Assembly: GCA_907163375.1 (NCBI GenBank)
Contig: CAJQUW010006825.1
Location: 35,931-99,930, forward strand
Length of the DNA stretch: 64,000 nucleotides
Direction of reading: 5' to 3'
DNA from: Prostheceraeus crozeri
Taxonomy: Eukaryota; Platyhelminthes; Polycladida; Euryleptidae
Shown here: one piece after another, positions 1 through 64,000 of the stretch
Position numbering within the stretch: position 1 is the stretch's first letter
Layout of the letters: each line of letters begins with the position of its first letter
The notes under the pieces: generated by a model
What the model saw: the letters and a program-made list of their open reading frames with translations, nothing else
Told to the model about the DNA's origin: nothing
Database searches by the model: none
Program-made: the position numbers and the translations under genes

Positions 1-633
1 AACAAAGGGCTTCAGAGCACGTAGAAGATGGAATCGTCGAGAAGCAGATAGCAATACACGATCAAAATGTTTATTCCATTTCAAGTCGTTACTCACTATT
101 ACACCAAGGATGTTGACTGACGATGTGACTTCGATATTGTCGTATTTGATTACTGTAGAGCTCCTTGAGCGTTGTATAACAATTTGCTGACACTTCTCGC
201 GATTTAGTTGCATCATGTTCTCATCACTCCAACCAATGATAGTAGATATATTCTTCTGTTCTGGATTTGCTCTGGTACAAGACTCGATGAGAGTAAGATC
301 GTCTGCGTACTTTACCAGTTTGACGTTTTGTCCTTCAACTTCTAGTGTGGCTATGAATAATGAAAACATAAAGGGGCCCAATACCGAGCCTGAGGACCAA
401 GGTATATGTACCAAGGGACCAATTTCACCATCCACACTGACTCTCATACACCGACCCTCTAAGTAGGACTTCAGCCACAAGAGAAAACCAGAGTTAAGTT
501 TTGAGCCGAGAGGATATTAATTAGTCGATTGAACTGTAGTCTGTCGAAAGCCTTAGAAAAATCAAGGCATGTCAACCTTACACCAATATTCCTCGGGTCT
601 TCCATGAAGGCTGTTATACTATTGTGTATGTCT
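1..633 (-). pseudogene. LINE reverse transcriptase, C-terminal half
   Basis: On the minus strand the frame reads through a palm domain with the YADDLTLIES motif (RT motif C, catalytic Asp pair) at 309-280, preceded by a 'GSVLGP' motif (RT motif B). Downstream it contains the thumb-like 'LNREKCQ' stretch typical of LINE RTs. The N-terminal fingers of the same RT lie at 3089-4074, beyond the hAT insertion. It is a fragment: no start, and interrupted frames. The product would copy LINE RNA at a nicked target site. Confidence 0.75.
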
Positions 634-641
634 ATGAGCGC

Positions 642-3080
642 TATAGATATAAAAATTACCGGAAAAATATAATTTATATTTTTCCGGAAAAATTACCGGA
701 AAAATTGGAAAAATAAAAAAAAATCCTGTCAACGAAAAATATTCCATCTAAGTAAATTTGCAATATAGTGTTGATTTGGTAAATGATACGGTATCTCATT
801 TTGAATGAAACAATTATTATGGTACAGCAACATATGCGCAATTTTTATTTAAGAGATTGTTAAATTAAGCTTAATTTAAATTAAACAAATACGGCAAGAC
901 ACAACTAGGAGTATTAAACAAACACGGATATATCGTGAAATTTACTCGACAAGAAATAGAGAAGAATATATTAGGCCTATTTGAGGGAGAAGGATATCAA
1001 GGGATTCTATGATTTTGACTTTGATTTGGACATGAATAAGCCTAAATAATCTACCGATACTTGAAAACATCACCTAATTACAAAAATCTCTATTTCTTGA
1101 TTAAAACAAGAAAATCAGTAGTCTAACAATTGGAGGCTAACAAAGTTGGATAACAAAATTATATACTCTCACAAATCTTCAATAAAGAAAAACAATACCA
1201 TACGAAGTCTTTCACTGTGCTTGAGGTTATGTCTTTTTTGCTACCTTTCTCAATAAGGATTCACGCTCTAACTCGCAGAATACATAGATAGTTCTCCTCC
1301 TGGTAGAGCCAGAGGCCAGCTCCGGCTCTTTGACGCGTGTGCAGAATGCACGGTTTACTATGTCGATTTCCTCCACTTCCGGAAATTGATAGCTACTCAC
1401 GAGAATCTGAAAGTGAAACAAATATCAAAGAACACGATATAATATGAACATTTAACAAATGTTCTGGGATTTATACGAATAATAATTAGGCCTACATACT
1501 TTTTGTGAGCATTTCATTAAAATCATATTATATTATATTATTTATCATATTATATATATATATATATTATATTTATCTTTATCTATAGTATCTTTAATGA
1601 TAATGTCTTTAAACTTTAATAATGGATTCAATCAATAATTCAATTAATAATGGATTCAATATCATCCATAATCATAATCCATATCCATATCCATAATCAT
1701 AATAATGGATTTAATTAATAATTCAAACTTTGATAATGGATTCAATCTTTAATGATCTTCTATATTATCTTTATCTATTATATTATCTATCATCATCCAT
1801 CTATTATATTATTAGATCATATTATTTAGTGAATAAACAATCTCGTAGACCTAAAAAATTGTTTGTTGAAAATATCTTCCATTTTATTCACTGTTATTTT
1901 TCCTAAGTCTGTACGTACTTAATTCTACATGTGGATACAATATGAGCTGAGTTTACTACGTTCATTCATGAAAGACAGCTATTCAAAGTAAGCCAATTTA
2001 AATTAAATTATAGTAAATTAATTGATTCACCTTCAAATTATTCTAATCATTTAAAGGCAAATCAATTACGATAATAATTATTCAATTTTATATGGTCAGT
2101 AGGATATTCATAATGCCAGTTTGTCCAGATTGTACTAGATAAAGCTAAGGTACTGTGTGTTAAATCTAGGCTATCATACTTATATATATTTACATGTCTC
2201 TTACCTTTTTTAGAAATTTGACAGTGATTTGGTCACCTTCAATAAATTGAACGCAGCCGTAATATAACCGTACTACTCCTCGGCGACTGCGTTGATTTTG
2301 TATCATGTACTCTACACAGACCCAATTACCAACTTCAATTGTTTCTTCCACCATTTCCACATTGTCATTGTCATCCTCTTCACTGCAGCTTCCGACATCT
2401 TGGTCAAATTCAACAACTTGCTCTTCATCATCTTCCTTATTTGTTGTATCGTCAGCATCCACAATTGCTGGTTCAGTGCCGACTTCAATAAGATCGGGAA
2501 CTGTCAGGGCCTGGTGTTGGTTCTGATCAGCTTTACGTTTATTAGCAAAATGCCTCACCTTGATATTGTAACTCACTTTTGTAAGTTTTGCAGAGCGATC
2601 ATTTGTGAGGCGATTTCTTATTTTCGTCTTTTGCATGCCATATTCTTTGTTGGATCTCTCTACACAAGCCACAGATGCTGGAAGACTGAGAAGTTGTTTA
2701 GCGACTGGCGCTAACACTCTGTGGCCACAAAAAGTATTCCACCATTGTAGTGGATCCGTTTCATCTTCAATCATAGACCAGTAAAGTTCATTACTATAAA
2801 CTGGCCCATCTCGAGATTTGAAAGCTATTATGATAGCAAATATTTCTCTTCCTTTGAAGCTATGGCTGTCATATGCAGTCGTATGATACAAACCGCAATG
2901 TTGTTATTCTATCTTTTTCAAATTACTAATGAAGTGATTCATCAAAATACAGAAATTGAATGGAAAAATTACAAGTGGAAAAATATTATATTTTTCCGGA
3001 AAAATGTTATATTTTTCCGGTAATTTTTCCAGAAAAATTACCGGAAAAATTTCCAGAAAATTTTCCATTCCATATCCTTA
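642..3080 (-). mobile_element. hAT DNA transposon, internally deleted
   Basis: The element is bounded by a perfect 8-bp target duplication ATGAGCGC (634-641 and 3081-3088), the size made by hAT transposases. Its ends are similar inverted sequences (TATAGATAT at the left, TAAGGATAT read inward from the right), followed by runs of TTTTTCCGG/CCGGAAAAA subterminal repeats (650-705 and 2985-3065). Only the C-terminal part of a transposase remains inside, so it is non-autonomous. Most of 1422-2190 is AT-rich, with simple ATCCAT/AATAAT repeats and no gene. Confidence 0.85.
1227..2891 (-). pseudogene. hAT-family transposase C-terminus, two exons
   Basis: The first exon (2891-2205) carries the hAT dimerisation region: 'DPLQWW', then 'LLSLPASVACVERSNK' and 'KTKIRNRL', matching the C-terminal block conserved in hAT transposases. 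A GTAAGA donor at 2204 and a TTTCACTTTCAG acceptor ending at 1407 join it in phase 0 to a second exon (1406-1227) reading 'FPEVEEIDIV...' and 'RRTIYVF'. That pattern often follows the hAT domain in transposon-derived genes. An acidic linker sits between. The N-terminal BED finger and the catalytic part are missing, so it is not an active transposase. Confidence 0.65.
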
Positions 3081-3171
3081 ATGAGCGCACTAGCAGTCGA
3101 TGCTAATGGACGGTAGGCGTGCTGATTATTGCCAAAAAATCTCAAGAACGTGCTTTTCATTGAATTCAAAA

Positions 3172-4074
3172 TTAGTTTTTCAAATACTTTAGCAAGGAGA
3201 TTTGCCGAAAGTCATTTACCGTTGGAGTGGATTTCTTAGGGATGGGACGAACAACCGCATTCTTCCAGAATGTAGGGAAAGTTCTTGATGTTATTGAGCA
3301 TCGAAAAATATCAGCTAAAGGTGAGCAAATAATGTCCGCACTTTCAAACAACAATCGCGCAGGGATATTTTCAGAACCTGTAGATTGCTTGAATTTGAGG
3401 CTTCTTAGAAGTTGATATACGTCTGCGGGTTCAATTTTTATCTCCCAATTCTCATTACGCAATTCAGTTAGTGTGGCATCGTTAAAGGGATTGAAGTTTG
3501 ACTTAAACACCTCCGTCAGCTCATGCAGGAACTCCACTTTCTCAGAATCGTCATTTGGAAGAATAGAGGAAGTTACTTTCTTGCCTTCAAATTCCTTGAC
3601 CACATTCCATACATTTGCGTCTTTATCTATTGCCTTTTTGCTCCATAACAACTTAGCTTTGTATATTTCAGACTGCACTTTGGTTTTCAAATGGTTATAG
3701 ACTGGCCAGTTCTTGGCTCTGTATGCCCTCCATCTATCATTGATAAGCTTCTTCAAAAGGGGAGTGATCCAAGGTTTGTCCTGTTTGCTGATTTGTATTT
3801 CTTCTTGTGGAATTACCGTGAATGCGCAGTAAAAAGACTCATAGAATGCACTACATTTATCATCCACATGCCTGGAGTTATACACATTATCAAATCCTGA
3901 TGAGGCCAAAGCGGACTGAAAGTTACAGATATGCGCCCGCCTGTAGTCAAACACTGTTTTCGTAGAAACGATGTCTTTATTTTTTACAGTGGATGGATAT
4001 AATAGGACACAGTTATGGTCTGATGTTGATATAGGTGGAACAATTTCAGCAACGGAAGGGTAATTCTCTTGCAA
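3172..4074 (-). pseudogene. LINE reverse transcriptase, N-terminal half
   Basis: About 300 residues link the end of the endonuclease domain (the 'STSDHN' catalytic SDH motif near the start) to the start of the RT fingers (frame including 'WKNAVVRPIPKK' near 3260-3225). This is the usual spacing in CR1/jockey-type LINEs. The frame breaks at about 3175, and the RT continues in another frame to the hAT insertion at 3080 and then at 641-1. Confidence 0.75.
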
Positions 4075-4137
4075 GTCCTCGGAGATCCAGATCTGATCGA
4101 GAACAGAATTTCCTCAATGTTGGAGAGACGACTTTGT

Positions 4138-4647
4138 TTACACAGCAGAAGTTGGCATGAAATGAATTAGTATTGAAATCATTAAAGTCGCCACAAAACA
4201 AAATTTGCTATCGGGGAAATCGTCAAGAATGGAATCAAATGCAAAAATCAATTTCTCAAGTATGTCTCTGTGAAGCAATGCCGATAAATTCGGAGGAATG
4301 TATAGACAACATAGAACTAAATTAACTGTAGGTAGTCGAATAAACAGATACTCGATACTGTCAATTATGATATTTTGAAGGATCGCAACAGGTTTGAAGA
4401 ACCAACGACCGTAGGCACAAACACCTCCAGATCTATTGAGTCTGTCAGCTCGGAAAAGGATATAATCTTGTATCATGAGAAGATCGCTGGATATATCGTT
4501 GTTCAACCATGACTCAGTAACACCAACAAAATCTGGAGATAAATTTTGAATGAGGATGCGAAGATCGTCTAATTTGTAATAAATGGAACGAGCATTCGTG
4601 AGAAGAATTGATGGATATTCAACACAGCAGTCTCTTGATAAAATCAA
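4138..4647 (-). pseudogene. LINE apurinic-type endonuclease domain
   Basis: The protein begins with 'LLTNARSIYYKLDDL' and has 'VGVTESWL' (the catalytic Glu of APE-like LINE endonucleases), then 'RADRLNRSGGV' and 'LCCLYIPP'. These are the ordered landmarks of the endonuclease that nicks target DNA for target-primed reverse transcription. The C-terminal catalytic part is in a shifted frame that runs into 4074-3172. Confidence 0.8.
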
Positions 4648-4660
4648 ACTGAAAAATTTT

Positions 4661-5152
4661 TCAAAGATTCCTTTGTGTGAATTCTACCTTTGTAAATAAC
4701 CACATCAGCTCCTCCAGCCCGGTGGCGTCGCAATTCTTGTCGAAGTAAGTACCGTACCTCTGGTGCTGCTGGTACCTAGTTAAGTCATCGGTTACATAAA
4801 TTTCACGAAACTGAACATTGGTCCTCAGATCCTTGGCTTTTTGCAGAAACTTCAATCTAGAATGTCTGTCTTGCAATGTCACTTTTATCGGCCTTGACTT
4901 CTTTTGATTGAATTTTTCACAGCGTTGCACATTAACCACTTCGGTCTCGCTAACACCGACACAATGTAGAATAGTCTTGAGATCATCCTTGTCATCGTTC
5001 TTGCGGTCTTGTAAACTACCTTCCAATTTTTTCCAATTATGACCGGTATCAATCGTGTTCAATAGGCGTGTAACATGAATGACAAGATCGGTTTGTAAGT
5101 CCATTTGTCGCATTATCCCGATTTTAAGCACATGTGCGTATAAGCAGAACAA
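4661..5152 (-). pseudogene. LINE ORF1-like nucleic-acid-binding protein fragment
   Basis: This 163-residue frame lies just upstream of the endonuclease frame. Its middle part ('RPIKVTLQDRHSRLKFLQKA' then 'VYVTDDLT'-like) resembles the RRM-like chaperone domain of CR1/L2 ORF1 proteins, which coats LINE RNA. The assignment rests on position and on this weak pattern. Confidence 0.5.
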
Positions 5153-5619
5153 AGTGCATCACTCGCAAAATTATTTTTTGTTTTTAATTACTTGGTAGCA
5201 AAATTTCAAGGCAATTAGCTTAAATATGCTTAGGTTTACGTGTATCTTAACAATTAAGATAGCCCGTAATATAACATAAAAGTTGCACTACTAATCCATG
5301 TAAATATTACCATTATTCATTTCATCAAAGTAAAATAAAACATTTTAGAAATAATCAAACATTAATACCGGCAATTATCTACTAAACCATGTTTTAATCA
5401 AACACATCAACATTTATCTTTGCTATTTCGCAGTGAGACTACATTATAGGCTACTGGCACTTCATGACGTAATTAGTGACGGTTAAAGTATTACTTGTCT
5501 CTAAGTGCATATCTAAAAACTAAATGTGTAAGTGCAAAACAGTTATCTATTGCGCCACACACACAAACTAAACAATTGAACGCAAAGATTGGAAACTGTT
5601 AGTTCTAGCAAAACTTTCC
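5153..5619. other. AT-rich spacer without a gene
   Basis: This is an AT-rich stretch between the LINE and the pogo-like remnant. I see no domain, repeat or RNA gene. Confidence 0.6.
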
Positions 5620-7120
5620 TTACCAAGATTGCTTGTCGATGATTTCACAATCAGTTTCACTATCATTGTCACTACTGTCTTCACCATCCTCTTCATTATC
5701 GTTGTCGGATTCATCTGCATTATACTGCAAGTCAGAAGTTTCGATGTCCTCCATGTCATCGTCCACCTCACGAGGCTCTGTTCCAGCAAGACAAGATTGT
5801 AATTTTGAGTGCAGAACTTCGTCGTCATCACAATGTTGGATCTGTTTCAATAAATAAGCGCTTCATTACATCGCGCGACATTTCACGCCATACCTCCTAA
5901 ACCCAAGCTGTCATCTCATAACAGGCACCTTTGCGCTTGCCGATTCGTGTACCTATAATCTCGCTCACCGTTTGAGAGCCATTCCTCCCATTTTCAGCGC
6001 ATGGCATCCTTGAATGGTTTATTCAAATGACTGTCCAGTGGCTTTAACAAGGGCGAGGAATGAAAGCCAAACGCGTATTCTCCTTTTTTAATGCTGCTTT
6101 CACATCTTCGTGCATATGACATCGGGCTGTGTCAAGTGTAAGGACACAAGATGGCTTAAAGATTCGGGCGTGCATTCCATGGAGATATTCACTCTTGATG
6201 AAGTCTTTGTTCATGCTACCAACTGTTGATGCCAAGACCACAACATCACCAAAATTGCCACGTGGAGATTTTTTCAGTCCTCGGAATATAATCATCGGTG
6301 GTAACTTTCGTCATGTCGATAATACAGTCAATACAACTGTGTACCGCAGCTTTTCTTTGCCAGTGGTACGACTTTTATAATTGTCTTGAGGCCTTTGAAA
6401 TCGATAGAAGTGTTGCTTGGTAAATCAAATCACATCGGGGTTTCATCCATATTACCAACAATCTGACATTGTTCACGAATTTCTTTGATGTCCTTCAACC
6501 AATTGCGTGCTAATTCTTTTTCTGGGATCTTTTGTCCGACAGAAGTGTGCACGTCGCTGTTACTTGATTGTTTCGTCTCATAAATCGTTACAAACAGCCA
6601 TATGATACCCGAAATGGCCGCGTCCTTAGTTGGATAGGTTGCAGGAAATCGTTTCTTTGCTTTAGAGCGGATTGCATTGCAATGAACAGCCATCTCTTGG
6701 TTTCGAAGGTGTTTGATGCATTCCACAAGTTCCAATTCAAGCTCAGGGTATACAGCTTTCAATTTGTAAGACAATCTTGTTCGATTGTGACTAATATACC
6801 CATGACGTTAAGTTGATGTTGCGAAACCAAGTAGATTAGATGGTAATAATTCTTTTTTATTATTATATGCTTTATCAATTTCGGCCTCCTCTTAGGCCAT
6901 CATCAGAAGATCTTCTGATGATGGCCTAAGAGGAGGCCGAAATTGATAAAGCATATAATAAAAAAAAGAATTATTACCATCTAATCTACTTGGTTTCCCA
7001 ACATCAACTTAATGAAAATGATTAACCAAGGTCTTTTCAACACATACCCATGACGATTTTGACTGCTACATGCTTTGATTTGACTTGCTTTGTCCCTTAA
7101 CTCTTGCACTTGCTTTCTGT
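5620..7120 (-). pseudogene. pogo/Tigger-like (DDE_1) transposase, decayed
   Basis: Minus-strand fragments in order give a helix-turn-helix region (about 7120-6650, including 'LSYKLKAVYPELELELVE'), the first catalytic Asp in 'VGNMDETPM' (about 6455-6430), a strand block with 'IIFRGLKK' (6295), the second catalytic Asp in 'LTLDTARCHMH' (about 6140-6110), and 'FIPRP' followed out of frame by a 'KPLDS' third-Asp region near 6050-6020. A very acidic tail (5850-5620) follows. Frames are broken at about 6430, 6296 and 6044, and a palindrome splits the N-terminal part. It is a dead pogo/Tigger relative. Confidence 0.75.
6796..7055. repeat. Snap-back palindrome with 12-bp flanking direct repeats
   Basis: A nearly perfect palindrome (6808-7012, arms about 100 bp, centre AGATCT at 6908-6913) is flanked by the direct repeat ATACCCATGACG (6796-6807 and 7044-7055). 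It interrupts the pogo-like transposase. Each arm contains CTGATGA...GGCC...GGCCGAAA (6915-6942 on the plus strand), resembling the end of Penelope-like elements, so it may be two inverted element ends. Confidence 0.75.
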
Positions 7121-7127
7121 TAATATT

Positions 7128-8180
7128 GTGTATTTTAACTTAAGATAATTTCTTCAAAAGACTTATTCTCGTTCTTAATTTATTGGCGAGCTTTCGGATG
7201 ATGACTTCACCCGTCCTCAGGCAAGTACAAGTAGAGAGTGATGAAACTTTGCTGCATGAAACACATTGGGTTACAAATCACTAACATTCACAACACGACG
7301 CTATTAACACCCCATATGTGACAGCGACATTCTACAGTACAATATACTAACCCTGTAATAATCATAATACTGGTTAAAGCGTGACAAGTAACATCTGATA
7401 TACTTTAAATAGTTTATAGATAAGAGGTCAAACTACATAGAGAGCAAAACAGTCAATGAAAGAGATCTCCAGCAGCGGTCAAAAGAGAAGCTCGAGTCCC
7501 TATTAAACGTTTTATGGTTGAGGATGTGAAGGCCTTCCTTTATTCTCCTTCTCCAATCACTCCATTTCTTTGACCTCAGAAGTGTCAAACGCTGGCTGAT
7601 GATTAAGCTTGTGGCAGTGCTCAATAATGGCTGACAAGGGATTCAATTCGCATGTGTCCTTCTCATAATCTTTCTTACTCCTTCTCTTCTTGAAGTCTCA
7701 CCAATATAGCACTCGTCACAATCTCCACATTTCTGTTTGTAAATGACACCTCCTCGGTCCATGATATTTACCTTGTCTAATTTCGTACGGCTGAGGGCAT
7801 CTCCAAGAGTTTTGCTTCTGGAACACCTAACTATCACTCAAACCTTCCTTGTTGTTGCTTGAATACGTTCATAAACGCCAGGCGCATATGGTATGCGCAC
7901 GACCGGAACATCAGGATCATCATCTCTTTGTCTTGGACAATCCCCAAACAGTCTGTTTCTGACCAAAGTGTATTGTACTGTAGAATGTCGCTGTCACATG
8001 TGGGGTGTTAATAGCGTCGTGTTGTGAATGTTAGTGATTTGTAACCCAATGTGTTTCATGCTGCAAAGTTTCATCACTCTCTACTTGTACTTGCCTGAGG
8101 ACGGGTGAAGTCATCATCCGAAAGCTCGCCAATAAATTAAGAACGAGAATATGTCTTCTGAAGAAATTATCTAAAGTCAA
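7128..8180. mobile_element. Penelope-like element fragment between inverted terminal copies
   Basis: Two copies of a roughly 200-bp sequence lie in inverted orientation (7128-7349 and 7970-8180). The inner part encodes a GIY-YIG endonuclease fragment on the minus strand. Inverted or tandem pseudo-LTRs around a GIY-YIG domain are typical of Penelope-like retroelements. The reverse transcriptase is gone. Confidence 0.65.
7643..7837 (-). pseudogene. GIY-YIG endonuclease fragment of a Penelope-like element
   Basis: The 64-residue frame has 'GGVIYKQKCGDCDECYIGET' followed by an Arg-rich stretch. It is the N-terminal half of a GIY-YIG nuclease: GIY-like 'GVIY', YIG in 'CYIGET', and the Cys pairs seen in Penelope endonucleases. 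The C-terminal catalytic Glu is not in frame. It would have nicked target DNA for retroelement insertion. Confidence 0.7.
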
Positions 8181-8610
8181 TTCTTGGTTCTCAGAGAGGA
8201 AGATCATGAGTGAAATTGTGTACTAGGGTGCTCTCATATTCTGATATTAGCGCATGCGCGTTTTGGCGAACAAAATGCGTATCTGTATCTCAATGAAAGC
8301 AAGCGATTTTCACCTTTGGGCGCATGCGCTTAACCCTTTGCGCCCGGCTCATATTTTGAGGCGTTTCACAAGTTCCGGCAAGTGCAGAAAATTGGCTTAC
8401 TCGAAAACTTATGGAAATTGTATTTTTTGCATGTATTTGAGCCGGTAATAAAGGGGTATTACAAAATTGACTCTTGAATTATAAAAAATACATGCTTGTC
8501 ATGATCTGAATAAATCGTAAATATTGTATAAAAATACTAATATAAATCACAAAATTCAAGTCTCAAATCATGATGATCTATGCCAGTCAAGAAAGTAAGT
8601 GGAAGGGAAA

Positions 8611-10273
8611 TTATGCAATGGAGTATTTTGTGGACATCGTGTACACCAATATCTCGTCTGTGTTGCTGCTACTCCGTCTCGCTTTTGGCATTGTTTGCAA
8701 CGAAGGGTTGGACGAGGACGTGTAGGAGTGGAAGGAATTCTCTCCAAGCGATGTCCAGAAACTTGCTGTCTCGGACCAGTCGTCTACCATCAACTGGTAA
8801 TCACAGAATCGAACTCTTTGCATCCGATTGGGCATAAATTGTTTGGTGAGTATGAATCCGTTTTGCCATCCCAAGTCTTTGAAGGAGAAAGAGTCCTACC
8901 TTCTTTGGCCACATGAAACTCTTTCTTGTGCATTTCACTGGCGCTAACACTTGGTCGATCCTATCCGTTCCGCTCATCCAACTGTTGTAATCCCGGACAA
9001 TTGTTGATACTTGGTATTCTACGGGTTCATCAGAACCTCTCACAGTTCTATGTCTTGTAACAACGTCAGCAGTATGCAACGACGAACACAGATATACAAT
9101 CCTTTTGTCTGCAAACTTCACAACGAGTACGTTGTCTTTTCGAAGAAATACCGAAGAAATTGGTGCCACTGGATAACTCACCAACTCGCCTGGAACGCCA
9201 CGATTTACTCTGATAGTTCCCAACGATAAAGTGTTGCGATTCAGAGGATAATTATTCAATCGAATGCTATTGAACCAATTATCAATGGTGAGTGTCAATC
9301 CAACGTCGAGCAGTTCACTTCTGTTCAATAAATGAACGACTATTTTCTCAGAGGACGATAAATCACTATTCACTGGATTATTCCATTCTTGAGATTCCTG
9401 TCGACCTGCATATATTTCCACATCAAAAGTATATGCGGTGTCACTGTCATTCAGAGAGAAACCTTTGATGGCAAAGCGAGATCGCTTTTTGGAATGTACT
9501 GCTTCATAAAAAGTCGTCCTTTATGTAACAAAAGGAATTCATCAATAGACGCTCGTGGTCCAATTTTATATGTCTGCTATACCTTCCGTTGTAAAAGATC
9601 AATCAATGCCAACACCTTATTCATCCTAGTAGGGTCACCGTTACAATAGTCAGCGAAACGAAGATTTGATAAAATCAGACTGAACTTATCGCGTGAAAAT
9701 GTATTAGATCCAATAAAAAATGGCGTCTCAATCATCGCATTCGTTGAAAAATATTGCCGCACATGTGGCTTTTTTACCGTGTCCATAACCAAAAGCATGG
9801 CAAGTATCTTCTTGGCATCAGATGAAGTAATATCATTCCACTTTACACTGTTTTCTATGGCCATTTCTTGTCGTCAAAGAGTAATTGCGACGAGCAGCAC
9901 GTGAATTAGTCCAAGTAGCTATCGATTGAAATACCTCTTCATCAAGTATCATAAACACAAAGTCTTCAGGCTGATCGGGAACAGGATATTGTAATCCGAC
10001 GTCTTTTGAAAATAACGGAATATCATTTGCACGTCTGTCATCAGCTCCATTCACAAAGTTCCACTCTGGTGTAGTTGATGTACTAAATATATTCGGAAGT
10101 TCCATCTCAGGATCACTGTCACTTGAATTAGTAGACGATGCTGCGTGAATACCAGTATCATTGGCAGTATCGATTTCACTGTCTGTATCGTCCAAATCAG
10201 ATTCAGAGTCAGTATCGAAGCCATAGCGTCTTACAGGAACAATCTCACGACTAGATCGTCTCACAGTTGCCAT
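8611..10273 (-). pseudogene. piggyBac transposase (DDE_Tnp_1_7), frameshifted
   Basis: The N-terminal segment (10273-9833) is acidic and Ser-rich. The next (9864-9577) has 'FFIGSNTFSRDKF', 'LRFAD' and 'LIDLLQ', typical of the piggyBac insertion region. The third (9421-8801) contains 'TIDNWFNSI', which holds a catalytic Asp, and 'YNSWMSGTDRIDQ', matching the conserved YNxxMGGVDxxDQ block. Frames change at about 9833-9864, 9422-9576 and 8801, so it is inactive. The protein would cut and paste TTAA-flanked elements in the nucleus. Confidence 0.8.
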
Positions 10274-10350
10274 AATGCAGCAAGCATCACACAGAGAACA
10301 AGTAAGTTTATGTATTATATATATAATTGATCAAATTTTTCAGGAGGTTC

Positions 10351-10550
10351 AAATCCATTGATAAAAAGAAAAAACCAAGTTACTTGGTGCCTCCGTACCA
10401 GTATATTTTTTTGATCTGTTTAAAAAAATAATAAATATACACTGAAGTTGCACTTCAGTGTATATTTATTATTTTTTTTAAACAGATCAAAAAAATATAC
10501 TGGTACGGAGGCACCAAGTAACTTGGTTTTTTCTTTTTATCAATGGATTT
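10351..10550. repeat. 200-bp snap-back palindrome inside piggyBac
   Basis: Arms of about 98 bp read AAATCCATTGATAAAAAG... and its reverse complement, with the centre at about 10450 (ACTGAAGTT/GCACTTCAGT). The arms are nearly identical, which implies a young or self-converting fold-back element. It lies upstream of the transposase start, where it could disturb the promoter. Confidence 0.8.
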
Positions 10551-11044
10551 TATGCATTGTCTAGTCACCGCATCAATCAGCCGATTTGTTCATTTAAAAT
10601 TTCCCCTGACGAGGTGCGTGAAGCATCTATTTTCTTGACCTCACTATGACGTCATCCACTCTACGGGACAACACGATTCATTTTCACGTCGAGAAGAATG
10701 CCGGCGCATTGACGCCATTCGGTCGAAACATTCCGGCTAATAAAAATAAACGAATTCAAGGTGTGAGGTCAGGTGTGAGCAGCGCCCACACGCCGGAAAT
10801 TTTGACAAATTCTGCTGTGGGCGCTGCCCACACGCCGGCTGCAAAGGGTTAAAATCGCGATAACACGGTAAATCTTTCTAACTTGACACTGCCTCACATT
10901 GATTTGAAAATGCAAAGTAAATGATTTTTCAGTTCAAAATTCGTCTTTAGACTTAATGAACGAGCTGAAAGCAGTGTCTACATCAAATTTCAATAACTTT
11001 TCTGTTACTAAATATTCTCAGACGCTCCGTTTTACAGTAAATGG

Positions 11045-11225
11045 ACTTAAGTGTGGCTATTGTAGTCCCTGTGGCTTTCACGAGGTCGAAATGATATTTC
11101 TATGCGCCTTTCTCCTGGCACCACCATGAAAAATGGCTTGCCGCTGGGAATCGAACCCAGTCCTCGATCTGTTAACGTGGCGTGAGGATCACCAAGACCA
11201 GCGAAGCAAACTCTCCACGATCGTG
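11045..11225 (-). repeat. tRNA-like SINE
   Basis: On the minus strand, at about 11185-11130, a tRNA-like 3' half reads GGGTTCGATTCCCAGCGGC. It contains a B-box GGTTCGATTCC with a T-stem. An A-box-like TGGTCTTGGTGATCC lies about 40 bp upstream. The sequence then continues into an unrelated tail, as in tRNA-derived SINEs. No acceptor stem closes, so it is not a functional tRNA. Confidence 0.5.
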
Positions 11226-12631
11226 TCATGAGAAAGCAAAGGTTTCCGCGCGCATTATGACGTCATCCTCCTAATTTGTTTTTATTACAATCCAAGAGGA
11301 CCTTCTGCGGGGTCGCCTGGAAGCAGTTGCTATTGTTATTTATTTTATAATCCCATAGTAGATTTTTTGAACAACCCAGTGCTTTGTTTAGAACCCTTTC
11401 TCAGAGCTTTAAGAGCCCAATTTTTCATTGTTGTTTCAGACTAATTTATTTTCACTTAAATGTGGATGACATTGCTTCTTCAATTGTATTTGGTTGGATA
11501 ACACTTAAAATCTGAAACTCATTAATGAAGATAAGCAGTGAAGCAGAATAATGCAACATCGTTTATCACATTCGTTGCTCGTTTGATAAGAAGACTGTTA
11601 CTGTGATATTATTTACATTTAGGGTGGGTTTATCAGCGACCAGGTTACACATTACCATCTAATGCAAACACAGTAAAAGACAAATTTGCAGATTAAGTAC
11701 ATGACACTGTTACTCTTTTGCTATACTAAGTGGAAAACTGCTGCAACAGAACTTCGAAGCCGACCACCGGTCTCAGAATGGCGCCGGTCCGACCTTGTTC
11801 ATCAACAAGATATGAATCCTGGTCCTGGGCCTCTCCCAGATCGGATTCACCTTTGAATTAGGCTTCAGAGTTTGTCTTCATGTAGAGCGATAAAATGAGG
11901 ATTAAAATTACTACAGCTTTTTGTGCAAAAATCTAGATGAAACGCCGTTCTGCCATGTGTCAGACTTTTATTTCCCACTTTCATTTCTTGAATGATAAGT
12001 GCCATTCAAGGATGCAGAATGTATCTGTTAAAAAAGTCTTTAGCCTGACCCGACCTAGGTTTGAAGCCAGGTCTCCCAGACAGAGTTAACACTGCTTCAC
12101 AAGGTCAGTGCGCACTACGCAGGTCAAATTCAGCATTAATTAAATAAATATCTCAGACAAGCTAATTGCATTCCGTCGCAATAGATGCTTAGTAGTGCTA
12201 CTGCTGTTAGAAACTATTTTCTGCATCATTGAATAAGGAATCGCGTTAAATAAGGATGTGGTAGTCTCTATTTTTGAACCACCAGTCACTATTCATTTTG
12301 AAGATTGATTACACTCGCATCCTGCTTCTTGCTGTCGTCCTTCTTATGACATACTGTACACAGTTAAGCAAATGAGGATGCGATTATTCTTTGTCAAGGA
12401 TTTACTTAGGCGCTCCATTTTGTAGATTTTCATATTATCCAAATTTCAGTTTCTAGGACCAAAGAATGATCTTGATAATGGGAGTGGGGAGAGCATCAAT
12501 CACATATACACTTTCACATCTCTTGTCTTAATAATCTATCGAAAGATGATTAAAGCCGAGCAAGGGATACATACACTGAGCGTCATAAATTTTCCGTCAA
12601 CTTGAAAATTCATTTGACCTGGTAAGATTCA
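11226..12631. other. Intergenic flank left of the Polinton
   Basis: I see no supported gene. A weak tRNA-like patch (CCTAGGTTTGAAGCCAGG at about 12054-12071) and GC-rich 'GGCGCCGG' sequence at 11785-11795 hint at further degraded repeats. The last six bases (12626-12631, GATTCA) are the target duplication of the Polinton. Confidence 0.5.
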
Positions 12632-13315
12632 AGTAGTAATAAAACGGCGAACACTCGACGGGCGCGCCCCTCTCCCCCTCCCCCCTCTGGAACGACAGAG
12701 GTCTGTCGTGGTGTGCCGGCCAGGTTGGTCGACGTGAACAAAATGTTCGCTGACGTCCCCCCCCCTCTGTGGAACGACAGAGTGTCGTGGTGGACTTGGG
12801 CGACCGCCAGGTTTTGACTTGAGGCTATAGTGTGTTATGATTTTCGTGAAATCTGATGAATGTTGGGTTGAAAATGGGATATGTTTCGAGTGGAAGCAGT
12901 GCTCGGATGGGAAAACGGAGGCCAGATTCGGATTCAGCGTGAAATTCTGCATCTGTATGGTGAATTTGAAAGCAATCGGAGAGAAAAATTTTCGCTGACG
13001 TCCCCCCCTCGGCACCGACCTTCCAACTTTGCTTCTAGTGGACGGATTTTGTCGTGCAATAGCTCGTTTGAAAGCTAAGAGTGAGACAAATTCACTGAAA
13101 GAATCGGCTTGTTCATATCTGCCTTCGTTTAGATGTGAGACGCCATTTAAGATTTTGGGAGATTGGTGAAAAACGACAGAGTTAGAATTTTGGACGTTTT
13201 GGGCTGTAGCGTCAAAACGAAGCATCGGAGAGCAAAACGGATTTCAGATTTGGAATCAGCATGAAATTCTCTATCAACATGGTGAGTTTCAAGTCAGTCG
13301 GAGAGAAAAAATTTT
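12632..13315 (+). repeat. Left terminal inverted repeat of Polinton 1
   Basis: It matches the reverse complement of 42958-44096 once the MITE at 43632-44077 is set aside. It has a GC-rich outer part (CTCGACGGGCGCGCCCC), poly-C tracts, and repeated modules beginning GCTGACGTCCCCCC at about 12749 and 12995 (a third lies just inside at about 13317). TIR ends are where the terminal protein primes replication and where the integrase acts. Long reading frames across it are incidental. Confidence 0.9.
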
Positions 13316-13539
13316 TGCTGACGTCCCCCCCTCGGGAGAGCTAGCTTCGATCTTGGCTTCTAGTGGACGGATTTTGTCGTGCAATAGCTCGTTTGAAAGC
13401 TAAGAGTGAGACAAATTCACTGAAAGAAACGGCTTGTTCCTATCTGTCTTCGTTAAGATGTGAGACGCCATTTAAGATTTTGGGAGATTGGCGAAAAATT
13501 TTGGCGGATTGGTAAACGGAGGCCAGATTTGGAATCAGC

Positions 13540-13695
13540 TTGATGTTTTTGTCCAATGAGGATCGTCATCCAATGAGAATCAAGCATTTCTATATAAATA
13601 GCGAGCCTTCCACAGTGAGAATCATTCCATCATTGAATCACACGAGTGACGGACGCACATTTTCTCTCTCTCTATTCTATTATCCAACTAAAATG
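13540..13695 (+). promoter_or_regulatory. Promoter and ATG leader exon of gene A
   Basis: Two CCAAT boxes (about 13552 and 13570) precede a TATA box, TATATAAATA (13591-13600). A CACAGTGAG initiator-like site lies about 25-30 bp downstream. The leader exon ends with ATG at 13693-13695, directly followed by a GTAAGT donor. The same layout is present in Polinton 2 (TATAAATA at 59566-59573, ATG at 59672-59674), so it is conserved. Confidence 0.75.
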
Positions 13696-14467
13696 GTAAG
13701 TCGCTACTTTCCTCCCTCTCCTCCCTTGAACGTAAACTTAATACAATCTTTTTCATTTTCAGGCATCCACTCCATCTGCTACACTAGTAGGACAAAATGG
13801 CGGTCAAACGTTACAAGGTTCGCTACGATCAGATCATCTACAACTGAGGCCAGTGGAAGAAACAACCAAGGTACATAATCCTACACCGCTACAGCGTAAA
13901 ATTAAACAAGTCTTGCGTTATGACGATCATAGCGTAGTACTCCAAACGGGAATGCTCCCTTCCACGGATGTCAAGATAATGCACAATCAGTATGGGGACT
14001 ACATACTGATCCCCGTGAGTCCGTACATTCGCCGCCAACTTGATATTATTGAGGAGTACGTGACATTAAATATGGACATTCCTACTCCTCTTGCTCAAGA
14101 GTGGAGGGCGAGAGATGACAAGGATACTCCCTATAGAAAGATTTGGGATGGTAATCACATTTGCCTACCGGTATCACATTGGTGCACTTACTATAAGAAG
14201 GAGGGGGATCATTCAATACCCATCAGATGTGATGAGCTCGGAGAAGGTACTTGGGATATCCTTTTCAAAGTGAATGGGCTATATTATGGTCGACACAAGG
14301 ATAATAAAATAGCCTCTCTCTCCATGCATATGGAATCCATCCTATATATTCCAAAACCACCCAACGTGGACGACATAATTGATCAAATCCTTAACAGCAG
14401 TGGTACGAAGCGCAAGTCGGAGAAGAATGCTACCTCAAAACGCAAATCAAAGAAGGAGAATTGCTAG
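13693..14467 (+). CDS. Gene A: conserved Polinton accessory protein, spliced after the ATG
   Basis: The start codon (13693-13695) is followed at once by a 67-bp intron (13696-13762, GTAAGT...TTTTCAG). Exon 2 (13763-14467) continues in phase 0, giving a 235-residue protein that starts Met-Ala-Ser. The frame is open from the first exon-2 base, although internal ATGs could also be used. The middle part is rich in beta-like segments ('YGDYILIPVSPYIRRQL', 'GEGTWDILFKVNGLYYG'), and the tail is a Lys/Arg-rich, nuclear-localisation-like segment. A second copy lies in Polinton 2. I do not recognise the family. An OB-fold DNA-binding role is only a guess. There is no AATAAA before the exonuclease, so the two genes may share a transcript. 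Confidence 0.75.
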
Positions 14468-14501
14468 TCCTTTCCTAACTCTACCCTATGACAATTCGCT
14501 T

Positions 14502-14627
14502 ATGTGCTTTGAGTGTCGTAGACGTGGTCTTATTAGATACATTTTACTTCTTCGTTGCCATCATATCATTTGTGTATTTTGTCGTGAAAAGCATCGATGT
14601 AATTCTTCATTTTGTAATATGTTATAG
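14502..14627 (+). CDS. Small RING-like zinc-binding ORF
   Basis: This 41-residue frame starts at ATG 14502 and has ordered zinc ligands: CFEC, then RCHH, CVFC and a final CNSSFC. The spacing resembles a compact RING/treble-clef finger. It sits between gene A and the exonuclease acceptor. The frame extends upstream to 14379 inside gene A, so the true start could differ or depend on splicing. The corresponding region in Polinton 2 is indel-damaged. RING proteins usually act as E3 ubiquitin ligases; here that is inference. Confidence 0.45.
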   Translation: MCFECRRRGLIRYILLLRCHHIICVFCREKHRCNSSFCNML

Positions 14628-14661
14628 AACGTTTCCTTAGATGTGTAAATTTCCGTTTTAG

Positions 14662-15210
14662 GCTTCTATCATCATTTTTATGGATTGTGAGGGTGAACCT
14701 GTACAGGAGCTCAGTGCTATTGCTATGAACAATTGGACATATCAGATTGTTAGTGTCTATCATCAACATGCCAACTGCGATCCCAATGTTGATCAATGGG
14801 CGAGAAAACACATTCATGGACTTAATCTGAAATATTTGCAAGACTACGGCTTTTCTTGTGACAGTGCTCTTCTTATTGACTTTAAACGATGGTTAGCTGC
14901 TTTCAATGTTATACGCATCTTTTGTAATAATCCTGGTAAGGAGAGGAAAGTATTTCCCAATCTAATCATTGATGACATTTTGCTCCCGCCTTGGGATAGT
15001 AGAGTGAATCAACATTATCATGAAGTCACGAAACGTTTTAAGGATTCGTCTGTTCCTATTTTGTCTGTTCGTTGTAGTAGCTATGTTCATAACCAATGCT
15101 TCTTTCCTCCTTACCTCAACACTGCCAAAGTCCTGTATGGTTATCATTGCTCGCTGTATGATAGTTACCAGCTGTATCTATTTTATCTGTTTCAAACCAT
15201 TGATTTATAA
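14662..15210 (+). CDS. DnaQ/DEDD-like 3'-5' exonuclease
   Basis: A TTTTAG acceptor (ending 14661) opens an exon in frame with ATG 14680. If spliced from an upstream ATG exon, the product again begins Met-Ala-Ser. Landmarks are 'IIIFMDCEGEPVQELSAI' (DxE, Exo I), 'ARKHIHGLNLKYL' (the HGx...L turn typical of DnaQ nucleases) and 'WLAAFNVIRIFCNNP' (Exo II-like strand). A later His/Asp-containing segment could be Exo III. The length of about 176-183 residues fits a stand-alone proofreading or RNase T-like nuclease. AATAAA lies at about 15233. A damaged copy is at 60690-61260. The fold assignment is by motif only. Confidence 0.55.
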   Translation, partial: ASIIIFMDCEGEPVQELSAIAMNNWTYQIVSVYHQHANCDPNVDQWARKHIHGLNLKYLQDYGFSCDSALLIDFKRWLAAFNVIRIFCNNPGKERKVFPNLIIDDILLPPWDSRVNQHYHEVTKRFKDSSVPILSVRCSSYVHNQCFFPPYLNTAKVLYGYHCSLYDSYQLYLFYLFQTIDL

Positions 15211-15297
15211 TGCATGCTTGTTACCGTTATTCAATAAATGTTACTATGAGAAGAGTTGTTGTTTTCATGCAATGGATGGCTTAGATAAAGGGCGATC

Positions 15298-15708
15298 ATG
15301 TCTTTCTCAAATGACTGTGGAACATTACATTTTCATAGGCAAAGTTTAAAAGGAGCTGTTCAAGATTATGCGATAAATTTTCATAAAGATGAGACCGACA
15401 TCGAAGCAGTGGTCGATGATGCTAGCACTCTATTTCTAGAATTAATGAATACATTCTCTGATAGCATTATCATGGCGCGATTAGTTGCGAAAATTAAGTT
15501 TAGTCATTTTGGAAAGGAAGAGGTGGAAAGTCGCTCTTTCCATTTTGCTTCTTATTCAATGGAAGTTGTAGATCACCCCGAAGAATTTTTTAAAAGACAT
15601 ATGATAAAAATTGCTGAACGTCTTAACGCATTTAACCATCATGGTAGCAGTCTAGTGATTGAAGCGATTTCAGATATTCACATTCAACTTTCCATAAAGA
15701 AAAATTGA
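15298..15708 (+). CDS. Unknown Polinton ORF (136 aa)
   Basis: This is an open frame from ATG 15298, just after the AATAAA of the upstream gene. It contains alternating charged and hydrophobic segments and no Cys cluster or signal peptide ('EVESRSFHFASYSMEVVDHPEEFF' region, a beta-rich guess). It is followed closely by the membrane-RING gene. It lies where Polintons carry small virion or accessory genes. I do not recognise the family. Confidence 0.55.
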   Translation: MSFSNDCGTLHFHRQSLKGAVQDYAINFHKDETDIEAVVDDASTLFLELMNTFSDSIIMARLVAKIKFSHFGKEEVESRSFHFASYSMEVVDHPEEFFKRHMIKIAERLNAFNHHGSSLVIEAISDIHIQLSIKKN

Positions 15709-15710
15709 AA

Positions 15711-16034
15711 ATGCAGTGGTACTTGATTGTAGCACAACTGGTTTTCGAGCTATGTCTGCTCACTCTCGAAGTATATTCCTTCTGTACATGCGTCTATTAT
15801 TTAGAAAAGGCTAGCAAATTCATATCTTCAAAAAGACTTGCTATAAACATCAGTAACGGTGAAACTATGTGTTGTGATGTATGTAAGCGAAAGGATGGAA
15901 ATGAAAAGCGCATCTTCAAGAGATGTAAGCATGCTTTTTGTCAACGCTGTTTCATACGTAATTGCGTTCAACTTTGCAAATGTAACCACTGTGATATTGC
16001 TCATTTCGAGTGTCACTTCTGCCGCAATGGTTAG
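15711..16034 (+). CDS. Membrane-anchored RING-finger protein
   Basis: The start ATG at 15711 lies three bases past the stop codon of the previous gene. The N-terminus (residues 1-28) is hydrophobic ('LIVAQLVFELCLLTLEVY') and may be a signal anchor. The C-terminal half is a RING-type finger: CCDVC, then RCKHAFCQRC, then CKCNHC, giving the C-x2-C / C-x-H-x2-C-x2-C / C-x2-C order. A small membrane RING protein could ubiquitinate host proteins, as viral E3 ligases do; that is inference. It ends shortly before the ATPase remnant. Confidence 0.6.
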   Translation: MQWYLIVAQLVFELCLLTLEVYSFCTCVYYLEKASKFISSKRLAINISNGETMCCDVCKRKDGNEKRIFKRCKHAFCQRCFIRNCVQLCKCNHCDIAHFECHFCRNG

Positions 16035-16070
16035 TACCTATGCAAATGTGGTAAAGATAGGTTCAGTCTA

Positions 16071-16455
16071 ATGATGTTGTTGTATTGGATGATCTATTAA
16101 AAGAAAGTAAGAATTCCAAAGATGTTACAGATATGTTCACTCGCGTGGCACATCATAAAAGGTGCTTTATCATCTATATCACACAAATTTTTTTCCTGAT
16201 GGAAAAGAAGCTCGTACACGATACCTGAATACACACTATTATGCTATTTTCAAGAATCCGCGAGATGAAAGTCAATTTGAAATTTTAGCGCGACAAGTTG
16301 CACCCAGAGGATCAAAAGCCTTAATTGAAATTTTTGAAGCAGCTACTGAAAAACCATACGGTTACTTATTCATTGACTTTACGCAAGAGTGTCCGGAAGA
16401 ATTTAGATTTCGAAGTGATATTTTGAAAACTCCCATGATTATCTACAAACTATAA
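16071..16455 (+). pseudogene. FtsK/A32-like packaging ATPase, C-terminal remnant
   Basis: The segment begins in the Walker B strand ('VVVLDDLL'), followed by a sensor-like 'AHHKRCFIIYITQ' segment. It then continues in a shifted frame with 'RTRYLNTHYYAIFKNPRDE', 'LARQ' and 'EKPYGYLFIDF', the conserved tail of Polinton genome-packaging ATPases. A one-base shift lies in the T-run at about 16187-16194. The N-terminal half with the Walker A P-loop is absent: the membrane-RING gene ends at 16034, immediately upstream. The protein could not hydrolyse ATP, so packaging would fail without help. Confidence 0.75.
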
Positions 16456-16469
16456 GTTCTTATTCTCGC

Positions 16470-17144
16470 ATGATTGTTATTCCTCAGGATGAATATGTAC
16501 AATTGACTGCCATGCAGCAAGTAAAGCAACCTCTTGCAAATCAAATGTATAGGAAAGAAATAGATTATCTGCAAAATGTTCACATCAAAGATCCACATCG
16601 TGCTGTATTATTACAATCGGAAACTGTTGAGCAATTGAAAAACTTGAAGAATCAGATGCGTGACCCTGTATCGACTGCTACACCTTTAGCATCTCGCGCA
16701 CAGGCCATATCTCTTTTCAACAGTATTGAACCCCACCTCAATGTAAATGATAGAGGAGAAATCATTACAGATGAAAATAAAGTGATTGATGCTTCACGTT
16801 ATGAAGACTTGATTCAGTATGCGACACGTAGAAAGCGCCGTCAGGACTATGTTCCACCTGGTTGGACATACTTTCTTAAACTATTGAAAAAGCATAATGT
16901 GCCAAAATTTGCTTTGAATAATGAGACATTGAAAGAACTTGATTCAACAGTGGCTACTGCTCCAATGCTTCAGACGATGAAAATGCCAACAAATTGGTTT
17001 AAGACGTCACCTGCTACATCCCCTCCCACACTCACTAAGCAAACAAGAGGAAGAACTCGACGTAGATCTACACCACCACTAAAACTAGTAAAAGGAAAAC
17101 GTAAAACAGCTCCTCCCAAGAAATACATGTTCTCAGACTATTAA
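16470..17144 (+). CDS. Conserved Polinton protein with 'VIPQDEY' start (224 aa)
   Basis: The protein opens with 'MIVIPQDEYVQL', has a helical N-terminal half, a central 'DYVPPGWTYFLKLLKKHNVP' segment, and a basic Ser/Thr/Pro-rich tail ('RGRTRRRSTPP...KRKTAPPKK'). Proteins with this start and a similar 'W..FL..L...N.P' block occur between the ATPase and integrase in invertebrate Polintons, as I recall; their function is unknown. The basic tail suggests a DNA-associated virion component. The frame is intact and is followed one base later by a Cys-rich ORF. Confidence 0.6.
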   Translation: MIVIPQDEYVQLTAMQQVKQPLANQMYRKEIDYLQNVHIKDPHRAVLLQSETVEQLKNLKNQMRDPVSTATPLASRAQAISLFNSIEPHLNVNDRGEIITDENKVIDASRYEDLIQYATRRKRRQDYVPPGWTYFLKLLKKHNVPKFALNNETLKELDSTVATAPMLQTMKMPTNWFKTSPATSPPTLTKQTRGRTRRRSTPPLKLVKGKRKTAPPKKYMFSDY

Positions 17145-17145
17145 T

Positions 17146-17361
17146 ATGAAGCAGATGTGTTGCTTACCATGTAATGAACTGCCGGAGGTGAGTGTCGTTG
17201 TCACTTGCACTTGCTGCGCCAGCTCTCACAATGAACCTCCTAAGCAATGTGAACATGATCGCAAAACCGCTAAAGCTAAATGCTGCAGTTGTTGTAAATG
17301 TAGAAAGGCAAGAAAGCAAAAAGATGAGAAGGAGGAAAAAGAGTCAGTCGTCATCGACTGA
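17146..17361 (+). CDS. Cys-rich small ORF overlapping the integrase
   Basis: It starts one base after the preceding stop (TAATATG) and encodes 71 residues with about 13 cysteines in pairs (CC, C-x-CC, CC-x2-C-x-C...), then a Lys/Glu-rich tail. It overlaps the integrase N-terminus in another frame. Close coupling to the upstream gene and Cys pairing favour a real zinc-binding or secreted-like peptide, but overlap with the integrase frame could also produce it by chance. I do not recognise it. Confidence 0.35.
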   Translation: MKQMCCLPCNELPEVSVVVTCTCCASSHNEPPKQCEHDRKTAKAKCCSCCKCRKARKQKDEKEEKESVVID

Positions 17362-18148
17362 GCGTTTGAAGTCAATCTATTATGATGTAAAACATCCGGC
17401 AGGATTTGCATCGATCAAGAAATTATCAAAAGCGAGTGGTCTTCCACAATCACAAGTGAAACGATGGTTAAGGGGTCAGGCTACCTATACACTCCACAAA
17501 CAAGCGAAAAAGAAGTACCGCACCCGCCATTATATTGTTCATGACATCGATGAACAGTGGCAAGCAGATTTGTGCGATATCGCCTCCATTTCAAAACATA
17601 ACTCGGGCAATAATTTTATTTTAACCGTCATTGATATTTTCTCACGTTATGCGTGGGCTCAACCTTTAAAAACTAAAGAAGGGAAAGGAGTAGCAAAAGC
17701 ATTCCAAACAATTTTTCGAGAAGGTCGCATTCCAAAAAGAATTCAGAGTGATCAAGGAAAAGAGTTTGAAAATCAGCATGTGAGAAGATTATTTGAGAGG
17801 CATGACATTGAGTTGTTTAGTGTAAAGAGTGCTTATAAAGCTGCACTCGTTGAACCTTTTAATCGCACATTAAAAAATCGCTTGTGGCGACATTTTACTG
17901 CCAACTTGACACAAAATTGGACAAAGGTTCTACAAGATACACTCCATGCCTACAATCACTCTATCCATCGTTCTATTGGACTCAGACCAGTAGATGTAAA
18001 TGCTGACAATGTAGATAAAGTGCGCGAATCATTCCAACGTAAACGCACTCATGTGAAAAGTGATGTGAAAATTGGTGATAAAGTTCGTATCTCAAAAGTG
18101 AAAAGTGTTTTTGCTAAAGGGTACCTTCCGAATTGGACAGAGGAGGTA
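17192..18148 (+). pseudogene. Polinton integrase, copy 1, cut by Tc1
   Basis: The protein has an N-terminal region with 'KHPAGFASIKKLSKASGLP' (HTH-like zinc-replacing domain common in Polinton integrases). The catalytic core has Asp in 'WQADLCD', Asp in 'IQSDQGKEF' and Glu in 'AALVEPFNRTL' (33 residues after the second Asp). The usual Arg after this Glu is Pro. The start is uncertain; ATG near 17324 is plausible because the first ~45 residues overlap the Cys-rich ORF. At 18147-18148 (TA) a Tc1 element enters and removes the C-terminal chromodomain. The integrase inserts the linear element with 6-bp duplication. Confidence 0.85.
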
Positions 18149-19990
18149 CAGTTATGGCCAAAAGTCACCGGACACTGACATTTTTATGGATATTAGTTGA
18201 AATATTCGGCGCATCGCTTCGATACTCTAGAATAATATGTTTGTATCACTGCGTCATCTACCAACAGTAGCAAAATTTAAATCAAATTTCATTAACCCAA
18301 CCTTTTTGAGCAAATTTACGTTTTGGCCATAAGTCACCGGACAACCAAAATGTGAACATTCATTATTTTAACTGGTCCATATTTTCTGATGTAGGAACTC
18401 AATTGCTCCTTTGTTTGCTGTTTTCTATTCTTCAAGCACATCATTTTTAATAACCGAAAAAGAAAAAATTCAAATTTCAAATTTGGAAGGGAACGGCGGC
18501 TTGGCCAAAAGTCACCGGACACTTTCTTTATCAGCTTAGTGAAAAACATGTTCTTTAGACCATTTCTGTGATAGGTTATTGTGTTTAATCTAATGGAATC
18601 TTTTCACATGCTAAATAATATCTATGAAAAACATCGTTGTTATGTTAGATTTTTATAAAGTGATAATATTAAAATATGACTTTAAATTAACTAGACCCGA
18701 ACTTATTCAAATGAAATTGATTGGGAAATAAATTTATTTTAAAGTTAATCAAATCTAAGTAGACTGTTATTTGACTGTTTTGTTTAGACTGTTTTGTTTT
18801 GTCTTTGAGAAATCCCCATCTACACCCATTTACTTTGATCTACACAAATCAAAATATCGTTTTATGGAAAAACATTTCTATTAGGTTTCTACATCAGGAT
18901 TCGAAAATAAACAATCCATCACGAATTTCAGTGCCTGGTAGGAAATCCCTTCGCCTGAATCACTGATCTCAGTCGTCGTTGCATGCTGTCAACCAGTTGT
19001 GTGCAAGATGCGGGGGTGATGACATGATGCCAAGCTTGAATGATGGCAGAAATGATTTCTGATTTGGATTTTGGGGCCCTCTCGTAGATTACACGTCCAA
19101 CAACAGCCCAAAGATTTTCAATGGGATTGACATCTGGACTTTGACCAGGCCAATCTTGGATGTGCTCCACCTCGTTCCTTGCGAGCCATTCTTTAATAGT
19201 TTTCGCCCGATGACATGGGGCATTGTCATCTTGAAAAATTGCTCCTCCTTCGGGATAATGATCTTGTCGAGTACGAAGCAGCTCATTCTGGAGAACGTCA
19301 AGATAAACTTTCTGGTTTACCCTCTCACCATTTTCAAATATTCTCAGCCTGCCAACGCCTTTGTTGGAGAAGCATCCCCACACCATCACACTGAGAGGAT
19401 GCTTAGTCGTCGCCATTGTGCACTTTGGTAGGTAGCGTTCTCCGATTCTTCGTCTGACTCTGAGCGACCCTCGATTACCGTGTAGATCAAAGAACGATTC
19501 ATCCGAGAATATCACTCTTTGCCAGTACTCTGGGCCTTTCTCAGCATACTTTTGGGCAAACAAAGCTCTTCTACGCCTTTGAAAGGCATTCACGAAAGGT
19601 TTCTTTGCTGGTCGTCTACAGCTGAAGCCTGCGTGTTGTAGTCGCCTTCCGATGGTTCTCTCATTCATTGAAGCTCCGAAGTCTCCGAGGGTCGCCTTGA
19701 TTTGCTTCGAAGACAAAAATCGATTTTGTTCACAGCGCCGAATAATCACTCTGTCCAGTCTTTCAGATGAACGTCGAGGGCGACCCGTTCGTTTCTTTGT
19801 AGGAGAACCATGACCTGAGGGATTAGCAAGCCAACGACTTCTTATGTCGGAAACTGTTGATTTTGGGACACCCACTTTGACAGAGATTTTGCGAATGGCG
19901 TAGCCTTCTTTCAAGAGAGTCACAATCTCAGATCTCTTCTTCGGTGAGACTTGCTTTCGCATCGGCATCACTTTCGTTAGACGATCACTT
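18149..19990 (-). mobile_element. Tc1-like transposon, right end missing
   Basis: The left end begins CAGTTATGGCCAAAAGTC directly after a TA in the integrase gene. GGCCA[A/T]AAGTCACCGGACA is repeated three times (about 18154, 18324 and 18502), resembling an IR/DR arrangement. The transposase is complete. No matching inverted end exists between 19972 and 21020, so the right terminus has been lost, apparently at the junction with a hAT fragment. Confidence 0.75.
18928..19971 (-). CDS. Tc1-family transposase, intact frame (347 aa)
   Basis: The frame is uninterrupted and of normal Tc1 length. Residues 1-110 hold a bipartite paired-like DNA-binding region ('VSPKKRSEIVTLLKEGYAIRK' and 'KVGVPKSTVSDIRSRW') with a GRPRR-type AT-hook between the two parts. 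Catalytic residues are Asp in 'IFSDESFF', Asp in 'FQDDNAPCH' and Glu in 'SPDVNPIENLW', about 35 residues apart. The intact frame implies a recent insertion into the Polinton, although the missing right end makes this copy immobile by itself. Confidence 0.9.
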   Translation of the reverse strand: MMPMRKQVSPKKRSEIVTLLKEGYAIRKISVKVGVPKSTVSDIRSRWLANPSGHGSPTKKRTGRPRRSSERLDRVIIRRCEQNRFLSSKQIKATLGDFGASMNERTIGRRLQHAGFSCRRPAKKPFVNAFQRRRRALFAQKYAEKGPEYWQRVIFSDESFFDLHGNRGSLRVRRRIGERYLPKCTMATTKHPLSVMVWGCFSNKGVGRLRIFENGERVNQKVYLDVLQNELLRTRQDHYPEGGAIFQDDNAPCHRAKTIKEWLARNEVEHIQDWPGQSPDVNPIENLWAVVGRVIYERAPKSKSEIISAIIQAWHHVITPASCTQLVDSMQRRLRSVIQAKGFPTRH

Positions 19991-20276
19991 CACTTGCACA
20001 GTTCAGTCAACTTTTGAGAATGAAATGATTCAGATTTGTGACATGAACCTTGAATTTGAATTTTGAATCGGAAGTCGAGAGGTAACATAGAAATATGATT
20101 GCTTGTCAGGCGTCTCTCAAGCAAACCTGAAAATTGCAATAACTTAGTCCATAGAAAGCGAATCCCTGAAGGGGTGTAGAGTGCTGTACTGCGGTTTGAC
20201 AGACAAAGCAAAGTTCAAGGTGGGATGCAAAATAGACCATAGAAAGTAGGGTTTGACATATTCCCGAATTTCAAAG

Positions 20277-21018
20277 AACCGGTTCCGGTACCGAATCCGG
20301 TTCCAGTTTGCAAGAACCGGTTCCGGTACCGATACTTCCAAAGTATTTAACACAAGCTAATCAGATTTTCTGTTGAATTGTAGTAATCATCCATATGGAT
20401 ATGGCCAGTTATTTAAGGTTGGGATTGATTAGGAACAGGTATTGAAAGTAGAAGTGGTATACGAATTGTGCTATATTGATTACAATAGTTGACGCGAACA
20501 AAAATATTCAGTTATCATGAAAATGAATTAGTTAATGGAGAACACAACAATTAACAGAACCCATCAGTACATCCAACGCTTAGATAATGTTTTGTTTTAG
20601 AAACACAAGCGTATTCAGTCATCGATCGCTAAGTCGTGATCTTATTTTTCGACAAAAATTTCCCGCTGTTGAAAAACAACGCTCGCAATCTACCGAAGTT
20701 GGTCTGATAGTCAGCAATGACTTCTGAAGCAATTTCAAGCAATGTGTTAGTTCACAACTCCTTTGAAATAACTGAAACTCTGTGTCAACATTTGAAACTA
20801 GACTACGTTTTAACTGTCCAGGTGAATATGCAGCTGTACTTTGCTGAAGCTGCTCCTGGAGACTCAAGTTCTCACTCAAGACAGGCTTCACACTCTGAGA
20901 CTCAGCAGTGTCACTGGGATGATCATCAGAAACCTCCACATCTTCATTTCCATGAAACTTCGTTAAGAACTTGAGCGCACATTTCTCAATCGCATTTTTT
21001 GATGCAACGTCCAAGGTT
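20277..21018 (-). mobile_element. hAT remnant with transposase C-terminus
   Basis: The minus-strand frame (about 21018-20619) ends with 'LLTIRPTSVDCERCFSTAGN' and 'KIRSRL', the hAT dimerisation signature. Downstream, at 20277-20335, repeated GGTTCCGGTACCG blocks look like hAT subterminal repeats. Upstream it is cut abruptly where the second integrase copy begins (about 21019). It is a fragment trapped between Tc1 and the duplicated integrase segment. Confidence 0.65.
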
Positions 21019-21855
21019 GATGTCGCCTCCATTTCAAAACATAACTCGGGCAATAATTTTATTTTAACCGTCATTGATATTTTCTCGCGTTATGCGTGGG
21101 CTCAACCTTTAAAAACTAAAGAAGGGAAAGGAGTAGCAAAAGCATTCCAAACAATTTTTCGAGAAGGTCGCATTCCAAAAAGAATTCAGAGTGATCAAGG
21201 AAAAGAGTTTGAAAATCAGCATGTGAGAAGATTATTTGAGAGGCATGACATTGAGTTGTTTAGTGTAAAGAGTGCTTATAAAGCTGCACTCGTTGAACCT
21301 TTTAATCGCACATTAAAAAATCGCTTGTGGCGACATTTTACTGCCAACTTGACACAAAATTGGACAAAGGTTCTACAAGATACACTCCATGCCTACAATC
21401 ACTCTATCCATCGTTCTATTGGACTCAGACCAGTAGATGTAAATGCTGACAATGTAGATAAAGTGCGCGAATCATTCCAACGTAAACGCACTCATGTGAA
21501 AAGTGATGTGAAAATTGGCGATAAAGTTCGTATCTCAAAAGTGAAAAGTGATTTTGCTAAAGGGTACCTTCCGAATTGGACAGAGGAGGTATTTACAGTA
21601 TCAAGGATTAATCAAAAAGACTCTCCGACCACCTACAAGTTGAAAGATTACGATAATGAAGAAATTGAGGGTAGCTTTTACCGCGATGAGATTGAGGTAG
21701 TCACTGAAAGTGAAACATATTTGGTAGAGAAAATCATTCGATGTAAAAAACGGCAAGGTGAAGAATGGTGTCTTGTTAAATGGACTGGTTATCCTTCAAG
21801 TATGAACTCTTGGATGCGTCATACCGACATCTTTCATCTAAGTGATCGACAGTGA
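21019..21855 (+). pseudogene. Polinton integrase, copy 2, N-terminally truncated, with chromodomain
   Basis: Bases 21024-21591 repeat 17581-18148 at a constant offset of 3443 with only about three differences, then continue past the Tc1 insertion point into the missing C-terminus. The core keeps the second Asp and the Glu but starts after the first Asp. The C-terminus is a chromodomain ('YLVEKIIRCKK...EWCLVKWTGYP..MNSWM', residues about 250-285 of the frame), normal for Polinton integrases. The upstream part of the frame (20971-21018) belongs to the hAT fragment. The first half of the enzyme exists only in copy 1. Confidence 0.85.
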
Positions 21856-21896
21856 TTCATGCAAAGTTGTAACTAACAATGTTTAGGGTTTGAGCT

Positions 21897-22352
21897 ATGA
21901 ATCCAACTGCCTCATTTTATTCACGACCCTCCTATGTAAGTGGTGGAGGACAAATTTACATCGGCGCTCGCCGCCAACGTGGAGGTAGCATACTTGGTGC
22001 ACTGAAATCTGTTGTAGCACCTCTCATATCCAATGTCGGTAGATCTTTGAAACGAAATGTTTTAAGTAATGCCGTTGGCTTTGCTGGTGATGTTGCTAGT
22101 GATCTTTCCAGAGGTAGAAGTTTTAAGAGCAGTTTGTTGAATCGTGGGAAGGAACGCGGTTTAAAAACATTGAAGCAGACCTTTGCTGGTGTTACTCAAG
22201 GAAAGAAATCACCTAAACGAATGAATAAAGGAAAGAGGAAACATCGCGGAGCTGGTAAGGTGCGATCTTCAGTCAAAAGGCATTCACGCAAACGTCGCAG
22301 AGGCTCTAATCATTCATCAGGCGCTAAACGACGACGCTGCTATAACTTCTAA
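21897..22352 (+). CDS. Basic core protein, adenovirus pX/mu-like
   Basis: The 151-residue protein has 'GGGQIYIGARRQRGGSILGAL' near the start, a hydrophobic helix ('LKSVVAPLISNVG'), then 'AGDVASDLSRG' and a long Arg/Lys-rich tail. This GGG..ARxQRG..LG pattern is typical of a small Polinton/adintovirus protein next to the capsid gene, thought to bind genome DNA or a membrane during entry, by analogy to adenovirus core/minor capsid proteins. It ends 2 bp before the capsid start, so the genes are tightly packed. Confidence 0.7.
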   Translation: MNPTASFYSRPSYVSGGGQIYIGARRQRGGSILGALKSVVAPLISNVGRSLKRNVLSNAVGFAGDVASDLSRGRSFKSSLLNRGKERGLKTLKQTFAGVTQGKKSPKRMNKGKRKHRGAGKVRSSVKRHSRKRRRGSNHSSGAKRRRCYNF

Positions 22353-22354
22353 TC

Positions 22355-23632
22355 ATGGAGTGTAAGGCTTCCGGGTTTTGTTTGTTTGATCAACAAGCCA
22401 TACAGACAGATATTCTTAGTTCAAGTATTGTAGATTATCATCCTCGAACAGCTGAGAATGCTGGCCCCATTGAATTTGTTATTCCTGGTGGTAGTGATGA
22501 CTACATAGATTTGAGTTATGCGATGCTTGATTTGAGGTTTAGAATTCAGCAAGCAGATGGAACTGCTATTGACAATACACATAAAGTTGGACTGAACAAT
22601 TCACCATTGACTACATTACTTCGCGATGTTTCTCTAACGATTGGAGAGCAGCAGGTGGAAGGTGGTCAAAGCGATTATCCCTATAAATCATATTTCAATC
22701 ATGTATTACAGTTTCATCCAGCAGCACAAAAAAGTCATATGGAAGCCATGGGATGGTACAGAGATGAAGCAGGAAAATTTGATGTTGAAACAAACAGTGG
22801 CTTTGTAAAGCGATCTGCTATGATTAAAGATAGTAGAGTATGTCAGCTATATGGTCCGCTGAATTTAGACTTCTTTAGACAGTCAAAGTTTTTACTCTGT
22901 AATACCAGCATGCGACTCAAGCTGACATTGAATAAGCCTGAATTTGCGCTGAATGCATTTGCTAAAGTTGACAATTTTAGAATTCATGTGGAAGATATTG
23001 CACTTTACATTCGTCGAGTAGTACCGAATCCAAGTGTCATTAGAGGACATGCTGAAGGTCTTAACCGCCAAAATGCCATTTACCCCGTTCAGCATACAAA
23101 GCTTCTCACCTTTACAATTCCGAAAGATCAAAAGAGTTTCATGAAAGATGGCCTCTTTCCATCGGAAGCACCGAAGCTCCTCATGGTGGCAATGGTTGAA
23201 AATGATGGATTTAATGGTAATATAAAGAAGAATCCTTTCAATTTTAAACACAATCAGTTAAGTGAAATTGCTTTACGTGTAAATGGTGTGAGTCATCCTG
23301 GTCCACCCTACAAACTAGATTTTGCTTCGGATCAATTTATGCGCAGTTATGTTGATTTTATGGATGTCTTTGGCTTTTACAATACGGATGACACCAACGG
23401 ACTCACTATGAAAGAGTTTAAGAGTAGATATACTATTTATGCATTTGATTTGACTGCTGACATCGATATTAGTGCACCCCATCGTCAAGCGAACGTGCCT
23501 GATAATATTCGTTTGGATTTGACGTTCAAAAGAACACTACCTGAGACGATCAATTTATTAATTTATGCAGTCTTCGATTCAAATATTGTAATTATTAAGT
23601 ATCGTGACGTGATTCTTCAGTATAATCGTTAA
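22355..23632 (+). CDS. Major capsid protein (F54H12.2-like family)
   Basis: The 425-residue intact frame has the ordered landmarks of the F54H12.2-like family found in invertebrate Polintons: 'DYHPRT', 'GPIEFVIPGGSDDYIDLS', 'ADGTAI', 'SDYPYKSY' and later 'LYIRRVVPNPSVIRGHA'. By family knowledge I assign it as the double jelly-roll hexon-type capsid protein. Its location between the core protein and the protease agrees. It overlaps the protease start by one base (TAATG). No break is visible, unlike the polymerase. Confidence 0.75.
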   Translation: MECKASGFCLFDQQAIQTDILSSSIVDYHPRTAENAGPIEFVIPGGSDDYIDLSYAMLDLRFRIQQADGTAIDNTHKVGLNNSPLTTLLRDVSLTIGEQQVEGGQSDYPYKSYFNHVLQFHPAAQKSHMEAMGWYRDEAGKFDVETNSGFVKRSAMIKDSRVCQLYGPLNLDFFRQSKFLLCNTSMRLKLTLNKPEFALNAFAKVDNFRIHVEDIALYIRRVVPNPSVIRGHAEGLNRQNAIYPVQHTKLLTFTIPKDQKSFMKDGLFPSEAPKLLMVAMVENDGFNGNIKKNPFNFKHNQLSEIALRVNGVSHPGPPYKLDFASDQFMRSYVDFMDVFGFYNTDDTNGLTMKEFKSRYTIYAFDLTADIDISAPHRQANVPDNIRLDLTFKRTLPETINLLIYAVFDSNIVIIKYRDVILQYNR

Positions 23633-24093
23633 TGAGTTGGTTGACTGCTGACGATATTAAAACTAAAGTACAGCGTAATGCAGACGAAGCGACGTTGAAA
23701 GCTTTCGATAATGTCTATTCGCTCAATACCTTACCACCTGCAGTAAATCACTATCCCATCTTTATTGTGCTAAACACTCATTCGCAGAATTTAGGCGGTG
23801 AGCATTGGAAAGCGATCTTTATTGGAGAAGACCGACGTGGTGAACTATTTGACTCTCTTGCTCAACCTCCAAATATACCAACACAGCAGTGGTTGAGAAA
23901 ACATACGCGTCAATATCAGCGAAATGAACGCATACTACAACATCCACTTTCATCAACGTGTGGTGCTTTTGTACTGTACTTCATCTTAAAACGTTTACAT
24001 GTATCTCGATTTGTATCTGTTATTCAAAACTTTTCATGTAATCCATCCTCTAATGAAAAAATGATTTGTAAGTTCTATCATGATTTGAAATAA
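23632..24093 (+). CDS. Adenain-type maturation cysteine protease
   Basis: The 153-residue protein carries the ordered catalytic set of the adenovirus/Ulp1-like C5 clan: His in 'EHWKAIF', acidic residue in 'GELFDSL', and nucleophile Cys in 'SSTCGAFVLYF'. Polinton proteases of this type cleave capsid and core precursors in the maturing particle. The gene starts within the capsid stop codon (TAATG) and an AATAAA (24089-24094) overlaps its end. The frame is intact. Confidence 0.85.
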   Translation: MSWLTADDIKTKVQRNADEATLKAFDNVYSLNTLPPAVNHYPIFIVLNTHSQNLGGEHWKAIFIGEDRRGELFDSLAQPPNIPTQQWLRKHTRQYQRNERILQHPLSSTCGAFVLYFILKRLHVSRFVSVIQNFSCNPSSNEKMICKFYHDLK

Positions 24094-24124
24094 AAACATC
24101 ATGTTGGAAAAATTGTTTTTTATT
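24089..24124. terminator. Convergent polyadenylation signals
   Basis: AATAAA at 24089-24094 serves the plus-strand capsid-protease unit. TTTATT at 24119-24124 is AATAAA on the minus strand for the TBP-like gene. The two transcription units meet here with about 30 bp between signals. Confidence 0.6.
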
Positions 24125-24158
24125 TTACAATCCGCTGGGTACGTACATACTCGATGAG

Positions 24159-24986
24159 CTAGTCTAGGATCACATTTGCTTGTACATGAGATTTTAGTCC
24201 AGTAATGATCACTTTACTATTATGAAAGATTGCCACATGCACAGGTAACCAACAACTAATGAGAGCTGCAGGAAAAAGTTCGGGTTCATAACACAAATTC
24301 TAACTGCTGGTACGAATCTTCAAAAATGATAGACTGTCACTCAATTGAGTAGAGATCACCATATTGTCCACAGTCAGATTCGACATCACACACCTCTCCC
24401 TCTTCCATATCCGACGTAGTAGTCTCTCTAGCTCTAAGCGCATTGACTGCGCCGATGAATGAGAAAGGGCGCCGAGAATCTGTACAGTCCCATTTGGGAA
24501 GAGTTGAAGATTCCGTGAATTGTTCATCTTCACCACTAACATTTGAGGTCGGCCCGGGTAATACTTGCTGTTTGGAAGGTGTTGGTGTAATGTTGTGAGA
24601 TCGATTTTGGTGTAGAGTCTGAAGCGACGGAGAATGTTGACGATGGTGTAGCGATGGCGCTTCATGTTGAAAGAATGAGTAAATTGAGCGATGTACCTTC
24701 CTTTTATACTTTCCCAACTACCTTGATGAAATGTGAAGTTAGTATGAAGTTGGGAATGATAGAGTTGAATTCGCCGATTGTTGACGCGCAACCAGATGCG
24801 ATTTCCAATACGTGAATGTCTTTTCATATAGAAGTATTTCAAGTCCTTCATGATATGATGTAGAGATTGAAAATGACGATAAGATAAAGCAAACTCTCTT
24901 CTCACATTTCCAGTTGAATCTTTGAAATAGACGTTTCGATCATGATCCGTTTCAATACGTTGTAGGGAATCTAATTTCCAACTCAT
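24159..24986 (-). pseudogene. TBP-like protein with N-terminal PC4-like region
   Basis: The minus-strand gene starts at 24986. Residues about 1-105 resemble the neighbouring PC4-like protein. From about residue 110 a TATA-binding-protein core follows. Repeat 1 reads 'TIVNILRRF', 'KIDLTTLHQHL', 'YYPGRPQMLVVKM' and 'LFPNGTVQILGA', in the same order as canonical TBP. Repeat 2 begins 'NLTVDNMVIS' and, beyond an in-frame TAG (24302-24300), continues with 'YEPELFP' and 'KVIITGLKSH' to a stop at 24161-24159. TBP bends TATA DNA to start transcription, so the element may have encoded its own promoter recogniser. The intercalating Phe positions are only partly kept. One nonsense codon splits repeat 2. 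The TBP call rests on motif order; the PC4 call is weaker. Confidence 0.65.
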
Positions 24987-25008
24987 GGTGCGTGGTAGTC
25001 ATGTCTGA

Positions 25009-25377
25009 TTAAGATTTGCATAGTAGGGCGATGAACTCACGACGAATAAATGTCATGATGGAGCGATGTATGTATCTTCTATACTTCTCCCAATTGTATT
25101 TGCGAAATGAGAAACAGTTTGCGGAATGAGAATGGCAGATTTGAATTTCATTTCTGTGATGTTGAAGCCAAACTTGATCACCCAAGGAGATGAATCTTAA
25201 TGTTTCAAAATATTCCAAATCCCTCATGATATCATTGAGGTTGACAAATTGTCGCCATGTTAATGTAATACCTCTTGATGTATGACCATGAGAATTTTTG
25301 AAATGTACGTTTCCATCACGATCAACTCTGATATATTGTAGAGAGTCCAAAATCCAAGTCTTCATGATGTTATGCAA
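25009..25377 (-). CDS. PC4-like transcription coactivator/ssDNA-binding protein
   Basis: The 122-residue intact frame is related to the first ~105 residues of the TBP-like gene downstream: both have 'LDSLQ.I..D.DGNV.FK', a 'R...L..R.F..L..IM.DL.YF' helix, and a second half with 'LGDQVWL' and 'W..Y...I'. Each half resembles the PC4 C-terminal fold (strand '.LG..v.v', then an 'RGITLTWRQFVNLNDIM' helix comparable to the PC4 'KGISL...QW..L' block). PC4 binds melted promoter DNA and TFIID. This is inference by pattern; it could be another beta-alpha DNA-binding domain. It lies 22 bp upstream of the TBP-like gene and diverges from a virion gene with only 23 bp between starts. Confidence 0.5.
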   Translation of the reverse strand: MHNIMKTWILDSLQYIRVDRDGNVHFKNSHGHTSRGITLTWRQFVNLNDIMRDLEYFETLRFISLGDQVWLQHHRNEIQICHSHSANCFSFRKYNWEKYRRYIHRSIMTFIRREFIALLCKS

Positions 25378-26093
25378 AGCCGCAGATCAGCAATATACAA
25401 ATGTCGTTTTATCATATTTTGCTTAGCAATGCGGCCGCAAATAGATTTGCTAGTAATCGAGCCGCACTCTTTTCTACTCCCATTGATCATACACAACAGC
25501 TAAATGGAAAGTGGGGAGTGGGTGTCACTCAACTTGTTTATAGCAACTTTGTCTATACTTTTGATCATGAGGTGATGACTATTAATATGAGACGTACAGC
25601 TGCTTACCAATGTGAAAAGGGCTGCCGAGTATACATTCCACAGTGGCCAAAGAAAGATCTCTTATCATGTAAAAAGTTTATATATGATTTCCTGAATAAA
25701 GCGTGTAAACATATTGTCCAATTTACTCCGCACAATGATGATCATAATTATGTACATCATGTAGTTGAGTGAAATGAGAGAATTATTTTCTCATGAACGA
25801 CTCCAGAGGCGACGGATCGAATGAACGATGCGTTATCAAGTTTTTAGAAGATCAAAACGTCGCAAAAATCAAAAACTGAAATAATTATTCAGTCTCTACC
25901 GGTTTCAATTGGCAACAAGATGACAGAGATTGACCAATCTTCATCAGGAGAAATATAAAAAGAGGACATTTAGTCCCTACAATTTTAAACGACAAACAGT
26001 TTTAAAAATTCCTTATATGCATGTATAGACTACCTAGATATTCTAAGATATATTCCAAGATATTCTATATCATAAAAATAGAAATCACAAAAG

Positions 26094-28697
26094 TCATAGG
26101 GAAGTAGGAGATTTAGGTTCATAGATCGCTGACCTCTGTAGCACATGCTGCATATTAAGGCCATGAGGCCAGTCAGTCATTAGTTGGCTAATGAATTTTA
26201 GTTCCTCCACCTTTCGTTGTTGATCATTTCCTTTTATTTCTTTCAGTATTGTCACCCTTAAATCTTCTTCCAGGTGTTGATGTTTTATACAATGATGAGA
26301 AACCACCCTTTCTTCATCTCCATGGCGGACGTCAAATCGATGTTCTGTCATTCTTTCTCTCAAACTTCTTTGGGTTTCTCCTACATATAAAAAATTACAA
26401 TTGCGAAAACTTAGACCATAAATGATGTTTGATGATGTGCATGTTGTTTTAGCAGCTTTGATGTTATAAGAAAGTTCAGTGATAGGCGATAACACTTCAG
26501 TTTCAGTTGAGAGCATGGCGCAGGTTTTGCAGCGCGAGTTATTGCAGGATGAAACAATGCCAATGTTGTTAAATGACGCATTATCTGTTTTATCATATAA
26601 ACGAGAAGAGACCAAATGAGAATTTAGTTTTCTGGGAGGTTTCCACCATAATTTAGCAGTAATGCCAGTTCCTACAAGAAAGTGTTCATGTCTTTTCGCA
26701 ATAAACTTGATATCAGCATACGTTGAAGGATGATACGGAGCAATCCAGGTAGGTGTCGGTGAAATATTTTCTTTGCTATTTTTCTCCAATAACAATTTTC
26801 GGTCTTTAGATAGAGCTTTCCGAATTTGATTTTGTACTCGACCTCTTGGATAACCTCTTCGCACCAAAGCATCTTCGAGATCATATAAATGATGTCTCGC
26901 CTGAAGATCATCTGAACAAATTCGCCTTATTCTTAGAGCTTGCGAATAAGCAATGGGCAAACGATGCTCGATAGGATGACATGAAGTAAAATGCAGATAT
27001 TGACGAGTATCGGTTGGCTTGGTGTATAAATCTGTGGATAGATTGGCACCGTGCTTTGAAATTCTGGTATCAAGAAAGTTTACTTCGGAATCACTCTTTT
27101 CAAAGACGAATTTAATAGAAGGATGGAAATTATTAGCATAATCTTCAAACTGCTGCAAGGTTTCCCATCCATGCGTCCAGATCATAAAAATGTCATCGAT
27201 ATATCTCCACCACACTATTGGATTAAGGATAGCATTTGATAGAAGACGTTTTTCGAACCAATCCATAAAAATAATCGCGTAGTTTGGAGCCATTTTTGTA
27301 CCCATAGCCGTGCCTTGTAACTGAGTGAAAAAGTTGTTGTAGAATTGGAAAGTATTCGTTGTTAGAACAATGTGTGCCAATTTTGATATAGTTTTTGAAC
27401 TTGGGACTTTAACAGTTCTGGTTTCAAGAGCTTCGTACAATGCTTTCAGTCCATCTTGGTGAGGAATCTTAGTATACAAAGAAGACACATCTGCAACAAC
27501 CAAAATAAAGTCTTCATTCATTTTACTAGAAAGTGCATTAAGTTTGGTCAAGAAGTCCGTTGTGTCCTTGAGATAAGATTTGACCTGCGTGGCTAGGGGC
27601 TTGATAATAGAGTCTACATAGGAGCTCAACTTTTCTGTCACTCCATTACATGAGGATACTATCGGTCGACCCGGACAAGGAGTTATGTTCTTATGAATTT
27701 TTGGAAGTAAATAGAATAGAGAGGTTCTTGGTGAAAGTGGCGGCTTTATTTTTTCAGCCGTTTCTAAAGAGAGTTTTCCATTTTGAACAAGTCTATCTAA
27801 TTCGTCGGTAACTTTTTCACGGAGAATTGAAGTTTGATCAACCTCTTCCTTGCGATAAGTTGTGGTATCATTGAGTTGACGAAAGGCTTCTGTACAATAA
27901 TCTGATTTATTCCAAACAACGACTACTCGGCCCTTATCTGCAGGCTTTATTACAATATCATTATTCTTTTTCAAATTCTTTAAAATGTCAAATTCTTCTT
28001 TGCTGAAATTACTTTGTGATCTTCTTACTTTGATCTGCTGAACATCTTTCTTTATGGCAGTTACATATGCTTTCGTAGCATGAGATTGGTCATGTTGTAA
28101 CAATTGTGCACAGTATTTCGATGCGCTTGTAAGTAAATCGAAGCGATCAAATTCTTTTGGCTTAATTGCAAACCCTAGTCCTTTATTCAACACTAATTTT
28201 TCTTCTCGTGATAGTTCGTAAGAAGAGGACAAAGAAATAACTGTGCGATTTAATTCTTCATCAGTAACAGTGAGATTAGGTCTTTGGGGTGCTTTATTTC
28301 TAGAAAAGCGTCGATTACGTGGACGAGTTAATCGGAAATTTATGGAATCAAATTCATTCATAAAAATATCGTACATTTCGCGATATTGCAAGTTGGATAA
28401 TCGAACTAGTTTATTCACTTTTAAAGAAATGTGGCGAATGGATGGTTGAGTCGAATTCTTTATAGTTCTTTCACACTTAGGAATTGAAAAACACAGCTCT
28501 TCATAATGTAATCTTAGATCAATAACCATTTCCATCTCCAATTTATGAGTTTTTGCTTTCCATTTTTTATTCAGTCTATCTGATTCAGGCGCTTCGGCGG
28601 TCTTTGAACGCAATCTTAATCCTCTTGGTATGATATTAAGTCGCTCACAAGATCGTAGAAAAGCGATATGGAGGATGAAAGTGATAAATGAATTCAT
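26094..28697 (-). CDS. Penelope-like reverse transcriptase + GIY-YIG endonuclease, copy A
   Basis: The 867-residue intact protein has an N-terminal region, then RT motifs: 'KPADKGRVVVVW', 'FYLLPKIHK', 'PGRPIVSSCNG', 'LVVADVSSLYTKIP' (motif A Asp), 'QGTAMGTKMAPNYA' (motif B) and 'WWRYIDDIFMIW' (motif C, catalytic DD). The C-terminus is a GIY-YIG nuclease ('IIYGLSFRNCNFLYVGET', then 'RSLRERMTEHR') with a preceding 'CNNSRCKTC' Cys cluster. This order defines endonuclease-bearing Penelope elements, which use the nuclease to start target-primed reverse transcription. The intact frame means it could be active. Confidence 0.95.
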   Translation of the reverse strand: MNSFITFILHIAFLRSCERLNIIPRGLRLRSKTAEAPESDRLNKKWKAKTHKLEMEMVIDLRLHYEELCFSIPKCERTIKNSTQPSIRHISLKVNKLVRLSNLQYREMYDIFMNEFDSINFRLTRPRNRRFSRNKAPQRPNLTVTDEELNRTVISLSSSYELSREEKLVLNKGLGFAIKPKEFDRFDLLTSASKYCAQLLQHDQSHATKAYVTAIKKDVQQIKVRRSQSNFSKEEFDILKNLKKNNDIVIKPADKGRVVVVWNKSDYCTEAFRQLNDTTTYRKEEVDQTSILREKVTDELDRLVQNGKLSLETAEKIKPPLSPRTSLFYLLPKIHKNITPCPGRPIVSSCNGVTEKLSSYVDSIIKPLATQVKSYLKDTTDFLTKLNALSSKMNEDFILVVADVSSLYTKIPHQDGLKALYEALETRTVKVPSSKTISKLAHIVLTTNTFQFYNNFFTQLQGTAMGTKMAPNYAIIFMDWFEKRLLSNAILNPIVWWRYIDDIFMIWTHGWETLQQFEDYANNFHPSIKFVFEKSDSEVNFLDTRISKHGANLSTDLYTKPTDTRQYLHFTSCHPIEHRLPIAYSQALRIRRICSDDLQARHHLYDLEDALVRRGYPRGRVQNQIRKALSKDRKLLLEKNSKENISPTPTWIAPYHPSTYADIKFIAKRHEHFLVGTGITAKLWWKPPRKLNSHLVSSRLYDKTDNASFNNIGIVSSCNNSRCKTCAMLSTETEVLSPITELSYNIKAAKTTCTSSNIIYGLSFRNCNFLYVGETQRSLRERMTEHRFDVRHGDEERVVSHHCIKHQHLEEDLRVTILKEIKGNDQQRKVEELKFISQLMTDWPHGLNMQHVLQRSAIYEPKSPTSL

Positions 28698-28746
28698 TTA
28701 AGATTTGATTTTTGAGTCGGATCTGTTGAAGATGCAAAATACAGTT

Positions 28747-30209
28747 TAGTGAAATGAGAGAATTATTTTCTCATGAACGACTCCAGAGGCGACGGATCGA
28801 ATGAACGATGCGTTATCAAGTTTTTAGAAGATCAAAACGTCGCAAAAATCAAAAACTGAAATAATTATTCAGTCTCTACCGGTTTCAATTGGCAACAAGA
28901 TGACAGAGATTGACCAATCTTCATCAGGAGAAATATAAAAAGAGGACATTTAGTCCCTACAATTTTAAACGACAAACAGTTTTAAAAATTCCTTATATGC
29001 ATGTATAGACTACCTAGATATTCTAAGATATATTCCAAGATATTCTATATCATAAAAATAGAAATCACAAAAGTCATAGGGAAGTAGGAGATTTAGGTTC
29101 ATAGATCGCTGACCTCTGTAGCACATGCTGCATATTAAGGCCATGAGGCCAGTCAGTCATTAGTTGGCTAATGAATTTTAGTTCCTCCACCTTTCGTTGT
29201 TGATCATTTCCTTTTATTTCTTTCAGTATTGTCACCCTTAAATCTTCTTCCAGGTGTTGATGTTTTATTACAATGATGAGAAACCACCCTTTCTTCATCT
29301 CCATGGCGGACGTCAAATCGATGTTCTGTCATTCTTTCTCTCAAACTTCTTTGGGTTTCTCCTACATATAAAAAATTACAATTGCGAAAACTTAGACCAT
29401 AAATGATGTTTGATGATGTGCATGTTGTTTTAGCAGCTTTGATGTTATAAGAAAGTTCAGTGATAGGCGATAACACTTCAGTTTCAGTTGAGAGCATGGC
29501 GCAGGTTTTGCAGCGCGAGTTATTGCAGGATGAAACAATGCCAATGTTGTTAAATGACGCATTATCTGTTTTATCATATAAACGAGAAGAGACCAAATGA
29601 GAATTTAGTTTTCTGGGAGGTTTCCACCATAATTTAGCAGTAATGCCAGTTCCTACAAGAAAGTGTTCATGTCTTTTCGCAATAAACTTGATATCAGCAT
29701 ACGTTGAAGGATGATACGGAGCAATCCAGGTAGGTGTCGGTGAAATATTTTCTTTGCTATTTTTCTCCAATAACAATTTTCGGTCTTTAGATAGAGCTTT
29801 CCGAATTTGATTTTGTACTCGACCTCTTGGATAACCTCTTCGCACCAAAGCATCTTCGAGATCATATAAATGATGTCTCGCCTGAAGATCATCTGAACAA
29901 ATTCGCCTTATTCTTAGAGCTTGCGAATAAGCAATGGGCAAACGATGCTCGATAGGATGACATGAAGTAAAATGCAGATATTGACGAGTATCGGTTGGCT
30001 TGGTGTATAAATCTGTGGATAGATTGGCACCGTGCTTTGAAATTCTGGTATCAAGAAAGTTTACTTCGGAATCACTCTTTTCAAAGACGAATTTAATAGA
30101 AGGATGGAAATTATTAGCATAATCTTCAAACTGCTGCAAGGTTTCCCATCCATGCGTCCAGATCATAAAAATGTCATCGATATATCTCCACCACACTATT
30201 GGATTAAGG
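28747..30209 (-). pseudogene. Penelope-like copy B, 5'-truncated with frameshift
   Basis: This copy keeps the RT from 'WWRYIDD' (about 30195) to the GIY-YIG domain and the terminal sequence. One extra base in 'GTTTTATTACAATG' at about 29266-29270 (compare 26286-26294 of copy A) shifts the frame near the end. It starts abruptly at 30209 inside the RT, where copy C begins in the opposite direction, as after template switching. Confidence 0.9.
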
Positions 30210-30385
30210 ACTGAATAATTATTTCAGTTTTTGATTTTTGCGACGTTTTGATCTTCTAAAAACTTGATAACGCATCGTTCATTCGATCCGTCGCCTCTGG
30301 AGTCGTTCATGAGAAAATAATTCTCTCATTTCACTAAACTGTATTTTGCATCTTCAACAGATCCGACTCAAAAATCAAATCTTAA

Positions 30386-32989
30386 ATGAATTCATTTATC
30401 ACTTTCATCCTCCATATCGCTTTTCTACGATCTTGTGAGCGACTTAATATCATACCAAGAGGATTAAGATTGCGTTCAAAGACCGCCGAAGCGCCTGAAT
30501 CAGATAGACTGAATAAAAAATGGAAAGCAAAAACTCATAAATTGGAGATGGAAATGGTTATTGATCTAAGATTACATTATGAAGAGCTGTGTTTTTCAAT
30601 TCCTAAGTGTGAAAGAACTATAAAGAATTCGACTCAACCATCCATTCGCCACATTTCTTTAAAAGTGAATAAACTAGTTCGATTATCCAACTTGCAATAT
30701 CGCGAAATGTACGATATTTTTATGAATGAATTTGATTCCATAAATTTCCGATTAACTCGTCCACGTAATCGACGCTTTTCTAGAAATAAAGCACCCCAAA
30801 GACCTAATCTCACTGTTACTGATGAAGAATTAAATCGCACAGTTATTTCTTTGTCCTCTTCTTACGAACTATCACGAGAAGAAAAATTAGTGTTGAATAA
30901 AGGACTAGGGTTTGCAATTAAGCCAAAAGAATTTGATCGCTTCGATTTACTTACAAGCGCATCGAAATACTGTGCACAATTGTTACAACATGACCAATCT
31001 CATGCTACGAAAGCATATGTAACTGCCATAAAGAAAGATGTTCAGCAGATCAAAGTAAGAAGATCACAAAGTAATTTCAGCAAAGAAGAATTTGACATTT
31101 TAAAGAATTTGAAAAAGAATAATGATATTGTAATAAAGCCTGCAGATAAGGGCCGAGTAGTCGTTGTTTGGAATAAATCAGATTATTGTACAGAAGCCTT
31201 TCGTCAACTCAATGATACCACAACTTATCGCAAGGAAGAGGTTGATCAAACTTCAATTCTCCGTGAAAAAGTTACCGACGAATTAGATAGACTTGTTCAA
31301 AATGGAAAACTCTCTTTAGAAACGGCTGAAAAAATAAAGCCGCCACTTTCACCAAGAACCTCTCTATTCTATTTACTTCCAAAAATTCATAAGAACATAA
31401 CTCCTTGTCCGGGTCGACCGATAGTATCCTCATGTAATGGAGTGACAGAAAAGTTGAGCTCCTATGTAGACTCTATTATCAAGCCCCTAGCCACGCAGGT
31501 CAAATCTTATCTCAAGGACACAACGGACTTCTTGACCAAACTTAATGCACTTTCTAGTAAAATGAATGAAGACTTTATTTTGGTTGTTGCAGATGTGTCT
31601 TCTTTGTATACTAAGATTCCTCACCAAGATGGACTGAAAGCATTGTACGAAGCTCTTGAAACCAGAACTGTTAAAGTCCCAAGTTCAAAAACTATATCAA
31701 AATTGGCACACATTGTTCTAACAACGAATACTTTCCAATTCTACAACAACTTTTTCACTCAGTTACAAGGCACGGCTATGGGTACAAAAATGGCTCCAAA
31801 CTACGCGATTATTTTTATGGATTGGTTCGAAAAACGTCTTCTATCAAATGCTATCCTTAATCCAATAGTGTGGTGGAGATATATCGATGACATTTTTATG
31901 ATCTGGACGCATGGATGGGAAACCTTGCAGCAGTTTGAAGATTATGCTAATAATTTCCATCCTTCTATTAAATTCGTCTTTGAAAAGAGTGATTCCGAAG
32001 TAAACTTTCTTGATACCAGAATTTCAAAGCACGGTGCCAATCTATCCACAGATTTATACACCAAGCCAACCGATACTCGTCAATATCTGCATTTTACTTC
32101 ATGTCATCCTATCGAGCATCGTTTGCCCATTGCTTATTCGCAAGCTCTAAGAATAAGGCGAATTTGTTCAGATGATCTTCAGGCGAGACATCATTTATAT
32201 GATCTCGAAGATGCTTTGGTGCGAAGAGGTTATCCAAGAGGTCGAGTACAAAATCAAATTCGGAAAGCTCTATCTAAAGACCGAAAATTGTTATTGGAGA
32301 AAAATAGCAAAGAAAATATTTCACCGACACCTACCTGGATTGCTCCGTATCATCCTTCAACGTATGCTGATATCAAGTTTATTGCGAAAAGACATGAACA
32401 CTTTCTTGTAGGAACTGGCATTACTGCTAAATTATGGTGGAAACCTCCCAGAAAACTAAATTCTCATTTGGTCTCTTCTCGTTTATATGATAAAACAGAT
32501 AATGCGTCATTTAACAACATTGGCATTGTTTCATCCTGCAATAACTCGCGCTGCAAAACCTGCGCCATGCTCTCAACTGAAACTGAAGTGTTATCGCCTA
32601 TCACTGAACTTTCTTATAACATCAAAGCTGCTAAAACAACATGCACATCATCAAACATCATTTATGGTCTAAGTTTTCGCAATTGTAATTTTTTATATGT
32701 AGGAGAAACCCAAAGAAGTTTGAGAGAAAGAATGACAGAACATCGATTTGACGTCCGCCATGGAGATGAAGAAAGGGTGGTTTCTCATCATTGTATAAAA
32801 CATCAACACCTGGAAGAAGATTTAAGGGTGACAATACTGAAAGAAATAAAAGGAAATGATCAACAACGAAAGGTGGAGGAACTAAAATTCATTAGCCAAC
32901 TAATGACTGACTGGCCTCATGGCCTTAATATGCAGCATGTGCTACAGAGGTCAGCGATCTATGAACCTAAATCTCCTACTTCCCTATGA
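30386..32989 (+). CDS. Penelope-like reverse transcriptase + GIY-YIG endonuclease, copy C
   Basis: The protein is identical to copy A over 867 residues, on the opposite strand. The upstream terminal region (30210-30385) begins with CTGAATAATTATTTC and contains CATTTCACTAAACTG close to the ORF. The 3' end stops at 33241 within the pseudo-LTR, compared with copy A. Together A and C form a large inverted repeat with copy B as spacer. Confidence 0.95.
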   Translation: MNSFITFILHIAFLRSCERLNIIPRGLRLRSKTAEAPESDRLNKKWKAKTHKLEMEMVIDLRLHYEELCFSIPKCERTIKNSTQPSIRHISLKVNKLVRLSNLQYREMYDIFMNEFDSINFRLTRPRNRRFSRNKAPQRPNLTVTDEELNRTVISLSSSYELSREEKLVLNKGLGFAIKPKEFDRFDLLTSASKYCAQLLQHDQSHATKAYVTAIKKDVQQIKVRRSQSNFSKEEFDILKNLKKNNDIVIKPADKGRVVVVWNKSDYCTEAFRQLNDTTTYRKEEVDQTSILREKVTDELDRLVQNGKLSLETAEKIKPPLSPRTSLFYLLPKIHKNITPCPGRPIVSSCNGVTEKLSSYVDSIIKPLATQVKSYLKDTTDFLTKLNALSSKMNEDFILVVADVSSLYTKIPHQDGLKALYEALETRTVKVPSSKTISKLAHIVLTTNTFQFYNNFFTQLQGTAMGTKMAPNYAIIFMDWFEKRLLSNAILNPIVWWRYIDDIFMIWTHGWETLQQFEDYANNFHPSIKFVFEKSDSEVNFLDTRISKHGANLSTDLYTKPTDTRQYLHFTSCHPIEHRLPIAYSQALRIRRICSDDLQARHHLYDLEDALVRRGYPRGRVQNQIRKALSKDRKLLLEKNSKENISPTPTWIAPYHPSTYADIKFIAKRHEHFLVGTGITAKLWWKPPRKLNSHLVSSRLYDKTDNASFNNIGIVSSCNNSRCKTCAMLSTETEVLSPITELSYNIKAAKTTCTSSNIIYGLSFRNCNFLYVGETQRSLRERMTEHRFDVRHGDEERVVSHHCIKHQHLEEDLRVTILKEIKGNDQQRKVEELKFISQLMTDWPHGLNMQHVLQRSAIYEPKSPTSL

Positions 32990-33135
32990 CTTTTGTGATT
33001 TCTATTTTTATGATATAGAATATCTTGGAATATATCTTAGAATATCTAGGTAGTCTATACATGCATATAAGGAATTTTTAAAACTGTTTGTCGTTTAAAA
33101 TTGTAGGGACTAAATGTCCTCTTTTTATATTTCTC

Positions 33136-33200
33136 CTGATGAAGATTGGTCAATCTCTGTCATCTTGTTGCCAATTGAAACCGGTAGAGACTGAATAATT
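33136..33200 (+). ncRNA. Candidate hammerhead-ribozyme motif in the Penelope pseudo-LTR
   Basis: CTGATGA (33136-33142) is followed by a possible stem (ATTGG...CCAAT), then GAAA (33177-33180) and the self-complementary ACCGGT. CTGANGA...GAAA is the hammerhead core and such ribozymes are known in Penelope-like terminal repeats. I cannot close stems I and III with certainty. Copies also lie on the minus strand near 25920-25950 and 28895-28930. Confidence 0.4.
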
Positions 33201-34325
33201 ATTTCAGTTTTTGATTTTTGCGACGTTTTGATCTTCTAAAAACATCAGGTAGTTGAGAAAGATTGGATTGTTGGTTTAAGTCCAAGTTTAAGAAATGATT
33301 TAGGTTACCTCGCTAGCGCCTTAACAAGCTATGATAATTTTAACGTTAATTACCACATAAGTGGTTATAAACAGTTAATATATCGAGAGGAAGCTTATTA
33401 TGTAGATCTTATTCCAAAAAATGAGAAGACGTTGGTGAAGAAGATTGTGATTAAGCCAAGAAAGACAAACATGACTCCTGAAACATTATTGAAGAAATTT
33501 AATTATCTCCTTCGAGTTGATGGTAAACAAGTGGCAACATTAACTTATATCAAATCATCTAATCATATTGCAATAAGTAAATTAAATGATGATGATCTAG
33601 TATTAGATTGTTCAAAAGATTTTCATCAGTTCTTACGACATCATTCTGCAGCTGTTCATGGAAAATTTGATATGCAACATTTACCATGTGAAAGGTCAAA
33701 TCAATTTGATACAGAATGGACCGTATCTTTATACAGAAAGTGTGTAGAGCCTTTAGGTGGTATCTTACATGAAACAATAGTGTTGATGCCTCGCATTATT
33801 ACTTCGGTTAAATTGGTTGTAGATTATTTAAATGAAGTGATTAATGAGCAACATATTTCATTTTCTGAAAAAGAAGGTACTTTGTCTCTCACTATAAGTG
33901 GAAAAGGTATTGAACTAATTATGGATAAAACTCTAATGGACATTTTGGGTTTTGATCAAAATATCTTTAAAATTGGTACTGTAACCAAAGCTAGCGCAGA
34001 CATGTCGCTATCGCGTCGTATTAACTATTTTCAGATATATTCCAATATTGGTGAAGATGTACGTGTGGGAGATGTTGAAGCTCCATTGCTAGCAATGATA
34101 CCATACCAGCCAAAAAGCTGCAGTATTTTATCTGAGCATACTTTCAAGAAATTGCATTATACAAAGCTGAAATCAAACTACATCCCACAAATTGATATTG
34201 CAATTTATGACGATGCTGGTGCGTTGATTCCTTTTCATAATGATGCTGTGACAAGTATCACACTCCATTTCCGAATGAAGAGTTAATGCAAAAGTATGCT
34301 AATATATTTTTCCAATGTGAATAAT

Positions 34326-35845
34326 ATGGAAAGTAAAAATAAGGAATCGTTTCTAATCTACTTGCCAGTAATGCTTCTATGAATAAATTTCCCAAAAATA
34401 TACCATCAGACTATCGAGTAGAATTAAATCGTCCACTACATTTAGAAGGTGAATGGGAGGTTGGCGTTTCTAGTATTTGCTATGATAGCAATATTCAGAA
34501 TGTGAATGATTTGGAAGAAATGATATTGACTCCTCGCACCCATGATGGAATAACGATGAATAATGCATTCCAGTTCCCATACAATTTAACATCAGATGGA
34601 AAGTGGAACTATGAATGGATTCAGATAAAATCAGATTATTATGAACCATTTGGGAATGAGAAAATTATTAAGGCGTTCAATAGTGGTAATACTTTCATCA
34701 TGAAGAATAAAAATCAGAAAGCTTATGAGTTTACTATCTATCATTGGAGTGGGAGACAGTTCCTTCGCTTTCATTCTTTTACTAAAGGTCTTACACTGAG
34801 GTTGGATAATGAATTCTATCCAAATCTCGGTGTTGGCCATGGACTACATCCAACGTCAATTGCTACTGCAAATGTTAAAAAAGTTTATTCAAATCGAATC
34901 AACAAATTTCATTATAGATTTAAAATATTTGATGAAGATGTTGTAGAATGTGAAGAACGCATCATTTTGAAAAAGCGTGGTGTTCAACCTTTATCACTTA
35001 TTGAGTTATTAAAACGATGGAATGAGACTGTGGGTAAGAAGTATGGAGAGAAAATTATGGCGGACAAAAATAAGTTGGTTATTCAGAAATATAATGACAA
35101 ACTTACAGTTTATTTCTCTCCAAGCTTGCGTCATTTTGTAAGACATCATACACCTATTATTGGAAGCGGTGTAGTGTATGCTTCTCATGAATATCACACT
35201 AAAGCTGATTCAGTTAATGATGAATGGTGGGTGGACATCTATGGTGATCGCATCAAGAAAATTTACCAGTCTTATGAAGAATCTAAAGTTGCTATCAATA
35301 TAATGCCGCGTCTATATCATACAGTTGAAAGCTTCATTCATGTAGTAAATCCTTATATACAACAGAAGTTGAAGCATGTGATGAAAAGTAAATATGATGT
35401 AAAGACACACCACATTTCGTTTTCAATTGAAAATCAACGCGTTGTTCTGAAACTGGGTGATGACATTTAATGTCAATTTAGTAAAAATTTGAAAAAACTC
35501 TTTGGTTTTTCAATGCTACAAACTGTGTTTACTGCTGCGCATACGATTGGTATAGAAACACCAATGACACTTGATGAACATGAACAGCACCTTTACATTC
35601 AAAGTGATTTGATTCTACCTATTTCTGTTGGTGAGAAAAAAGAATACATTTTACGTGATTTCATTCATGATAAAGACGCTTCATATGGAATAGTCGAGAA
35701 GATGTTTGAATCTATTTTCTATCATCCCATCGTCAAACAAACTATACCTTCTATTGCTATCAAAATTACCAATGGTTTACAAGAGTGCATCCATGTGAAA
35801 GATACTAAATCCCTCGTAACTTTATTGTTTCGGAAAACAAAGTGA
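34326..35845 (+). pseudogene. Virion protein of the WEVG type, copy 2, with frameshift and stop
   Basis: The ATG at 34326 opens 'SFLIYLP'. A one-base loss at about 34362-34368 moves the frame to 34379 onward: 'MNKFPKNIPSDYRVEL', then 'LEGEWEVGVSSICY'. The central region has 'LRHFVRHH' and 'DEWWVDIYGD', matching copy 1 'FHQFLRHH' and 'DTEWTVSLY', so the two genes are paralogues. An in-frame TAA (35468-35470) is followed by the same frame to 35845. AATAAA is at 35869-35874. Total about 505 residues. Probable minor capsid, penton or spike protein; specific role unknown. Confidence 0.7.
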
Positions 35846-36023
35846 AGTCATTGTGATATGTTTATTGAAATAAAAATATGTGTATGAAAAAGTCTTTTCA
35901 CAGATAAAGGGGGAATGAGCTGACTGTAGGCATATATTCACAAGGAAGTGCAATCTAAAGCGATACATAAAACAGCAATGTTTATCTACAGAAATCAACA
36001 TAAAAATACTAAGTTAAGGATGA

Positions 36024-39000
36024 TTATGCTAAGACGTCTCCTGAATGTGGTAGTGTGAGTTTAATTCTTTTGGGTGGTGGTATGTTTGTGTCAGGATGTC
36101 CATGTGGAAGAGATATGTTGTGTTCTAACCAGCACCTCTTATCCTCCCATGCTGAAAGCGCCCGTTTCCTAAAAGTATGAGTTATGATCTCATGCGACTT
36201 AGATTTTAAGATTGTCATTTTGACAAACGTTATATTTTTATTTCTATAGGCTTCCCTGAAATTTTTATGTTTCATGTTAGAGACCAATGATCTTGATATG
36301 CCTTTAGCGCACTTAATACTATCGTCTCTATCCTTTAATTTCATACTGTACATTTTTGGGCGGAGGAGAATCATTTCATCTATTTCCTTCCCTGCTGTCT
36401 CATCCTTAAAGCAGCCAAGTTTTGCCTTATTTTTGATGGAGTAGAGTGGGTGATCAGTAGGATAATTTGATTTATCAAAATATCTTTCTAAAGATTTTCC
36501 TACTTCATTGAAATTTAAATGTTTTTGAGTGGTAATACCTAAGAAGAAACTATCTGTATCACCACCCAACAAACGAACCTCTTTTACGAGAGGACATGGT
36601 TTTAGTATTTTATAAAAGAGTTGGTACATTTCAAGCTTAGAGTAATCTAGTACAGCTTGGCCAACATAGATGGGCTTGCACAACTCAACTTCAGATTTTA
36701 TCATTTTAACACCTACAAGGTCCTCATCGATAATGTCTCTATCGATGAATAGAGGTGATGAGACCAATTTCTTAAATTTTGTAACATCATTGACTAGTTT
36801 ATAGTTAAAACGTTTTCTAACATCCTCCATCGTCTTACCAAATAGACTATTATTCTTATACCTATAAAAATCCTTTTCAAAATTATTTTGGGCTAGTGCA
36901 CGTTTCTGGCTGTTGCTATCAATATATTGTTTGAGGAAGGCTTTCTGTCTAAATTTGATGATGCGGCGAACTCTTTTTAAAATCATACCCATTTCGAAAT
37001 AAAATTTTAAGATGCTAAGTGAACTAGATAGTTTTCCTTATCATATTGGGTGAGTAAAAGTTTGCGGCAAGGCTTATGGTCGGGTTGACCGCATGATTCT
37101 AAATCTTTATGAAATTGTTTCATAAAGTCGGAAAACATATCTTTGGTCACTTCACCTAATTCGGGTGCGAGTGGAAAATCTACGGTTTTATGTTTAATAT
37201 TATTTGGATAGATTAGATCTATCTCAAAATAATATCACCAATCACCTTCATCTGGAATTGCTAGTATGTTAGAAGGGTTGGAGAGATGCTGAATTTCACT
37301 ATCATCTAACCAGATAAACTCAGAGTGAGGGAGTGGTTTGGATAATGAACTACCATATAAATTATTTTGATCATAATACTTAAGATGAGTCTGATCATTG
37401 CCTACTAATTTTGATTTTAACCTATGTTTATTTACAAATGTGAGACCACCGCGAATTCCTCGCTCAAATAAATTATACATCTCCGGATCTTGTAAGAGAT
37501 GAATGGTCTCACCAGTCATTTTAAAAGCAGACTTAAATGACATGGCTGGCAGACTGACAAAGTGGACGGGATCTAACTTATCTTCTTCTAATGCCACTCG
37601 TCGAAACTCCTGAAATACATCAGCCAGCAAAAATACATCTAACTTAAGATAGGCAATCATATATTCGCCAAATGTATGGCAGTCAAATTTTATCCATGCA
37701 TCTTGTGCATGATCATAATCTTCGGTCTTACATTCTGCGCCGGTCAAATCATTTTTAAATTTATCTATGGGCGGAAGAGAAGTCTCGCCGAGTTTACTAA
37801 TCGCATCAAAATATGCATATGGAAAGACTCCTTTCCGTGAGATTTTGTGTTGGTGGAAGAGACTTTAGATTTTGTACGAGAGAGGCCAGTGATGCAGTCA
37901 TAAATTGGTAGGAATCTAAAAATTTTATATCAAAATAGACCGTCTTATTTCCTTTAGTTTAGTTAGTTAGTTAGGCACTTTTGCTGTCATGGCCATAAAC
38001 TTCTCTCTCGTTTGTGCTATTACATCAAGCTTCCACTCTTTCATTTGACCTAAACCTCCTTTTATTATCATATGGCTGTCGTAGCCCTTGAAATTATGGA
38101 AAATGACGTGTAATGTACGCCGTTTCATCCTAAGTGAAAAATTGCATTTTGAACATAGTGCGTTTCTAAATTTACCAGTGATGTGATTATGGTCGCGCAC
38201 TTTCTTAATCTTATCATCATCAAATGTTTTCCTATATTTGAGGCAAACGTTGCAACTATCAAATTTTGCTTGATCATCTGCTGTCATATGCAATGGTCTG
38301 CGATAGAGTTCACCATCATACTTTCGTTGAAATTTTACAGCCTGTTCGAGGAATTGTAGGAATTGGTAAGTACAATCCTCACCTTGCCAGACGTGCATTT
38401 TATTTTTTCTATTTTGGAAATGGTCATGCCATACTTCATAGCAGGAAATAGCTGCTGGCTTGTGGATGATATCATCGATATAGCATTCGATGTCAGCATA
38501 GATGACACGAAGAGGACTTAGTTCATCGCCATTCTCTCTATATGAAAACTCCTTATCTTTGGGCATGCGCTCCATTTGTAGTTTACCTCGCTTACACCAT
38601 TCGTAATGAGTTTCAAATTTGTTTTTACTCCTTAAGTTCCGAATGTATCTGTCACGGTAATAAATCTCTGATGAGCTAGAATTTCTTAAGTGGTGGTATA
38701 AGCGAGAAATTTTGGGAATACCGCAGTAGTGCCATTCCTCACTATCATCCTGTCTTACTAATAAAAGGTTGACAACGTGGTCATAACAACTCGAACGCGA
38801 GTTGTAGCGGACACCCTTCAATCCCTTTTCCCAAACATGGAGAACTATTTTGATGTTGTTCAATTTTTCAAATTTTTCTATATCTTTAATTTTCATATCG
38901 TCACTATTGCAGTCATCAAACTTTAATTCATTCTCCCACTGTTGATACTTACTCTTACGGTATCGGCTATACTGTACATCATTATAGTGGAGAATGGAGA

Positions 39001-39994
39001 GGACGGCATACTTAAAACATTGCGATTCGCAATCTACAGAAATGTCTGCTGCTTTATTTCTTAAATTTTACGGAAGTTTAAAGGAGCCTCGTCCAGAGTA
39101 GTTCTCTAATAAAGTGATTTTAATCATGGTGGTCTCAATACCATCAAAAACGAGACCACTATCACGCTCGTTAAATTTATCTATGTTTAATTTTAACCCT
39201 TGGATATGAAAATTTATCCAAGACTCGCAGTCTACAACTTCAGTTGCAGGAGAGGAGGGTATGTGAAACTCCAACCTCTCTACTATTTGACCAGTATGGT
39301 GGTCGATTTTTTCATATTTTATTTTGAGATAGATGAGCGCTTTCATTCTAAAATTGGCTAAATTGTTGAAGAGCGCACCAATCAAAGATGAATTTTGATG
39401 AAACCATTCTTCAAAGTCAGTAATGGTTTCTGAGGATTCCATCTGATAGTTCCTCACTAAATTATTTATCGACACTTCAGAGAGTCGGATAGAGGAGGTG
39501 CTGTTAGTATAACTATCGTCACTGTGTGTATGTCGAAGTCTATGTGAAGATAGTTCAAAATGTGACTCAAAAGACTGAATGCATAAATCGCAAGAAAAGG
39601 AGACATCGTTAACAGAATCATCCCCACCTTCGGAGATTGATGTTGACTTAGGTCTACAAACACCTCGCTTGATGTGTCGGACGAGATCACGCTTCCTCGT
39701 GAAGATGTGTCCACAGTCAGCACATTCCCGATCGTTGCATTCCCGCGACAATGTTGACATGGAGTCGCTGTTGTCATCCGACTCGCTCGAGATGGGACTG
39801 GTATCACCTGAAAGAGAAATCATTCTATCTCTGTTCAAGTCTCAGTGTATTGTTACAACCTACCTTGACTCAACAACTCTAAACTTTCCTCGAGAAGGGA
39901 GGGCGTTGGTGATGAAGTTGATGCCTGAAATTGAGGAAGATGCTATTAGCCACACGTTTGAGGGAGATGACTGATGAATTCCTTAACTTACCAT
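36024..39994 (-). pseudogene. polB: Protein-primed DNA polymerase B with N-terminal zinc fingers
   Basis: Start codon at 39994-39992 is an ATG-only exon end (GTAAGT donor). Exon 2 is 39924-39864, a 56-bp intron follows (donor GTAGGT, acceptor TTTCAG), and exon 3 starts at 39807. N-terminal C2H2 fingers are 'CADCGHIF..H' and 'CDLCIQSF..H'. Then come 'YADIEC' (Exo I, about 38490), 'CNVC...CSKCNF' zinc ribbon, 'FHNFKGYDSH' (Exo II), 'YLKLDVFLLADV' (Exo III), 'DQNNLYG' (motif A), 'NNSLFGKTMEDVRKR' (motif B), 'GGDTDSF' (motif C, about 36555) and 'RPKMYSM' (KxY-like). This is the Polinton DNA_pol_B_2 type. Breaks: TAA 39070-39068, stop 37969-37967 with frame changes there and near 37830, TGA 37237-37235, shift near 37003. 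It is inactive as it stands. Confidence 0.9.
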
Positions 39995-40282
39995 TTCAAC
40001 GAAATTATGTTTAAGGTTGATTCTTCAACAAGATAGAGACTTCACCCAAATAATACGTCTCAAATTTGGATTCTACTAGAGAGCAGCTCACTTGTACGCC
40101 TCAAATATAGAATTCGCTAGAGAACACTTTACTTACACGTCTCAAAGACAGAGTGAAATGACACGGATGTCACTTTACATATATATTTTCATATTCATCA
40201 TTCATTGGCTGTTGATTTTGATTGGTTGCTTGTTTATACTTAAGAATTAGGAAACATTTCAAAGTTATTATTCACAGTCAAC
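39865..40282. promoter_or_regulatory. Divergent promoter between polymerase and a small gene
   Basis: The polymerase leader (ATG at 39994) and the plus-strand gene at 40283 diverge. A TATA-like GTTTATACTTAAG (about 40230-40242) precedes the plus gene and TATATATGTAAAG read on the minus strand (about 40190-40175) precedes the polymerase. A CTCAAATTTGAG/CTCAAATATAGAATTC/CTCAAAGACAGAG series at 40050-40150 looks like degenerate ~45-bp direct repeats. Confidence 0.45.
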
Positions 40283-40732
40283 ATGACAAGCCCTCCAAAA
40301 ACAACGAACACAAAATTCTCTTCTCCATGCTCATCACCAAGGGCGCTCGTTGCACCAAACGCTCCAACAAAGGGGAAGGTGGAGAAGGTGTACCGACTCG
40401 ACAATATCAGAAAGTTGTCATTAGCAGCGGATGACGAAGAGGAGAGTGTATGTGAGAAGGAGTATCCCGACTTAACAGGCGTGAGGTGGAAGTATCTGCA
40501 GTACGATACTGATGATGTGATGGAGATCACCAGCACCAAATTCCTCCACCAATTATGGGAATGGTACACCCCTAACTCCCAGCCACGAACTATGGCGGAG
40601 TGGGAGTACATCGACATAGTGAGGCTCGCGGTAGAAGAACGATTGAAGCAAGTGAACTGTTTTTGTGATCTATGTGAAGCCAGACTCTGGGACGATATTG
40701 ACGATGAAGACCTTTTGAAATACATGCCATAA
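40283..40732 (+). CDS. Unknown acidic Polinton accessory protein (149 aa)
   Basis: The frame opens with a Ser/Pro/Thr-rich N-terminus and continues with an acidic central part ('AADDEEESVCEKEYPDL') and a C-terminal half rich in Trp and Asp/Glu ('FLHQLWEWYTP', 'CFCDLCEARLWDDIDDEDLL'). 'CFCDLCEA' could be half of a zinc site. AATAAA overlaps the stop (40731-40736). I do not recognise it. It occupies the accessory position near the right end. Confidence 0.6.
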   Translation: MTSPPKTTNTKFSSPCSSPRALVAPNAPTKGKVEKVYRLDNIRKLSLAADDEEESVCEKEYPDLTGVRWKYLQYDTDDVMEITSTKFLHQLWEWYTPNSQPRTMAEWEYIDIVRLAVEERLKQVNCFCDLCEARLWDDIDDEDLLKYMP

Positions 40733-41089
40733 TAAATTTTTATTTCGTATTATCTTTGCTTTCATACTGACTTACTTGAATGGGGCTTCAGTGGATGATT
40801 TAACCTTGTATACTTTTTCATTTGGAAATAGTAGCACACTTAGTTTAACTTGCAATTCTTATAACATTTCATATGGATTTCATATGTAGTGTTAAATAAA
40901 ATTTAGATAGCTTACACTTCTGATACAGGGATAGCAATCGACTGCGATCCATGTGTAAAGAGCTTGTTAGACTACGGAAGAGAGAAGTGTGTTATGTTGC
41001 GTGTGGCGCGTGAGTGTCCTCCCATTTCATTCCATTCATCAATTCATCTCATTGATAGAGACAGGTAGAACTCATCGTTCTCATAACGT

Positions 41090-41470
41090 ATGCAATGGAA
41101 AGTTTTAGGTAACCGTCGACAGTTGGCTAAATGTCGGCCTGGCGTGAATGCATATTACGTTGAGACAGAGGCAATCACTTGCAAACATGACGCAGAGAGG
41201 TTTAACAAGATTGACCATTGCCGAATGTCCCTTGCGGTATACATAGCTACGGGTTCCACCGCCGCCCTTTACAGGAACGCCTGTCGGAAGGAAGTATTAC
41301 ACTGAACTTCATTTGCAACGTTCAAGTTGACTGATAGCAGATTCAACTTAATGATAGTATTCGCCAGTCTGAAGACTGCCCAGGGCAAGCCGCGAGGAGG
41401 TTCTATCATGTCTTGCCCCATGGTGGCCCTTATCAGAGGCGTTTGTGGCGTTCTCGGGGTGTGGGATAGG
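41090..41470 (+). pseudogene. MQWK-type conserved accessory gene, Polinton 1 copy, stop-interrupted
   Basis: It is closely similar to the minus-strand 57932-57513 gene of Polinton 2. It starts 'MQWKVLGNRRQLAKCRPG' and includes 'CKHDAERFNKIDHCRMSLA' and, after a TGA at 41303-41305, 'FNLMIVFAS' and 'GGSIMSC'. The TGA corresponds to CGA (Arg) in the other copy, a C-to-T change at a CpG. Upstream sequence 40924-41089 is also conserved (AGGGATAGCAATCGACTGCG...) but has in-frame stops, so it may be a 5' leader. Downstream it runs into the antisense coiled-coil gene. Function unknown. Confidence 0.5.
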
Positions 41471-41473
41471 GAC

Positions 41474-42225
41474 TCAGGCTTGTCGTTTCGACTGCGGCTC
41501 CGGCAACGGGGCGGGTGGTCGCTTCTCTTGGATGTCTGTAAAGAAAGAAGTAGTGAGTTATCATCTTACATTTTAATTTAGTCATTTTTACTTACAGATC
41601 TTCTCGGACGCTTCCTCATAAAGGAAATTCGAGATCGGATCACGATGATCGAAGGTGAAGTGTAGACACTCCACGCCTTTCTTCACCCGAGAGTAGCATT
41701 TCTCCCCTCTTCCACGCTCGTACAAAAGAGGAGTTTCTGCTACTCTCCCCTTTCTAATAGGGATGTGCAGACGACTGGAACGCACACTTCGATCGCGATC
41801 CACCAGCTGCGCCGAACGGTGCAGCTCGTGGTTCGTCTCGACAACCTTAGCCATCTGCACACGGAGTCTCTCCACTTCCTCCTTCAACCTTCGTATCTCC
41901 TTCTCCCTACTTTCCCTCTCTGCTAGCAAAGCCTCTTCTCTGGCTTCCCCTCGAGAGTCTTGAGCCTCTCCTGCTCCAACTCGCCATCCCGCTCGCTTAA
42001 TCTCTCCTTCACCTTCTTCATCTCTCCGGCCACGTTCTTTAGGTCCTCATACTTTGCCTTGTATGAGAAGGCCTTCTCCTTCAACTTCTCCACCTCTTTC
42101 TTTAGTTTCTCCCGTTCGGCGATCACCGGCGGGCACTTGACAAAATTGCGACATTGCGTTGCAATTCCGCTCGCAGTCACGGCTGCAGGGGTCTCGCGAT
42201 CGAGTCCGCCGTCCCGAAGGAACAC
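41474..42225 (-). pseudogene. Coiled-coil protein, Polinton 1 copy, N-terminally deleted
   Basis: It matches the C-terminal half of the intact Polinton 2 gene (55677-57011). Shared features are 'ATQCRNFVKCPP', a long Lys/Glu coiled coil, 'SSRLHIP', 'RG..KCYSRVKKGVECLHFTFDH', a 60-bp 3' intron and a 62-nt last exon (41535-41474). The frame shifts at about 41923-41929, and the N-terminal zinc-finger-like and Ser-rich parts are missing. TATATAAG on the minus strand (42738-42731) marks its promoter. Unknown function; possibly scaffold-like. Confidence 0.6.
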
Positions 42226-42957
42226 CCTGTCAGTGGAATATTACAGCAAAACTCTCCATGTCTTGCTCGCTTTCAGTGAAACTTCGCTTATACCATGAGA
42301 AGACTGGCTCAGACATCATTAAAAATGCTTTCATTGACTTCAGCAGGGTCGAAAACCCCAGAAAACCTCCAAAACTAGTGAATTTCAATTTTTCAACTTT
42401 TTAGCACTACTTATGAAATTTTATAAGTAGTTTATCACTTAGGGCAGGTCAATAGCGACCGAACCTTTTTTGAATCAAGTCAAACGGACTTGTAGAAGCA
42501 AAGTTATAAGCCTTTAAAGTTTTGGAGTCTTTTATAGCCTGGAGACGAAGGCTATCTCCTGGCTAACCTCTAAGTCTGACGCCTTAGCTGATATCAGCAA
42601 TGAAATTTTCTAAGTCGGTTTCTTACTGAAACCCGGAATTAGGAATGTCCGAAGCTATCATCGGAGCTCAGAGAGACGACCTACGTTTGACAATCTCTCG
42701 TCTTAATGACAAGTCTCTGTCGGTTCCCAGCTTATATAGTGTGTGGCGATCAGCTGATGACGTAATACCCATCATCCAAAACTTTAAATCCGTCTATCTC
42801 CGGTTCTAGTGCTCCGATTGAGCTGGAAATACATCCTTTCCATGTAGAATTTGACGCTGAATCCGAATCTGGCCTCCGTTTTCCCATCCGATGCTTCGTT
42901 TTGGCTCTACAGCCCGCAGCCATCGCAAAAATTCGAACTCGTTTTTTCGAAAAATGT
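42226..42957 (-). promoter_or_regulatory. 5' intron and promoter of the coiled-coil gene
   Basis: Conserved with Polinton 2 (54870-55310): TATATAAG (42738-42731), a leader beginning GAACCGACAGAGACTTGTC and an intron. The donor in this copy reads GTAGGT where Polinton 2 has GTAAGT. There is no other gene. Confidence 0.55.
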
Positions 42958-44096
42958 TGAAAAATTTTTCTCGCCGATTGACTTGAAACTCGCCATGTTG
43001 ATAGAGAATTTCATGCTGATTCCAAATCTGAAATTCGTTTTCCAATCCGATGCTTCGTTTTGGCGCTACAGCCCAAAACGTCCCAAATTCTAACTCTGTC
43101 GTTTTTCGCCAATGTCCCAAAATCTTAAATGGCGTCTCACATCTAAACGAAGACAGATATGAACAAGCCGATTCTTTCACTGAATTTTTCTCACTCTTAG
43201 CTTTCAAACGAGCTATTGCATGACAAAATCCGTCCACTAGAAGCAAAGTTGGAAGGTCGGTGCCGGGGGGGGGACGTCAGCGAAAATTTTTTCTCTCCGA
43301 TTGCTTTCAAATTCACCATACAGATGCAGAATTTCACGCTGAATCCGAATCTGGCCTCCGTTTTCCCATCCGAGCACTGCTTCCACTCGAAACATATCCC
43401 ATTTTCAACCCAACATTCATCAGATTTCACGAAAATCATAACACATTATAGCCTCAAGTCAAAACCTGGCGGTCGCCCAAGTCCACCACGACACTCTGTC
43501 GTTCCACAGAGGGGGGGACGTCAGCGAACATTTTGTTCACGTGGACCAACCTGGCCGGCACACCACGACAGACCTCTGTCGTTCCAGAGGGGGGAGGGGG
43601 AGGGGGAGAGGGGCGCGCCGGTCGAGTGTTCCCCACTACAAAAAGATACGTCAGTCCGACGTCGAAAACGAGCTCGTTCCGAGGAACAGAATGTCCGCAT
43701 GGCCGATGGTCGATACGACGTCGGAAACCGAAGCCTCATTATAAAAAAGACACGCTAGGCCTCCTACCTGCTATTTTACAAGTAGGATGTCTATTGAATT
43801 ACATGATAACGTCAATTCATCAGGAATTAAGTGTCATATATTTTCCTTTCCCTTTCTGAAGCTTGCTTGAGTAATCAATGTCATCACAATGATATCCGCA
43901 CGTCTTCATGTCTTCAATGTCTTGCTACAATTAACTCAATCAAAAAAGCCATTTTTATCATAATTTCTGTATAAATTCAAAGAAATGAGGTCAGAATTAG
44001 CATGTTAAGGGTGAAAAAAATTTCCCGACCTTTTTCCGACTACCATACCTCGTTCCGACGAATCTTTTTGTAGTGGGTCGCCGTTTTATTACTACT
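42958..44096 (-). repeat. Right terminal inverted repeat of Polinton 1, with a MITE inserted
   Basis: It is the inverted copy of 12632-13315, including the GGCGCGCC site, poly-G tracts, CGTCAGC modules and ACTACT end at 44096, followed by the GATTCA target duplication. The MITE at 43632-44077 separates the last ~19 bp from the rest. Confidence 0.9.
43632..44077. mobile_element. 446-bp non-autonomous DNA transposon (MITE) in the right TIR
   Basis: Ends are perfect inverted repeats CCCACTACAAAAAGAT / ATCTTTTTGTAGTGGG. Flanking TC at 43630-43631 and 44078-44079 is a 2-bp duplication, confirmed by the uninterrupted left TIR. CACTA-like ends suggest a CMC/EnSpm-type relative, but the 2-bp duplication leaves the superfamily open. 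No transposase. Confidence 0.8.
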
Positions 44097-44102
44097 GATT
44101 CA

Positions 44103-44499
44103 TCTTCTATTTATAACTTCCTGGATACCATGATCTTATTAGCCACTGCTACATCACAACTTTGTAGATTAAGAGTTTTGGATTTGTTCAATAAGATGAC
44201 AACAGCAATAAAGCCAATAACAGTAACCATACATGAATGATGGGAAATACAAGAGCATAATATTGTACACGTAATAATAAATAAAACATAATAACAGGTC
44301 CATAAAAACGACTTACTAGTACAACTCAGCAAGACCCCCAATAAATGGCATGCATATTCAACGTTGCGCTAGTGCACTCTTGAAGATGATTAGAAAGTGA
44401 CTAGATTACTGGGACTACTAGATTACTAAGTGACTAGAAAGGTCATTTCAGAACAATTGTCTACATGCTGTCTAAATGATAGAATGCATGCTACCGAAT
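44103..44499. other. Anonymous AT-rich sequence
   Basis: There is only a weak hydrophobic minus-strand reading frame (44341-44111), which I do not consider a gene. Confidence 0.5.
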
Positions 44500-45460
44500 G
44501 GGACAATGTCGAAAAATAGCAACATATCCGTTCTTAGTTTCCTACCCACAATTGCTTGTGCGACGATTGTTTAAGGACACAGCCTTGCAGTCTTATTCAT
44601 CTGCAGCTTTGAATCGTCGCGATATTAAGATTTTCTGTCTTAGCCCGGGTAAATTAACCTTTCTACCAATATTTCAAATTCACCTAAAGAAATCACACAA
44701 TTCAGCCCATCGTCTAAAAATGTCTAACTTAAGCTTGCTTTTCACATCCACAGCCTGCTTGCTGTCAAAGCGAAAGCATTTTTAATCCTCCACATCAATT
44801 CAAATTCTATAAAAGCCAATTCTTTCGGAAGCAAAAAACTACGAATGGCTGAAGACTTTTGCGCTATTGAGAAGATCATCTAATAAGAGAGACGTGAGCT
44901 CTCTGCATCATTCCTCACCAACACCATCAGTTTATCAGCAGCCATCGAAACCATCTCACAAGCTCGGTATTTTTGGATGAGCTGCTCAACAGCGCAAAAA
45001 TTTTGGATTCTTTTTGTGTTTTTAGCTGAATAGTGTAGTGGCTTTCAGTAGATTTAAATTGTTGTGAAAGAGAAATTTCGATAGTTGATTGAAAACTGAT
45101 ATGTGTTGAGAAAGAAGCCTGAAGTCCTGACTGCTTTTGCATTTTAGTTGCTAAAGGATTTGAATTAATCTCGAAGGATCCGCTTCGATAGATATGGTCA
45201 TTAAACTGATAATGTAAGTGAGGATATGAAAAGCTTAAGTTTGACATTTTTGGATAAATGGTTGAGTTTTGTGACTTTTTGGGTGAATTTGTAGTTTTTT
45301 AACATTTGGTTCAATTTTGGATGCATTTAAAAGCTGATTTACACCGGCAACGATTCATGACTGCGGATGAAAGACTATAAGGCGATGCATAAACGATCGT
45401 CGCACAAGTAATTGCGGGTAGGAAGCTAAGGCCGTCAAAGTGGCTTTTCTTGGACATGGC
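44500..45460. mobile_element. Non-autonomous transposon with ~110-bp imperfect inverted ends
   Basis: The left end (about 44535-44640: CCTACCCACAATTGCTTG, TGCGACGATTG, GAATCGTCGC) is the inverted counterpart of 45340-45425 (GGCAACGATTCATGACTGCGG, CGTCGCACAAGTAATTGCGG). The interior also folds back around 44820-45010. No transposase. Exact borders and target duplication are unclear. Confidence 0.5.
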
Positions 45461-45885
45461 CCCATGCGGAAACATTCATGCTCTTTGAATTTTGAAGCCT
45501 TGAATGATTCCTATAGAGAACGAACCACGTGTCCTTGTCAGGTCAGGATTTGCTAACTTTATCTTCATCTTGATTTCAAACTCTCTAATCTTCTTACTCA
45601 ACTAGCCTCAATCGCCTTAGTCGGCCGATGACAGGTCTGGTCTTAATTATCAAATAATCAATCGACCGTCATCGTTAGAATAAAGTTGACCAAACTGATG
45701 CAATATTTTTCCCACACGTTGCAGTATATCGTTAGAATTCGCAATCGAAGAGCGCTCAAGTTAGCAATTTGTCATAATTCATACAAGTGATTCCAATTAA
45801 AGGTAAGTCTTTATTAATCGTATGTGCTTTTACTGCTCCCTTTCATATTGAAACTATTTATACTACGAAAAGTATTTCACATTAG
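45461..45885. other. Anonymous sequence
   Basis: No gene or repeat recognised. Confidence 0.5.
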
Positions 45886-46637
45886 CAGGGATGCGGAGTC
45901 GGAGTCCCGGAGTCCTATCGTTTTTGCTGGAGTCGGAGTCCTATCAAATGATAGGACTCCGACTCCGGCCTATAGCTAGACCCGAAATATAATACAAGTA
46001 AATTATTTATTCTCGTGCATAGCTGTCACTGTCTTGATGTCAATTTTCTCCGTAAAACAAAAGTACAGTCGAGACAGCAGTGCATGTAAAGCTTGTAATA
46101 GTTGATGGAATGAACCGTGATAATGAAAAAAGGATTGTCTTTTCACTCGGTGATTTAGTAGAGAAGACAAGCCTTCTCGATCACACTTGCGCACCAAAGG
46201 TCAGAGACAAAAATGAAATACTAGTTTGCTTGAGATCATTACCTCGTACCCTCACGCTAATCGTGTGTGATCTCTCCTCCAAAGCGCATAATCGAAAGTG
46301 TACTCATATTTTTTGGATAAGGATGGGGGATTTTCCTGCCTGGTAGAGACTGGAGAAAAATCGTGTGCAGCACACATCAACTAGATGGGAGGAGCCGAGT
46401 CGCATACATGCAACTTCAAGCGGCATTTGATAAACTTTCATCGAAAATGATTGATAATTGATGCAACAATGATCTCTAAAAATAGGTTCAGGTAAGCCTA
46501 TAATGATCTATGATGTAGGTTACCAGCTTATTTAGAAAAAACTAGGCTTTATATACTTGCCACCCGGAGTCGGAGTCCTATTAACCCCCGGAGTCGGAGT
46601 CGGAATCCTATCAAAATGATAGGACTCCGCATCCCTG
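45886..46637. mobile_element. Non-autonomous hAT-like element with GGAGTC repeats
   Basis: Inverted termini are CAGGGATGCGGAGTC and its complement GACTCCGCATCCCTG. GGAGTCGGAGTCC subterminal repeats occur at both ends, and CAGGG ends are typical of hAT elements. Flanks CATTAG/CATTAC are only an imperfect duplication. No transposase frame. Confidence 0.65.
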
Positions 46638-48406
46638 CATTACGGTAGTAGAGTGGAGCTACATCACATTGTGCCTAATTTAATTACATATCTTAATAGA
46701 ATTTAGTGGGTGATGAAATTTTATCTTGATTTAACATCTGATATTTACTATTTTACTTTTTAGCGGCGTCTAGATATTTATTTTACAAAGTTGTAGTTGA
46801 CTATAGTAACGACTAATTATATTAACGATCATGATATCTTGGAATCTATAAATATAAGTTACATCTTTTCAAATCCAGTAGATTTTCAGTTGTTGCAAAA
46901 TTTATGACGCTGACTGTGCTCTGCTTTACTGGTTATTCTTGTGTAAAGCCACACACCCGAAATGCTTCAATCCTATATCCCGAACATAAACAAAATCTGA
47001 TCTACAAGGACTTCTCTTGCATTATCTGTTGAATGTCTGGTCCATTATTCGTTGGAATACGCCACTCATTTAGAAGGAGATGCGTATTTAGATATTACTG
47101 TTGTCGTCATCGTCACAACTGATGACTTGACAGAATAATACAAAGTATGAAAATGGAAGCAGCAGCGCCAGTGTACAAGGCAACAGGTTAGGTCTACTCT
47201 TTTCATTCATATGTAGCAGTTACATTGCGATGCATGTTCCACTCAAGATCGCTATCGAGGAGTGAGTAATTTCCACTGAACTTAGTTGATTAACCTTAGG
47301 AATAGATTATTCTAAAATGGTGCTGTGCTGCAATTTGAGAATTTCATATTTCACATCTCATCTTTCAATCAAATGTTAGTTCAATAATATTTTTTTACGT
47401 TGTGAATGATGAACTTCGCATGTGAATTGCAAATTATCTCGAAAATATACGATTGTTCAATATGATGAGGTTATATCTTAACGTTGCAAGATTTTTCTTG
47501 TCAATCATTGTTTTCTGAATTTCTTTTATTTGTTTCATATGATCTGAAAATATTGATATTTTTCTGATATGTCAGGCGTGAAACGATTAAATTGCCTAAT
47601 CTAGCAACTGATGCGCTAGATACAATGCCATATTGATGATTGTTTTTTTAAGCTCAGTCGCATGTTAACATGTATTGCACCGCAAATTGATTTCATTCGG
47701 TATGAAATTTGAATCATCCTCAGACTTTATTTGTGACTTTTTAATCTCATTATATAATTGTACAATCGGAAATCGTTTATCTAGATATCGCTTAACGGTT
47801 ATCCGGGCTTTCTTCTGAAACTAGTTAGACGGGCAAACGGGGTACAGTGTACCCCATATCTATTTTTGAAAAATCTTTTCTGTTCATAGATAAATTCCAT
47901 GATTTATCATTCTAAGTAGTTTCGTGATTATATACTCTTATTAAAATATTGTTTTTTCATAGATATCGGAAAGGTTATTAAGTAGTATGACATGATTGTT
48001 GTAGATTTATCTATTTACAGATTGTTTTATATCGCCAAACCCAACAAATAAGAAATTTCTGATAAAATTTTTTCTAGTATTCTATTAATCTATGTAACAA
48101 CAAAATCATATCTAGAAAAAATCACATATAACAAATTCCTCTCTAATTTAGGTACCGGTAGGCCTAATCTTAATTAAGTAGGCCTACATAAAAATGAAAT
48201 TGAAACTGTTTGCTGAAAAAACATGGATAAAAACACGATTGTCTCAATTCAATTCAATGACACTGCTTGCACCTATGACACCTGTGCTCGTTACACATAG
48301 GACGTTGGCACTGAGAACAGCCGATGCGGGATTTTCTGTCTTTACTTCGTTCACAAAACGCACACCGTTGAGCCGTCGAAAGCTGGAGACAAATTTCATC
48401 GTTACC
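46638..48406. other. Anonymous AT-rich sequence
   Basis: There is no supported gene. A short reading frame on either strand at 48194-48502 / 48432-48244 has no features I recognise. Confidence 0.5.
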
Positions 48407-48783
48407 CTAGTTTCCCAAAAATGGATAATCATGCATGATTTTTATCCATGTTCATCCATAAATTACACATGTACATATAAGACCATCCATGCCCATGTCT
48501 GATCATCCATGCCCATGTCTGATCATCTATGGTCATCCGTGTTACATTCATGTACATGTCTGATCATCCACCGACATGCATGGTTCATCAAATCCAGTTT
48601 CCCAAAAATGGATAATCATGCATGATTTTTATCCATGTTCATCCATAAATTACACATGTACATATAAGACCATCCATGCCCATGTCTGATCATCCATGCC
48701 CATGTCTGATCATCTATGGTCATCCGTGTTACATTCATGTACATGTCTGATCATCCACTGACATGCATGGTTCATCAAATGTA
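48406..48783. repeat. Tandem duplication of a 189-bp CATGG/ATCCATG-rich unit
   Basis: The unit starting CAGTTTCCCAAAAATGG is present twice (from about 48407 and 48596) with a single visible difference (CCACCGACATG versus CCACTGACATG). Within the unit, TGATCATCCATGCCCATGTC is itself repeated. Near identity means a recent duplication. Confidence 0.8.
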
Positions 48784-49925
48784 GCACGTATATCCGTGGT
48801 TTGAAAGATCTGACCTGAGAAACCGTTTTGGGATCACTGCATGGCAGTTATTATCACAAATTTAAGAGAATGCTTTAGATCTGGCTACACAATCGATCAT
48901 AAAAGGCGGATCATTTAATTCAATCGATTCTTCAGAATTCCAATATTATCACACACCAGTGCGCCATAGCCTACACTTTTCCCCGCAGTTTTTCAATATT
49001 ATTGGACAGTATATATGATCAAATCTAGAATCTCTCAAAGTAGAAATCTTTATTTTTGTAAGGGAAATATGATAATTAATCCAAGTTTAAAGAGAAAGTA
49101 TATTTACTGAGTTTTGATTTGTTGTTCGTCAACATTTAATTATAGAGAAATGGTGATATCATTAATTTATCATAAAATCAGCCATTTCTTATTGAAAACT
49201 TGATTTTCAGTTCTTAGCCATTATAAGCTTTCTCCTCACACTTTATTCACGATCGTGCCTAAGTTGACTACTAAAAAACTACAGCTTTTAAATATTCACC
49301 CTGTCCAAAAAGCACGATAAAAGATACGAGTGCATTATGACTCATTTGAAAGCTATAGAATGGTGTATGGTACACAAGGTGTGACAACATTAGAATGCAG
49401 GAGGATCGATTGAATTTGACATAATTTAGATGACCATATTTCATGATACTCTGCAGAATAACAATTTTTTTTTTTGAAAAGCTCCTATTCCTATTTCATT
49501 TATGCTGCACTGTAAATCAAAAGGTGACAATAAGGTGAAACATTAGAAGCGAAATAAGTTTTCGCTCATTCGATTGATTCGCAAGATAGAAGTAAAATTA
49601 TTAAACGAATAGCACATCGATCACGGGAACAGCAATTATTACTAAGTTGTCTAGCAAACATGTGATTTTTCTAGTTGTAAGTCGCTTTACAGCATTGTGC
49701 TGATGAAAATGTAGGTGTTGAAAGACAAATGTAGCCTCAATGTCACTAGTTCTGCACAATCTCTAAACGCAGAATGACCAATTGGTGACAAATGAGTCTA
49801 ATTTTAATGTAATGTAATTTTTGTAATGGTAATTTTCAACTACATTTTGATGGTGAATGGTAATTTGTACTATATTTCGCTGACATTCGACTGATCGATT
49901 TTTTGCCAATCGACTGATCGATTGG
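48784..49925. other. Anonymous sequence
   Basis: No gene. CGACTGATCGATT is repeated just before the integrase frame at 49888-49923. Confidence 0.5.
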
Positions 49926-50817
49926 ATGAATGCATTAAATGTATCGAAAAGTAGAAAGCTGCCAGATGAAAGTATTCCAACAGCACTTGTTGCAAATAGT
50001 TTACCAATCCAGAGAATTAAAGATATACATGACAAATTTCACTTAGGAGCAGATCGAACATTTTCTATTGTTAGTTCTGTTGAACCTGAAGTAACACGTA
50101 ATGACGTCTCAACAGTAGTGAAGAATTGTACACGATGCTTATCTATTGATCCAAGTCCGGTCAAGTGGGAGCAGGGTTCATTGCATGTTGATAATGTATG
50201 GACACGTCTAGCGTGTGACATAACTCATTATGGAGGTAGAAGATATTTGTCAGTATTTGATTGCGGACCAGGCCGGTATACTATTTGGCGTTGTATTAAG
50301 GATGAGTCTTCCAACACAGTATCGAATGAATTGAAACGAATCTTCATTGAACATAGTCCTCCGTCTGAACTTCTGTGTGATAATGGGAGTTGCTTCATTT
50401 CTTCGTCTTTCAAAGATTTTTGTGATGACTGGGGAGTAGGAATTATTTTTCGATGTGCTCATAGACCGAATTGCAACGGCATTGTTGAAAGGAATCATAG
50501 GACCATCAAGCGAATGGCCAGCCGAAGCAATGGCGATCCAGTCGAAATGACGTTTTGGTGGAATGTATCCAACAAAATTAACTCAAAATCGCCATTTGAT
50601 TACAAATTTAATCACAAGATCAATCTTCCGCTCAGGCAGAAATCTGCTAATGGATACGTAATGGACTCACAGTTCAAAAGAGGCGACAAGGTCTTTGTAA
50701 AACCTCCAAACGCACGTTGCGATTCTGAATGGTCGATTGGGAAAGTAACAGACGTCCACTCAAAATGGAATATTATTAGTGTTGACAACATTCCCAGACA
50801 TTTTTCAGACATCCGTA
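49926..50817 (+). pseudogene. Retrotransposon (Gypsy-like) integrase, interrupted by Polinton 2
   Basis: The frame contains an HHCC zinc-binding domain ('IHDKFHLG' and 'NCTRCL') and a catalytic core with Asp in 'RLACDIT', Asp in 'LLCDNGSCF' and Glu in 'CNGIVERNHRTIKRM', exactly 35 residues after the second Asp. The C-terminal part includes 'GDKVFVKPP' and 'DNIPRHFSDIR', an SH3-like DNA-binding tail. The upstream pol region (RT, RNase H) is not visible in 49000-49925. At 50818 the sequence becomes the Polinton 2 terminal repeat. The rest of the frame to 50909 is TIR sequence. Confidence 0.8.
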
Positions 50818-51368
50818 GTAGTAAGCAAGTGACAAACACTCGACCGGCGCGCCCCCCCCTCTGGAACGGCAGAATGTCGTGGTCGGCCGCCGTGGTGCTT
50901 CGGGTCTGAGCCCCCCCCCTCTGGAACGGCAGAGGTTGTAGTCTGTCGTGGTGTGCCGGCCGGGTGGGTCCACGTTCACAAACTGTTCGCTGACTCCCCC
51001 CCCTCTGCAACGACAGAGTGTGAGACTCGGGTGAGTTGGTCCGACCGCCTGGTTGACGTGGGCGACCGTCCAGGTTGACGTGGGCGACCGTCTAGGTTGA
51101 CGTGGGCGACCGTCTAGGTTGTCGTGGATGGTGAAATGGCTGCCAGATTCGGATTCAGCGTAAAATTCTGCATCGGTAGGGTGAGTTTCAAGGCAATCGG
51201 CGAGAAAAAATTTTTCTTCAAAATTTTAACAGAGTTAGAATTTGGGACGTTTTGGTGTGTAGCGCCCAAACGAAGCATCGGATGAGAAAACGGAGGCCAG
51301 ATTCGGATTCAGCGTGAAATTCTCTATCTGTATGGTGAGTTTCAAGTCAATCGGAGAGAAAATTTTCG
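50818..51368 (+). repeat. Outer terminal repeat of Polinton 2
   Basis: It contains GGCGCGCC, several CCCCCCCTCTGGAACGGCAG blocks, GCTGACTCCCCCCC and a GTTGACGTGGGCGACCGTC unit repeated three to four times at about 51052-51120. It is homologous to the Polinton 1 TIR but rearranged. No gene. Confidence 0.75.
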
Positions 51369-54360
51369 CTGACGTCCCCCCCCCTCTGGACAGCTTGCTT
51401 GGATTTTGGCTTCCAGTGGACGGATTTTGTCGTGCGATAGCTCGTTTGAAAGCTAAGAGTGAGACAAATTCAGTGAAAGAATCGGCTTGTTCCTATCTGT
51501 CTTCGTTCAAAAGTTAGAGCGGTTACAAGATTTTAGGTCGGAGCTCGCTCACCTGAAAAAATCCTAAGTGTCAGAGTGACTTTGTATGGGTAAAATTTTG
51601 AAAATTTTCCAAAGTGTGGAATTTCGACCTGGGACCGTCACCAAAACATTTTTCATCAAATTTCACTGACCTCCCCCCCCCCTCTGGACAGCTTGCTTCG
51701 ATTTTGGCTTCCAGTGGACGGATTTTGTCGTGCGATAGCTCGTTTGAAAGCTAAGAGTGAGACAAATTCAGTGAAAGAATCGGCTTGTTCCTATCTGTCT
51801 TCGTTCAAAAGTTAGAGCGGTTACAAGATTTTAGGTCGGAGCTCGCTTACCTGAAAAAATCCTAAGTGTCAGAGTGACTTTGTATGGGTAAAATTTTGAA
51901 AATTTTCCAAAGTGTGGAATTTCGACCTGGGACCGTCACCAAAACATTTTTCATCAAATTTCACTGACCTCCCCCCCCTCTGGACAGCTTGCTTCGATTT
52001 TGGCTTCCAGTGGACGGATTTTGTCGTGCGATAGCTCGTTTGAAAGCTAAGAGTGAGACAAATTCAGTGAAAGAATCGGCTTGTTCCTATCTGTCTTCGT
52101 TCAAAAGTTAGAGCGGTTACAAGATTTTAGGTCGGAGCTCGCTTACCTGAAAAAATCCTAAGTGTCAGAGTGACTTTGTATGGGTAAAATTTTGAAAATT
52201 TTCCAAAGTGTGGAATTTCGACCTGGGACCGTCACCAAAACATTTTTCATCAAATTTCACTGACCTCCCCCCCCCTCTGGACAGCTTGCTTCGATTTTGG
52301 CTTCCAGTGGACGGATTTTGTCGTGCGATAGCTCGTTTGAAAGCTAAGAGTGAGACAAATTCAGTGAAAGAATCGGCTTGTTCCTATCTGTCTTCGTTCA
52401 AAAGTTAGAGCGGTTACAAGATTTTAGGTCGGAGCTCGCTCACCTGAAAAAATCCTAAGTGTCAGAGTGACTTTGTATGGGTAAAATTTTGAAAATTTTC
52501 CAAAGTGTGGAATTTCGACCTGGGACCGTCACCAAAACATTTTTCATCAAATTTCACTGACCTCCCCCCCCTCTGGACAGCTTGCTTCGATTTTGGCTTC
52601 CAGTGGACGGATTTTGTCGTGCGATAGCTCGTTTGAAAGCTAAGAGTGAGACAAATTCAGTGAAAGAATCGGCTTGTTCCTATCTGTCTTCGTTCAAAAG
52701 TTAGAGCGGTTACAAGATTTTAGGTCGGAGCTCGCTTACCTGAAAAAATCCTAAGTGTCAGAGTGACTTTGTATGGGTAAAATTTTGAAAATTTTCCAAA
52801 GTGTGGAATTTCGACCTGGGACCGTCACCAAAACATTTTTCATCAAATTTCACTGACCTCCCCCCCCCTCTGGACAGCTTGCTTCGATTTTGGCTTCCAG
52901 TGGACGGATTTTGTCGTGCGATAGCTCGTTTGAAAGCTAAGAGTGAGACAAATTCAGTGAAAGAATCGGCTTGTTCCTATCTGTCTTCGTTCAAAAGTTA
53001 GAGCGGTTACAAGATTTTAGGTCGGAGCTCGCTTACCTGAAAAAATCCTAAGTGTCAGAGTGACTTTGTATGGGTAAAATTTTGAAAATTTTCCAAAGTG
53101 TGGAATTTCGACCTGGGACCGTCACCAAAACATTTTTCATCAAATTTCACTGACCTCCCCCCCCCCTCTGGACAGCTTGCTTCGATTTTGGCTTCCAGTG
53201 GACGGATTTTGTCGTGCGATAGCTCGTTTGAAAGCTAAGAGTGAGACAAATTCAGTGAAAGAATCGGCTAGTTCCTATCTGTCTTCGTTCAAAAGTTAGA
53301 GCGGTTACAAGATTTTAGGTCGGAGCTCGCTTACCTGAAAAAATCCTAAGTGTCAGAGTGACTTTGTATGGGTAAAATTTTGAAAATTTTCCAAAGTGTG
53401 GAATTTCGACCTGGGACCGTCACCAAAACATTTTTCATCAAATTTCACTGACCTCCCCCCCCTCTGGACAGCTTGCTTCGATTTTGGCTTCCAGTGGACG
53501 GATTTTGTCGTGCGATAGCTCGTTTGAAAGCTAAGAGTGAGACAAATTCAGTGAAAGAATCGGCTTGTTCCTATCTGTCTTCGTTCAAAAGTTAGAGCGG
53601 TTACAAGATTTTAGGTCGGAGCTCGCTCACCTGAAAAAATCCTAAGTGTCAGAGTGACTTTGTATGGGTAAAATTTTGAAAATTTTCCAAAGTGTGGAAT
53701 TTCGACCTGGGACCGTCACCAAAACATTTTTCATCAAATTTTGAAATTTCACTGACCTCCCCCCCCTCTGGACAGCTTGCTTCGATTTTGGCTTCCAGTG
53801 GACGGATTTTGTCGTGCGATAGCTCGTTTGAAAGCTAAGAGTGAGACAAATTCAGTGAAAGAATCGGCTTGTTCCTATCTGTCTTCGTTCAAAAGTTAGA
53901 GCGGTTACAAGATTTTAGGTCGGAGCTCGCTTACCTGAAAAAATCCTAAGTGTCAGAGTGACTTTGTATGGGTAAAATTTTGAAAATTTTCCAAAGTGTG
54001 GAATTTCGACCTGGGACCGTCACCAAAACATTTTTCATCAAATTTCACTGACCTCCCCCCCTCTGGACAGCTTGCTTCGATTTTGGCTTCCAGTGGACGG
54101 ATTTTGTCGTGCGATAGCTCGTTTGAAAGCTAAGAGTGAGACAAATTCAGTGAAAGAATCGGCTTGTTCCTATCTGTCTTCGTTCAAAAGTTAGAGCGGT
54201 TACAAGATTTTAGGTCGGAGCTCCCTTACCTGAAAAAATCCTAAGTGTCAGAGTGACTTTGTATGGGTAAAATTTTGAAAATTTTCCAAAGTGTGGAATT
54301 TCGACCTGGGACCGTCACCAAAACATTTTTCATCAAATTTTGAAATTTCACTGACGTCCC
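51369..54360 (+). repeat. Tandem array of ~10 units of about 297 bp inside the Polinton 2 terminal repeat
   Basis: Units start CTGAC[C/G]TCCCCCC...CTCTGGACAGCTTGC at about 51369, 51666, 51964, 52260, 52557, 52853, 53150, 53448, 53750, 54048 and 54352. The period is 296-298 bp, with two longer units carrying an extra TTTTGAAATTTC. Units are nearly identical; the poly-C length varies. The same module exists as single or double copies in the Polinton 1 TIR. Short reading frames repeat with the array and are not genes. Confidence 0.95.
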
Positions 54361-54900
54361 CCACCCTCTGGACAGCTTGCTTCGATTTTGGCTTCCAGTG
54401 GACGGATTTTGTCGTGCGATAGCTCGTTTGAAAGCTAAGAGTGAGACAAATTGACTGAAAGAATCGGCTTGTTCCTATCTGTCTTCGTTTAGATGTGAGA
54501 CGCCATTTAAGATTTTGGGACATTGGCGAAAAACGACAGAGTTAGAATTTGGGACGTTTTGGGCTGTAGCTTCAAAACGAAGCATCGGATGGGAAAACGG
54601 ATTTCAGATTTGGAATCAGCGTCAAATTCTTTATCTGTATGGTGAGTTTCATGTCAATCGGAGAGTTTCAAGTCAATCGGAGAGAAAAATGTTCAACATT
54701 TTTCGGAAAAACGACAGAGTTAGAATTTTTGCGATGGCTGCCTACTGTAGAGCCAAAACGAAGCATCGGATGGGAAAACGGAGGCCAGATTCGGATTCAG
54801 CGTCAAATTCTACATGGAAATGGTGTATTTCCAGCTCAATCGGAGCACTAGAACCGGCGATAGACGGGTTTTTTAGTGTTTGGATGATGGGTATTACGTC
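54361..54900 (+). repeat. Inner terminal-repeat sequence matching the right end of Polinton 1
   Basis: It corresponds to the reverse complement of 42780-43180 (GGACGTTTTGGGCTGTAGC, GAAGCATCGGATGGG, GCACTAGAACCGG). No gene. Confidence 0.75.
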
Positions 54901-54976
54901 ATCAGCTGATCGCCACACACTATATAAGCTGGGAACCGAGAGAGACTTGTCATTCAGACGAGAGCGATTGTCAACG
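54901..54976 (+). promoter_or_regulatory. TATA promoter and 5' leader exon of the coiled-coil gene
   Basis: TATATAAG at 54921-54928 follows CACACAC. An initiator-like TCATTCAGACG lies about 25-35 bp downstream. The leader exon ends CAACG at 54976 before GTAAGTCG. Conserved with Polinton 1 (TATATAAG at 42738-42731). Confidence 0.7.
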
Positions 54977-55676
54977 GTAAGTCGTCTCTCTGAGCTCCGA
55001 TGACAGCTTCGGACATTCCAAATCCCGAGTTTCTATAAGAAACCGACTTAGAAAATTTCATTGCTGATATCAGCTAAGGCGTCAGACTTAGAGGTTAGCC
55101 AGGAGATGGCCTTCGTCTCCAGGCCATAAAAGACTCCAAAACTTTAAAGGCTTGTAACTTTGCTTCTACAAGTCCGTTTGACTTGATTCAAAAAAGGTTC
55201 GGTCGCTATTGACCTGGCCTAAGTGACAGACTACTTATAAAATTTCATAAGTAGTGCTAAAAAGTTGAAAAATTTAAATTCACTAGTTTTGGAGGTTTTC
55301 TGGGGTTTTCAAGTATGCTGAGTTCAAATCTACTATCAGATTTCAAATTTAACTAAGTCTAAGGCAGCTTTGAGGGGTTAGATCCCAGCTACTGTTCACT
55401 ACCTTTGACTCGGCGTTACTGTTACCACTTCGGGGCAGTGACAATGATGTCTTAAGCTGTAAATAGCGGGTATCGGGGAAGATCTCTCACTTCCCTAGTG
55501 ATCAGTACAAGGCCTTCGGGCTGTCGACGGGATCTAGTGCCACTCACTACACTCAAATCTATCATCTCACTAAGTGTAAAATCATTCTTTTCCGTTTTTA
55601 TAAACTAGGAATCAATCGTTTGCTATCAAACGTTTACGGAATTATAATCATTGTTTCCCCCTTTTCACTTCAGAAA

Positions 55677-57011
55677 ATGGTTAACTACAATAATGCCAAG
55701 ACGGCTTTCAAGCTCTGCGTTTGTGCAAAGATTTTTCGTAGTGACGCCTTCAAGAAACACTCTTGTGTAAATAAGCGAATGGTAGGGGGCATTCGATACT
55801 TTTGCAGCAGCCATAATGCATCTCGCCTTGTCGAGACGTTACCGGAGTGGCATGCGAAGCATAGCAGCTGCAGTCAACCAGAGCTGACTGAGGAGGCGAA
55901 GCAAAGTCTCTTCAGCTCAGAGTTGAAAGCTCTGGAGACTCAGTGCGCTGTCGAGGCTATCGCGTCACCAAAGCCTCCCTCATCTAGTGCACCAGCAAAG
56001 GCTCTCTCACCCACCCCGATTCTGGAGACTCAGTGTGCTGTCGAGTCTATCGCGTCAGCAGAGGTTCCTTCATCTAGCGTGCCAGCAAAGGCTCTCTCAC
56101 CCACCCCGATTGAGTCTTCTCCGAAGTCGAGTAAATCCTCCTCCTCCTCTAGCGATGAGTCGGCTACTAGTAGCAGCGACAGTGAGGAAGAGGAGGAGGA
56201 GGAAAAAGGCTCGACGAAGGCTGACCTAGTCGAGAGTGTCTACCTCGATAGCGAGGTAGAGGCGGTGAGGGAAGTTGACCTCGATAGCGAGGTGCAGCCG
56301 GCTAAGTTATCGAGCAGTGGTGGGATTGCGGCTCAATGTCGCAACTTCATTATGCGCCCACCACTGGTCGATAACTATGACAAGTTGAAGAATGAGTTGG
56401 AGGTGTGGAAGAGGGACTGTTTCTTCTATAAAGCGAGTTCCGAGAACCTCTCGCGAGTCACTCAGGAGCTCAAGAAGACTCAAGCTAGTCTTTTTGAGAA
56501 AGAAGGAGAGCTCGATCGCGAGAGGTTCTCGCACCTCGCTAGTAAGGCTAGAGAAGAACAGCTCCTGATCGAGAGAGAGAGTCAAGAGAAGGAGTTGAGA
56601 AAGATGAGGGAGGAGTTGGAAGGGCTGCGAAAGCAGTTGGGGAAGGTGGTGGCGACTAATCAGGAGCTGCACCAGCAAGTGATGAGTAGCAGTACTCGAC
56701 GATCAAGTCGCCTCCACATTCCCCTGGATAAGAAAGGACGTGTGCCCGCAAGACCGCTCCTCTGTGAACGTGGCAGAGACGAAATGTGTTACAGCAGGGC
56801 TAAAAAAGGTATCGAATGCCTTCATTTTACATTCGACCATAAGGAGGCAATCACAGGATTCCTGTTCGAACCACGTCCGGAGAAGATCTGTAAGTTAAAA
56901 CAAGTAACTTAGAGTTCAAGATGATAACTAACAACTTCTTTCTTTACAGATATCAAAGAGAAGCGCCCACCTGCTTCCGTCAACGAGCCGGAGGCGAAGC
57001 GGCAAGCTTGA
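55677..57011 (+). CDS. Polinton coiled-coil protein with Cys/His N-terminus (424 aa)
   Basis: A 5' intron (54977-55673) ends TTTCACTTCAG just before ATG 55677. A second intron (56890-56949) precedes the 62-nt last exon ending at 57011. Residues 1-60 carry 'CVCAKIF...FKKHSC' and 'CSSHNASR', a possible zinc finger. A 30-residue tandem repeat around 'PAKALSPTPI' comes next, then an acidic Ser stretch and a long coiled coil (about residues 225-340). The C-terminal domain ('RLHIP', 'CYSRAKKGIECLHFTFDH') is conserved with Polinton 1. Unknown function; its elongated form suggests a scaffold, fibre or chromatin-associated factor. Confidence 0.75.
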
Positions 57012-57028
57012 ACCCCATATTTTTTCAA

Positions 57029-57274
57029 TCATCCCGAGAATGAACCATCGGCTCTCTTAAGGGCCACCATGGGGCAAGACATGATAGAACCTCCTCGCGG
57101 TTTGCCCTGGGCAGTCTTCGGACTGGCGAATACTATCATTAAGTTGAATCTGCTATCAGTCAACTTGAACATTATGCAGTCGATTGCTATCCCTGAAGCA
57201 TTCTGATTCGCTGTTGAGCAATTCATTGTTGAAAACCCTATATAAGCCAGAAGATTGTAGCACTTCTCATTCAA
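57029..57274 (-). pseudogene. MQWK-type gene, short copy with internal deletion
   Basis: It shares about 135 bp (57040-57172) with the long copy (57573-57703): 'FKLTDSRFNLMIVFAS', 'GGSIMSCPMVALK'. It joins the upstream 'GIAIDC' segment directly to it, skipping the central Cys/His region of the long copy. The junction lies at GCAGTCGATTGC / CAACTTGAACATTATG. It could be a deletion or a retained spliced form. Confidence 0.45.
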
Positions 57275-57286
57275 TTTGAAGTCACG
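57239..57286 (+). promoter_or_regulatory. TATA promoter of the 57287 gene
   Basis: TATATAAG at 57239-57246 and an initiator-like CTCATTCAAT at about 57267-57276 lie about 40 bp upstream of ATG 57287. Confidence 0.6.
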
Positions 57287-57541
57287 ATGGAAGCGACATC
57301 TGCCGACAACATTCCCGTCTTCATCGATGAAGACAACGCTATTCCCGAGTTCGTCATCCTCGACGAGTGGGATAAAGAGGATGATAAGAAGGGGAAGATC
57401 GAGAAGATTGTTTGGACGGATGGAGTGTGGACTCCAAATACCACTCGCATCCGAAAGGTGCCAGATGCACCAGTACGACTTCGGCGGTATAGGATCTATG
57501 ACAACCTAACCGTCATACCCATTGACTATTCCAGCCAATAG
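57287..57541 (+). CDS. Small acidic Polinton 2 protein (84 aa)
   Basis: The frame opens 'MEATSADNIPVFIDEDNAIP' after a clear TATA promoter. The first half is acidic and the second basic ('RIRKVPDAPVRLRRYRIYD'). It sits between two copies of a 135-bp direct repeat that belong to the MQWK genes. I do not recognise it. Position and size resemble the accessory gene at 40283 in Polinton 1, but sequence similarity is not apparent. Confidence 0.55.
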   Translation: MEATSADNIPVFIDEDNAIPEFVILDEWDKEDDKKGKIEKIVWTDGVWTPNTTRIRKVPDAPVRLRRYRIYDNLTVIPIDYSSQ

Positions 57542-57932
57542 TCAACTTAATTGACACCATTGACACCGAGAACGAACCATCGGCTCTCTTAAGGGCCACC
57601 ATGGGGCAAGACATGATAGAACCTCCTCGCGGTTTGCCCTGGGCAGTCTTCGGACTGGCGAATACTATCATTAAGTTGAATCTGCTATCAGTCAACTTGA
57701 ACGTTGCAAATGAAGTTCGGTGTAATACTTCCTTTCGACGGGCGTTCCTGTAAAGGGCGGCGGTGAAACCCGTAGCTATGTATACCGCAAGGGACATTCG
57801 GCAATGGTCAATCTTGTTAAACCTCTCTGCGTCATGTTTGCAAGTGATTGCCTCTGTCTCAACGTAGTATGCATTCGCGCCAGGGCGACATTTAGCCAAC
57901 TGTCGAAGGTTACCTAAAACTTTCCATTGCAT
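57513..57932 (-). CDS. MQWK-type conserved accessory gene, Polinton 2 long copy
   Basis: The 139-residue open frame opens 'MQWKVLGNLRQLAKCRPGAN' and contains 'EAITCKHDAERFNKIDHCRMS', 'ALYRNARRKEVLHRTSF' and 'GGSIMSCPMVALK'. Two Cys/His pairs could bind metal. Its 3' end overlaps the end of the 57287 gene on the other strand. Conserved upstream sequence 57954-58120 contains in-frame stops. A copy with a premature stop is in Polinton 1. Conservation between the two elements supports a real gene. No recognised domain. Confidence 0.55.
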   Translation of the reverse strand: MQWKVLGNLRQLAKCRPGANAYYVETEAITCKHDAERFNKIDHCRMSLAVYIATGFTAALYRNARRKEVLHRTSFATFKLTDSRFNLMIVFASPKTAQGKPRGGSIMSCPMVALKRADGSFSVSMVSIKLTIGWNSQWV

Positions 57933-58154
57933 ACGTTATGAGAACCATGAGTTCTACCTGTCTCTATCAATGAGACGAATTGATGAATGGAATGAAATGG
58001 GAGGACACTCACGCGCCACACGCAACATAACACACTTCTCTCTTCCGTAGTCAAACAAGCTCTTTACACATGGATCGCAGTCGATTGCTATCCCTGTATC
58101 AGAAGTGTAAGCTATCTTAATTTTATTTAACACTATTTCATCTACCATCATCAC

Positions 58155-58790
58155 CCATATGAAGTGTCATAAGATTTACAAGTTAGACTAAGCGTTCTAC
58201 TATTTGTAAATGAAAGATATAGTTTCACCAGTTTACAAGTTAAAAATAAAGTTTCAATAGTGTGTACGTTAGAAATAAAGTTTTAGCTGTTTGTATATCA
58301 AAAACAAAGTTTCAAGAGTTTACAAGTTAGACTAAGCGTTCTACTATTTGTAAATGAAAGATATAGTTTCACCAGTTTACAAGTTAAAAATAAAGTTTCA
58401 ATAGTGTGTACGTTAGAAATAAAGTTTTAGCTGTTTGTATATCAAAAACAAAGTTTCAAGAGTTTACAAGTTAAAAAATAAAGTTTCAATGGTGTATACG
58501 TTAGAAATAAAGTTTTAGCTGTTTGTATATCAAAATAAAGTTTCAAGAGTTTACAAGTTAGAAATAACGTTTCAATAGTGTATGCGTTAGAAATAAAGTT
58601 TTAGCTGTTTGTATATCAAAATAAAGTTTCAAGAGTTTACAAGTTAGAAATAAAGATTCAATAGTGTGTATGTTAGAAATAAAGGTATAACTGTTTGTAA
58701 AAATAAGATCGCAAGATTTACTAGTTTACAAGTTAGACTAAGTGTAAATTAAAATAAAATTATAACTGTTCACGAGTTAAAGCGTTGATG
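58155..58790. repeat. AT-rich satellite with repeated AATAAAGTTT
   Basis: Repeats of GTTTACAAGTTAGA and AAATAAAGTTTTAGCTG and related units of about 35-75 bp form a higher-order unit of about 145-150 bp (for example from 58174 and 58316). Each sub-unit includes AATAAAG. Matching sequence returns at 61400-61830 and 63930-64000. Confidence 0.85.
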
Positions 58791-59082
58791 CAACGATGAA
58801 CAATTAATAAGCTGAAAAGTTTTAGATTCACTTTAACATTACCATATGTTTACAGATAGAAATGTATCACAGCAAAGCTACTTCATGAGTTAGTTTGCCA
58901 GGAGTGTATCATCTCAAACTTTTACTCCGTCGTTGAAATTTCATGACGACTTTTTTGCTAGACGAAAGTTAACACCAGAGGAGCGTAGGGGTGGGTGGCA
59001 TAAAATACGCCTACAGCACTGAGAGAGTTGGAGTGCATGAGCTATGTACATTCTTTTGACGACGAGAGGAGCGATTTAGCCG
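58791..59082. other. Spacer before the 59083 gene
   Basis: There is no gene. CATAAAATACGCCTACAGCACTGAGAG (about 58999-59025) could be its promoter (TAAAATA as TATA). Confidence 0.4.
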
Positions 59083-59469
59083 ATGGCGCAGGTAGTTTCC
59101 CAGAGCATGGAGGACATTGTTTAGGTGACTCTAAGGACGTATGTCGAGCTGCCTTCAGTGATAGGCTTCCAACTCATGATGAATGATGATATGCTTACGA
59201 CCTACATTCAACCATTGGTGTATGCCCACACCCTCCCCCACAACGAGCTTGTCTGCCACATTGTATTCATGAGTGTGGCTCAAAGTAGGAAATTGATTGA
59301 TGAGACTTTGCTGAAATATCCAAGGCGCGTATTCAAGCATGGTCGCCTACTGTTGGAGTATTATTATCAATGGCGCGACGACACACATTTGCCCACCCGT
59401 GTTTTACCACACCTATCAACGGAAGAATACAATAGAGCTTTAGTCGAGACGGTTGAAAGGAGACGATGA
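59083..59469 (+). pseudogene. Unknown Polinton 2 gene with one in-frame stop
   Basis: ATG 59083 opens 'MAQVVSQSMEDIV'. A TAG at 59122-59124 is followed in the same frame by 114 residues ('VELPSVIGFQLMMNDDML', 'LLKYPRRVFKHGRLLLEYYYQW', 'STEEYNRALVETVERRR'). The later part looks helical and globular. Not recognised. It sits directly upstream of gene A. Confidence 0.45.
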
Positions 59470-59671
59470 GCGCTAGCGGGTGAATGAAGCATCGGTGAGA
59501 GTGGGAATCAACTTGATGCTATTCTCCAATGAGGATTGTTGTCTAATGAGAATCAAGCATTCCTTTATAAATAGAGAGCCTTCCACAGTGAGAATCATTC
59601 CATCGTTGAATCGTACAAGTGGCGGACGCACATTCTCTCTCTCTACATCCCTGTTATATTATCCAACTAAA

Positions 59672-60272
59672 ATGGTAAGTCGCTACTTTCCTCCCTCTCC
59701 TCCCTTGAACGTAAACTTAATACAATCTTTTTTATTTTCAGGCATCTTCTACATCTGCTGCACTAGTAGGACAAAATGGTGGCCAGACGTTACAAGGTTC
59801 GCTACAATCAGATCATCTACAGCTGAGACCAGTGGAAGAAACAACAAAGGTACATAATCCTACACCGCTACAGCGTAAATTTAAACAAGTCTTGCGTCAT
59901 GAGGATCACAGCGTAGTACTGCGAACGGGAATGCTCCCTTCCACTGATGTGAAGATATTGAGCAATCAGTATGGGGATTACATACTCATCCCCGTGAGTC
60001 CGTACATTCGCCACCAACTTGACATTATTGAAGAGTACATAACATTAAATATGGACATTCCTACTCCTCTTGCTCAAGAGTGGAAGGCGAGAGATGAAAA
60101 GGATACTCCCTATAGAAGGATTTGGGATGGCAATCAAATTTGCCTACCATTATCACATTGGTGTAGTTATTATAAAAAGGATGGAGATCAATCAATACCC
60201 ATCAGATGTGATGAGCTCGGAGAAGGTACTTGGGATATCATTTTCAAAGTGAATGGACTAATTATGGTCTAG
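59672..60272 (+). pseudogene. Gene A, Polinton 2 copy, C-terminally frameshifted
   Basis: ATG 59672-59674 is followed by an intron (59675-59741, GTAAGT...TTTTCAG), and exon 2 starts GCATCT, again Met-Ala-Ser. The exon is closely similar to 13763-14273. At about 60262 a missing base changes the frame, and the frame ends at 60272, about 60 residues before the Polinton 1 C-terminus. This is where the sequence quality drops. Confidence 0.7.
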
Positions 60273-61400
60273 CACAAGGATAACAAAATAGACATTCGGG
60301 TGGTGTGTTCCCCCCTCTCTACTCGATATACACTGAATCATCTATATATTCCAAAACCACCCAGCGTACGTAGATGACATTATTGGACGAAATCCTTAAA
60401 CAGGGGATGGTACGGAAGCGCAAGTCGGGCAAGAATGCTACTTCCAAACGCAAAAGTCAAGGAAAGAGAATTGCTAATCCTTTCCTTAACTCTACCCTAT
60501 GACAATTCGGCCTTTATGTGCTTTGAGTGTGTGGACCGTGGTCTTTATTAGATACAATTTTATTCTTCTTCGTTTGCCATCATATCATTTGTGTATTTTG
60601 TCGTGAAAGCATCGGATGTAATTCTTCATTTTGTGATATGTTTATAGAATCGTTTCCTTAGATGTGCAATTTTTTACGTTTTTTAGGCTTCTATCATGTC
60701 ATTTTTTATGGATTGTGAAGGTGAACCTGTGCAGGAGCCTCAGTGCTATTGCTATGAACAATTGGAATATCAGATTGTTAGTGTCTATCATCCAACATGA
60801 GCAACTGTGATCCGTGATCACATGTTGATCAATGGGCGAGAAGAAAACACATTCATGGACCTTAATCTGAAATATTTGCCAAGACTATGGCTTTTCTTGT
60901 GGAGACTGCTCTTCTTATTGACTTTAAACGAGGGTTAGCTGCTTTCAATGTTATACGCATCTTTTGTAATAATCCTGGTAAGGAGAGGAAAGTATTTCCC
61001 CAATCTAGTCATTAATGATATTTTGCTCCCACCTTTAGGGGATAGTTAAGTGTGAAAAATCAACACTATCATGAAGGTCACGAAACGTGTTTAAGGATTT
61101 GTGGTGTTCCTTATATTTGGTCAGTTCGTTGTAGTAGCTATGGGTTCATAACCAATGCTTCTTTCCTCCTTACCTCAACACTGCCAAAGTCCTATATGGT
61201 TATCATGTGCTCGCCTATATGACAGTTACCAGCTGTATTATTTTATCTGTTTCAAACCATTGATTTGTAATGCATGCTTGTTACAGTTATTCAATCAAAA
61301 AAAAATTTGTTATTATGCGAAGAGTTGTTGTTATACATGCAACGGATGGGTTAGATGAAGGGTGATCATATCTTTTTCAAATGACTGTGAAACATTGATT
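60273..61400 (+). pseudogene. Indel-ridden copy of the gene A end, RING ORF and exonuclease region
   Basis: It aligns by eye with 14274-15350 of Polinton 1, but with a single-base insertion or deletion every 20-50 bases, mostly insertions. The TTTTTTAG acceptor, GGATTGTGAAGGTGAACC (exonuclease start, about 60710) and the CAATCAAAAAAAA polyadenylation region are recognisable. No frame is open. Probably uncorrected long-read sequence. Confidence 0.7.
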
Positions 61401-61834
61401 TTCATGTGAAGATTAAAACAGTTAGATTATGATGACGAATAAGATTTACTAGTTTGGCACAGTTAGACTAAGCGTTCATTACTTGTAAATAAAAGATATA
61501 GTTTCAACAGTTTACAGATAAAAAAATAAAGTTTCAATAGTTGTATGTGTTAGAAATAAAGTTTAAGCTGTTTCCATGTTAGAAATTAAAATAAAGTTTA
61601 AGAGTTTACAAGTTTAAAATTAAAGTTTTCAACATTGTGTTCTTTAGAAATAAGTTTCATCTGTTTGTAAAAATTAAGATTGCGGGGATTAAATAGTTTG
61701 TAACTTGTGATAAGCGTTCCAGCTATTTGTAACTGAAGGATATAGTTTAACAGTTTAAGATTACAAAAGTCAAGTTTCAATAGTGTATATGTTAAAAATA
61801 AAGTTTAAGCTTTTGTGTGTGGAGTAAATAAGAA
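61400..61834. repeat. AATAAAG satellite, second array
   Basis: The same repeat family as 58155-58790 (GTTTACAAGTT, AAATAAAGTTT), more degenerate. Confidence 0.8.
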
Positions 61835-62759
61835 TGGGGGGGTTGGGGGGGTTGTGGGGGGGGGGGGGGGGGGGGGGGTGGGGGTGGGGGGGGTGGGTGA
61901 GGGTTGGTGGTTGGTAGAGGGGTGGATGGGTTGGGGGGGGGGGGGGTGGGGGGGGATTCAGTGGGGTGGGGTGGGGTTGTGGGGGGGGGGGGGGGGGGGG
62001 GTTTTGTATTGGGGGATGGTGGGGGGGGGGGGGGGGGGGGGTGGGGGGGGGTGATGTTGATTGGGGGGGGGGGGTGTGGGGGGGGGGGGGGGTGGGGCGA
62101 CTGTGTTTGAGGGGTTGGGGGGGGGGGGGTGGGGTGGGAGGGGGCGTGGGGGTGGGGGTTATGGGGTTTGGGGGGGGGGGATGTAGGGGTGGGGGGGGGT
62201 GGGGGGGGGGGGGGGGGTGGGGGGTTAGGGGGGGGGGGGGGGTGGGGGGGGCGGGGGGGGTGGGGGGGGGTGGTGGGGGGGGGGGGGGGGGGGGGGGGGG
62301 TTTGGTGGGGGGGGGGTTGGGGGGGGGGTGGGGGGGGTAGGGGGTTGGGGGGGGGACGGGGGTGGGGGTTGGGGGGGGGGGGGGGGGGGTGTCTGGGGGG
62401 GGGGGTGGGGGGGGGGGTGGGGGGGGGGGGTTAGGGGTGGGGGGGTGTGGGGGTGGGGGGGGGGGGGGGGGTGTTGGGGGGTTGGGGAGGTGGGGGGTGG
62501 GGGGGGGGGGTGGGGGGGGGATTTGGGGGGTTGGGGGGGGGGGGGGGGGGGTGTTGGGGGGGTGTGGGGTTTGGTAGGGTTGGTCGTGTTGGGTTGGGTG
62601 GAGTATGGGTGGGGGGGGGGGTGGGGGGGGGGGGTGGGGGGGGGGGGGGGGGGGGTAGGGGGGGGGGAGGTGGTGGGGGGGTGGGGCGGGGTGGTGGTTG
62701 GGGGGGGGGGGGGTGGAGGTGGGGGGGGTGGGGGTGGGGGGTGGGGTTGGGGTGGGGGG

Positions 62760-62801
<42 letters not shown>

Positions 62802-63930
62802 GTGGGGGGTGGGGGGGGGGGTGGGGTGGGGGGGTTGGGGGGGTGGGGGGGGTGGGGAGATTGGTATAGGGGGTTTGTGGGGGTGGGGGGTGGTTTGGGG
62901 GGGGGGGTGTTTTTGGGGTGTTGGGGGGGGGATGGTAGGGGGGGAGGGTGGGTGGGGGTGGGGGGGGTGGGGGGTGGGGGGGGGGTAGGGGGGTGGGGGG
63001 GTGGATGGGGTGATGGGGGGGGGGGGGGGGGGGGGGGAGAGATGGGGGGGGGGGTGGGTGGGGGGGGGGGGGGGGGGGTATGGGGGGGGGGGGGGGGGGG
63101 GGTGTGGGGGGGGGGTGGGGGGGGGGTGTGGGGGGGGGGGGGGTTTATTTGGGGGAGGGGGGGGGGGGGTGTGGGGGTGTGGGGGGGGGTGGGCGGGGGT
63201 GGGTGGGAGGGGGGGGGGGGGGGGGGGGGGTGGGGGGGGTGGGTGGGGGAGGTTTTTTTGGGGGGGGGGGGGGGGGGGGGGGGGGTTTTTTGGGGGGGGG
63301 GGGGGGGGGTGGGGGGTGGGGGGGGGGGGGGGGGTGGTTTGTGGTTGGGGGGGGGGGGTGGGGGGGGTATGGTGGGGGGGGGGGGTTGGGATGTTTGGGG
63401 GGGGGGGGTTGGGTGGAGTGGGTGGGGGGTGGGGGGGGGGGGGTGGGGGGGTGAGGGGGGGGGAGCGGGGGGGGGGGGTGGGGGGGGGGGGGGTGGGGGG
63501 GTTGGGGGGTGGGGGGGGGGGTGGGGTGGGGAGGGGGGGGGGGGTGGGGGGGTCGGGAGGGGGGGTGGGGGGGGGGGGGTTGGGGGGGGTGTAGAGGTGT
63601 GGTGTGGTGGGGGGTTGGTTGGTGTGTGCGTGGTGGGGTTGGAGGGGGGTGGGGGGGGGGGTGTGGGGGGTTGGTTATTGTTTTGTTTTGTTGTTTTTGG
63701 TGTTGGGTGGTTTTTTGGTTTTTGTTGGGTGTTGATGTTTTTTTTTTGGTTTTTGTGTTTTTTTTTTTTTTTAGAGTGTGTGGTTTTTTTTTTTTTTTGT
63801 TTTTTTTTGGGGTTTTGGTTTTTGGTTGTTTTGTGTTTTTTTTTTTTTTGGTTTTGTTTTTTTTTTTGGTTTTTTGGGGTTTTTGGTTGTGGTTTTTCTT
63901 TTTTTTTTTTATTGTTCTTGTTTTATTTTT
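61835..63930. other. Poly-G then G/T then poly-T low-complexity block, probable assembly artefact
   Basis: About 1.85 kb is nearly all G with scattered T and almost no C or A. From about 63660 it changes to mixed G/T and then T runs up to 63930. Satellite sequence flanks it on both sides. Glycine-rich frames across it are meaningless. Confidence 0.85.
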
Positions 63931-64000
63931 TTCAACCGTTAACAAGTTTAAAAATAAAGTTTCAGATTAAAATAAAGTTTCAATAGTGTGTATGATGGAA
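63931..64000. repeat. AATAAAG satellite resumes
   Basis: AAAAATAAAGTTTCAG and AATAAAGTTTCAATAGTG match the 58 kb array. It runs off the window. Confidence 0.8.

Follow-up and report, generated by a model that had tools for sequence, protein, structure and literature searches.

Virus-encoded TATA-binding proteins and Polintons

Polintons (Mavericks) are taken to be integrated viruses that rely on the RNA polymerase II (Pol II) of their hosts, and how they time the expression of their genes is, to our knowledge, unclear. Many giant viruses and mirusviruses carry polymerase subunits of their own, and the hallmarks of the TATA-binding protein (TBP)-like proteins of herpesviruses (vTBPs) are TATT specificity and five partner proteins. 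According to excerpts of two studies, herpesvirus vTBPs work with host Pol II (PMC12529657, PMC4893493), and KSHV ORF24 is described in the first of these excerpts as depending on four phenylalanines and as being without the TFIIB glutamates E184 and E188 of yeast TBP (PMC12529657). Excerpts of genome surveys give TBP in 59% of mirusvirus genomes versus 0% of Nucleocytoviricota, as judged by the study's own clusters (PMC10132985), and TATA-binding proteins in elements presumed to stem from mirusviruses (PMC10675990). The accessible part of PMC12220804 contains no TBP, and in the accessible main text of PMC11071308, on eukaryotic DJR viruses, the terms TATA, TBP, transcription and PC4 never appear. 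No report of a TBP in a Polinton, Maverick or adintovirus was found in full-text searches of the openly accessible literature.

The Polinton in the window

By its repeats and gene content, the element surrounding the gene described here is a Polinton, with an approximate outer extent of 12668–43606 (no strand assigned) in the window, i.e. the whole 64,000-nt stretch of Prostheceraeus crozeri DNA that was analysed. Its long terminal inverted repeats lie at 12668–13498 and 42960–43606 (arms I6, I8, I10 and I25, 90–99% identity), with likeness extending slightly beyond the mapped arms, and Pfam searches identified both a retroviral-type integrase (17231–18178; PF00665, E 5.3e-11) and PolB (37235–37864; DNA_pol_B_2, PF03175, E 1.2e-9). 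Weaker matches, below the curated cut-offs, mark a 425-aa candidate major capsid protein (22355–23632, plus strand; PF21738, DJR-like, E 0.0039) and a candidate adenain-like protease (23632–24093, plus strand; PF02902, E 0.0011; PF00770, E 0.044), which is convergent with the TBP gene. The open frame of WEVG1 (25401–25772, plus strand), divergent from the gene denoted SHORT below, had no Pfam match at E ≤ 0.1, and no packaging ATPase was matched among the 18 window proteins, a subset of the ORFs, given to Pfam. The element shares its terminal repeats, integrase, PolB and weak capsid and protease matches with described Polintons/Mavericks, and differs from them in adding a TBP and two PUR-fold genes.

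The gene order capsid–protease–TBP/LONG–SHORT is kept in 20 of 20 fetched copies (5.4–9.9 kb) and WEVG1 is present in 19, L014 being the exception; all 20 copies, like the 40 larger regions that were fetched, came from the match list of the fused frame discussed below.

Other sequences were noted in and around the element. Between WEVG1 and WEVG2, an 867-aa ORF, present twice in inverted orientation, interrupts the Polinton at 25840–33243 (arms of 3035 nt, 100% complementary); by eye it is reverse-transcriptase-like with a GIY-YIG-like end, and an open 346-aa ORF at 18928–19968 resembles, again by eye, a Tc1/mariner transposase. Ten repeats at 51380–54214, spaced by about 296–304 nt, are 81–82% like the terminal-repeat piece at 43116–43273 (from the 25 longest of 40 repeat pairs), as if a satellite had grown out of a Polinton repeat end. 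An open 341-aa frame at 49884–50909 looks by eye like the integrase core of another element, and the window ends in an extremely G-rich low-complexity stretch (62001–64000; GC 0.72, GC skew 0.97).

A TBP paralogue with a predicted saddle fold

At residues 113–190, the 228-aa ORF at 24300–24986 (minus strand) matches the TBP family PF00352 with an E of 5.4e-11, which passes the curated threshold; in the PDB, it matches archaeal TBPs (E 2.4e-5). The second TBP repeat follows in the same frame, beyond the stop that closes this ORF. The TBP frame spans 24120–24665 (minus strand), with its own ATG at 24665, and in the window copy contains two internal stops, at 24300–24302 and 24159–24161. The stretch delimited in the initial annotation starts at 24159; both this coordinate and the end of the 228-aa ORF fall on internal stops of the TBP frame in a decayed copy.

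Intact TBP is a bare two-repeat core of 181 aa. It is found in three of four fetched unfused copies (L049, L050 and L051; broken in L052) and in three of three fetched copies of a second subfamily, B, and in one intact copy (P0137) PF00352 is matched in two stretches (E 7.6e-21). The predicted structure of the relative P0003 is a TBP saddle, with a sequence identity of 18–27% to cellular TBPs. The PF00352 match and the in-frame second repeat uphold the original reading of a TBP core with two repeats in order. The gene is a real, conserved TBP paralogue, carried by a Polinton with many near-identical copies.

Of 90 candidates in a database search with the window ORF, eight proteins reached E ≤ 10. 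Four of these are bare TBPs (P0001, P0003, P0005, P0008); the others match by the N-terminal domain alone, P0002, P0004 and P0006 continuing in another frame and P0007 being a fragment. When a profile built from the four TBPs was run against 3810 database candidates, 368 of them matched at E ≤ 1, so the TBP family is more than a chance resemblance. From the 120 of these 368 matches that were listed, sets of 119 and 28 proteins were drawn; PF00352 is matched by all 28 aligned relatives, in two stretches in P0003, and 20 alignment columns are invariant. Viral contigs searched with the window ORF, the TBP profile and the capsid candidate, and genome contigs searched with the TBP profile, yielded no confirmed relative, and it is for this reason that we infer, rather than observe, a Polinton origin of the 120 listed relatives. 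In Foldseek, the TBP matches two viral proteins (E 4.3e-11), one of them named as the TBP of Heterosigma akashiwo virus 01; identity is 7–22% across the 50 Foldseek matches listed, which sets the element protein apart from giant-virus and mirusvirus TBPs. PHROGs gave no match for the TBP.

LONG and SHORT, two genes with a predicted PUR-like fold

The first part of the 228-aa ORF belongs to a different gene, LONG (24337–24986, minus strand; the P0002 form, frame-shifted in the window copy), which consists of a PUR/PC4-fold domain and a tail of about 100 aa that is read over TBP repeat 1 in another frame. SHORT (25009–25365, minus strand) encodes a stand-alone 118-aa PUR/PC4-fold protein, which is a paralogue of the first ~110 residues of the ORF (44% identity, E 6e-31, between the relatives P0131 and P0002). 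With a profile of the N-terminal domain, 2189 candidates gave 16 matches (E ≤ 10), including nine long forms (211–222 aa) whose tails can be aligned, four proteins of 118–119 aa that stand alone and two fragments. A weak match, P0136 (E 0.36), carries part of the LONG tail followed by TBP repeat 2 in one frame and is, by this arrangement, another frame-joined form; P0136 and P0007 were left out of alignment A5.

The initial annotation had recognised a region shared with the neighbouring protein and had called it PC4-like. The sharing is real; the PC4 profile (PF02229) matched none of 15 family members and neither of the two window proteins. PUR-alpha and Whirly profiles likewise matched none of the 15. 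In the predicted model, two beta4-alpha modules are packed as in PUR repeat I–II. Foldseek searches with this model gave nothing under E 0.001, the top matches being unrelated enzymes (E 0.025) and PURA appearing at rank 15 (E 0.41), and matches in PHROGs were weak (E 0.08–0.16). The element proteins therefore differ from PUR-alpha, Whirly and PC4 proteins in sequence, and because no PUR sequence profile matches among the 15 members we keep the label to a PUR-like fold. Folds of the PUR type bind single-stranded DNA.

Overlap rather than fusion

Copies were searched for in the host genome (G000; 2.05 Gb in 14165 contigs). With the window ORF as query, at least 150 copies scored as matches to the fused frame, 128 of 150 being stop-free in the matched part by our own count. 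The unfused P0002 also found at least 150 scored copies, all 150 at 99–100% identity and with a stop-free match, and this number of near-identical LONG copies in one genome is a recent burst of a Polinton family. Four unfused copies that were fetched differ by 0.6–1.2% in DNA. In three of the four, LONG is 216 aa long and a 181-aa intact TBP begins in the +1 frame at offset 322, giving an overlap of 329 nt; L052 has this overlap too, with its TBP broken. P0126 as query gave at least 150 matches at 53–56% identity. Three of these, with an open frame of 228–229 residues or longer context, were fetched (L053–L055) and represent subfamily B, in which the LONG-only part is 80–83% identical to the first subfamily, A (L053 and L054 versus L050); all three are unfused and have the same overlap, with the TBP ATG at offset 325. 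Those P0126 matches whose frame is 220 residues long appear to belong to subfamily A.

In an alignment of 44 distinct copies from the fused-frame search, 36 have an open frame of 285–288 aa, and by eye at least eight different small-indel joins are present, one kind being common to about 19. Joined copies differ from each other by 1.9% on average and from unfused copies by 1.4% (five duplicate loci, L001, L002, L003, L004 and L008, were left out of both the alignment and the distances, and L052 out of the joined–unfused mean). Being nearer to unfused copies than to one another, the joined copies mostly appear to have decayed independently. A fusion confined to the window copy as its private defect is rejected, as frame-joined copies recur, and so is fusion as the common form, given that a fused query selects joined copies and that all 150 scored unfused copies are at 99–100%. 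The proposal of a TBP joined to a PC4-like domain thus holds for recurrent joined frames and fails as a description of the usual form: in the undamaged form the TBP gene overlaps the PUR-fold gene and is not fused to it.

Selection on the overlap

When the TBP frame was redrawn with synonymous codons, LONG stayed open in 1 of 20,000 redraws in subfamily A and in 0 of 20,000 in subfamily B; the reverse test is weak, TBP staying open in 2,080 of 20,000. For the pairs L050–L053, L050–L054 and L053–L054, dN/dS was 0.19, 0.25 and 0.19 in the LONG-only part and 0.32, 0.26 and 0.10 in the TBP-only part, and in the overlap 0.16, 0.18 and 0.07 when read as TBP and 1.0, 0.8 and 1.0 when read as LONG. 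The underlying L050–L053 values (dN/dS) are 0.088/0.461 for LONG-only, 0.112/0.345 for TBP-only, 0.041/0.252 for the overlap as TBP and 0.084/0.083 for the overlap as LONG. The low ratios in the TBP and LONG-only parts indicate purifying selection on TBP and on the PUR-fold domain; the LONG tail stays open, with a sequence that is free to vary wherever TBP allows.

A candidate nested promoter

Within the LONG coding sequence lies a TATA box, TATAAAA (24702–24708, minus strand), whose first T precedes the ATG of TBP by 43 nt. At a distance of 32 nt from that T, and 11 nt ahead of the ATG, comes an initiator-like TCATTC (24673–24678, minus strand; A at 24676). The TATA site is identical in six of six overlap copies, three from each subfamily, and the initiator-like site reads TCATTC in three and TCATTT in three; these six represent two or three lineages, not six independent ones. 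The whole window holds four TATAWAAR/TCAKTY pairs on both strands, the nested one included, which makes it unlikely, not impossible, that a given upstream stretch of 100 nt would contain one by chance. At the protein level, 23 of the 119 relatives have enough upstream residues for comparison, and in 10 of these I-K stands exactly where it could encode the TATA box, with three more shifted by one residue (P0009 among them only if a later Met is taken). The nested TATA match may reflect LONG's own conserved codons (KYKR).

Clear TATA boxes had been attributed to the genes of the element in general, and this did not hold: of 14 start codons, two of them uncertain, only two have a TATAAA in the preceding 140 nt, and only that of TBP is correctly placed. 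No common promoter motif was found upstream of 12 element genes, the best 7-mer occurring in 8 of 12 while 30 shuffles reach 7–10.

DNA-binding face and TFIIB surface

Residues were compared in 119 relatives aligned with Encephalitozoon and archaeal TBPs, the mapping being by sequence alignment and the 89-aa fragment P0124 being left out. F77, F152, F168, N122, V124, T176, Q75, Q83 and H164 are invariant (119/119). Repeat 2 keeps Asn, Val, both Phe and Thr in all 119, with an invariant His, and an Ala in 113 of 119, where the Encephalitozoon TBP has Val and Leu. In repeat 1, one Phe is kept, Gln occupies two contact positions in all 119, Leu, Met or Phe replaces Thr, and Pro (P61; 115/118) stands where the first intercalating Phe would be. 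Three of the four intercalating Phe are thus kept throughout, and because the first is replaced by Pro the protein is classed as a TBP-like paralogue, not a canonical TBP; with this residue lost, DNA bending is not assured. In presumed yeast numbering, repeat 1 differs from cellular TBPs (yeast, human and archaeal; PF00352) by F99 to P, L114 to Q, V122 to Q and T124 to L/M/F, and repeat 2 by His and Ala; we take these four yeast residues, with F116, F190, F207 and T215, to be contacts. Further differences from cellular TBPs are the 18–27% identity and the overlap with another gene.

In TBP, it is repeat 2 that covers the 5' half of the TATA box, from which a hybrid target is predicted. The second-stirrup glutamates that contact TFIIB are also retained in the alignment (E148 in 115/119, with four Asp; E150 in 118/119, with one Asp); E148 presumably aligns with yeast E186, and E150 aligns with E188. 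Judged from excerpts of the herpesvirus literature, the element protein resembles the vTBPs (KSHV ORF24, EBV BcRF1, HCMV UL87) in being virus-encoded, TBP-like and more polar on its DNA face, and differs from KSHV ORF24 in keeping the Glu aligned with E188, in having lost one Phe and in being a bare 181-aa core.

Possible roles of the element-encoded TBP

We favour, at a probability of roughly 0.6, the explanation that a Polinton TBP paralogue, overlapping a PUR-fold gene and expressed from a nested promoter, steers host Pol II; its homology, predicted fold, overlap and conservation in two subfamilies are established, and its function in element transcription is one that we infer from sequence. 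Host Pol II would transcribe the TBP gene from the nested TATA/initiator promoter, and the protein would bind element promoters through its saddle, the C-terminal repeat still reading a TATA-like half-site and the N-terminal repeat, with two invariant Gln and a Pro for one intercalating Phe, reading something else. The kept E-x-E-L-F-P stirrup would recruit host TFIIB and Pol II, so that element genes, probably late ones such as capsid, could be expressed in competition with host TFIID. The PUR-fold proteins, whose genes share this strand block, probably attach to DNA that is single-stranded or melted, either where replication takes place or at promoters. Against this reading count the failure to find a common motif upstream of the 12 genes, the ratio of about 1 for the overlap as LONG, the weak reverse redraw test, the few lineages behind the nested TATA site and its coincidence with KYKR codons of LONG, and the altered residues of repeat 2 together with the lost intercalating Phe. 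The self-encoded promoter recogniser first suggested for this locus is in part supported. More tentative is a minimal Polinton initiation system, in which an asymmetric-saddle TBP on a new, half-TATA hybrid promoter, together with PUR-fold single-strand binders from the overlapping frame, would draw Pol II away from host-type (TATA/Inr) promoters towards those of element type.

The same TFIIB stirrup could serve a decoy, with host transcription reduced or diverted because the element TBP sequesters TFIIB, TFIIA or Pol II or sits on the promoters of the host, and the failure to find a common motif upstream of the 12 genes would fit this; the invariant new polar residues Q75 and Q83 (119/119) suggest a selected DNA target, for which a decoy has no need, and we consider it unlikely. 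Slightly less probable still is a role in replication or packaging, with the TBP and PUR-fold proteins marking or melting element DNA ends or origins and transcription being secondary: the TBP fold occurs in other DNA-handling contexts and the PUR fold seen in the model is of a type that binds single-stranded DNA, yet the kept E-x-E-L-F-P surface would have no obvious use there.

Far less credible is a working 288-aa fusion of TBP and the proposed PC4 domain, even in one copy lineage. The many scored fused-frame matches (at least 150, most of them stop-free), the long open frames in 36 of 44 aligned copies and the one widespread join speak for it, but such copies are selected by the fused query itself, at least eight joins differ by eye, joined copies are less like one another than like unfused ones, and unfused copies are numerous at 99–100% and are the form of all three fetched subfamily B copies. 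Hardly tenable at all is a non-functional remnant of a captured host TBP, as the broken window copy and L052 might suggest: TBP dN/dS below 0.35 between the compared lineages disfavours it, as do the more than 100 divergent relatives and the 20 columns that never vary across the 28 proteins aligned.

It is unusual for DNA to be doubly constrained in the way seen here, where a TBP gene and a PUR-fold gene overlap in the +1 frame and one of them probably has its promoter nested in the coding sequence of the other. The element-encoded TBP would extend virus-encoded TBPs beyond giant viruses, mirusviruses and herpesviruses, and, with its TFIIB surface kept and its DNA face half changed, it provides a testable handle on the timing of Polinton gene expression.
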